DNA of 40,611 bases from a virus, in the IMG/VR virus record IMGVR_UViG_3300029263_000822, positions 1-40,611 of that record. The stretch is one strand, 5' to 3'. Position numbers and translations under genes: made by a program. The first letter of the stretch is position 1. Every line of letters starts with the position of its first letter. The notes below the pieces were generated by a model, which worked only from the letters and a program-made list of their open reading frames with translations, had not been told where the DNA came from and ran no database searches. Positions 1 to 40,611 of this stretch are shown here, in pieces.

Positions 1-3000
1 GGGAAAGAATTTAATTCTTCTGTTCACGGTAGAGGAAGTATTTACTATCAAGCAAGCGCAGCAGGATTCCAAGGGCAAGTCAGTCCAGCGCCAGGATTAT
101 GGAAAACAACTCTACCATTAGATATTTCTGGTGGATTAAACATTGCTGGAAAATTAACTGGTGTTACTAGTATTGACGCAGATAGTGCAAACTTAGTAAA
201 TCTTAGTGGCAAATATGTTGCTTATGATTCTGGTAGAATTGGTCAATTTACTGCTGACAGTGGATCAGTTATAGAACTTACTGGTGTAAGATCAGTTTAT
301 AATCTTGGTTATTTTGATAAAACTTTTGTCGATAGTTACTACATGAATGGTGCTTTTGATGGTGGTATTATTAGTACCATAACAGCACAAGGCAGACTTA
401 AAAATGATGCAGATTTCGTAAGAAGTTCTGTAGCAAGTTGGACAAATGTAAACGGAACCCTAGATGGTATCCATCTTAATAAAGAAGTAATCAATGGTAC
501 ACCTGCTGGTGCAGATTCTTCATACTATCATTTAAGTTTAACAAATGATGGTAAAATATTTGCGCGAGGTCTTAGAATTGGTGAGGATGTTGGTAGACCA
601 ACTGCACCTGTCGATCCCGCACAACTCGTATATAATACTCAATTGGGTAGAGGTCTTACTCACCCACATGCATTCTATGGCATAGAACTAAATGATTCAC
701 AATTTATTTCCACACTACAAACAAATAAAATCAAATCAGATTTCAGTGCAGATAGTGCAAAAATTGGTGGTGCCAATAGTATTTTCGATAGTGTAGGTTA
801 TCCTGGAACTTCCATTTTTTCGGTAGTAGGTGCTTTAGATAGTAACTTAGTTGAAATCATAAAAGATGGTTCTATTAATTTTCAAGGTGATCTTTATAAC
901 CAAGGGGTTAAGTATGTTGGTGCTGGTATTTTCAGCAAGATTTTTGAACCAACAGATTTTGAAGATGTTCATTTTACTCCAGTAAGAAAAACAGCAGCAC
1001 AAGGTGACGCATTCCAAGTCGGTGGAAGAATGGGTATTAACACATCTAGACCTGCTCACGCATTTGACTTTAGAACTAATGATGGTATATTTCAAGTATC
1101 TGGTTTATTCAATTCTGGTGCGCCACATTACGCTTTACAATCCCCAGCAACAATTAATGCAATACCGTCAAGTTATCAAGTGTTTGGTGATACTGATAGT
1201 GACAAATCCAGAATGCTCTGGGATCCTGCCAAAGCAAGATTTAGAGCAGGATATTTCAATAGAGGTGCTATACTATCTACTGAAATGGGTTTATATTCTA
1301 CAGCATTTGGTAAAAATACCAAAGCAAAAGATTATGCTTTCGCTCAAGGTGATTCATCTGAGGCACTTTCGAGTTACAGTTTCGCATCTGGTTACAAATC
1401 TACGATTGACAATAATTCTCAATATGGTATTGCAATGGGTGCTGAAAACACCCTTGCAAATGCACAAAGTGGTATTGCTATTGGTCAACTGAACCAAGTT
1501 CTTGCTACTAAAGGTATCGGTATTGGTAAAAGTAACACAGGTATCGCACAAAATGCAATCGCAATCGGTGATAATCAAATTGCTAGTGGTAATTTCAGTA
1601 TTGCTATTGGGCAAGGAAATCAGGTAACTGGGACTAATTCTATAGCAATTGGTCCAAGCGGAAATGTTATTGGCGGTACTAACTCAGTTGGTATCGGTGT
1701 TAATCATAACATCAGCGGTTCTTACAACTTCGGTTTTGGTGATGGTACAATATTTAATAGTACCACAAATTTATCATTCGCTTTTGGTAAAAATGTAGAG
1801 GTCGGTGGTGACTATTCGTTTGGTATCAATTTAGGTACTGGTGCGGGCGCAAGTGCGTTTATACCAATTCCAAACAATCACGACAACTTCATGTCAATCC
1901 AAAATGGTAACGTAACAATTGGTAGTGATTCTGATCTTACCAGAATGGCAACACCCGTATCAAGTGGAACTGGTAATCTTTATGTAACTGGTGACTTAAT
2001 TTATAGCGGAACAAGTCTCAAACTGACTCCAGATGGAACATTAATACAATCTTCTCCTTGGGAAGATGATGGAACTCGAATTACATACACAAACGGTGGC
2101 AAACCTATTGGTATGCACGTTTCACTTCCAAACACTCCAATTGAGGCAGCAGGCGACAGAGGTTTCATATTCAGAGGTCAATATAGTGGAGCATATAATA
2201 CTGATATAAGTGAAGGCGCATCATTCTTTGACTCTGCTGGTGGGACTACCACAAGTTTCTCTAATTTTGCTGCTAATGTAAGTTTAATGGGTTACTATCC
2301 CAAGGGTGGTATATTCAGAGTTGGTTTAATAAATGTTGCAGATCACCGCAACGACTCTATGGGTGCACATTCTATTGGGATGGGTTACCATAATAAAGTT
2401 AATGCTGATTATGGTGTAGCATTAGGAGGAAATACTACAAAAGTTATTGGTAGATATTCTATTGGTTTGGGTGGTAATCTGAACGAAGTAACTGGCGAAT
2501 TTAGCACTGCTTTGAACGGTACTGGCACTAAAGTAAAAGGTAATTATAGTCTTGCTCTTGGTGGACAAGGTACTACAATTGTTGGCAATAATAGTGTATC
2601 TTTGTCTGGTGGTGGTACTGCAAACTATATCAAAGGTGCCAACACTTTCTTAATAGGTTTTGGAAACAAAGATTCTGCTGCCGACAATGGGACTGCCTCT
2701 GGAAGTCCATCATCTGGGACACCATATAAAAACTTCTTTGTTGGATTTGACAATATTGTCGATTCAAATTCACATAACATCAGAGAGAATTTTGTTTTTG
2801 GTGAAGGCAATAAAATTGCTACTACAAACGGTAAAGGTAACTTTATCATTGGTAGGGATGTTGTTCTTACTGGAAGTCAATCTAATCAAATAATTCTCAG
2901 CAACCCTACAAATGATTCTACTGGAGTTGATAATACTAAAGTTGCAATTGGTAAACATCACGCTGAATATGCACTGGATATTAGAGGAACTATTAGAGTT

Positions 3001-6000
3001 GGTGGTGACGGAGTTTATCGTGGCGACTCGTTTGATAGTCACGAATCATCAATTATTATCAACGATCAAGACATTAGAGATTATATTAAAGGTGTCGATC
3101 CAACAAACGCTGCTATCGTAATTGAGCAACCAAATATTGCATTGCCAACAGCAACTGTTGTAAACATTGAACAATCTAATCCAGCAGTTTTGGTAATACG
3201 CAATACGAATGGTATTTTGACTGATGGTAAAACTGTCAAGTTTGATCTGCCAAGTTTAACTCAAATCGGTCAATTCTTAAATGACTCTATATTTGCTGTA
3301 TCACCTGTTGTTGGTGGTCTTGGTGATAGTTTCTTATTATATGATGGTGCAACATATGCAGATGCAGCAACTCGTGTAGCAGTTAATACAATAAAAGGTA
3401 CAACCCGTCAAAAGGGTGGTGGACTTGGTATTACTCTGGGTACTGCAAATCCATACGTATATGGTACAACTGGAACGCAATACGATTCAGCACAGTTTGA
3501 TGCTGCTGGTGCAACTCCAACGGCAGAAATAGAGTTCGGTCAATACTTAGCACTCAAAAATCTTCCTATAGTTAGTGGTGGTGGATCAGCGCCCGCACCT
3601 TCTCGTTTTAAAACAACTGTTATCATGGATTCAGATTTAATTGTTGCAGGTACAGTAACACTTAATGATTCCGCATTTATTGGTAAAGATTTAGTTGTAG
3701 GTGGTAATCTTGATCTTACCACTGGTTACATGAAAACTGGTGGATACTTAGACGTAAATACTTATGGTATATTTGGAGATTCTGTCACAATTGGCGGTAA
3801 TCTATCTGGTGTCAAGGTATTCACTAGCACCGACAGTATGACTGTTGGTGGCAATTTAACTGTTGCAGGTTCAATTACTGGAGCAACAAATTACGTTGGT
3901 TCGGATAGCATGACTATTGGTGGCGATCTTACGGTTGCTGGTGCTGTCTCTGGCGTGACAACCTATGTTGGTGCTGACAGTATGACTGTTGGTGGTGGTT
4001 TAGTTGTAACTAAAACTGTAGTTACTGGCACTCATATCACTGGTGGTGGCGATCTTACGGTTGCTGGTGCAGTTAGTGGTGTGACAACGCTTGTATCAAG
4101 CGACAGCGCCATTGTAGGTGGCAACTTAACGGTTGCTGGTGCAGTTAGTGGTGTGACAACGCTTGTATCAAGTGACAGCGCCATCATTGGTGGCAACTTA
4201 ACTATCGGTGGTGGTTTGAGTGGAATAACTTCCTTGACTGCCTCTGGACCAATAACCTTTGCGGATAGTATTCGTATAGGTGGTTCGGTTAGATGGTTAG
4301 ATAATTCGGATGACGATAGTTTCTATATCGGTAATCTTAGTTTTGATAGTTACGTTCTACGTCCTGGAAGTCAAATTCTTGGGGCAGTTTTAGATTACTT
4401 CGATACTGACTATGTTCAGCAGAGAGTTGACTCATTTAACAGTTGGCAGATTTATCCAGACGCTATTGTTTACAATCCAAGTGATAAACATAAAGTTGTT
4501 GCCATTGGGATAACCAACAACCAAGCATGGACAGGTTGGAACCCATCTTTGAATGGTGGCGGCAATGCTGCATATTCACATCATTTATTGAAAACTGGTA
4601 CTACCTTTTCTGATGTAACTGACGATAGTGCAATTACACTTGCTTCTTATAACAGTAGACACACAAACTTTAGTAGTGGACTTGGCGATTCAGTAGGACT
4701 TGATATCCAAGGTAAAATCAATATCAGAACTGCGGATGTAAACGGTGATGATTATATTACTAATCCACCAATCACATTTAGTGGTAATGGAACTACGTCA
4801 ACGGCATGGCCAAACCCACCATGGTTGCGGCAAACTGGTTATATCGACCAACCATACGTCAGAGCGCAATTAGATGGTCAGTTCCTTCTTGACTTATTTC
4901 AACAAGACGCATCAACAGCAGCAAATTCTAAAGAGTTCTTTAGAGGTATGCTTGATTCCGCATATATCATTAGTATTTGGGATTCCGATTACTATTGGAA
5001 GCATGACAGTTTTAACGCAGTTTATATCGGTGCGCCAGGACAACTCTATGATGGAACTGCTGCTAATGGATTCTATTATGACGGTAATATAAAACTTGCT
5101 ATCAACAAAAGAGGTGACTCATCAGAATATAATCTTGATCTTCGTGGAGATGCTAGATTTGAAAAGAACCTTGTAGTTGAAGATAGTATAACTATGATCG
5201 GTAACTTATCTGGTGTTGTCAACTTGGCAATGTCAGGCGCTATTGGAACTGCCACTACATTCAAATCTACAGATAGTATGACAATCGGCGGCGATCTTAC
5301 TATAGTAGGATCAATTACTGGAGCAACAAATTACGTTGGTTCAGATAGCATGATTATTGGTGGCGATCTTACGGTTGCTGGTGCAGTAACTGGAGTCACT
5401 AGATTTGTCACATCAGATAGTGCAATTATTGGTGGTAGTCTCAAAGTAGAAAGTGACCTAACTATTGGTGGTGGTTTGACCAGTTCATCATTCTTCAATA
5501 TTGACTCTTTTGTTAATATTGGTGGTGCTGTTAAACTTGGTTCATTCAATGGGCGCGATTCTCACCTTGGATTGGGTGTTTATGATGCTAGTCAAATAAA
5601 AGGAAAAAATGGTCTATATGTTGGCGATAGCACTCATTTAAGAGGCGGTCTAAAAGTTCTTGGACATGATAATGTTCTTCAAGAAGCATATACCTTTACT
5701 ATTGATAGTGCTTATTTGCAGACTAAGCAAACAGTTACTATGAATAATACTCAAATCCAAAACGCATTTGGACCTAATGATGCAGACTCTCATGTCACAC
5801 TAGCATTTACAGATTCTCCTGACTTCGATTTCCTAAAAATTAAAAGAACCACTGTTGGTGGTGTAACAACACTATTGCTAAAAGGTGTTGACTATGATTC
5901 AATCGGAAACAGAACTCTCTTTGATTCCTCACAATATGGATATGGTTCACCGTCACATAACTTGGTGACGAATGCAAACAAACTTAAAAATGTTTATATC

Positions 6001-9000
6001 AAAGAACCATCACTATTAGCAACAGACACTTCTATCGTTGGTGAAGAAATTGTTGCCATAGCAGATTCCAACGGCAAAAAATCAATTATCATTGGTAGTC
6101 AGATTATTAGTCTTGCTGGACATGCTGTCCCGAAAGATTCTAATAAGTTCTCAGATGCTGGTGATTCAATTCAAGTTAATGCTGGTCTGGCACTTTATGG
6201 TGTTACTGATCCAATCGTTAAACTAAGAGCAGCAGATGGAACATTAAAAGGTCAACTGCTAAAAGATCGTGATTTTACGATTGTAGATTCTTATCAAATA
6301 AGAGTATTCACGGATATCGCAATTACTCCTGGTTTATTCCCAACTAATTATGGCACTAACGATTCATCATTTTTGATCCTTGGTGATAAAATTGATATTC
6401 AAGATAGAACTCCAAAACTCACAAGTAAATCTGACTTTGTTGGTCCAACAAATTTATATGGTCATGTTACACTTGGCAATTACGATATGGCAAATGCTGC
6501 CTATCCAGGATATCCACATACTGGTTCTAAATTAACGACCCATGATAGTTTCATTATTAAAGGTGGTATGCACTTTGAAAGCAGTGGCGATCCAGTAATA
6601 AGAAACAAAATACAATTTGATGGTGATGTTCATGTAGACTCTGGAAAGACTTGGTTCTTCGGACCTAAGAAAACTCTTACTCACTCAATTCCTGCTGATC
6701 TTAATTACAGATTTGAGTCTGATGGTGTAGGTACTGCAACCGTTCCAGCAAGGATTGAATCTGATGGTGGTCCGAATATAGCGAATAGTTTTGCTCAAGG
6801 AACACCAATTGGAACTGAGGCAGCAAAACATCATATCAATACCACAGATGGGTATGGACATTTTAGTAGCATTGTTGCAAAAACCACATTTGATTCTCAT
6901 CTTGCAATTACAATGGACTCGCACATTGTTGCCAATGTAAGAATAAATACTGATCCTCTCACATTAAATGCTGTAAGTATGACTGCTAATGATCTTATCA
7001 TTAGACCTGGAAAAACTATGTTTTATGGCACTCAGCGCCAAAGAGCATTTAAATTCTTAAAGCACGATAGTGATGGTGTCGGAGGATTGTTAAATAAATT
7101 CGAATCTGATGGTACTTTCAATGGTACTTTGAGGATGAATGGTGCAACACCATATGCTGATAGCGCATTAAACCCGCGTAGACATTATCATCAAGGTGAT
7201 TCTGACTTTAGACTTACTTTAGATTCCCACATAGTTGAGATTCTACAAAGTCCACCTTTGCCAGAAATGAATTTTACTGTTCCAGTTAATTTTAGTAAAA
7301 ACGCAATATATGGTGGTACTGCCACATTTAACGATTCTGCTGTATTTAACGGAAACTTTACTTTAAATACTGGTAACTTTACTCTTGATTCAACTTCGGT
7401 AATGACCGTTGGACCACCAGTATATTATTATAAGTATGAGTCTGATGGCACTGGCGCTGGCACGAAAACCACTCATGGTTTGGATGTTCAAAATGTTTAC
7501 CCCGATGGTCAACTTTATACTCGTTTTCAACATTTCTTTGATCGTAGTGCAACACATTTCCAAACATTCAACAGTACAAAATCTGATGCTCAAAATGTAG
7601 TTTACAAATATGAATCAGACGGTTCACCAATATTTGGCGGCAAAGGACGAACAACACCAAATGGTGTTCTACATCATGCTCAAACGGATAGTTTTGGCAC
7701 AGTTTCTAATACAGGACACCTAAGACATACAAGTCGAATCGCATTAGATTCCCATATTGTAAGAATTATTGATTCCGACTTTATTGGTGTTAGACTCCAA
7801 ACTCCTTGGAAAATTATTAATGCCACAGCAGGCGTTACTAAGAAAATCTTTTATGATGAGCAAGGTGCGGTCATTATTGGTCCACAAAACCTTCTTGCTG
7901 CGGATGACACTGATACTAGACTTGTTCTTGATTCTGGTAACGTATTATTCTTGTCGAATAATTTCCAGACAGGCGTAACAATTGGTGATGCTGATATTGA
8001 TCCTATTGAACGTGGTAATATTGTTAATAAGGGTGCTGAAGGCAGACTTATGTGGATACCACAAAGAGGTGCATTTAGAGTAGGTGCACTTGATCTTTCT
8101 GGTAGATCGAACGATTGGAAAGATAGTAATGTAGGTTACCAATCTATTGCTATCGGTAATAACACTAAAGCAGCACATTATTCAACAGCAATTGGTTATA
8201 ATGTAATAACTGGTAAAGTTAAAGAGCAGTCAGTCGGTGCTTCTAAGAATAATAATTATTCTGTTGGTATAGGTCAAGGTATAACTCAAGAGCAACGAAA
8301 TAGTGTTGCTATAGGTCTTGGAATTCATTCAACACCAGTTTCTCTCAACCAAGTTTATAACAAAACAAACATCGTAAACATTGGTCATACTATTTACTCT
8401 GCTGGTAATAACAACACTTCAATTGGTTATAGAATTGTAGCGGGTAAAACCACAATTACACCTCTACCCAATGATGGTAGTGCAAATGATCTTACCCAAA
8501 TTGGTAGAGACCTTATTGCTGGAACAACATCTGATAGATCAGTAAGTATTGGTTACAAAAACAAAGTAGAGAGTCGAGATACTCTTGCAATCGGTGATGA
8601 TGTAAATGTACAGACCAGTTCAACAAATGGTGTTGGCATAGGTAAAACCGTCAAAGTAAAAGGTAGTGGCGTAGCATTAGGTAGAAATGTACAAGTAAAA
8701 TCTGGTACTGGTGTTATTGTAGGTAAAGACGCCTCTGTAAGTGGCACTAATAGTGTATTTGTCGGTTCAAGTGGTGGTACTACTAACGGTGGTGTTGCTG
8801 TCGGTAAATCGGTATATGCGTCAAACAATGCTGTTGCTATTGGTAAAAATTCAAAAGCAGTAAATTCAAATGCACTCGCATTTGGGCAGAATGTTCAATC
8901 AGGGTCTGGCGGCATTGCGATTGGTTCTACTCTTGTTGGTAGAACTGGATCGGTACTCATAGGTAAAAGTGGTACTCAAACTGGTAACTATGCAGTATCT

Positions 9001-12000
9001 GTAGGTTCTGGTCTTACAAGTAGCACTGGTAGTGTCGCTTTGGGTGCTAATGTAAATAGTGGATCGTATAGTGTAGCGATGGGTAAGGGTAACACCTCTG
9101 GTAGTTATGCAGTTTCTATAGGTATGGGTGTTACTGCTGGTTCTTATGGCGTAGCAATTGGTCTCAACAACACAGCGTCAAACTATGGTGTTTCAATCGG
9201 TAAAGGTAACACCGCAGGAACTATGTCGATAGTTATTGGTAGGGACAACGTAGCAAATTCTGGAACATCAGCAGAACCTGGCGTTACTGTGGGTGTATCT
9301 AACACTAACAACACTCGCGCAAATATATTTGGTGCATCTAATACTGGAAATAATGACGTATCAATATACGGTAGCACAAACAGCGGTAGTAACAGTTCAA
9401 CCAATAATACACGATATGCGCTCATATACGGACATGGGAACACAATATCATCATATAATGGTTTGGTGTATGGTAAAAATAATACCGTTTTACGAAATGG
9501 TATGGCATATGGTTCTGGTAATGATGCCAAAAATGAAGGTATTACATTTGGTTACGATAATGAAGCAAACATGTTGTCAGCAAATACTGCTTACCATTCA
9601 TTTGCATTTGGTCGAGGAAATACTGTTGATAGAAATGCGCTGGCATTTGGTAGAGATAATGTTGCGGATAATCAAGGTATTGCGTTTGGTAGAAATGCAA
9701 CTGCAACTGGAGTTGCCAGCGGTGATGGTGGAATTTCAATAGGTAGAAATGTTTCTTCCTTTGGTCCTAATGCAATGGCAATCGGAACTAATATTGTTGT
9801 TGGATCAGCAGCAGCAACCGCAACAAATAGTATTGGTATTGGACTTGGAACAACATCTAATACTGTAAGTACTAATAATACACTGTCTATTCAAGGTGGT
9901 CAAGTTGTAATTGAACAAGATCAAGTAAATATTGTTCCAGCAACTGCAAGTATAGTTAAAACTGAAGGTGCATATGGCGCTGGATTGAATGTAACTTGCA
10001 CAAAATTAAATGAAAATGGTAGAGCAGGAACTAAGTACGGTCTTGAAGTAAACGGTCCAATTAATGTTAATGGTACTGATGCTTCTGGAAACCTGCACGA
10101 TATCTATATTCAAGGTATGAGACTTTACAACTATATCAGATATTATGGTGCAGATAGTGCTTGGATTTTAAGCGCAGCAGATCATGATTATGTTAAAAGT
10201 ATTGTAACAAAAGAATATATTAGAGCAACATCAACTAGTGACACATTTTTCCAAAAAAGCACTAGTGCTGGTTCTGCACATCTTGTGTATAATGGTGGTG
10301 CTGGGTCGTTTGTAGGTATCAATCTAAGTAATAGTGGAACAAGTAATACTCCTGGTTATCTAAGATATGGTCTCGACTCTGCTGGAATATATAAAACAAA
10401 CGTCGATTATACTTTAGATGTTAATGGTAATCTCAATGTTGAGGGATTGACATATCAAGGTGATATTATACTTCCAACTGGAGGACTCGATAGTAGTGTC
10501 TATCTAAATCATTATACAAATAATATTGTATATAATATTGCTGCCGACTCCGCACAAGTGTTCTTCGATTCCAATTATGTTCAAGCAAGAGGTGCATTTG
10601 GCGGTCAAACTGGAAACACTAATGATTCCGATTATGTTTTCAAGATGATCGATCAAGAATACATCGACAACACTATCACAAAAGTCTGGCCAGATTCTAA
10701 TTATGTTCATGGCAGCATTGACAGTTCTGTTGGTAATAGTATTATTGCCTTTAGAGTTAAGCATATTCTTGCTAAACATGGTGACTTTGCACAATCAGAA
10801 AATGCAGCAGACGCAGCATCAGGTAGAGGTGAAGCACAATTTACCAACCCAACTTTCTGGGAACCATCGTTTGGAACTAAGGTCGGTATCGGCAAAATAA
10901 CCCACAATCATTGGGATTCTAATCCTTCAAGAAGTGGTGTTCTAACAAATCTTAGATCAGTTGGTCAAACTACTGTGGTTGCTGGCGCTCCAGTTATTGA
11001 TACATTAGGTACAACTACTGCAAGTTTAACTCATGGCATAGGTCTTGCTGTTGGTGGTAAAGTTGTCATCCATGGCACACAAGAACCAGTTACTGGTGCA
11101 CAAGAAAGACCTGCACTTGAAATCTTTAATGGTCACATAGAAGTAAATGGTGAAAAACTAGAACTCAAGAGTCCATGGATAGAAGGTCCATCATATGTAA
11201 ATTACAAACCCATAAGCAAGTTTATCGGTGTGGGTCAAGTTGCACCAAACTTCAACTTTGATGTTGCTGGTAAAATAAATGCAGATAGTGGTTTATTCGT
11301 CAATGGAATTGATATCAAAAATATTTACGATTCTGCATGGATATTGAGCGCAACTGATGAAACTTACATTAAAGGGATAGCAGATTCTGATTATATCCTA
11401 ACAACATTGAATGCAACTAAGCATATTCTCCCAGAACTAGATATTAGTTATGATCTTGGTAGTCCTACTCAAAGATTTAGAGATTTGTATTTGAGCAGCA
11501 ATTCGATCAAACTTGGTGATGTAACTATAAATTCGGGTCCAACTGGTCTCGCACTCTCTGATAGTGCTGGAAATCTTCTAAAGTTTGGCGGCATTGATTC
11601 TGATGCGATTGCTGGATTTGTTGATAGTGATTATGTCAAATCTAGGGCAGACTCTGCATATGTACAATCTATAATTACACCTGTCTTTATCAAAACTATT
11701 GCAGACTCTGCATATGTTAAGTTGCTGGCAGACTCTGATTATATCAAAACATCAGCAGATTCCGATTACATCAAGTTAGTAGCAGATTCTGATTATGTTA
11801 AAAGTGCTGCTGACAGCGCACATATTTTGGGAATAGCAGATTCTGCTTGGATTACTTCTATTGCCGATAGCGCATATGTTTTAGGTATAGCAGATTCAGC
11901 GTATGTAACAACAGTCATTGATGCAAAACTTGCAGCAACTGGTCACATTATTCCTGCGTTAGATAGCGCATTTGATCTTGGTAGCGTAACTCATAAATTT

Positions 12001-14175
12001 AAAGACTTGTTCCTAAGTGGTAGTACGATCAATCTTGGTGGTACAAAATTAAAATCAACTAGTAACGGTGTAGAGATTTCTGATAGTGCTGGAAATAAAT
12101 CAAAAGTATTGGGTGTTGACTCATCTGCAACTGGGTCATTTATTGACAGTGCTTATATTAGGAATAAAGCAGACAGTTCATATATCTTAGGAATAGCAGA
12201 TTCTGCTTGGATTACTTCTATTGCTGATAGTGCTTATATTAAAGGTATCGCAGATTCTGATTACATCAAGTTATTAGCAGATTCTGATTACATCAAGTTA
12301 GTAGCAGATTCTGATTATATCAAAACTGCTGCTGATAGCGCATATATCCAAGGATTTATTTCCACACCATACATAAAAGGTATAATAGACTCAGCGCATA
12401 TTAATCCAATCACTGGTATTGGTACTAGAACTATAGACTTTGGTGCCAATAAGATTTATTATAATAACACTTTTGCACAAACTGCTCAATTACCAAGTGC
12501 TACAACATACAAAGGGATGTTTGTATGGGATAACCAAGCACAACTTCCAAAGATTGCCGTTGGTGGAAATTGGATGGAATTGGCAAGGGCAACTGATGTT
12601 AGAGCAATTGCAGACAGTGCAGCAGCAGCATTAGTCAATTTGGCACCATCAACATTGAATACCCTGAATGAATTAGCAGCAGCAGTGGGTGATGACGCTA
12701 ATTTCTCAACTACTATAACAACTAGTATTGCTGAGAAATTACCCCTTGCTGGTGGTACGATGACAGGCGCTATTGACATGGGTGCCAATAATATTACCAC
12801 AACTGGTAAAATGCTTTATTCAAATGTATATGCTACAGAAGGCGATCTTCCAAGTGCAGGATCTTATCATGGTATGTTTGCTCATGTGCATGGCACAACT
12901 CGCGCATATTATGCTCATGCTGGAAATTGGATAACATTGGCAAATCTGTCAGACGCTTCGACAGATAGCGCAACAATTACTAATCTTATTGACAGTGCTT
13001 ATGTAGCAGCAAGAACTACTGCTGGTACTGATAGCGCATCCATTGTTAATATGATTGATAGTGCTTATGTAGCAGCAAGAAGTTCTGGTGGTGGTAGTTA
13101 CACTTCAACTATTACTCCTTATCATTATGTTTCAACTGCAAATCAAACAGTGTTTACTGGTGCTGACGCTACGGGCGATACACTATCATATAGTGCAAAT
13201 TCTGTAAATGTTTATGTGAATGGTATCAATCTTTTAAAAGCAATTGATTATACCACCAATGGTGCTGGAACCACAATTACTCTATTATCTGGCACAAATG
13301 TTGCAGATGATGTTGTCATAAATGCTCTAAGTCAAGTTGGTGCATCTGATGCAACAATAGCATCTGCTGTTAGTTTAACTATCGACAGTGCTTACATAGC
13401 AGCAAGAACTACTGCTGGTACTGATAGTGCATCAATTATTAACATGATTGACAGTGCTTACGTAGCAGCAAGAACTACTGCTGGCACCGACAGCGCATCC
13501 ATTGTTAATATGATTGATAGTGCTTATGTTGCGGCAAGAACTTCTGGTGGACTAACAATTTCTGATAATCCTCCAGCGGCACCAAGTTCTGGCGCATTGT
13601 GGTTTGATCCAGAAACACTTGAAACCTACGTTTATTACACTGATAGTGACAACACAGCACAATGGGTTAAATCTAATCCAACTGGATTATCCAACTCTAG
13701 TGTTGTGCATCTTATTGATAGTGCTTATGTTGCGGCAAGAACTACTGCTGGAACTGACAGTGCATCAATTGTTAATATGATTGATAGTGCTTATGTTGCG
13801 GCAAGAACTACTGCTGGTACTGATAGTGCATCAATTATTAACATGATTGATAGTGCTTATGTTGCGGCAAGAGTAGATATTGCTTCTAATTGGACTGAGG
13901 TTACAACATCACCTATTACTGCGATTGCCAACCAAAGACTTCTCGTAAATACATCAACTGCTAAAACTATTCTTCTCCCAGGGGGTGCAGTTTTGGGTGA
14001 TGAGATTAGATTTATTGATGCAACAGGCGAGGCAAGCACCAATAATATTACTATAAATAGGAATGGACACAAGATAGAAGCAAGTGATTCAGACTTGACT
14101 ATTGATGTTTCTAGAGCGGCATTTGGATTAGTATATTATAATGTTGCAAATGGTTGGTTATTTACGGAGAAATAA
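1..14175 (+). CDS. Giant repetitive tail-fibre/adhesin-like structural protein, 5' end outside window
   Basis: The frame is open from base 1, so the first in-frame ATG (343) is not the true start; 4724 codons are visible. Residue numbers here count from base 1. Visible modules: YadA-like head repeats (AIGxxN type) at about 420-640, 763-987 and 2700-3293; GGNLTVAG/DSMTIGG repeats at about 1200-1430 and 1750-1850; ESDG-rich segment at about 2235-2570; several LDVxGxI modules (for example near 3465 and 3755); two DLGS plus nonapeptide ADSxYxxxx arrays at about 3808-4120; a phage-tail-repeat-like stretch near 4210-4270 (LAPSTLNTLNELAAAVG); 22-residue DSAYVAAR repeats to about 4624; and a C-terminal beta domain ending WLFTEK. 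No enzymatic motif was seen. This is known fibre architecture, probably trimeric and distal on the virion, but attachment site and receptor are unknown. The stop abuts the next ATG. Confidence 0.85.
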   Translation, partial: GKEFNSSVHGRGSIYYQASAAGFQGQVSPAPGLWKTTLPLDISGGLNIAGKLTGVTSIDADSANLVNLSGKYVAYDSGRIGQFTADSGSVIELTGVRSVYNLGYFDKTFVDSYYMNGAFDGGIISTITAQGRLKNDADFVRSSVASWTNVNGTLDGIHLNKEVINGTPAGADSSYYHLSLTNDGKIFARGLRIGEDVGRPTAPVDPAQLVYNTQLGRGLTHPHAFYGIELNDSQFISTLQTNKIKSDFSADSAKIGGANSIFDSVGYPGTSIFSVVGALDSNLVEIIKDGSINFQGDLYNQGVKYVGAGIFSKIFEPTDFEDVHFTPVRKTAAQGDAFQVGGRMGINTSRPAHAFDFRTNDGIFQVSGLFNSGAPHYALQSPATINAIPSSYQVFGDTDSDKSRMLWDPAKARFRAGYFNRGAILSTEMGLYSTAFGKNTKAKDYAFAQGDSSEALSSYSFASGYKSTIDNNSQYGIAMGAENTLANAQSGIAIGQLNQVLATKGIGIGKSNTGIAQNAIAIGDNQIASGNFSIAIGQGNQVTGTNSIAIGPSGNVIGGTNSVGIGVNHNISGSYNFGFGDGTIFNSTTNLSFAFGKNVEVGGDYSFGINLGTGAGASAFIPIPNNHDNFMSIQNGNVTIGSDSDLTRMATPVSSGTGNLYVTGDLIYSGTSLKLTPDGTLIQSSPWEDDGTRITYTNGGKPIGMHVSLPNTPIEAAGDRGFIFRGQYSGAYNTDISEGASFFDSAGGTTTSFSNFAANVSLMGYYPKGGIFRVGLINVADHRNDSMGAHSIGMGYHNKVNADYGVALGGNTTKVIGRYSIGLGGNLNEVTGEFSTALNGTGTKVKGNYSLALGGQGTTIVGNNSVSLSGGGTANYIKGANTFLIGFGNKDSAADNGTASGSPSSGTPYKNFFVGFDNIVDSNSHNIRENFVFGEGNKIATTNGKGNFIIGRDVVLTGSQSNQIILSNPTNDSTGVDNTKVAIGKHHAEYALDIRGTIRVGGDGVYRGDSFDSHESSIIINDQDIRDYIKGVDPTNAAIVIEQPNIALPTATVVNIEQSNPAVLVIRNTNGILTDGKTVKFDLPSLTQIGQFLNDSIFAVSPVVGGLGDSFLLYDGATYADAATRVAVNTIKGTTRQKGGGLGITLGTANPYVYGTTGTQYDSAQFDAAGATPTAEIEFGQYLALKNLPIVSGGGSAPAPSRFKTTVIMDSDLIVAGTVTLNDSAFIGKDLVVGGNLDLTTGYMKTGGYLDVNTYGIFGDSVTIGGNLSGVKVFTSTDSMTVGGNLTVAGSITGATNYVGSDSMTIGGDLTVAGAVSGVTTYVGADSMTVGGGLVVTKTVVTGTHITGGGDLTVAGAVSGVTTLVSSDSAIVGGNLTVAGAVSGVTTLVSSDSAIIGGNLTIGGGLSGITSLTASGPITFADSIRIGGSVRWLDNSDDDSFYIGNLSFDSYVLRPGSQILGAVLDYFDTDYVQQRVDSFNSWQIYPDAIVYNPSDKHKVVAIGITNNQAWTGWNPSLNGGGNAAYSHHLLKTGTTFSDVTDDSAITLASYNSRHTNFSSGLGDSVGLDIQGKINIRTADVNGDDYITNPPITFSGNGTTSTAWPNPPWLRQTGYIDQPYVRAQLDGQFLLDLFQQDASTAANSKEFFRGMLDSAYIISIWDSDYYWKHDSFNAVYIGAPGQLYDGTAANGFYYDGNIKLAINKRGDSSEYNLDLRGDARFEKNLVVEDSITMIGNLSGVVNLAMSGAIGTATTFKSTDSMTIGGDLTIVGSITGATNYVGSDSMIIGGDLTVAGAVTGVTRFVTSDSAIIGGSLKVESDLTIGGGLTSSSFFNIDSFVNIGGAVKLGSFNGRDSHLGLGVYDASQIKGKNGLYVGDSTHLRGGLKVLGHDNVLQEAYTFTIDSAYLQTKQTVTMNNTQIQNAFGPNDADSHVTLAFTDSPDFDFLKIKRTTVGGVTTLLLKGVDYDSIGNRTLFDSSQYGYGSPSHNLVTNANKLKNVYIKEPSLLATDTSIVGEEIVAIADSNGKKSIIIGSQIISLAGHAVPKDSNKFSDAGDSIQVNAGLALYGVTDPIVKLRAADGTLKGQLLKDRDFTIVDSYQIRVFTDIAITPGLFPTNYGTNDSSFLILGDKIDIQDRTPKLTSKSDFVGPTNLYGHVTLGNYDMANAAYPGYPHTGSKLTTHDSFIIKGGMHFESSGDPVIRNKIQFDGDVHVDSGKTWFFGPKKTLTHSIPADLNYRFESDGVGTATVPARIESDGGPNIANSFAQGTPIGTEAAKHHINTTDGYGHFSSIVAKTTFDSHLAITMDSHIVANVRINTDPLTLNAVSMTANDLIIRPGKTMFYGTQRQRAFKFLKHDSDGVGGLLNKFESDGTFNGTLRMNGATPYADSALNPRRHYHQGDSDFRLTLDSHIVEILQSPPLPEMNFTVPVNFSKNAIYGGTATFNDSAVFNGNFTLNTGNFTLDSTSVMTVGPPVYYYKYESDGTGAGTKTTHGLDVQNVYPDGQLYTRFQHFFDRSATHFQTFNSTKSDAQNVVYKYESDGSPIFGGKGRTTPNGVLHHAQTDSFGTVSNTGHLRHTSRIALDSHIVRIIDSDFIGVRLQTPWKIINATAGVTKKIFYDEQGAVIIGPQNLLAADDTDTRLVLDSGNVLFLSNNFQTGVTIGDADIDPIERGNIVNKGAEGRLMWIPQRGAFRVGALDLSGRSNDWKDSNVGYQSIAIGNNTKAAHYSTAIGYNVITGKVKEQSVGASKNNNYSVGIGQGITQEQRNSVAIGLGIHSTPVSLNQVYNKTNIVNIGHTIYSAGNNNTSIGYRIVAGKTTITPLPNDGSANDLTQIGRDLIAGTTSDRSVSIGYKNKVESRDTLAIGDDVNVQTSSTNGVGIGKTVKVKGSGVALGRNVQVKSGTGVIVGKDASVSGTNSVFVGSSGGTTNGGVAVGKSVYASNNAVAIGKNSKAVNSNALAFGQNVQSGSGGIAIGSTLVGRTGSVLIGKSGTQTGNYAVSVGSGLTSSTGSVALGANVNSGSYSVAMGKGNTSGSYAVSIGMGVTAGSYGVAIGLNNTASNYGVSIGKGNTAGTMSIVIGRDNVANSGTSAEPGVTVGVSNTNNTRANIFGASNTGNNDVSIYGSTNSGSNSSTNNTRYALIYGHGNTISSYNGLVYGKNNTVLRNGMAYGSGNDAKNEGITFGYDNEANMLSANTAYHSFAFGRGNTVDRNALAFGRDNVADNQGIAFGRNATATGVASGDGGISIGRNVSSFGPNAMAIGTNIVVGSAAATATNSIGIGLGTTSNTVSTNNTLSIQGGQVVIEQDQVNIVPATASIVKTEGAYGAGLNVTCTKLNENGRAGTKYGLEVNGPINVNGTDASGNLHDIYIQGMRLYNYIRYYGADSAWILSAADHDYVKSIVTKEYIRATSTSDTFFQKSTSAGSAHLVYNGGAGSFVGINLSNSGTSNTPGYLRYGLDSAGIYKTNVDYTLDVNGNLNVEGLTYQGDIILPTGGLDSSVYLNHYTNNIVYNIAADSAQVFFDSNYVQARGAFGGQTGNTNDSDYVFKMIDQEYIDNTITKVWPDSNYVHGSIDSSVGNSIIAFRVKHILAKHGDFAQSENAADAASGRGEAQFTNPTFWEPSFGTKVGIGKITHNHWDSNPSRSGVLTNLRSVGQTTVVAGAPVIDTLGTTTASLTHGIGLAVGGKVVIHGTQEPVTGAQERPALEIFNGHIEVNGEKLELKSPWIEGPSYVNYKPISKFIGVGQVAPNFNFDVAGKINADSGLFVNGIDIKNIYDSAWILSATDETYIKGIADSDYILTTLNATKHILPELDISYDLGSPTQRFRDLYLSSNSIKLGDVTINSGPTGLALSDSAGNLLKFGGIDSDAIAGFVDSDYVKSRADSAYVQSIITPVFIKTIADSAYVKLLADSDYIKTSADSDYIKLVADSDYVKSAADSAHILGIADSAWITSIADSAYVLGIADSAYVTTVIDAKLAATGHIIPALDSAFDLGSVTHKFKDLFLSGSTINLGGTKLKSTSNGVEISDSAGNKSKVLGVDSSATGSFIDSAYIRNKADSSYILGIADSAWITSIADSAYIKGIADSDYIKLLADSDYIKLVADSDYIKTAADSAYIQGFISTPYIKGIIDSAHINPITGIGTRTIDFGANKIYYNNTFAQTAQLPSATTYKGMFVWDNQAQLPKIAVGGNWMELARATDVRAIADSAAAALVNLAPSTLNTLNELAAAVGDDANFSTTITTSIAEKLPLAGGTMTGAIDMGANNITTTGKMLYSNVYATEGDLPSAGSYHGMFAHVHGTTRAYYAHAGNWITLANLSDASTDSATITNLIDSAYVAARTTAGTDSASIVNMIDSAYVAARSSGGGSYTSTITPYHYVSTANQTVFTGADATGDTLSYSANSVNVYVNGINLLKAIDYTTNGAGTTITLLSGTNVADDVVINALSQVGASDATIASAVSLTIDSAYIAARTTAGTDSASIINMIDSAYVAARTTAGTDSASIVNMIDSAYVAARTSGGLTISDNPPAAPSSGALWFDPETLETYVYYTDSDNTAQWVKSNPTGLSNSSVVHLIDSAYVAARTTAGTDSASIVNMIDSAYVAARTTAGTDSASIINMIDSAYVAARVDIASNWTEVTTSPITAIANQRLLVNTSTAKTILLPGGAVLGDEIRFIDATGEASTNNITINRNGHKIEASDSDLTIDVSRAAFGLVYYNVANGWLFTEK
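1261..1920 (+). repeat. YadA-like head repeats, block 1 of the giant protein
   Basis: About 220 residues of degenerate 14-16-residue repeats with the core S-x-A-I-G-x-x-N (AIAIGDN, SIAIGQGN, GIAIGQLN). This is the signature of the left-handed beta-roll heads of trimeric autotransporters (YadA/Hia head family). It is preceded by a GINTSRPAHAFDF module resembling the VGIGTxxPxxxLDV linker of fibre proteins. In a phage protein this most likely forms a trimeric shaft or knob. Confidence 0.75.
2290..2960 (+). repeat. YadA-like head repeats, block 2 of the giant protein
   Basis: A second head-type run with units such as HSIGMGYHNKV, YGVALGGN, YSIGLGGN and YSLALGGQ, more degenerate than block 1. 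It ends in the linker KVAIGKHHAEYALDIRG, the same head-then-LDVxG order seen elsewhere in the protein. The order suggests that a head plus neck cassette was duplicated. Confidence 0.7.
3822..4221 (+). repeat. 24-residue DSMTVGGNLTVAG repeat array
   Basis: Tandem units of D-S-x-x-x-x-G-G-x-L-T-V-A-G-x-x-x-G-x-T. Two units contain a perfect 44-nt direct repeat (4057-4100 and 4129-4172, offset 72 nt). Positions 3871-3944 recur at 5311-5384 with two mismatches, 1440 nt downstream and in frame. These are the most DNA-similar repeats I found in the window, so copy number may vary through slippage or recombination. Confidence 0.8.
5311..5384 (+). repeat. Distal copy of the 3871-3944 repeat
   Basis: 74 nt identical to 3871-3944 except at two positions, in the same reading frame. 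It sits in a second short block of DSMTIGGDLT units (about 5260-5480). The copies are separated by 1440 nt that encode an unrelated globular-looking region (residues about 1430-1720). Confidence 0.8.
6700..7710 (+). repeat. ESDG-motif-rich segment of the giant protein
   Basis: At least five copies of F/Y-E-S-D-G or R-I-E-S-D-G (for example YRFESDGVG, NKFESDGTF, YKYESDGTG, YKYESDGSP), each followed by a Gly/Thr-rich turn and alternating with LDSHIV motifs (three or more copies). The same ESDG motif appears twice near the end of the neighbouring 1563-aa protein (about 18307-18370). Acidic, Gly-containing loops like this could bind calcium, but that is inference. Confidence 0.5.
8100..9870 (+). 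repeat. YadA-like head repeats, block 3 (largest)
   Basis: About 590 residues of SxAIGxN-type repeats (YSVAMGKGNTSG, YAVSIGMGVTAG, YGVAIGLNNTAS, YGVSIGKGNTAG). The period is 14 residues in the cleanest part, near 9000-9230. It ends at the NTLSIQGGQVVIEQDQVNI segment. This is two to three times longer than blocks 1 and 2 and would form a long beta-roll. Confidence 0.75.
11422..12360 (+). repeat. Duplicated DLGS module plus nonapeptide ADSxYxxxx arrays
   Basis: Two copies of a unit that begins HI(L/I)P-x-LD-x-x-x-DLGS-x-x-x-(R/K)F(R/K)DL at 11422 and 11944, 522 nt apart. Each is followed by an SDSAGN segment and then a 9-residue repeat array: 8 units at 11701-11916 and 7 units at 12169-12357 (27-nt period; for example ADSDYIKLV, ADSAWITSI, ADSAYVLGI). 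The DLGS module also begins the 594-aa protein at 21614. Confidence 0.85.
12991..13872 (+). repeat. 66-nt (22-residue) DSAYVAAR repeats in three blocks flanking domains
   Basis: The unit reads DSAYVAARTTAGTDSASI(V/I)NMI. Block A is 12991-13080, block B 13384-13539 and block C 13717-13872. Between A and B lies a domain with VNVYVNGINLLKAIDY; between B and C lies an ALWFDPETLETYVYY domain. Both are recurrent phage-fibre modules. Protein copies are nearly identical while the DNA differs at third positions. Confidence 0.85.
14052..14059 (+). promoter_or_regulatory. Candidate internal T4-type late promoter
   Basis: Perfect TATAAATA inside the end of the giant gene, 117 nt before the ATG at 14176. 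In T4, gp55-directed RNA polymerase needs only this -10-like octamer. Because the site lies in coding sequence and about four such octamers are expected by chance in an AT-rich window this long, it is weaker than the intergenic sites. Confidence 0.35.
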
Positions 14176-17100
14176 ATGAGTCTTGTAGTTATTGATAAAA
14201 TTGACAGTCTTCCTACACTTGGTGTGCAGGAAGACGATGAAGCAGTGGTTGTAGAAGATAAAGCGATATATAGGCGTTTTGATTTAAGCACGATAACATC
14301 TTACTCTTGGGATTTTACTCCTAATGATACCTTGGATACAGGGTCAGCATTTAGTTCATTATCTGCTGGTTCTAATGATTCATTTTCTATAGAGTTTTTT
14401 AGTAACAGAAAAACCACTAATGAAGTGACAATATTTTCTGCTGGTAATCCTAGAATAGATTCTGTAGTAGACCTTTCTTCGGAATCTAATTCGATACGAC
14501 CATATGGTTTAACAAGCGCAGTGAAATTCGGCGCATATACTTCATCACCAACATCAGTTTATCTTGAAAGTAGTCTCGATTTTATGTCAATAGATAGTTC
14601 TATTGATAGTTTGTCATTATTTGCGCCATTTACTATAGAATTTTGGTATAACAAATATAACACTTCACCAAGTACTGGCGGCACTAAAGATGTTATCTTT
14701 GGTGCGAATAATAAAAGTTTAGTGGATGTTTTAACCATAGATGAAGCAGGAATTATTGTTAATAACATCAGATATTCTGGAAATAATGCGTATACCCAGA
14801 ATACTTGGGAACACACCGCTCTGACATATGATGGTTTTAATTATGGACTTTTTAAAAATGGAGATTCTATTCCATTAGTTATGACACCAAACAATGACGT
14901 TGCATATGAAGGTCAAACTGGTGACGGTGGTATATCGTATTCTCACGATTCTGGTTTTATGACTATTTTCGAAATGGATAGGCGAAGATCATCATCGTGG
15001 CAAGTAAGAACAACAATGTCACCTACAGATAAAACTCTTTTTTATATGGGAAGTGTTGCAAATAGAGTACAATTACAGACTATAAATTCTGGGGCGAATC
15101 TAAAATTATCAGCGGGTGATGTGAATGGACCAGAACTCATAGTCGCGGCACCAAGTGATGGTAAGGTCCATACAATTTCTTGGGATGTTCAAACTTTACC
15201 TGGCAGAGTGCGATTGTGGATTGATAGTAATTATCAAGGATCGAATTCAATTGCAGCAGCATTACCAGCGAACCAATGGGCAATTACAGAAATCGCAAAT
15301 GTGCCTGAGTTGAAATTCACAAGATCAAGTACTATGTTAGATTCTTCTACTAAATTAAGAACTGATGGTGCACAATATTATGATTCGGCAATGTTTCCAT
15401 ACTCAACATTTAATGATGAAAGTGATGGAACTTATAATTATTATGTTGCCTATCCCTTGGTGCAGAAGGAGGAACAGAAAGCATACGGTTATGGTGCTGC
15501 TTGGAGGGCAGATCGAGTCAAATCCTATACTAGATACCAAGAGTTTGCTGCAGGATACTGTGGCAAGGTAGATGGTGCAAATCAGTACCATAATGTAGAT
15601 AAACGATTTGGCAATTCGATACTGAATAATTACAACCACTTCAGTAGAGGGGGTGACGAGTGGATTGCTGCTGGAAAGAATATTCGCGCCATTAACGGAG
15701 GTCAATTAGGTGATTGGCTTCATGTCCCTAGAATGTATCTCAGTTCTTTGGGAGAGCATAATTGGTATTATAGAACTGGTTGGACGAGGACAACCAGTGG
15801 AAGCAACTATGTAACTGTAAATAATATATCCATAATCCCCGGTGGCGACCAAACCTATTATTTTGAAATGGATAAGTCAAAGAATCCATTGCGTCAAAGT
15901 CTTAATGGTTATGGTGTTCCCACCGAGAAAAGGTATGTTGATCCAGGTCGATGGTATGGAGATCAACAAAGAGCGTATCTCACTATGGTTGCAACATCCA
16001 AGTTGGCGCGGTCATCTGCTATGGGCGATACACCTGAACTCTTTAAAGAAAACATAAATATTGCGATGGATAATTACTATCCTAGAAACGGTGCTGAGAG
16101 TACGCAAGTAAATTTTGGTTACGGATATATCTCTGGCGATTTTATTCGCACAAGTCATACTATACCTGCCCGCGGGACAAGAGGGGCAGAACCACTTAAT
16201 GCAACCACAGGTCATACCGATGATGAGTTTTTTCTAGGTGGTTTTTTTCTTGTAAACAATAAGGACAATGCGGATGTCTCATATATCATATCTGAACCTG
16301 ATAATAGAGTTTACTATTTTGCAAACTCTGTATATTTAGGATACCTAAATTTTCCTTCAAGTGTTGAACCTTATACGGTAATAATACATAAAGGGCATAA
16401 TATGTACTACTATGGCAACGCCCATAACGAGGAATCGCCATCACTTCCCGTAAGAAATCTAGCAGGTTATTACCCTCCCTACGGTTCTTACCATCATAAC
16501 AGATGGGGTAGGTACTATGAACGGTCGTATTATTATAGTGGACCAGATTTTATTTGGAACAGGCACAATATCTTCAAAAAACTAAGAGTTGATCAAAATT
16601 CATGGGTATATGATCCTGTTACACAAATGGGTTTAATTCCATCAACAGATAGGAACTCAACTGCCTCTGGTGATGGTGCGTTTGGAATGGATTCTTTGGG
16701 GGATTCTTGGGAAGGTTCTCTAAAGAGCAATCTCATGTACAATACGCAATTATATACTGAGTATAAAGATGCTAATGTGACCGTGGGTGAATCGATAAGG
16801 AATAACCTTGGTGAAACGACAGGACTAGAATATGCAACAGCGTATGTTGCCAAAACTGGTGGTACTGTAGTTACTTATTCTGGCGCAAATGGTTCTAATA
16901 TCAGAGCAGCGATAGATTTATTATCTGAGGGAGATGCTCTGGTCTTGCCAAGTGGAGCATATGACGTTAGTGGCGAATATGATGGTCGTTACTATGGTCT
17001 TCCAAGTCACGGAGAAGATAATCGGCAAGCAATATGGCGTCGAGATTATGTAGGATTTTTAGTTTGTGGGGAAACCAACAACCCCAATGATGTTCATCTT

Positions 17101-18867
17101 ACTGCTAGGGGCGTTGATAGAATTTTTAATGGTAATGCTAGTGCAAATGCTCAGATAGCATTTTGCCATTTTATTCTTACTGGAAGTACATCCTATTGGT
17201 ATGGTGATGTTATAGCAGATAATGCTATAGGACGCGCATTTAGATGTATTTTCAATTTCAACAATGGATACCAAGGGTGGAGATTAGGTGGTCAAGAAAG
17301 TACATCTAAAATAATATTTGAAAATTGTTTGTTTATCAACTACAGGTACTGGTATGCTGCTGGACGGAATAATCCAAATCCCGAAATCACTGGGCGAGTA
17401 GACCTTATCACAGTCAAAAATTGCATATTTCAAAGAGGTGTTGGTCCAGCATTTCGTCCTGATCTGCCTACAGTGTCGCCTAGTTTTGTGGATAATGTAT
17501 TACAAAATCAAAAAACTTTAGATGCAAACTTAACTACTAGGACAAACCCAATGTCCGAATGGATTTTGTCAGATTATACGGCAGGTTCTAAAAAACGATT
17601 TTTGCAAGACTTTATGATTCACGACATCAATAAATATCCTTTGGCATTCTCTATAGACTCAAGACCGTCTACAAACGATAGTAATACAAATTTCATATTA
17701 GGTGCTAGAGTTACAGACGTAGCACTTTCTTATGGTACAGATGGTATAATTAAACATGGATTGCAACAAGATAGTATTCATAGTGTAGTAAGTACTCCAG
17801 GAGAGTGGATACACACATCATTAAACTATAGTGGAGATTCTAATGTATTGAGAACTTATATTGAGGGTATAAAAGTTGATAGTAGTTTGATAAATATTAA
17901 TATAGACGCTTTAAGTACAAGTACAATATCATTTAACAAAATTGACTCGTATAATCCTTCCACTAATAATTATGATGTGACAAGTGGGAGTTTCTATCTA
18001 AAAGAATTTCGTTTAGTTAAAGGTCAAAGAAGAAGCGGTGATGATTTTTCGGAAACTATTATTGCTCAAGTTGCTTCAGCAGCAGACCAAGTTCAAGCAG
18101 CAGATGATATATTCATGACAAAGCATGATGGTAGTAATCCATTAGATTTGATAATTAGTCCTTACACTGCTGATGTGAAATCTTGGAGAAAAGTGGCAAT
18201 AATGCCCCGTGGTATCGATTCTGCTTACATTGAAATTATTGATGGCAACAGCATGTTGGAATTACAAGAGGCAGATGATTATAGACCAGTTAGGCAAATT
18301 GGAATAAAATATGAATCTGATGGTAGTGGTAATTCTACAGCAATACAAGAGTCTGATGGTTCGTATAATGGAACTATTACTGGATATTACCATACTCAGA
18401 CCATTCATCCTGATTCATCTCTTGCTTTTGCGAGATCAAGTTTTGTGATAACGCTTAAAGATTCCGATGATAATGGTGACAGTATCCATTGGTCGTATTC
18501 CATAGAAAACTACAATAATAATATTTTACAAATTGGTCGTGATAGTCATAATACAACATTTTATCTTAAAGCATATGACATAACAGAATCTAATATGAAT
18601 CTTAGTTCATCGTTAAGATTTTTTGGAAAATCTACAGATTCGGTAAATAAGAGACCTATAATGGGAAGTTTAGATAGACCAATAGATTCATCTGCAACAG
18701 ATATTCATATAAATTTTGGATATGATGGAAATCTTGGACTAGATATAGCATATCTTGGAGATAAGCAATATATGAGGTTAATAACTATAGATAGCATATC
18801 TTCAACTTTTGATTCAAGCGGTTTTGTTTTTGATGCATTACCTTCTATAACTGGGGGTATAATATAA
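14176..18867 (+). CDS. Adhesin-like virion protein with LamG-like and beta-helix regions (1563 aa)
   Basis: The ATG directly follows the stop of the giant gene. A LamG/concanavalin-like sandwich is suggested at about 95-235 by FTIEFWYNK (152) and NTWEHTALTYDG (209), and a second at about 1140-1340 by PGEWIHTSLNY (1208) and YIEGIKVDSS. Between them, about 903-1100 looks like a right-handed beta-helix (IRAAIDLLSEGDALVLPSG, then repeated I-F-E-N-C-L-F and V-K-N-C-I-F strands). Residues about 440-800 are unusually rich in Tyr, Trp, Asn, His and Arg. The C-terminal part has two ESDG motifs and a DSDDNGDSIHWSYS segment resembling an Ig/cadherin-like domain. LamG folds commonly bind glycans, so a receptor-binding or decorating role is inferred. 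No signal peptide or membrane segment was seen. Confidence 0.8.
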   Translation: MSLVVIDKIDSLPTLGVQEDDEAVVVEDKAIYRRFDLSTITSYSWDFTPNDTLDTGSAFSSLSAGSNDSFSIEFFSNRKTTNEVTIFSAGNPRIDSVVDLSSESNSIRPYGLTSAVKFGAYTSSPTSVYLESSLDFMSIDSSIDSLSLFAPFTIEFWYNKYNTSPSTGGTKDVIFGANNKSLVDVLTIDEAGIIVNNIRYSGNNAYTQNTWEHTALTYDGFNYGLFKNGDSIPLVMTPNNDVAYEGQTGDGGISYSHDSGFMTIFEMDRRRSSSWQVRTTMSPTDKTLFYMGSVANRVQLQTINSGANLKLSAGDVNGPELIVAAPSDGKVHTISWDVQTLPGRVRLWIDSNYQGSNSIAAALPANQWAITEIANVPELKFTRSSTMLDSSTKLRTDGAQYYDSAMFPYSTFNDESDGTYNYYVAYPLVQKEEQKAYGYGAAWRADRVKSYTRYQEFAAGYCGKVDGANQYHNVDKRFGNSILNNYNHFSRGGDEWIAAGKNIRAINGGQLGDWLHVPRMYLSSLGEHNWYYRTGWTRTTSGSNYVTVNNISIIPGGDQTYYFEMDKSKNPLRQSLNGYGVPTEKRYVDPGRWYGDQQRAYLTMVATSKLARSSAMGDTPELFKENINIAMDNYYPRNGAESTQVNFGYGYISGDFIRTSHTIPARGTRGAEPLNATTGHTDDEFFLGGFFLVNNKDNADVSYIISEPDNRVYYFANSVYLGYLNFPSSVEPYTVIIHKGHNMYYYGNAHNEESPSLPVRNLAGYYPPYGSYHHNRWGRYYERSYYYSGPDFIWNRHNIFKKLRVDQNSWVYDPVTQMGLIPSTDRNSTASGDGAFGMDSLGDSWEGSLKSNLMYNTQLYTEYKDANVTVGESIRNNLGETTGLEYATAYVAKTGGTVVTYSGANGSNIRAAIDLLSEGDALVLPSGAYDVSGEYDGRYYGLPSHGEDNRQAIWRRDYVGFLVCGETNNPNDVHLTARGVDRIFNGNASANAQIAFCHFILTGSTSYWYGDVIADNAIGRAFRCIFNFNNGYQGWRLGGQESTSKIIFENCLFINYRYWYAAGRNNPNPEITGRVDLITVKNCIFQRGVGPAFRPDLPTVSPSFVDNVLQNQKTLDANLTTRTNPMSEWILSDYTAGSKKRFLQDFMIHDINKYPLAFSIDSRPSTNDSNTNFILGARVTDVALSYGTDGIIKHGLQQDSIHSVVSTPGEWIHTSLNYSGDSNVLRTYIEGIKVDSSLININIDALSTSTISFNKIDSYNPSTNNYDVTSGSFYLKEFRLVKGQRRSGDDFSETIIAQVASAADQVQAADDIFMTKHDGSNPLDLIISPYTADVKSWRKVAIMPRGIDSAYIEIIDGNSMLELQEADDYRPVRQIGIKYESDGSGNSTAIQESDGSYNGTITGYYHTQTIHPDSSLAFARSSFVITLKDSDDNGDSIHWSYSIENYNNNILQIGRDSHNTTFYLKAYDITESNMNLSSSLRFFGKSTDSVNKRPIMGSLDRPIDSSATDIHINFGYDGNLGLDIAYLGDKQYMRLITIDSISSTFDSSGFVFDALPSITGGII

Positions 18868-21566
18868 TGCCGATTGAAGATACTGTATATTACGATTCTG
18901 ATGGCAAAAAGTTTCAGTTATATATTAACGGAAGTTACCAAACAATTGGTGCTGTTCATTTGGATGCTATCAATACAGAAAATAATAATGGAATATACAC
19001 AATAAACTTCGACTCAGCATACGACATCACACTTGATCCTTATCAACCAATGTTGAGTTTAACTCCACAAGATTCGGATGCTAATCCTATTACTTGGTCT
19101 GTCACAAAAGTGTTTGACTTGACCCCAACATCTATCAACCCAAATAGTTTAGGTTCTGTAGAAAGATCAATATCAAAAGTTAGTGGAGTGGGAACTTCTT
19201 GGACGATATCTCCGACTGCAACTTTTTCAGATTCTCACACAATTGCTTTAGAAAGAGAAGCAACCGATGTTTTTAAAGTTACAGGAAAAATATCTACAGC
19301 ACATAATAAGAGTGGTTTGCCAAAATCTGGAAATTTGGATTCTATCGAATTTTGGGATAATGAGTTTAGATTCTTTATAGATTATAATTTAGAAATGGCG
19401 CATATTAGTGATATTAATGCTCCAGAATATTTAAAATACGTTGGTTTGGGTTCTCCTGATGTTAAATATAAAGCAACATCTTTTCAAACAACCAAAAGAA
19501 CATTAGGCACCGATTGCCAAGGGATCGTATTCAATGATGTAGATTCTTCACTATCTGGTAAAAAATTATTTGCGGTTAACAACTCTTCAAGCGGAAGAAC
19601 CATAGATCAATACAATATTGCAGATTCTTATGATATTAGTTTGATTTTGTCGGCAACTACAGCAGATAGATCATTAAATATATACAATAATTTAGGGGTT
19701 TCCAATTCTATTACAGAAGCAGTAAATTCTAGTAATTTGACTGGTTTAGATTTTAACGATTCTGGCAATAGGTTATTTTTAGCAGATGCTGGTCATAATA
19801 ACATATATCAATATAATCTTGTCAATCCATATGATTTGGATTCTTTTGCTCTCTATGAGACCGATTACTTTGAACATGTGAATGTTAATACGCCAGTAAA
19901 CCCATCACAAAGTGCTGGGCATAATATACGTAATTACCAGTGGTATTGGTACTATTGGCAGTCCATTCCAATATGGTCTCCACCAGCGAATATATATGAC
20001 ATAACCTCTACCACACATCTATCAGGCGATGGAAAACATTACTATATGATGGATGCTGATGGGATTCGACAATTCGATTTGCTTGCGGCAGATAATTTAA
20101 ATACTGCAAGTTATAAAGGTCAATTTAATATTCGAGAATTTTCCCACACGGTTTCTTACTCAAACCCTAACGGCAGATTTGAGTATGTTAGATATGGTCA
20201 ACCAATCATTACATTTACTAACACAACTTCCAGAATAACGCAATATTTTTCTGAACGGACCACTAAAACTGGTACGCGCTGGCGGTTTAATTTTGGTCAA
20301 TTCCCCTCATACAGAAATGCTGGACATTTTAGTACGACACCGCTAGGATTTTCAGTTAGTGGGGTTTTCTACATAACTGGTTACAGATTTTTGTCAGAAT
20401 TTGTGCATTCTGCTTATCCACAGTGTTTTACATTGTCGGATGATGGAACGAAAATGTACATTGTTTGGGGATGTTGCTACAATAGAGGAATATTGAATCA
20501 ATACACGTTAAGTACTCCCTATGATATAACGACTGCGACAAGCATTTATAGGGCATCACATGGTATTGGATCGAAGAGTCCAGATGTTGATAATGTGACA
20601 GAATCAAAATTATATGGTGCTTGGGGAATAGAAATCAAACCAGATGGCACATCTATGTTCGTATGGGATAATGATACAAATTATGTGTATGAATTTACAA
20701 TGACAACACCATATGATATCTCAACTATACCAACAGATGCTAACGTAATTCAACCTTGGAGTGAAGTTTATACGAGAAAATCACCGCAAGCAGTCATGTC
20801 TCCAAGAGCAAAACATTTTAAAATGAATAGAAGTGGGACAAAATATTATCTTTCAAATGCTGTAGCAACAAGACAGTATTCTATGTCCACTGCATACGAT
20901 ATATCGACTGCTGTGTTTGAGGTTGAAAGATCAGCATTAGGAAGTACTAATGTCTCAAACAACAGTGGGTTTGAACTTAATAGTGTTGAGACAGCAATAT
21001 ATCTCGCTGATCCTACAAATGATAGAATTTCATCATTTCAACTTACTGCTAGTTCTTCAGCAAATAATGACAGTGCAGATTTAGGTTCAGCAGTAGAAAT
21101 ACATCATCAAAAATTCTTGAATTTGGACTCTCATTTTACAGCAAATACTGTAAGTGATGTATTACTAACTTCTGATGGAAAGAAGATGTATGTATCTGAA
21201 AAATCTACTAATAAAGTCCATAGATATAATCTTGCAGATTCAAATGAAGTGTATAGTGCCGTATACGATTCTGCCTTTTCAACTGGGTATAGTGGACTTA
21301 CTGGAATGGTACTAAATGATTCTGAAAACAAAATGATAGTCTCTCTTGGAACAAGTTCTAGGGGTTATCTCAGAGAATACACAATTGCAAACCCACTATC
21401 AAGTAGCACATTCAATACTAATGAATATTTGTTGACAGGTAACTACAACGGAAATATAACAGATGTTCATTTTAAAAATGATGGTAGTGAATTTATTACA
21501 ATAGGTGATGGTGGTGGATTAGACATATATTCTACAAGAAATAATTTTGTGATTAAACCTATATAA
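18867..21566 (+). CDS. Virion-associated beta-propeller-like protein (899 aa)
   Basis: The ATG shares its A with the preceding TAA, implying translational coupling. From about residue 220 to 890 there are about ten blade-like repeats of the form (S/D)-x-(D/S)-G-x-(K/R)-(M/L)-(Y/F)-(V/L), then I/V-x-Q-Y-(N/T)-L-x-x-P-Y-D-(I/L). Examples are SDDGTKMYIVWG, KPDGTSMFVWDN, TSDGKKMYVSEK and QYTLSTPYDIT. This matches YVTN/WD40-like propellers known in phage and bacterial surface proteins. The N-terminal 200 residues (MPIEDTVYYDSDGKKFQLY, NPITWSVT) look like a separate beta-sandwich. Aromatic islands interrupt the blades at about 352-372 (YQWYWYYWQSIPIW) and 463-495 (GTRWRFNFGQFPSYRN). The role is probably a fibre tip or baseplate-associated adhesin; this is inferred. 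Confidence 0.75.
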   Translation: MPIEDTVYYDSDGKKFQLYINGSYQTIGAVHLDAINTENNNGIYTINFDSAYDITLDPYQPMLSLTPQDSDANPITWSVTKVFDLTPTSINPNSLGSVERSISKVSGVGTSWTISPTATFSDSHTIALEREATDVFKVTGKISTAHNKSGLPKSGNLDSIEFWDNEFRFFIDYNLEMAHISDINAPEYLKYVGLGSPDVKYKATSFQTTKRTLGTDCQGIVFNDVDSSLSGKKLFAVNNSSSGRTIDQYNIADSYDISLILSATTADRSLNIYNNLGVSNSITEAVNSSNLTGLDFNDSGNRLFLADAGHNNIYQYNLVNPYDLDSFALYETDYFEHVNVNTPVNPSQSAGHNIRNYQWYWYYWQSIPIWSPPANIYDITSTTHLSGDGKHYYMMDADGIRQFDLLAADNLNTASYKGQFNIREFSHTVSYSNPNGRFEYVRYGQPIITFTNTTSRITQYFSERTTKTGTRWRFNFGQFPSYRNAGHFSTTPLGFSVSGVFYITGYRFLSEFVHSAYPQCFTLSDDGTKMYIVWGCCYNRGILNQYTLSTPYDITTATSIYRASHGIGSKSPDVDNVTESKLYGAWGIEIKPDGTSMFVWDNDTNYVYEFTMTTPYDISTIPTDANVIQPWSEVYTRKSPQAVMSPRAKHFKMNRSGTKYYLSNAVATRQYSMSTAYDISTAVFEVERSALGSTNVSNNSGFELNSVETAIYLADPTNDRISSFQLTASSSANNDSADLGSAVEIHHQKFLNLDSHFTANTVSDVLLTSDGKKMYVSEKSTNKVHRYNLADSNEVYSAVYDSAFSTGYSGLTGMVLNDSENKMIVSLGTSSRGYLREYTIANPLSSSTFNTNEYLLTGNYNGNITDVHFKNDGSEFITIGDGGGLDIYSTRNNFVIKPI

Positions 21567-21577
21567 AACATAATTAT

Positions 21578-21585
21578 TATAAATA
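21578..21585 (+). promoter_or_regulatory. T4-type late promoter
   Basis: Perfect TATAAATA in the 47-nt gap between the propeller gene and the cupredoxin-domain gene, 28 nt before the ATG. Its position in one of the few real gaps supports function. A ribosome site (AAGGA, about 21600) follows. Confidence 0.75.
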
Positions 21586-21613
21586 GTAGTGAATAAATTA
21601 AGGATAAACGGTT

Positions 21614-23398
21614 ATGCCAACAAAAGGAAGATCATTAGCAAATGGTGAGTTCGTCGGGAATTTTATTCCTGATGCTGATAGTTCCAGAGATTTGGGATCA
21701 ACTGTTAGAAAATGGAAATCTTTACATCTAAGCGGTAACACTCTATTCTTAGGTGATAGTGGGTCTATTTCAGCAGGTGCTGGTGGCGCTATTGCAATGG
21801 CATCTATGAAAATTGGTACTGGCGCAAATGCTGTTACGTTAGAAGCAAGTGCGAGTGGTAAACTAGAAACGAAATCAACAGTTGATGGTGTTGAGCAAGC
21901 ATCAGTTCCCGCTGTTGAAAATATTGAACAACTTAGTAATGTAGATTTGACTATTCAAGAAGAAGTTTTAGCAATTCAAGTTGCAGACCCAACTGCTGGT
22001 CATGGAACTGCTTGGTTGTGGACATGGTTAACTAGTTCTTTGCCATACGCAAGATCACCAATTACAAATGTTATTCAAACAACTGTACCGCTCTATATGA
22101 AAGGTACATATCAAATCAACAACTTTGCGAATACTCAATATGGAAGTATGACGCAAACACATACGTTCAAATTGAAGTGGATTGATGGTGCTGGAGATCA
22201 AAATCTAGTGAGTTGGCCAACAACTACAACAGTAGATCATACTCACGCAAGTATCAATGGTGGCGCATCAACCTCAGTACAAAGATTAGCATTCAGTGTA
22301 CCAGAATCAATTACACCACCTACTTTAGTTGCCCCAACTATTGCTTATACAGTCGGGTATGTTTCTGGTGCATATACTTTTACTGGTACTCAATCTGGCA
22401 GCAACCCAGAATTAGGACCATTACGTAGAGGTGGAACATACACCTTCAACTTAACTGCAAGTGGACACCCATTTTATCTAACAACAGACAATGGCACAAA
22501 CTATGTTGCTGGCAGTTATGTGGGAGAATATACATCAGGAGTAACAGGTTCAAGAAGTGAAACTGGGGCGGTAACATTTGTAGTTCCAGCAGACGCACCA
22601 AACACACTATATTATCAATGTGGAGTCCACAGTGCTATGGGTGGAACTATGGTTATTAAAGATTTGGCAGTAGAAACAAACGATAATGGAAATTATATAA
22701 TTTATGGGCAACACTCGCAAGAAGGACACAAAAATGCAATAGAACTGCGTCCAATCCCATCACTAGTAAATCAAATGTGTTTAGTGTATGATGAAACAAA
22801 CTCTAAGTTTGTTCCTCAAGATATGGCAACGTATGTTGAGAATACACCATCATTTAAAAATAAAATCAAAGAGGTTGCTGGAACTGCGACATTGGTTGCA
22901 CCAGATGGCACATCCTTAGTTGCCTCTGTAAAAATTTATAGTGATGCGTCATATCTTCCAGGAGTTGGAAACGTGAATGGAGACTTGGCATTTGCAGAAG
23001 ATACTAATACAATGCATATTTTTAAATCTGGCACTGGGTGGGTTACTGCTGTCGCTTCTGCTGCTGGAATTTCGGTAGAAAATTATGTCAATCTAAAACA
23101 AGCAGGTGCATTAACACTTACTACAGGAACTAAAAGATGGTATGCTCCCAAAGGTATCACTATCAATAAAATTATTGCAAGAGTTATCACAGCGCCTGAT
23201 GGTGCCGCAATAAATATGACAGTAAAGAAAAATGGCGCATCTGGAGCAACTTTAGTAATTGCAGATGCTGGAACAAAGATTATAAATAGTTCGCCCGCTA
23301 TTACAATGGTAGAAGACGATTATTTAACATTCGATATAACACAAATTGGTAGCACTACAGCAGGATCTGATCTTACTGTTACGTTTACATATTCATAA
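21614..23398 (+). CDS. Structural protein with cupredoxin (plastocyanin-like) domain (594 aa)
   Basis: The start is preceded by AAGGA and a late promoter. The N-terminus (FIPDADSSRDLGSTVRKW) repeats the DLGS module found twice in the giant fibre gene, suggesting a shared docking or shaft element. Residues about 235-355 form a cupredoxin-like domain: RRGGTYTFNLTASGHPFYL supplies His285, and YYQCGVHSAMGG supplies Cys336, His339 and Met342, the full type-1 copper ligand set in the C-x2-H-x2-M spacing seen in amicyanin. The region about 365-510 contains an NGDLAFAEDTNTMHIF module. The C-terminal 100 residues (APKGITINKIIARVI to TVTFTYS) look like a jelly-roll tip. It is probably a virion fibre or decoration protein. 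Copper binding is inferred from ligands only. Confidence 0.75.
   Translation: MPTKGRSLANGEFVGNFIPDADSSRDLGSTVRKWKSLHLSGNTLFLGDSGSISAGAGGAIAMASMKIGTGANAVTLEASASGKLETKSTVDGVEQASVPAVENIEQLSNVDLTIQEEVLAIQVADPTAGHGTAWLWTWLTSSLPYARSPITNVIQTTVPLYMKGTYQINNFANTQYGSMTQTHTFKLKWIDGAGDQNLVSWPTTTTVDHTHASINGGASTSVQRLAFSVPESITPPTLVAPTIAYTVGYVSGAYTFTGTQSGSNPELGPLRRGGTYTFNLTASGHPFYLTTDNGTNYVAGSYVGEYTSGVTGSRSETGAVTFVVPADAPNTLYYQCGVHSAMGGTMVIKDLAVETNDNGNYIIYGQHSQEGHKNAIELRPIPSLVNQMCLVYDETNSKFVPQDMATYVENTPSFKNKIKEVAGTATLVAPDGTSLVASVKIYSDASYLPGVGNVNGDLAFAEDTNTMHIFKSGTGWVTAVASAAGISVENYVNLKQAGALTLTTGTKRWYAPKGITINKIIARVITAPDGAAINMTVKKNGASGATLVIADAGTKIINSSPAITMVEDDYLTFDITQIGSTTAGSDLTVTFTYS
23281..23288 (+). promoter_or_regulatory. 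Candidate internal T4-type late promoter
   Basis: Perfect TATAAATA within the 3' part of the cupredoxin gene, 123 nt before the ATG of the 92-aa gene. The distance resembles that of the 14052 site from its downstream gene. It lies in coding sequence, so chance occurrence is possible. Confidence 0.35.
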
Positions 23399-23410
23399 GA
23401 GGACAACAAA

Positions 23411-23689
23411 ATGGCATTAACTGATGCAGAAAAATTAGCAGTTAGACAAAGGCATGGTCTCGTTGAATCTGAAGATTCAATGAATTATATTGCTGACTTC
23501 AAAGTGTACAAGTATAAAGCAGACACGACTTTGGACGAAGCGCATATGCATTGCGATTATATTGTTGAGAATATGGATGATAACCTACAAATGATAATGT
23601 CTTTACGTTCTCCATTAGAAATTATTACTATTGGTGTAAGTTCGTTAAAAGACGATGATAATGTATGGACAGAATGGACGGGAGGATAA
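23411..23689 (+). CDS. Small protein of unknown function (92 aa)
   Basis: The ATG lies 12 nt after the previous stop and is preceded by AAGAGGA, a good ribosome site. The protein begins MALTDAEKLAVRQRHGLVES and is acidic and soluble-looking, with a plausible helical N-terminus and no membrane segment. It has one His-x-His-Cys cluster (HMHC, about 46-49) and ends EWTGG. I do not recognise the family. Its place between two structural genes suggests a small virion component or assembly factor, but nothing in the sequence proves that. The ribosome site of the next gene lies in its last codons. Confidence 0.7.
   Translation: MALTDAEKLAVRQRHGLVESEDSMNYIADFKVYKYKADTTLDEAHMHCDYIVENMDDNLQMIMSLRSPLEIITIGVSSLKDDDNVWTEWTGG
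23681..23686 (+). promoter_or_regulatory. Ribosome binding site that sets the start at 23694
   Basis: GGAGGA, 7 nt before the ATG at 23694. The longer open frame begins at 23655 inside the preceding gene and has no such site, so 23694 (MAYAKFTPRN) is preferred. Confidence 0.8.
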
Positions 23690-23693
23690 TATA

Positions 23694-24863
23694 ATGGCAT
23701 ATGCAAAATTTACACCAAGGAACCCAACATCCGCAACATCATACGATGTACGCGATATGATGTTTAGTATACAAGACTTTGTATTAGGCCAGAATTGGAA
23801 AACTGACGCCAAAGCTAATGGTAATACTGGATTTAATGGTCCAGCAGGAACTTCTGCTGGGACATTCCCAACATCAGGAAACTATTACAGCACATCAACT
23901 ACAGGTGCAGGCGCAGATGGGTCATTTACTTTTTATAAAAAACATTATGCACATGCACAATTTCCTTCGGCACCTGCTTTAAAGTTTGTTTTAAGAGCAG
24001 ACGGGAGTGACGGATGGAGAATACACGCATATGATAAAAACGGTGCCAACATATCGCCAAATACCAATCCTGGCACTGGCATTGGTGGACATACAACTGT
24101 CAGTTATAACGGAGTTCCAGCACAATACGGGGGATACGGATCGTCCTTAGATTCAGTTCATATAATTTGTAACGACACTACTTTTGCAATTAAAATAGTA
24201 AGTGGCGGTGCTAATGGCGAGAACACCCCAACTACTATTGATCATGGTTGGACTGTTATTACTGATCTTGAGTATTCACCAACAATAGACCTTTGGGCAT
24301 ACGGTGTAGACTCTACATATTGTCCTACTACGTTTGTTCACACTGCTTGGATGAATGTTATGAGTAATCCAACTCCTACTACCACTGGTGGTAATTATGC
24401 TCACTTTGGAGTTTGTCAACCTAGATATATAGATGCACTTGGTACTGTAAGAACTGGAACTACTTCTCCGCTTAATGGGATGAGTCATATGGGATCGTAT
24501 TCATTAGTAAATGAACGGTGGTCTACATTTGATCCATCCCCTGCTTTCAGACAAGACAGTTTTGCCACTGCTGGAACCGACAGTCCAGCACACATGTTAG
24601 TACCATGTACTTTCATTGGTCAGCAAAGAATGTCTTATGCTAATGGAGCATCTACCGCAGATTTGCATAAGAATCCAAGGCGTGGTAGAATGATGAATTT
24701 CTATAGAACAACCGATGATTGTGCAAGTGATGGAGATGTAATAGTAGAAGGTTCTACTAGATATAGAATAATGAAACCACATATGACAGGAAATTATCAA
24801 GGATATATTGCTAATGTTAAAGCATGTTATGCATTTCCTGAAGATAATGTTCCATACGCATAA
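23694..24863 (+). CDS. Probable virion structural protein of unknown family (389 aa)
   Basis: The start is chosen at 23694 because of the GGAGGA site just upstream; a start at 23655 would overlap the previous gene by 35 nt without a ribosome site. The N-terminus reads MAYAKFTPRNPTSATSYDVR, followed by a Gly/Thr/Ser-rich stretch (residues about 45-85), beta-rich segments and a C-terminal region with RRGRMMNFYRTTDDCASDGD. That last region resembles tail or capsid-decoration proteins that I cannot name with confidence. It contains several Cys and His residues but no clear catalytic motif. Its place in the fibre cluster and the absence of any enzyme signature favour a structural role. Confidence 0.65.
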   Translation: MAYAKFTPRNPTSATSYDVRDMMFSIQDFVLGQNWKTDAKANGNTGFNGPAGTSAGTFPTSGNYYSTSTTGAGADGSFTFYKKHYAHAQFPSAPALKFVLRADGSDGWRIHAYDKNGANISPNTNPGTGIGGHTTVSYNGVPAQYGGYGSSLDSVHIICNDTTFAIKIVSGGANGENTPTTIDHGWTVITDLEYSPTIDLWAYGVDSTYCPTTFVHTAWMNVMSNPTPTTTGGNYAHFGVCQPRYIDALGTVRTGTTSPLNGMSHMGSYSLVNERWSTFDPSPAFRQDSFATAGTDSPAHMLVPCTFIGQQRMSYANGASTADLHKNPRRGRMMNFYRTTDDCASDGDVIVEGSTRYRIMKPHMTGNYQGYIANVKACYAFPEDNVPYA

Positions 24864-24880
24864 AAGTAGGGTAAAATAAA

Positions 24881-25099
24881 ATGGCAGCAGTAATGGCGTA
24901 TGTTAATAGTCTTGATAGTTCTTCGGAAGGCGTAGCATTTATACTCAATAGTAATGGTGTAATGCTTAATAGTCTTGATAGTGCTTCGGAAGGTGTGGCA
25001 CTCAATAGTCTGATTAATGCTGTCAAGGTTATAAATTTTGCTGGTGAATCAAGCGCAGCACCAACTGGTGCGGGCGCGCAGGCGTGGTCAGATGGATAA
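24881..25099 (+). CDS. Small repeat-containing protein (72 aa)
   Basis: A short gene 17 nt after the previous stop with an AGTAGGG ribosome site. It holds two copies of NSLDS(S/A)SEGVA (63-nt period, starting 24905 and 24968), giving most of the protein an LDS/SEGVA pattern related to the DS repeats of the fibre genes. It ends GAGAQAWSDG. Function is unknown; it could be a small linker, fibre assembly protein or the remnant of a larger repeat protein. It is supported as real by its ribosome site, its fit in the tight array and the late promoter that follows it. Confidence 0.55.
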   Translation: MAAVMAYVNSLDSSSEGVAFILNSNGVMLNSLDSASEGVALNSLINAVKVINFAGESSAAPTGAGAQAWSDG

Positions 25100-25136
25100 T
25101 TCTTAAAATAGGACAAATAGTTAAGATGAAAATCGC

Positions 25137-25144
25137 TATAAATA
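25137..25144 (+). promoter_or_regulatory. T4-type late promoter upstream of gp13
   Basis: Perfect TATAAATA in the 77-nt gap before gp13, 32 nt ahead of the ATG at 25177. It probably drives the neck, terminator and packaging block gp13 to gp17. Confidence 0.8.
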
Positions 25145-25176
25145 GAAGTAAATGAACTATTTAAGTAGGAAAACCA

Positions 25177-25935
25177 ATGGCATCAAATAGACCTAATACC
25201 AGAGATGAATTGATAGATTACTGTTTGCGGAGATTAGGTGCGCCAGTAATTGAAATCAATGTTGCGTTAGATCAAGTAGAAGATCGTGTTGATGATGCTT
25301 TTGATTTTTATCAAGAATTTCATTCTGATGCTACGCATAGAACATATCTAAAACATTTAGTAACGTCTACAGATGTTACTAATAAATATATCCCAATACC
25401 TTCAAGTGTAATTTATGTCACAAAACTATTTCCAGTGATCACTGCTGGTAACAGTTCAAACTTCTTTGATATCAAATACCAAATGATGCTGAATGATGTC
25501 GCTGATATGGGTAGTTTTATTGGCGATTTAATGTACTATGAGCAAATGCAACAACATCTAGCACTTATTGATACAAAACTAAATGGTGTGCCTCAAGTTG
25601 GATATTCGCGGCGAGAAAATAAACTTAATATTCATGGTGAGTGGCAAAATGGAGATATAAAAGCAGGTGATTATTTGGTCGTAGAAGCACTACAAATTGT
25701 CAATCCAGATACGAACACTTCCATTTATGATGATAGATTTCTAAAAGACTATACTACTGCTTTGATAAAAATCCAGTGGGGATCAAATTTAATCAAGTTT
25801 GAAGGTATGGTATTACCTGGAGGTGCCACATTAAATGGTAGACAAATTTATGATGATGCTTTATTGGAGAGAGATAGACTTGAAGAGCGAATGCGTCTTG
25901 AACAAGAAATGCCACCAGATTTTATGGTGGGTTAA
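25177..25935 (+). CDS. gp13: Neck protein gp13 (head completion)
   Basis: In T4, gp13 is a neck protein that completes filled heads and, with gp14, forms the site to which the tail joins. The N-terminus (RDELIDYCLRRLGAPVIEIN, residues 9-28) matches the conserved start of T4 gp13 (ELKDVILRRLGAP), and DQVEDRVDDAFDFYQEFHSD continues it. The length of 252 aa is shorter than T4 (309) but, as I recall, typical of marine T4-like phages. Three nucleotides separate it from gp14. It is the first gene of a block in T4 order 13-14-15-16-17-18-19-20. Confidence 0.88.
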   Translation: MASNRPNTRDELIDYCLRRLGAPVIEINVALDQVEDRVDDAFDFYQEFHSDATHRTYLKHLVTSTDVTNKYIPIPSSVIYVTKLFPVITAGNSSNFFDIKYQMMLNDVADMGSFIGDLMYYEQMQQHLALIDTKLNGVPQVGYSRRENKLNIHGEWQNGDIKAGDYLVVEALQIVNPDTNTSIYDDRFLKDYTTALIKIQWGSNLIKFEGMVLPGGATLNGRQIYDDALLERDRLEERMRLEQEMPPDFMVG

Positions 25936-25938
25936 AAT

Positions 25939-26541
25939 ATGACAACTAATCATTATATTTCCCAATCAGTAAAAAGTGAACAAAACCTCTATGAAGATAT
26001 TATCATAGAGTCACTAAAAACTTATGGACAAGATGTTTATTATTTGCCCAGAAGCATTGTAAATGAGAACAAGGTTTTTGGAGATGATATTCCATCAGCA
26101 TTCAACTCTTCATATAAAATAGAAATGTATATTGAAAACAGTGAAGGATTCGATGGGGAAGGTGATTTGTTCACAAAGTTTGGCGTTGAAATACGTGATG
26201 CTGCAACATTTATAGTTTCTCGCAGAAGATGGGGCGGTCTTGTTAATCAATCAAGTAATGATATAGATCAAATTGAACGTCCTGCTGAAGGCGATTTAAT
26301 ATATCTCCCACTATCAAAGTCCATGTTTGAAATTATGCATGTCGAACATGAATCACCATTTTATCAATTGAGTAATCTACCAACATATAAAATGAGATGT
26401 GAATTATTTGTATATAATGATGAGACTTTCGACACATCACTTTCAAGTCTGAATGAAATTGAAATTTCTGGTGCATATGCATATGATCTTACTCTTAAAG
26501 TTCCAAAAGCAGCAACTGCAACTGCTAGTCTTACAGCATAG
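25939..26541 (+). CDS. gp14: Neck protein gp14, apparently N-terminal part only
   Basis: gp14 joins gp13 at the neck and is needed for head-tail attachment in T4. Diagnostic segments are QDVYYLPRSIVNENKVFGDD (near 31-50), YKIEMYIENSEGFDGEGD, VSRRRW and GDLIYLPLSKSMFEIMHVE followed by SPFYQL, each with a clear T4 counterpart. At 200 aa it is shorter than T4 gp14 (256 aa). The usual acidic end with a PF(D/G) motif is missing here and seems to be at the end of the next gene (ETNPFGDPGDT). The stop follows SLTA, and a clean ribosome site precedes the next ATG, so this looks like a true gene split rather than a sequencing frameshift. Confidence 0.85.
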   Translation: MTTNHYISQSVKSEQNLYEDIIIESLKTYGQDVYYLPRSIVNENKVFGDDIPSAFNSSYKIEMYIENSEGFDGEGDLFTKFGVEIRDAATFIVSRRRWGGLVNQSSNDIDQIERPAEGDLIYLPLSKSMFEIMHVEHESPFYQLSNLPTYKMRCELFVYNDETFDTSLSSLNEIEISGAYAYDLTLKVPKAATATASLTA

Positions 26542-26553
26542 GAGAGTATCATA

Positions 26554-28176
26554 ATGGCATCAATTGGATCAATATTAATGGACAGTGTAGGTTATGGGTA
26601 CGACTCTTTTGCTGTTGTGAAAATCTCAAAACCTAATATGCCCATAATAAAACCAGTTTTAACCGCAAATGTATCTAATACATCTATTTCTAGTGTTGGG
26701 GTATCTAGAGCGGGTTCCTATTACATAGTTACACCTGTGCTTACTATTCCAGCACCATCAGACTCCAGCAACAAATTGGCGATAGTTGCACCTTCTATAA
26801 CCAACCCAATCCAAGCATCTAATAAAGTAACTGGATTATCGGTAACAAATGCTGGAAAGTTTTATGATAGCAGTGGTGCTACGACAATTACTATTTCAGC
26901 ACCCACAGGAGATAGTGACAAATTAGCAATAATTGCACCTTCTATAACTGCTGGCAAGGTAAGCGCATTATCGATAACAAATGATGGTAAACTTTACGAT
27001 AGTTCTACACCACCAACAATTGTTATTTCAACACCTACAGGAGATAGTGATAAGCAAGCAACAATATCGTTGCAATATGATAGTGCTAATGGTAATGTAT
27101 CTGGAATATCAGTACTAAGTAATGGTAAACTTTACGATAGTAGTGGAATTGTGACAATTACTATTTCAGCACACGATTCTGCTGGGGGTACAACCGCGAC
27201 AGCAGTTCCAGTAATAGTTGATAATAGAATTTCTAGTATTACAATTACAGAATCTGGGAGTGGATATACAAGCACACCAACAGCAACTATTGCGGCACCA
27301 ACACTGTCGTTATCAAATTTTATAGCAACGGGAACATTAACAACAGCAAATAATAGAGTGAACTCTGTTGTAATTACAAACTCTGGAGACTTTTACACAC
27401 ATGCTCCAACTGTTACAGTTTCTGCACCAACCCTTTCTTTGAGTGATTTTAATGCGACTGCTAACGCAATTGTAGTAAACAATGTATTAGATTCCGCAAG
27501 AATTACAGACTCTGGAGACTTTTACACACATGCTCCAACTGTTACAGTTTCTGCCGCAACAAAAACTGCTACTGATTTTACAGCAACTGGTATAGTTTTA
27601 ATGAATCAGGATGATAGTGGAAATAGTCTAGCATCAGTGAATATGACAAATACTGGTAGATTTTACACAACTGTACCAATCGTCACAGTAGACAGCGCAA
27701 CAGGCGACAGTGATTACTTTAGAGCAGTAGGATTTGCAAATTACAATTTGTCTGCACGTACAATTTCTAGTATATCAATAACTAAGAAGGGGAAATATTA
27801 TAATTCAGATGTGACCCCTGTAGTAACTATTGCAGCACCTCCTTTAGCATCTTTTGCTGTTGGTGAAAAGGTAACACATAAGTTACCAAATACAACTTTG
27901 CACGGTGAAGTGAGCGCATATGATCCAGTTTTAGGTAAACTATCTCTTATTCATGTCGGTGCTGCTGATGGAGAATACCATACGTTTACACCATCGACAG
28001 ACTCTGATATTGTGGGTGCTGGTGGGTCTAAAGGTGGAATTATTAGTGTTTTCGAAAATAATAAAATATCCTCGAATGAGCAGAACGAAGAATTTGCCGC
28101 GAATGTTTCTGGCACTACACTAGGTTTCTTGGACTTCTCAGAAACAAATCCATTTGGTGATCCAGGAGACACATAA
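26554..28176 (+). CDS. Repeat structural protein with gp14-like C-terminus (540 aa)
   Basis: The start has a GGAGAG site 12 nt after gp14 ends. After MASIGSILMDSVGYG the protein is built from about eight repeats of roughly 43-50 residues: V-x-S-(I/V)-x-(I/V)-T-(N/D)-x-G-x-(F/L)-Y, then P-x-(V/I)-T-(I/V)-x-(A/S), as in VVITNSGDFYTHAPTVTVSA. A 46-nt perfect repeat lies at 27380-27425 and 27509-27554. The last 130 residues (FAVGEKVTHKLPN to NPFGDPGDT) are different and resemble my recollection of the gp14 C-terminus of marine T4-like phages. The gene sits between gp14 and gp15, where T4 has nothing. It is probably a neck or collar structure, perhaps whisker-like. The gp14 link is inference and should be tested by profile search. 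Confidence 0.65.
   Translation: MASIGSILMDSVGYGYDSFAVVKISKPNMPIIKPVLTANVSNTSISSVGVSRAGSYYIVTPVLTIPAPSDSSNKLAIVAPSITNPIQASNKVTGLSVTNAGKFYDSSGATTITISAPTGDSDKLAIIAPSITAGKVSALSITNDGKLYDSSTPPTIVISTPTGDSDKQATISLQYDSANGNVSGISVLSNGKLYDSSGIVTITISAHDSAGGTTATAVPVIVDNRISSITITESGSGYTSTPTATIAAPTLSLSNFIATGTLTTANNRVNSVVITNSGDFYTHAPTVTVSAPTLSLSDFNATANAIVVNNVLDSARITDSGDFYTHAPTVTVSAATKTATDFTATGIVLMNQDDSGNSLASVNMTNTGRFYTTVPIVTVDSATGDSDYFRAVGFANYNLSARTISSISITKKGKYYNSDVTPVVTIAAPPLASFAVGEKVTHKLPNTTLHGEVSAYDPVLGKLSLIHVGAADGEYHTFTPSTDSDIVGAGGSKGGIISVFENNKISSNEQNEEFAANVSGTTLGFLDFSETNPFGDPGDT
27380..27554 (+). repeat. 46-nt perfect direct repeat, period 129 nt
   Basis: 27380-27425 is identical to 27509-27554, encoding SGDFYTHAPTVTVSA in both copies within the 43-residue protein repeat. 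Exact DNA identity over 46 nt suggests a recent duplication or gene conversion within this gene. Confidence 0.85.
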
Positions 28177-28967
28177 TGTTAGAATATTTTTATCACGAAA
28201 GAATTAGAAAGTCGGTTGCAATTTTTGGAACCATGTTCAACAACATTTATGTACTGAGGAAAGATTCTGGAGGAAAAGTTATAAGTCAAGTCAAAGTTCC
28301 TTTATCATACGCACCGAAAGCAAAATTCCTAGACAGAATTAGAGCAAATCCTGATCTTGAAAAGGATACACAAGTTGCATTGAAACTTCCCAGAATGTCC
28401 TTTGAAATAACATCCTTTACATATAATGCAGAACGAAAACTTCCTAAAATGAATGCATATGATAAGAATTTATCAACAGTATCTAATACAAAAAGAAATA
28501 AATTTTTTAGTCCAGCACCATATGATATTTCATTTCAACTGAATATCTATGCAAAAACTCAAGATGATGCCTTGCAAATGGTAGAACAAATTATTCCATA
28601 CTTTAATCCACACTACACTATAACGATGAAACCCTTTACAACATTAGCAAGCGACATAAAAGAAGATGTTCCTATTACTTTAACTGGTGTCAATTTCTCT
28701 GATGATTTTGAAGGATCATTGGAACAAAGACGAACTATAATTTATACATTAGAATTTACTATGCTGGCGAATTTTTATGGTCCTATCAATGATCAATCTA
28801 TTATTAGAAAAACGACTACTGATGTATACAGCACAATCCTAGGTGATTCAAGTGACCCACAATTAGCACAATACACTATCGACCCAAATCCACTGAATCT
28901 CGCCCCGCCATCAGGAGATAGTGATTTCGGATTCACTGTTACTCATGATGAAAAATTCGATGACTAA
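28176..28967 (+). CDS. gp15: Tail completion/sheath terminator protein gp15
   Basis: gp15 caps the finished tail in T4, stabilises the sheath and connects it to the neck. The start MLEYFYHERIRKSVAIFGTM parallels T4 MFGYFYNSSFRRYATLMGDL. Further matches are IKVPLSYAPKAKF-like spacing, FTYNAERKLPKMNAYDKN, SPAPYDISFQLNIYAKTQDD and VEQIIPYFNPHYTITM. The length of 263 aa is close to T4 (272). The ATG shares its A with the TAA of the preceding gene (TAATG), so translation is likely coupled. Confidence 0.92.
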   Translation: MLEYFYHERIRKSVAIFGTMFNNIYVLRKDSGGKVISQVKVPLSYAPKAKFLDRIRANPDLEKDTQVALKLPRMSFEITSFTYNAERKLPKMNAYDKNLSTVSNTKRNKFFSPAPYDISFQLNIYAKTQDDALQMVEQIIPYFNPHYTITMKPFTTLASDIKEDVPITLTGVNFSDDFEGSLEQRRTIIYTLEFTMLANFYGPINDQSIIRKTTTDVYSTILGDSSDPQLAQYTIDPNPLNLAPPSGDSDFGFTVTHDEKFDD

Positions 28968-28996
28968 GAATAAGGACTAAAAAGGGATAAAATAAA

Positions 28997-29374
28997 ATGA
29001 GTGATTCAGATAATGTAAAGAATGATTTAGAATTTACGAGGCAAACATATTACGACCTAATTGGAAAAGGTCAGCAATCTCTTGATGAAATGATGCAGAT
29101 TGCATCTCAACTAGAACACCCTAGGGCATTTGAGGTAGTTGCTGGTTTAATTAAAAGTGTATCAGAAGTAAATGATAAACTTATAGATTTACATAAAAAG
29201 AAAAACGAATTAAGCAGTGTACAATTACTGGAGGGTGGAACTACAAATAATCTATTTGTCGGGTCTACTGTAGAACTACAAAGAATGCTTCAAGACATAC
29301 GAGAATCAGAAGATGATGATACTAGGGATAATGAAAATATTATAGAATTTGTCCCAAAGGGCGACGATGACTGA
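28997..29374 (+). CDS. gp16: Terminase small subunit gp16
   Basis: gp16 forms oligomeric rings that regulate the ATPase and nuclease of gp17 and help select DNA for packaging. The protein is 125 aa against 164 in T4. It has the family's central coiled region (ARQTYYDLIGKGQQSLDEMM-type start, ASQLEHPRAFEVV, SVSEVNDKLIDLHKKKNEL) and an acidic tail. An AAGGG site precedes it within a 29-nt gap. Its last 8 nt (ATGACTGA) overlap the start of gp17, a classic coupled arrangement. Confidence 0.88.
   Translation: MSDSDNVKNDLEFTRQTYYDLIGKGQQSLDEMMQIASQLEHPRAFEVVAGLIKSVSEVNDKLIDLHKKKNELSSVQLLEGGTTNNLFVGSTVELQRMLQDIRESEDDDTRDNENIIEFVPKGDDD
29356..29361 (+). promoter_or_regulatory. Ribosome binding site that sets the gp17 start
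   Basis: AAAGGG, 5 nt before ATG 29367. The frame extends to a TTG at 29349, but nothing comparable precedes that codon at a suitable distance, so the ATG is favoured. Confidence 0.7.
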
Positions 29375-30968
29375 ACGTCAAACAACAGAGTCATATCTTG
29401 GTAATATGAGTGTAAAACGTGACGGTGTGATTCAAGAATGGACACAAGCAAGCGTTTTAGAATATCAAAAGTGCATGAAAAACCCAGCATATTTTGCGAA
29501 AACTTATTGCAAAATAATATCACTTGATCGAGGTCTTGTGAATTTTGAACTATATCCATATCAAGAAAAAATGTTTAAACAGTTCAATGACAATAGATTT
29601 TCGATAGTTCTCGCGTGTAGGCAGTCAGGAAAGTCTATATCATCTGTAGCATATTTACTTTGGTTTGCACTATTTAATCCAGAACAAGTTATTGCTGTTA
29701 TGGCAAACAAGGGTGCGACTGCAAGAGAAATGTTAGGAAGAGTCACTCTTATGCTAGAGAATCTTCCGTTTTTTTTACAACCTGGATGTAAAGCACTTAA
29801 TAAAGGATCAATAGAATTTAGTAATAATTCTAGGATCGTGGCAGCAGCAACTTCTGGTTCTTCTATTCGTGGTATGTCTGTGAACCTTCTATATCTTGAT
29901 GAGTTTGCATTTGTAGAGAGAGCGAATGAGTTCTATACTTCAACATATCCTGTTGTATCTGCTGGTGAAAATACTAAAGTTATCATTACATCCACTGCTA
30001 ATGGCATAGGAAACGTATTCCATAAAATTTGGGAAGGGGCAGTTCAAGAAGTAAATGAATATAAACCTTTTAGAGTTGATTGGTGGGATGTTCCAGGAAG
30101 AGATGATGCATGGAAAAATTCAACTATAAACAACACATCTAAAATCCAATTTGATCAAGAATTTGGGAATACATTTATAGGAACTGGTAATACGCTTATT
30201 GAGGTAGAAACTCTACTTTCGTTATCAGCAAAACAACCGCAGAAAAGAATTGACAGAGACAGCGTTTTAATATATAAAGAACCAGTTGAAGGTAATACTT
30301 ATGCTTGCATGGTAGATGTTGCTCAAGGTAGAGGTAGGGATTACTCAACATTTAACATAATAGATATTTCTGATGATGTATTTGAACAAGTTGCTGTTTA
30401 CAGAAATAATTTGATATCACCACTACTTTTTCCAAATGTGATTTACAAATACGCCAGAGCATATAATATGGCAACCATCGTAGTTGAATCAAATGATGCT
30501 GGAATGGTTGTGGCAAATGGATTATATCACGATTTAGAATATGAAAATATGTATGTGGAATCTGTGGTAAAGGCAGATTCTATTGGCATCAAGATGAATA
30601 AAAAAGTAAAAAGAATGGGTTGCTCATCATTTAAAGATTTACTTGAAAATAATAAAATTCTTATACATGATGAGGATACTATCCTAGAAATTTCGACATT
30701 TTCTGCAAAAGGAAATTCTTGGGAAGCAAGTGATGGAAATCATGACGATTTAGTGATGAATTTTGTTCTGTTCGGATATTTTGCAGGAACACTACACTTC
30801 AATGAAATCACAGATATAGAAATTAAAGATTTGCTCTTCGCTCAAAGAATGGAAGAAATTGAAAATGATATTCTACCATTTGGGTTTATAAATGATGGTA
30901 GAGAAGAATTAGTAGTCCATGATGAAGCAAATAGATGGCACATACAAACAGAATACGAAAAGTTCTAA
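29367..30968 (+). CDS. gp17: Terminase large subunit gp17 (packaging ATPase/nuclease)
   Basis: This motor protein pumps genome DNA into the prohead through the portal gp20 and cuts it when the head is full. Numbered from ATG 29367 (533 aa; T4 has 610): Walker A CRQSGKS at 84-90, Walker B LLYLDE at 174-179, coupling motif TSTANG at 208-213. The RNase H-like nuclease has the acidic residues MVDVAQG (Asp317), VVESND (Glu374) and HDDLVM (Asp461), matching the T4 D401/E458/D542 triad. All key residues are present. It overlaps gp16 by 8 nt and is followed by the gap that carries the gp18 late promoter. Confidence 0.96.
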   Translation: MTERQTTESYLGNMSVKRDGVIQEWTQASVLEYQKCMKNPAYFAKTYCKIISLDRGLVNFELYPYQEKMFKQFNDNRFSIVLACRQSGKSISSVAYLLWFALFNPEQVIAVMANKGATAREMLGRVTLMLENLPFFLQPGCKALNKGSIEFSNNSRIVAAATSGSSIRGMSVNLLYLDEFAFVERANEFYTSTYPVVSAGENTKVIITSTANGIGNVFHKIWEGAVQEVNEYKPFRVDWWDVPGRDDAWKNSTINNTSKIQFDQEFGNTFIGTGNTLIEVETLLSLSAKQPQKRIDRDSVLIYKEPVEGNTYACMVDVAQGRGRDYSTFNIIDISDDVFEQVAVYRNNLISPLLFPNVIYKYARAYNMATIVVESNDAGMVVANGLYHDLEYENMYVESVVKADSIGIKMNKKVKRMGCSSFKDLLENNKILIHDEDTILEISTFSAKGNSWEASDGNHDDLVMNFVLFGYFAGTLHFNEITDIEIKDLLFAQRMEEIENDILPFGFINDGREELVVHDEANRWHIQTEYEKF

Positions 30969-30979
30969 AATAAATTTTA

Positions 30980-30987
30980 TATAAATA
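30980..30987 (+). promoter_or_regulatory. T4-type late promoter upstream of gp18
   Basis: Perfect TATAAATA in the 83-nt gap after gp17, 64 nt before the sheath gene. High late expression is expected for sheath and tube. No terminator hairpin is visible between gp17 and this site. Confidence 0.85.
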
Positions 30988-31051
30988 CAACTGATTGAAC
31001 ATAACCGTATTATGAAGAACTTATTAATTTACTTGGAAAAGGAAAAGAGAA

Positions 31052-32791
31052 ATGGCATTAACAGCACCCTCTGAATCTCCTGCAATCGTTGTAAAAGAAG
31101 TTGATTTAACCAATGGAGTCCCCAACATACCCACCTCAACAGGTGCGTTTGTAGGTAACTTTTCTTGGGGTCCATGCGACACACCAACTCTTATAAACAA
31201 CGAAGCAGCTTTAGTAGGAACCTTTGGAAGTCCAGATACAACCAATACTGGCGACTTCCACAGCGCGAACCAATTTCTACGTTATTCTAACGATTTGTAT
31301 ATTGTTAGAGAATACACAGCAGTAGCAAAAAATGCTTCTGATACAAACGCAAGTAGTATACCACTTGTTACTAATAGAGATAATTTTGACGCTCAAGTTG
31401 CAGCATTAGCAACAGCAACACATAACTTTATAGCAAAATATCCAGGAACATTAGGAAACAGTTTGAAAGTTTCTTTTTCTGGACAAGGCGATGCAGGATA
31501 TTCTAGTTGGCCATATAAGTCATACTATGATGCGGCACCAGGAACATCAGATTTTGCAGCAGCAGTAGGCGCAACAAATGATGAAGCACATGTTGCAGTT
31601 ATAGATGAAGATGGAGCAATTACTGGAACTGCGGGTACAGTTTTAGAAACATTCCCATTTGTATCTATTGCATTAGGTGCAAAAACCTCAGACGGAACTT
31701 CAAACTATATTTTGAATGTTATAAACACCAAATCACAATATATCTGGATGGCAGGAATTGCAACAGCAACCTTTGGAACAAATGCTGGTAGTGTGCCAGT
31801 AGATGCTTTAGATTTTGCTGCTGGTTTAGCGGTTGATGTTAACGTACCATTAATTGGTGGCGTAAATTCAGCAGCACTTGGCGCAGCAGATTTTGCAACT
31901 GGATTTGATAAATTTGAAGACCCAAATGCTTTGTCTATTGACTTTATGATTGCACCAGGTCTATCAACAGCAGCAGACCACGCAACTGTTGTGAATGATA
32001 TGGTCTCCATAGCAGCACAAACTCGTAAAGATTGTATGGTATTGGCATCTCCAAACCGTGCAGCAATTGTCGGACAAACAACTTCGGCAGCGGCAGTCAC
32101 GGCAATTACAAGCGCAATGACTTCTAATGCACTTACAAGAAGTTCTTATCTTGCGGTTGACAACAACTATCTAAAAGTTTACGATAAATATAATGATCAA
32201 TACATTTTTATCCCAGCGGCATCCTCTACAGCAGGTATCATGGCAGCAACAGATAATAACTTCGCACCATGGTTTTCACCAGCGGGTACGCGCAGAGGTC
32301 AATATTTTGGTGTAACTAGTTTGGCATACTCGCCAAATAAATCAGAAAGAGATACACTATATAAATTAGGTATCAATCCAATTGCTAATATTCCAGGTCA
32401 AGGTGTATTACTTTATGGTGATAAAACTCACTTAGCAAGACCTTCTGCATTTGATAGAATTAATGTTCGGCGGTTGTTCCTTGTTCTTGAAAGAGCAATT
32501 ACAGCAGCAGCACAAAATATTCTGTTCGAATTTAACGATGAATTTACAAGAGCGGAATTTGTAAATATCGTTGAACCTCTACTCAGAGATGTAAAAGGTA
32601 GAAGGGGTATAACCGATTTTAAATTGGTCTGTGATGGTACTAACAATACACCATTAATCATCGACTCAAATCAATTTGTCGCATCCCTATTCATCAAACC
32701 TGCAAGGTCTATTAACTTCATCACTCTTAACTTTGTTGCTGTTCGCACTGGAGTTTCGTTTGAAGAAGTTGTTGGCACTTCTGGCGTATAA
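31052..32791 (+). CDS. gp18: Tail sheath protein gp18
   Basis: This is the contractile sheath subunit, with 138 copies around the T4 tube. The N-terminus SPAIVVKEVDLTNGVPNIPT and GAFVGNFSWGPCDTP, then RYSNDLYIVREY, are conserved in T4-like sheaths. The C-terminal core contains GKSERDTLYKLGINPI-like, YGDKTHLARPSAFDRINVRR and VFLVLERAI-like sequences, the region that forms the sheath mesh. The length of 579 aa is shorter than T4 (659), consistent with a reduced protruding domain. A purine-rich ribosome site (GGAAAAGGAAAAGAGA) precedes the ATG, fitting a highly expressed gene. Confidence 0.95.
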   Translation: MALTAPSESPAIVVKEVDLTNGVPNIPTSTGAFVGNFSWGPCDTPTLINNEAALVGTFGSPDTTNTGDFHSANQFLRYSNDLYIVREYTAVAKNASDTNASSIPLVTNRDNFDAQVAALATATHNFIAKYPGTLGNSLKVSFSGQGDAGYSSWPYKSYYDAAPGTSDFAAAVGATNDEAHVAVIDEDGAITGTAGTVLETFPFVSIALGAKTSDGTSNYILNVINTKSQYIWMAGIATATFGTNAGSVPVDALDFAAGLAVDVNVPLIGGVNSAALGAADFATGFDKFEDPNALSIDFMIAPGLSTAADHATVVNDMVSIAAQTRKDCMVLASPNRAAIVGQTTSAAAVTAITSAMTSNALTRSSYLAVDNNYLKVYDKYNDQYIFIPAASSTAGIMAATDNNFAPWFSPAGTRRGQYFGVTSLAYSPNKSERDTLYKLGINPIANIPGQGVLLYGDKTHLARPSAFDRINVRRLFLVLERAITAAAQNILFEFNDEFTRAEFVNIVEPLLRDVKGRRGITDFKLVCDGTNNTPLIIDSNQFVASLFIKPARSINFITLNFVAVRTGVSFEEVVGTSGV

Positions 32792-32812
32792 GATAGCATA
32801 GGAGATTAAAAC

Positions 32813-33340
32813 ATGGCAATTTTAGGCGTAGACGATTTCAAAGCAAAATTAAAGGGTGGTGGCGCAAGAGCAAACCTCTTTAAAGCAACAATTAACTTTC
32901 CAGGATATGCGGAGGGTAATGTTGAACTCACATCCTTTATGTGTAGAGCAGCACAACTCCCAGCATCAACACTGAATGCAATTGAAGTTCCCTTCAGAGG
33001 CAGACAGTTGAAAATCGCTGGTGATAGGACATTTGAGACTTGGACCACAACAATCATTAATGATACTGATTTTGGTACAAGAGATGCCCTAGAGCGTTGG
33101 ATGAATGGTATTAATTCACATACATCCAATGTTGGATTTACTAATCCTCAAAGTTATCAAGCAGACCTTTTGGTCGATCAACTTGATAAAGACGAAAGTG
33201 TACTAAAAAGATATGCTTTCAGAGGTTGTTTTCCAACTAACATATCTTCGATTGAACTATCTTATGATACACAAGATGCGATTGAAGAGTTCACTTGTGA
33301 ATTCCAAGTTCAGTATTGGGAAAGTAATACCACAAGTTAA
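32813..33340 (+). CDS. gp19: Tail tube protein gp19
   Basis: This protein forms the rigid tail tube through which DNA passes. It is 175 aa (T4 163). Conserved features are the FKAKLKGGGARANLFKATIN start, MCRAAQLPASTLNAIEVPFR (37-60 region), GDRTFETWTTTIINDTDF and the C-terminal SIELSYDTQDAIEEFTCEFQ. It is separated from gp18 by 21 nt with a TAGGAG ribosome site and probably shares the gp18 transcript. A late promoter and a hairpin follow immediately. Confidence 0.96.
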   Translation: MAILGVDDFKAKLKGGGARANLFKATINFPGYAEGNVELTSFMCRAAQLPASTLNAIEVPFRGRQLKIAGDRTFETWTTTIINDTDFGTRDALERWMNGINSHTSNVGFTNPQSYQADLLVDQLDKDESVLKRYAFRGCFPTNISSIELSYDTQDAIEEFTCEFQVQYWESNTTS

Positions 33341-33342
33341 GG

Positions 33343-33350
33343 TATAAATA
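33343..33350 (+). promoter_or_regulatory. T4-type late promoter upstream of gp20
   Basis: Perfect TATAAATA 3 nt after the gp19 stop and 58 nt before the portal start. With T4 spacing, transcription would begin near 33356, so the strong hairpin at 33361-33382 would lie at the very 5' end of the message. Confidence 0.8.
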
Positions 33351-33360
33351 CTTGTGAAAA

Positions 33361-33382
33361 GTGGGGGGATTCGTTCCCCCAC
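33361..33382 (+). terminator. GC-rich hairpin between gp19 and gp20 (terminator or 5' leader stem)
   Basis: GTGGGGG (33361-33367) pairs with CCCCCAC (33376-33382) around an 8-nt loop, a strong 7-bp stem in an AT-rich background. The downstream tract (TCAATATAAATT) is a poor U-run, so termination of the gp18-gp19 transcript is possible but not certain. The alternative is a protective or translational stem on the gp20 late transcript. Both could apply. Confidence 0.65.
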
Positions 33383-33407
33383 TCAATATAAATTATAGGA
33401 ATGTTTC

Positions 33408-34940
33408 ATGGCAGAAAATACAGTTTCGCTCTTTGGTTTTGAGATAAAACGAAAGAAAGAAGGTAATAAGGAAGCAGAGAGAATAAAAAGTGTAGTAGCA
33501 CCACAGAGTGATGATGGTGCTGGATACGTAACTGCGTCTGGAAGTCATTTCGGTCAATACATAGATATTGACGGTGATAATACCAAAGACAATATTGCTA
33601 TGATTAATAAGTATAGAGGTATTTCTATCCATCCAGAAGTTGACATGGCAATCGAAGATATTGTGAATGAAGCAATTGTAAATAATGCAGAAGAAGATAC
33701 TTTATCTTTAAATACTGATGGCATAGACGCTCCAGATAATATCAAAAAAGTTATTCAAGAAGAATTTAAAAATGTTCTCGCAATGTTTGACGCATCTGAA
33801 CATGCTCACGATTTGTTCAAAAGATGGTACATTGATGGTAGAATGTACCACCACATTTTGGTTGATGAAAAAAATGAAAAAGCAGGCATTCAAGAAGTTA
33901 GATTTATTGATGCTACAAAAATAAGAAAAATTAAAGAAGTTAAAACTAAGAAAGATCCCGCAACAAATGCGGATATCATCGAATCGATCAACGAATATTT
34001 CATATACACTGATAAACCAGGAAAATCATCTGCTGGTCAAATTCAAAACAAGGGTGTAAAATTTACACCAGATTCAATTAATTATGTAACAAGTGGTCTT
34101 TTAGATGAAAGTCGAAAAAAAGTAGTTTCCCATTTGCATAAGTGCATTAAACCTGTCAATCAATTGAGAATGATGGAGGACTCTCTGGTTATTTACAGAT
34201 TGAGTCGTGCACCAGAACGTAGAATTTTCTATGTTGATGTGGGTAACTTGCCTAAAGGTAAGGCAGAAGAATATATGAAGAATATCATGACTAAGTATCG
34301 AAACAAACTCGTTTATGATGCTAGTACTGGTGAATTGCGAGATGACCGAAAGCACATGTCTATGTTGGAAGATTTTTGGTTACCTAGACGCGAAGGTGGT
34401 AGAGGTACTGAAGTTACTACTCTTCCTGGCGGTGATAATTTGGGTCAAATTGAAGATATTATTTATTTCCAAAAACGCTTATATCGTTCACTAAATGTTC
34501 CACTAAATAGACTTGAGCAAGAATCTCAGTTTTCACTTGGTAAAAGTAATGAGATTACTAGGGAAGAAATTAAATTTTCAAAATTCATTGATAGACTTCG
34601 CAAAAAATTTGGGATGATTTTTCTACAAGTTTTGAAAAAACAACTTGTGCTTAAAAAGATTATCACTGAGGCAGATTGGGACGTTTGGAAAAATACCATT
34701 TCTGTTGATTTTGCAAGAGATAACTATTTTTCAGAAATGAAAGATGCGGAAGTTCTTAGAGAAAGATTGGCAACTCTTGATATCATGACTCAATATGTTG
34801 GCGACTACTTTTCCAAAGAATGGGTGTTTAAAAATGTTTTAAAATATTCAGAAGAAGATATCAAAGAACTAAAAACCCAAGTGGAAGGTGAAATAAAAAG
34901 CGGAGAAATCGCAAATCCCGCTGATCAAGAAGAAGAATAA
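33408..34940 (+). CDS. gp20: Portal protein gp20
   Basis: The dodecameric portal forms the head vertex through which DNA is packaged and to which the neck binds. It is 510 aa (T4 524). Diagnostic sequences are YRGISIHPEVDMAIEDIVNE (about 65-84), HILVDEKNEKAGIQEVRFID, RAPERRIFYVDVGNLPKGKA, EDFWLPRREGGRGTEVTTLP and LNVPLNRLEQ with SNEITREEIKFSKFIDRLRK. The start at 33408 has AGGA 7 nt upstream; an ATG at 33401 is out of frame. It ends in an acidic tail, 3 nt before the next gene. In T4, genes 67, 68 and 21 follow; here a large fibre gene does. Confidence 0.96.
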   Translation: MAENTVSLFGFEIKRKKEGNKEAERIKSVVAPQSDDGAGYVTASGSHFGQYIDIDGDNTKDNIAMINKYRGISIHPEVDMAIEDIVNEAIVNNAEEDTLSLNTDGIDAPDNIKKVIQEEFKNVLAMFDASEHAHDLFKRWYIDGRMYHHILVDEKNEKAGIQEVRFIDATKIRKIKEVKTKKDPATNADIIESINEYFIYTDKPGKSSAGQIQNKGVKFTPDSINYVTSGLLDESRKKVVSHLHKCIKPVNQLRMMEDSLVIYRLSRAPERRIFYVDVGNLPKGKAEEYMKNIMTKYRNKLVYDASTGELRDDRKHMSMLEDFWLPRREGGRGTEVTTLPGGDNLGQIEDIIYFQKRLYRSLNVPLNRLEQESQFSLGKSNEITREEIKFSKFIDRLRKKFGMIFLQVLKKQLVLKKIITEADWDVWKNTISVDFARDNYFSEMKDAEVLRERLATLDIMTQYVGDYFSKEWVFKNVLKYSEEDIKELKTQVEGEIKSGEIANPADQEEE

Positions 34941-34943
34941 AAT

Positions 34944-37900
34944 ATGAAAAATGATATCCTCAAGTATATAGTACATCCTTTTGGTATTACTGGAATATTA
35001 GATTTAAGAGATAATGCCGAAATAGTATTTCCTTATGGTACAACGCATGTTAGCATAGGTATTGACTTAGATCAAACTTTTCTGAAACACAGGGCATGGA
35101 AACCAGTTACAGTTGGTGGTGTTGATGTTTCTGGGGAATATCCATATTTTAGACCCAATAACTATGTTTGGCATAACATTGGAGTAATTCCAACAACACC
35201 TTTAAATTTAGATGTTGTAATACAAACATATTCATCCTTAGATGAAACTACTGCTGCACTAAATTTGTGGTCAGATACTGATCAAGAGCGATATGAAAAC
35301 ATAGGGTTAAAATTAGCAGTTGCTCCAGATGATATAGTATTAGGATCAAATACTGGTCTTACGTCTATTACAGGCAGCACTGATGAAGACATACCAACTA
35401 CAAGTGCAGATGGCGGTAAAAACCCATTCGGAAATTTTGTCGGAATAGATGCCGACAGTGGTAGATTTAATGATCTCTATGCCGACAGCGCATATTTTAA
35501 ATATCTGAGGGCAGATAGTGCCGATATAAAGTGGTTGAGGGCAGATAGTGTTGATATCATTTCTCTTAGGGCAGATAGTGGATATATAAAACAATTAACT
35601 TCAGATAGTGCATATTTTAAATATCTTAGGGCTGATAGTGGATATATTTCTCAATTTAGATCAGATAGTGCTAGAATAATGTACTTGAACGCGCAAAAAT
35701 TAAATGCTGATAGCGCAAGTATCCAAGGTCAACTTAATGTAGGAAGGTATATTCTGGATGCTGGTGAATGGGACAGTAATGATCTATTAACAGATATTAA
35801 TGCGCTTGCCCAAGATGATTTTGGTGGATTTTATTATGCTCAAGCAGATTCTATTACAGGAATTAGAGAAAAATATGCACATTTAAAATATGACGAATTT
35901 GGTAAGAAATGGAATTTTTTCCCAAAACTAAACATTTCTGATCTTGATAGTAGTGGTATTATTACTACCACTGTTGTTGGCGCGGATAGTGTAAATGCTC
36001 CATCTAAAAATAAATTGGCATACGGAAAAGGTGATAATGGTCAATTTTTAACATTTGATACTATACAAAACAAATATGATTGGGATTATATAGTTAGTAG
36101 TGGGTTATATGTATTTGATAGTGACCAACTAAATAATGCTTTGCTTAATACACCTTCTGTACCTGGATCAGATGAAGATAAAATTAAAAGTTTGGTTAAT
36201 TATAAACAATTTAATTTCTATAGTCATGGCGATGAGAAATATATAGAAAGTGGTGGTAATGTATTCACGATTAAAAGTGGTATTACGAACTATACATCAT
36301 TTGCAGACCACGATAAAATAAAATATACAGATATATCAAATGCAAACTCATATGTTTGGTTGGATTCTGGAACCAATTCTTTTAAAACTGTTCCTTTGGA
36401 GAACGATAGACTTAATATTTCATCTAAATTGCAGAAAATCAATAGGTCTATTAACGGTGCTTATTCAAATAAACCTTTTAGTTCGTATACTTTGGAAGCA
36501 ACATTTAGTGCGGCAGACGGTGCAAAGCAAACTGGTGCGATGGGCATATTAATTGGATTGATAAAATATGGTTTAACTGAAAAAACATTAACAGTATTCA
36601 GAAGCACAAGAGCAACTGGCATGTTTGATTCTGATATTGATTGGGTCAAAGATCGGCAAGATAATCCATTCAATTTTGAATTAGTGGTTAATGCAGGTCA
36701 AGCAGATCAGACTGTTATCAATATGGGTAGAATGGTCGAAGCACCACCAATTAATGGAAATGCTTCTTGGGATTCTAGTGGCGATGTTGTACTCAAAGTT
36801 TCCAAGCGAAATCATACATTAACTATAGAAACAAGTCAGTTCGGAGACTCCGCAATTGATGTTATAGCATCAAAAAGAATTGATTTGTTTGATAATGATG
36901 GTATTCCAGAAGAACAACAATATCTAGATTTAAAAGAATTTGGAAATGCTGTTCACTATGGTTTCGCTTTTGATAAAATATCAAATGCCAAAGTTAAGGA
37001 TATAAAATTTTCTGAGGGTGTTGAAGGTCTACACCAAGCAGACGCTAACACTATCATAGATTTGAAAAATAAGAAAACTTACTTATATTTTGATAGTGAT
37101 AAAGGTCAGCAATTTAGTTACACTAAAGGTTACCACAATATTGATAGTGATGGTTTTGGTTTTCCTATTTTGGGTGGAGATATCTTCACTGGTAGACTTT
37201 ACCATAACCCAGAATTAAAGACAACATGGTATCAAGACCCATATTCGACTTTCCAACTGGGGCAAGTGTTGAACACTGATCAAATACCGATTGGTACTCA
37301 AATCATAGCAAGAGGTGGTTATGATGCGGATAAACCAAGAGAGATATTAAAAGATGGCGATCCAATTAGAAGAATTAATGCCAATTTTATAACAGATGAA
37401 AAGGGACTAACACTTACGGTCTTTACGACCACAGGGAATATAGTATCAACTAAGAATTATAATATAGACGCAACAGTTGACACCACTGGAGCGACAGCAC
37501 AAGCAATGGTTGCCGACCTTGCAACACTAAGAACTGGATCAACAAGAAATATTTGCGTTATAACATCTTTTGGTGATTGGAAATATACAGAGACTCTTTT
37601 AATAGCAGAAGCAAACAATAACGGTCTGACGAAGTTGGCAGGGTCTGGAACGTCAGCAGCAGGTCTATCAAATCAACAGTATGTAGCAGTATATCAATGT
37701 GGGTCGAATAACAAATTATACGAAGTAGCAGAACACAAAATATCTACAGCACAACCAAATATTAGATTTTTTCTAAATGAAGGAACCTTCTTTGTAATGG
37801 GCGGTGAAGTGAATAGCACCAGCGCATTGACAAACTTTCGTGGAGATATCGTTGCTCACGTAACTGGCACTAATGACGTAAAATTGTCTTCAGGTCTTAT

Positions 37901-40445
37901 TGCTGCTGGACCTTCTACGTTTAATAGTACTGTAAACATTTCTGCTGGTGCGGCAAACGGTATACATTTTCCAGATGAGGCATTTGCCTCAGATGCTGAC
38001 GATCAAGCAAGAATATATCTAATTGATAGTCCAAACATTTCTGGTAATCAAATCCTAACGATAGAAGTTCAGAATGACTCAACCGACATAATTAATCTAA
38101 TAACACCAGATTCTGATGGTAATGGAAAGGGTATGAAAGGTTTACGGCATAATATGAAATCCGTATTCTCTGAAGGTTATCTAAAAATAGTATTTGACGA
38201 TGCACCAAAACTGGGTGGTATTTTAAATACGGAAGATTATTACATTGCAGGTGCAACTGGATTTAATGTTTTAGATTTAAATTATGATCAAATTGGGGCC
38301 AATGTGCACAATGACATAGCAGATGCCTCATACCTGTCTGCACTATCAAATATCTATAACTTTATTGATACAAACGATACTAATACAGATAGACATTGGG
38401 CATTATATAATAATAAAAATCCAATATCTGATGCTGGCACTATTGATGGTACAGGAGCATTATTTAAAATTAGTGAAGATGGTAATGTAGATGTTACAGG
38501 AAATTTCACAACAGTTACTACAGATGGTCTCACAGAAGGTACGACAAATCTTTACCATACAGATAGTCGCTCAATCATTGCCACTCATGCAAAAATATCA
38601 ATTGATACAAGAACAGATTCAGCAATTGCTGGGGGTGCATTGTCTTGGACTCCATCACCAGATGCTATCCAAGATGGTATCCTTGCTTTCAAACCAGCAC
38701 TATCGCATAGTATTGTTACTGATACTGCTGCTGGTCTATCCACTACACTAGTATATGATGATGCCACTGGAGTATTCACTTTTAAATCTTCTAATGTTGA
38801 TAGTGTTAGTGCATCAACACTTACTAAGATCAGTGTCACAAATGCAACAGCAACTGGAACTGCTAGTGCATTAACATATAATAATACTAGCGGTGTCATC
38901 ACTTTAACACCAGCAGATATTGGCACAACAGCAAAAAGTTCTTTGACACATTCAAATAACGACAATAGAGCAGAAGGTGGATCGATTGCTTACGATACTT
39001 CTACTGGTGTCATAACATACAATAAATCCTACACAATTTCACTGCAAGTTGGCAGTCCACTTGGTGGTGGTGCGCTGGCGTATGATGGCACAGGCGGATT
39101 TACATACACACCTCCCGCAGTGAACGGTCCATTATCGGTATCATCAGCATCAGCAGTTTCAGGAGAACAATCTACACTGTCTGTATCTGGTGGAGTATTT
39201 TCATTCAAACCAGCAGAATTATATCCACCGATTTCTATTATCCAAGTCGCATCTGTACCAGCAAATGCACAAGGAAGTTTAGAATATGATTCAGCATCTG
39301 GTGTATTAGAATTTAAACAACCAGCAACATTAAGTCTTTCAAATTTCCAATCCAGCACAGATTCTGATGGTGCCATTTTTGGTAAAGGTGGTACTCTTCA
39401 CTTCGCAGCAGATTCTAATTATGGAATGGGTACGATCACTTTAACTCCTGGGTATTTTGCAACTACAGTAGATTCGTGTCTTGATACACTCTTAACTATA
39501 CCACACGCTGCGCCTGCGGGATCACTTGCGGAAAGTGATACGAAAAAACCTTCTGTGATGATGTTAGATAGTTCTACTGCTACAAAATTCATAAACAGAA
39601 GAATGACTTTAAATGATTTTACTAATTTTGACGATAGTGCTGCTGCTGCTGTTGGTTGGGTATTAACGAAAACTACACAAATTAGCGCAAATGCTCCTTC
39701 AGAATTTAAAATGAGACAAATACCAGAAGGAATTACATTAAGCGATTTAAGTGTTGTTGGTACTACTACTGCTGATAATACTACTGGGAATGTGATTTAT
39801 AACAATTCAAATGGTCAATTTTCATTCAAACCAGCAAAAGGTCCGGGTGGATTTGCTGGGGGTGATGGTGGAGAGACAACTTATAGTTCGGTACATCAAA
39901 CTGTAACTTTTGCAGCAGACGCATCAAGTGGATTAGAAATATCTGCTAGTGGACAAACGGTAACAATTGATGCTTCTGGGGTAGGTGGATTTTCAGTATC
40001 TAATAATGCAAACAACAGACTTGTGACTGCAACTGGATCAGGTGGTAATGCTGAAGCAAACGCAACATTCGATGGTTCAACACTAGCAATTACTGGGGCG
40101 ATTACCGCAACTACAAATATTAGTGCACAAGGAAATGTTATTGCGGCAGCATCATCAGATTTAAGACTTAAAGACAATTTAGAAAAAATAGAAAACGCGC
40201 TAGATAAAGTAAGTAAATTAAATGGATATACGTTTACTTGGAATGAAAATGCAGATAACGTATTGCGCGAAACTTTTGATAAAGACGTTGGAGTTATTGC
40301 CCAAGAAGTTGAGGAAGTCTTACCTGAGATTGTTATAGATAGAGTAGATGGTTATAAAGCAGTTTATTATGAAAAACTCGTTCCACTATTGATTGAGTCA
40401 ATAAAAGAGTTAAAGATTAGAGTTGAGGAATTGGAAAATAAATAA
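34944..40445 (+). CDS. Large tail spike/fibre with C-terminal peptidase S74 chaperone (1833 aa)
   Basis: The N-terminal 130 residues (MKNDILKYIVHPFGITGILD, then PNNYVWHNIGVIP) may be the virion-docking part. Eight tandem decapeptides of DS-x-x-x-(I/F)-x-x-L-x type occupy 171-250. A beta-sandwich-like region lies at about 480-740, and a stretch at about 800-930 resembles the GG/ILEI-like domain of T4 long-tail-fibre proteins (tentative). A TDGLTEGTTNLYHTDSR motif typical of phage fibres is near 1193, followed by Ser/Thr/Gly-rich shaft repeats. The last 96 residues are a peptidase S74 domain: Ser1738-Asp-Leu-Arg-Leu-Lys1743 gives the Ser/Lys dyad for self-cleavage, then GVIAQEVEEVLPEIV and a C-terminal helix. 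Cleavage before Ser1738 would release the trimerisation chaperone. It is probably receptor-binding. Confidence 0.85.
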   Translation: MKNDILKYIVHPFGITGILDLRDNAEIVFPYGTTHVSIGIDLDQTFLKHRAWKPVTVGGVDVSGEYPYFRPNNYVWHNIGVIPTTPLNLDVVIQTYSSLDETTAALNLWSDTDQERYENIGLKLAVAPDDIVLGSNTGLTSITGSTDEDIPTTSADGGKNPFGNFVGIDADSGRFNDLYADSAYFKYLRADSADIKWLRADSVDIISLRADSGYIKQLTSDSAYFKYLRADSGYISQFRSDSARIMYLNAQKLNADSASIQGQLNVGRYILDAGEWDSNDLLTDINALAQDDFGGFYYAQADSITGIREKYAHLKYDEFGKKWNFFPKLNISDLDSSGIITTTVVGADSVNAPSKNKLAYGKGDNGQFLTFDTIQNKYDWDYIVSSGLYVFDSDQLNNALLNTPSVPGSDEDKIKSLVNYKQFNFYSHGDEKYIESGGNVFTIKSGITNYTSFADHDKIKYTDISNANSYVWLDSGTNSFKTVPLENDRLNISSKLQKINRSINGAYSNKPFSSYTLEATFSAADGAKQTGAMGILIGLIKYGLTEKTLTVFRSTRATGMFDSDIDWVKDRQDNPFNFELVVNAGQADQTVINMGRMVEAPPINGNASWDSSGDVVLKVSKRNHTLTIETSQFGDSAIDVIASKRIDLFDNDGIPEEQQYLDLKEFGNAVHYGFAFDKISNAKVKDIKFSEGVEGLHQADANTIIDLKNKKTYLYFDSDKGQQFSYTKGYHNIDSDGFGFPILGGDIFTGRLYHNPELKTTWYQDPYSTFQLGQVLNTDQIPIGTQIIARGGYDADKPREILKDGDPIRRINANFITDEKGLTLTVFTTTGNIVSTKNYNIDATVDTTGATAQAMVADLATLRTGSTRNICVITSFGDWKYTETLLIAEANNNGLTKLAGSGTSAAGLSNQQYVAVYQCGSNNKLYEVAEHKISTAQPNIRFFLNEGTFFVMGGEVNSTSALTNFRGDIVAHVTGTNDVKLSSGLIAAGPSTFNSTVNISAGAANGIHFPDEAFASDADDQARIYLIDSPNISGNQILTIEVQNDSTDIINLITPDSDGNGKGMKGLRHNMKSVFSEGYLKIVFDDAPKLGGILNTEDYYIAGATGFNVLDLNYDQIGANVHNDIADASYLSALSNIYNFIDTNDTNTDRHWALYNNKNPISDAGTIDGTGALFKISEDGNVDVTGNFTTVTTDGLTEGTTNLYHTDSRSIIATHAKISIDTRTDSAIAGGALSWTPSPDAIQDGILAFKPALSHSIVTDTAAGLSTTLVYDDATGVFTFKSSNVDSVSASTLTKISVTNATATGTASALTYNNTSGVITLTPADIGTTAKSSLTHSNNDNRAEGGSIAYDTSTGVITYNKSYTISLQVGSPLGGGALAYDGTGGFTYTPPAVNGPLSVSSASAVSGEQSTLSVSGGVFSFKPAELYPPISIIQVASVPANAQGSLEYDSASGVLEFKQPATLSLSNFQSSTDSDGAIFGKGGTLHFAADSNYGMGTITLTPGYFATTVDSCLDTLLTIPHAAPAGSLAESDTKKPSVMMLDSSTATKFINRRMTLNDFTNFDDSAAAAVGWVLTKTTQISANAPSEFKMRQIPEGITLSDLSVVGTTTADNTTGNVIYNNSNGQFSFKPAKGPGGFAGGDGGETTYSSVHQTVTFAADASSGLEISASGQTVTIDASGVGGFSVSNNANNRLVTATGSGGNAEANATFDGSTLAITGAITATTNISAQGNVIAAASSDLRLKDNLEKIENALDKVSKLNGYTFTWNENADNVLRETFDKDVGVIAQEVEEVLPEIVIDRVDGYKAVYYEKLVPLLIESIKELKIRVEELENK
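35454..35693 (+). repeat. Eight tandem decapeptide DS repeats (30-nt period)
   Basis: Units are DSGRFNDLYA, DSAYFKYLRA, DSADIKWLRA, DSVDIISLRA, DSGYIKQLTS, DSAYFKYLRA, DSGYISQFRS and DSARIMYLNA. The hydrophobic positions 5-6 and 9 recur at a strict 10-residue spacing, which fits a beta-helical or triple-stranded shaft. The giant protein uses a 9-residue version of the same motif. Confidence 0.9.
40155..40442 (+). other. Peptidase S74 intramolecular chaperone domain
   Basis: This segment encodes residues 1738-1833. SDLRLK carries Ser1738 and Lys1743 at the same +5 spacing as the catalytic dyad of endosialidase-type S74 domains. LNGYTFTWNENAD, KDVGVIAQEVEEVLPEIV and the terminal helix are all family features. 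In characterised members the chaperone guides trimer folding and is then cleaved off. Confidence 0.9.
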
Positions 40446-40611
40446 TGGCCAAGGTAAGAAGAATTGATCCCTTTGACCCAAACGATCCAGGAGTAACTAT
40501 GGAGGACATATTTGCTGTGTTCCCACCACCTTCTGGACATTCTCAATATAGTTCAAGTGGTATTAGTAACTACAGACTAACGGATTTATATAGAGGCGGT
40601 GGTATCGTACC
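40445..40611 (+). CDS. Structural protein, N-terminal fragment (3' end outside window)
   Basis: The ATG shares its A with the preceding TAA. Fifty-five codons are visible, starting MAKVRRIDPFDPNDPGVTME and continuing ISNYRLTDLYRGGGIVP. The (I)S-x-x-R-L-x-D-L-Y-R-G-G pattern is common near the N-terminus of phage fibre and minor tail proteins, so another fibre-type gene is likely. It does not look like T4 gp67, gp68 or gp21, which would be expected after gp20. Too little is visible for more. Confidence 0.6.
   Translation, partial: MAKVRRIDPFDPNDPGVTMEDIFAVFPPPSGHSQYSSSGISNYRLTDLYRGGGIV

Follow-up and report, generated by a model that had tools for sequence, protein, structure and literature searches.

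The window analysed here, IMG/VR record IMGVR_UViG_3300029263_000822, is an entire virus record of 40,611 bases. Its first 14,175 bases form one frame of 4,724 codons that is open from the first base, ends in a single terminal stop and contains no N; a preceding sequence-only reading had described it as uninterrupted and had placed its start beyond the window edge. The codon-position GC of this frame (0.48/0.46/0.21) is a strong coding signature (GC3 0.21), and from base composition the log10 P of so long a frame arising by chance is about -148. Since the window spans the whole record, the 5' end of the gene is missing from it; looking for the start on an upstream contig, as had been proposed, led to IMGVR_UViG_3300029266_001112 (L004; 70,971 bases), which differs from the window by 12 mismatches in 24,172 bases and, within the giant ORF, by one amino acid. 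There the ATG lies 443 codons before window base 1 and the complete protein has 5,167 aa, and the window therefore covers codons 444-5167. Anatomy is given in the protein's own numbering (window codon = own - 443) alongside window positions:

1..14175, + strand: putative giant fibre/adhesin gene, codons 444-5167 of 5167, start at L004:8672
Own residues 1-110: N-terminal domain, pattern IxIKRSS..GExxY..(L/I)F(I/V)G at the protein start
Own residues 100-370: DSAY-repeat stalk, period 5/10/20
1249..1860, + strand: head 1, beta-roll of 14-residue repeats (period 14), own ~860-1060
2299..2955, + strand: head 2, beta-roll of ~15-residue repeats (period 15, repeat motif), own 1210-1430
3622..4296, + strand: 24-residue repeats of DSMTIGGDLTVAGSITGATNYVGS type, from the repeat period (z up to 24)
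4312..5166, + strand: conserved middle domain (DDSFYIGNLSFDSYVLRPGS ... WDSDYYWKHDSFNAVYIGAP), own 1881-2165
5197..5646, + strand: second block of 24-residue repeats, from the repeat period
8125..9870, + strand: head 3, beta-roll of ~13-residue repeats, ~580 residues, own 3150-3730
11497..12621, + strand: 9/18-residue ADSxYIKxx repeats (shaft), from the repeat period
12595..12792, + strand: tail-collar-fibre-like motif, PDB 9d93 'Tail collar fibers, gp4', E 3.6e-7 / 3.4e-8
12847..13971, + strand: 22-residue TDSASIVNMIDSAYVAAR repeats with small beta modules in between, from the repeat period
13882..14172, + strand: near-invariant C-terminal cap (NNITINRNGHKIEASDSDLTIDV..RAAFGLVYYNVANGWLFTEK), own 5071-5167
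14176..18867, + strand: gene for a 1,563-aa virion-like protein, its ATG following directly on the giant's stop codon (TAAATG)

The surrounding genes are those of a T4-like phage, which agrees with the sequence-only reading. Downstream, PHROG profiles identify gp13, gp14, gp15, gp17, gp18 and gp20; neck, terminase, sheath, tube and portal genes stand in T4 order, with gp16 and gp19 assigned by position and size only. Upstream, the longer contig carries gp5-, gp25-, gp6-, gp7-like and gp8 genes, along with phrog_358 proteins, radical-SAM genes and small fibre genes. Four radical-SAM proteins (phrog_1802; L010:1-714, 2240-3280, 7210-8244 and 8241-9173) are encoded between the baseplate genes and the giant, with look-alikes recognised by eye at the same place in G008, and possibly modify the virion or the host surface. 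The nearest named phage by portal protein is C48C1 (63%), in which the giant has no counterpart, only short module matches; a 3,347-aa hypothetical protein of that phage (L002:34012-44055), consisting mostly of TYSRTRxSxY / FxGNYxRxF repeats, is unrelated to it by blastp.

The T4 late-promoter motif, TATAAATA, precedes the ATG by 39-50 nt in L004, L005, L006, L007, L008 and L026 and at a similar distance before the G008 start, that is, at 7/7 start sites. Within the window it occurs six times, all on the + strand, a count not above chance. The giant protein would be expressed late, under a T4-type late promoter of its own.

Searches of IMG/VR yielded homologues on contigs from other, separately assembled metagenomes. 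Four are complete (L005, 5,716 aa; L006, 5,747 aa; L008, 4,565 aa; G008, 4,619 aa), that of L007 runs off the contig end after at least 4,990 aa, and three are partial (G024, G006 and G007, with 1,990, 1,798 and 3,221 codons). Five giants align colinearly at 43-65% identity, L005 and L006 being 93% identical to each other; G008, a sixth, aligns at about 30%. Over their whole length, L005 and L006 differ with a dS of 0.19 and a dN of 0.040 (dN/dS ~0.21), and, judged from these rates, purifying selection is acting along the whole giant gene. Window codons 1-2700 found no match by tblastn in 50,697 phage records. In phages with a 65-67% identical gp13 and a long upstream stretch (G011, G012, G014 and G019), a profile of the giant's N-terminal domain finds no such domain, and the giant therefore marks one clade; these phages carry fibre genes of 1.8-1.9 kaa instead, and three of the four have a 412-413-aa gene beginning MATIRLKKSS or MADIRLKRSS. 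The literature searched contained no description of a giant tail fibre of this kind or of this gene family, which does not prove that none exists.

The three YadA-like heads proposed from the sequence are real: heads 1 and 3 have profile matches, and head 2 is recognised by nothing more than its motif and repeat period. The region of head 1, flanked by the RMLWDPAKARFRAG motif before it and MSIQNGNVTIG after it, scores 33.1 bits with Pfam YadA_head against a gathering score of 25 and matches solved heads of trimeric autotransporter adhesins (TAAs) in the PDB at E 3e-9. Head 2 is preceded by the motif GGIFRVG. Head 3, with ~40 repeat units, matches 1p9h (YadA) at E 1.1e-8 and other TAA heads, and its Pfam YadA_head hits are sub-threshold in 3/5 members; on the whole window part of the giant, Pfam gave 24.5 bits, just under threshold. 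Corresponding early and late head regions were recognised by repeat pattern in all six homologues. Such domains have precedents in phages: cyanophage virions have been found to contain a protein with a YadA domain (PMC9146016), and a YadA domain has been noted at a pelagiphage fibre C-terminus (PMC3909814).

Between heads 2 and 3, alongside the 24-residue repeats, lies the middle domain, which contains two 20-residue blocks, each invariant at 18/20 positions across five sequences. It belongs to no known family and has no PDB match; it was also not found in 84,980 bacterial and archaeal genomes, so that it provides no link to a host. The claim of several repeat classes was substantiated, six having been measured in the protein. 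The DSAY stalk, which is much shorter in L007 and L008, is the only part (~190-350) that AlphaFold2 modelled with confidence in residues 1-650, as a solenoid, a form that AlphaFold2 can impose on strongly repetitive sequence. A fold search of this model returned nothing from the PDB at E <= 0.001 and only low-TM matches from a viral structure library, and a pentapeptide-repeat stalk, suggested by the period of 5/10/20 and a Pfam E of 0.016, is unsupported by the fold search.

Own residues 4276-5100 comprise DSAY shafts and the tail-collar-fibre-like motif, and for the C-terminal 608 aa AlphaFold2 gave a low-confidence model (mean pLDDT 43) alternating helix and beta. The cap resembles one domain of the tailspikes 7rfv/7rej/7rfo (E about 1e-4), and the module also ends fibres of pelagiphages and unrelated marine phages. 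The suggestion that the C-terminal domains are exchangeable did not hold within the clade: no exchange is visible, and conservation over the last ~100 aa is among the highest in the giant. Head 3 and the stretch of heads 1-2 are among the least conserved, and host-specific variation is therefore to be expected in the heads and not at the tip, in contrast to T4 gp37, where such variation is located at the tip.

The N-terminal domain ties the giant to shorter proteins. It aligns with gp13-proximal fibre genes over 88 columns (hhalign probability 99.4, E 1.4e-21) and with Mosig by tblastn (E 1e-7); its relatives are P-SSM2 PSSM2_118 (T4-GC 114), Melnitz-2 gene 186 and Mosig_00068, whose genes all precede gp13 and occupy the same region of the T4-like structural cluster. 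The giant also lies upstream of gp13, with at least four genes between them, versus fewer in P-SSM2 and Melnitz. The P-SSM2 protein shares, in addition, an internal block of the same kind (VIIKGNLQIDG). Since this N-terminal motif occurs widely, the case for orthology with T4-GC 114 depends on motif and position together, and by these two features the giant would belong with the gp13-proximal fibre family of the T4-GC 114 type. The P-SSM2, Melnitz and Mosig relatives are, however, only 527, 648 and 569 aa long, so that the giant is ~7 to 11 times longer, and the triple adhesin heads were not seen in them.

Taken together, we consider it probable that the giant is a late virion fibre, most likely of the tail or baseplate, with serial adhesin heads, in an uncultured marine T4-like myophage. 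The fibre or adhesin nature put forward by the sequence-only reading draws support from several lines of evidence: (i) the N-terminal homology to fibre genes at the same locus; (ii) the TAA-type heads; (iii) the late-promoter motif; and (iv) the tail-collar-fibre and tailspike matches. The intact frames, colinear across independent contigs, and the position within a T4-like structural cluster also favour a virion fibre. Virion location, trimerisation, receptor binding and a length of a few hundred nm we infer. In such an arrangement, the small N-terminal domain would attach the protein to the particle, the DSAY stalk, the three trimeric beta-roll heads and the repeat shafts would make up an appendage of great length, probably a homotrimer, and the conserved cap would close the fibre; adhesive surfaces (heads and middle domain) would be set in series along the shaft, with the heads binding the host surface. 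The gene is best read as a fibre gene already known from marine phages that has undergone extreme (~tenfold) expansion and is organised around three adhesin heads. This expansion with its heads would be what is new, giant proteins in marine T4-like phages and the fibre type being known. A phage fibre gene would then have grown to 4.6-5.7 kaa, against 0.5-0.65 kaa in its N-terminal relatives, while still under purifying selection, and heads of bacterial-adhesin type would be connected with host recognition by an uncultured clade of marine phages. The domain of unknown fold and the three conserved heads are testable targets.

Size by itself has to be judged with care. The family, at ~4,600 to 5,750 aa, is four to five times the size of T4's own fibre proteins, but the comparison with T4 (1,000-1,300 aa) from which the sequence-only reading argued was too strong; T4 is the wrong yardstick because the marine T4-like P-SSM2 has a gp7 of 5,195 aa and a PSSM2_113 of 2,506 aa. 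With the T4 long tail fibre gp34/gp37 the giant, about four times longer, shares the presumed role of a long trimeric fibre; its window part has no PHROG family match to gp34/gp37, no long-tail-fibre family name occurs among the matches of its N-terminal part, and membership in T4 gp37 was rejected on the missing sequence-family match. A tape-measure role was set aside on the fibre-type domains. The length estimate assumes 0.03-0.15 nm per residue, a value borrowed from beta-rolls, coiled coils and T4 gp37. A single trimeric fibre of ~200-400 nm, which would rank with the longest phage fibres encoded by one gene and carry three adhesin heads and a new conserved domain in series, is conceivable, albeit as a tentative proposal that we would not favour as it stands; if true, one appendage could contact more than one receptor or span a thick surface layer.

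The most serious competitor, in our judgement unlikely, is a giant baseplate or particle-decoration protein in which the beta modules act as scaffold and bind no receptor. Baseplate proteins of giant size do occur in marine T4-like phages, among them P-SSM2 gp7 (PSSM2_111), a 5,195-aa wedge protein of the virion gene cluster in the giant's size class, and a 2,446-aa baseplate protein has been seen in S-SZBM1 virions (PMC9146016); a cap that is conserved and not variable would also suit such a role. However, gp6, gp7-like (401 aa) and gp8 are separate upstream genes here, gp7 is a different gene, the N-terminus matches fibre genes and not gp7, and the heads are of adhesin type. Less likely still is a precursor from which a number of smaller fibre or adhesin proteins are cleaved, which would fit the modularity, the common motifs flanking two head regions and the collar- and cap-like modules inside the chain; against it, no chaperone or self-cleaving (S74-like) domain was recognised in the giant frame, the S74-like domain seen by eye belonging to a separate 1,833-aa gene, and the whole chain is kept colinear in all homologues. 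It is hardly credible that the gene is cargo encoding a true trimeric autotransporter for the host surface, since, for all the beta-roll repeats shared with YadA, UspA1, BpaC and EibD (Pfam and PDB profiles), the window part has no Pfam match to the YadA membrane anchor, the N-terminus (MPATIRIKRSSTINVPENLK), inspected by eye, shows neither a hydrophobic core nor an evident signal peptide, and the protein has a phage cap at its C-terminus, a late promoter and a structural-gene context. Equally negligible is an assembly artefact, with the repeats of different fibre genes collapsed or joined into a chimera: the gene is repeat-rich and sits at the end of the window's contig, but neither a chimera nor interrupting stop codons, the two outcomes named beforehand as fatal, appeared in the independent assemblies, and colinear frames at 30-65% identity from separately assembled metagenomes, together with whole-length purifying selection, cannot come from such an event.

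The 1,563-aa gene or its homologue abuts the giant's stop in L004, L005, L006 and L008 (4/5 complete 3' ends), and the partial contigs G006 and G007 have the same junction; in G008, the fifth complete 3' end, a 457-aa gene intervenes. The protein, which has no PDB match, is possibly the product of a partner gene, a candidate adhesin or accessory protein that may act with the fibre, and that it sits on the fibre is our guess.

Several further genes of the window deserve mention. The 899-aa protein encoded next (18867-21566) has repeats that hint at a beta-propeller, with a weak Pfam match to Lactonase (E 0.007). In a 594-aa protein (21614-23398), cupredoxin-like by eye, residues 220-351 match the end of phrog_677, a baseplate wedge/tail-fibre connector profile. 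The head-closure gene gp14 (phrog_460; 25939-28176) appears split, a 200-aa gene corresponding to the front of the profile and the next one, of 540 aa, to the back, with phrog_701-like repeats, as in other virion proteins, ahead of the profile match in the latter. Finally, the 1,833-aa gene, which follows gp20 (34944-40445), is itself fibre-like, with DSAY-type repeats and, by eye, the S74-like domain at its C-terminus.
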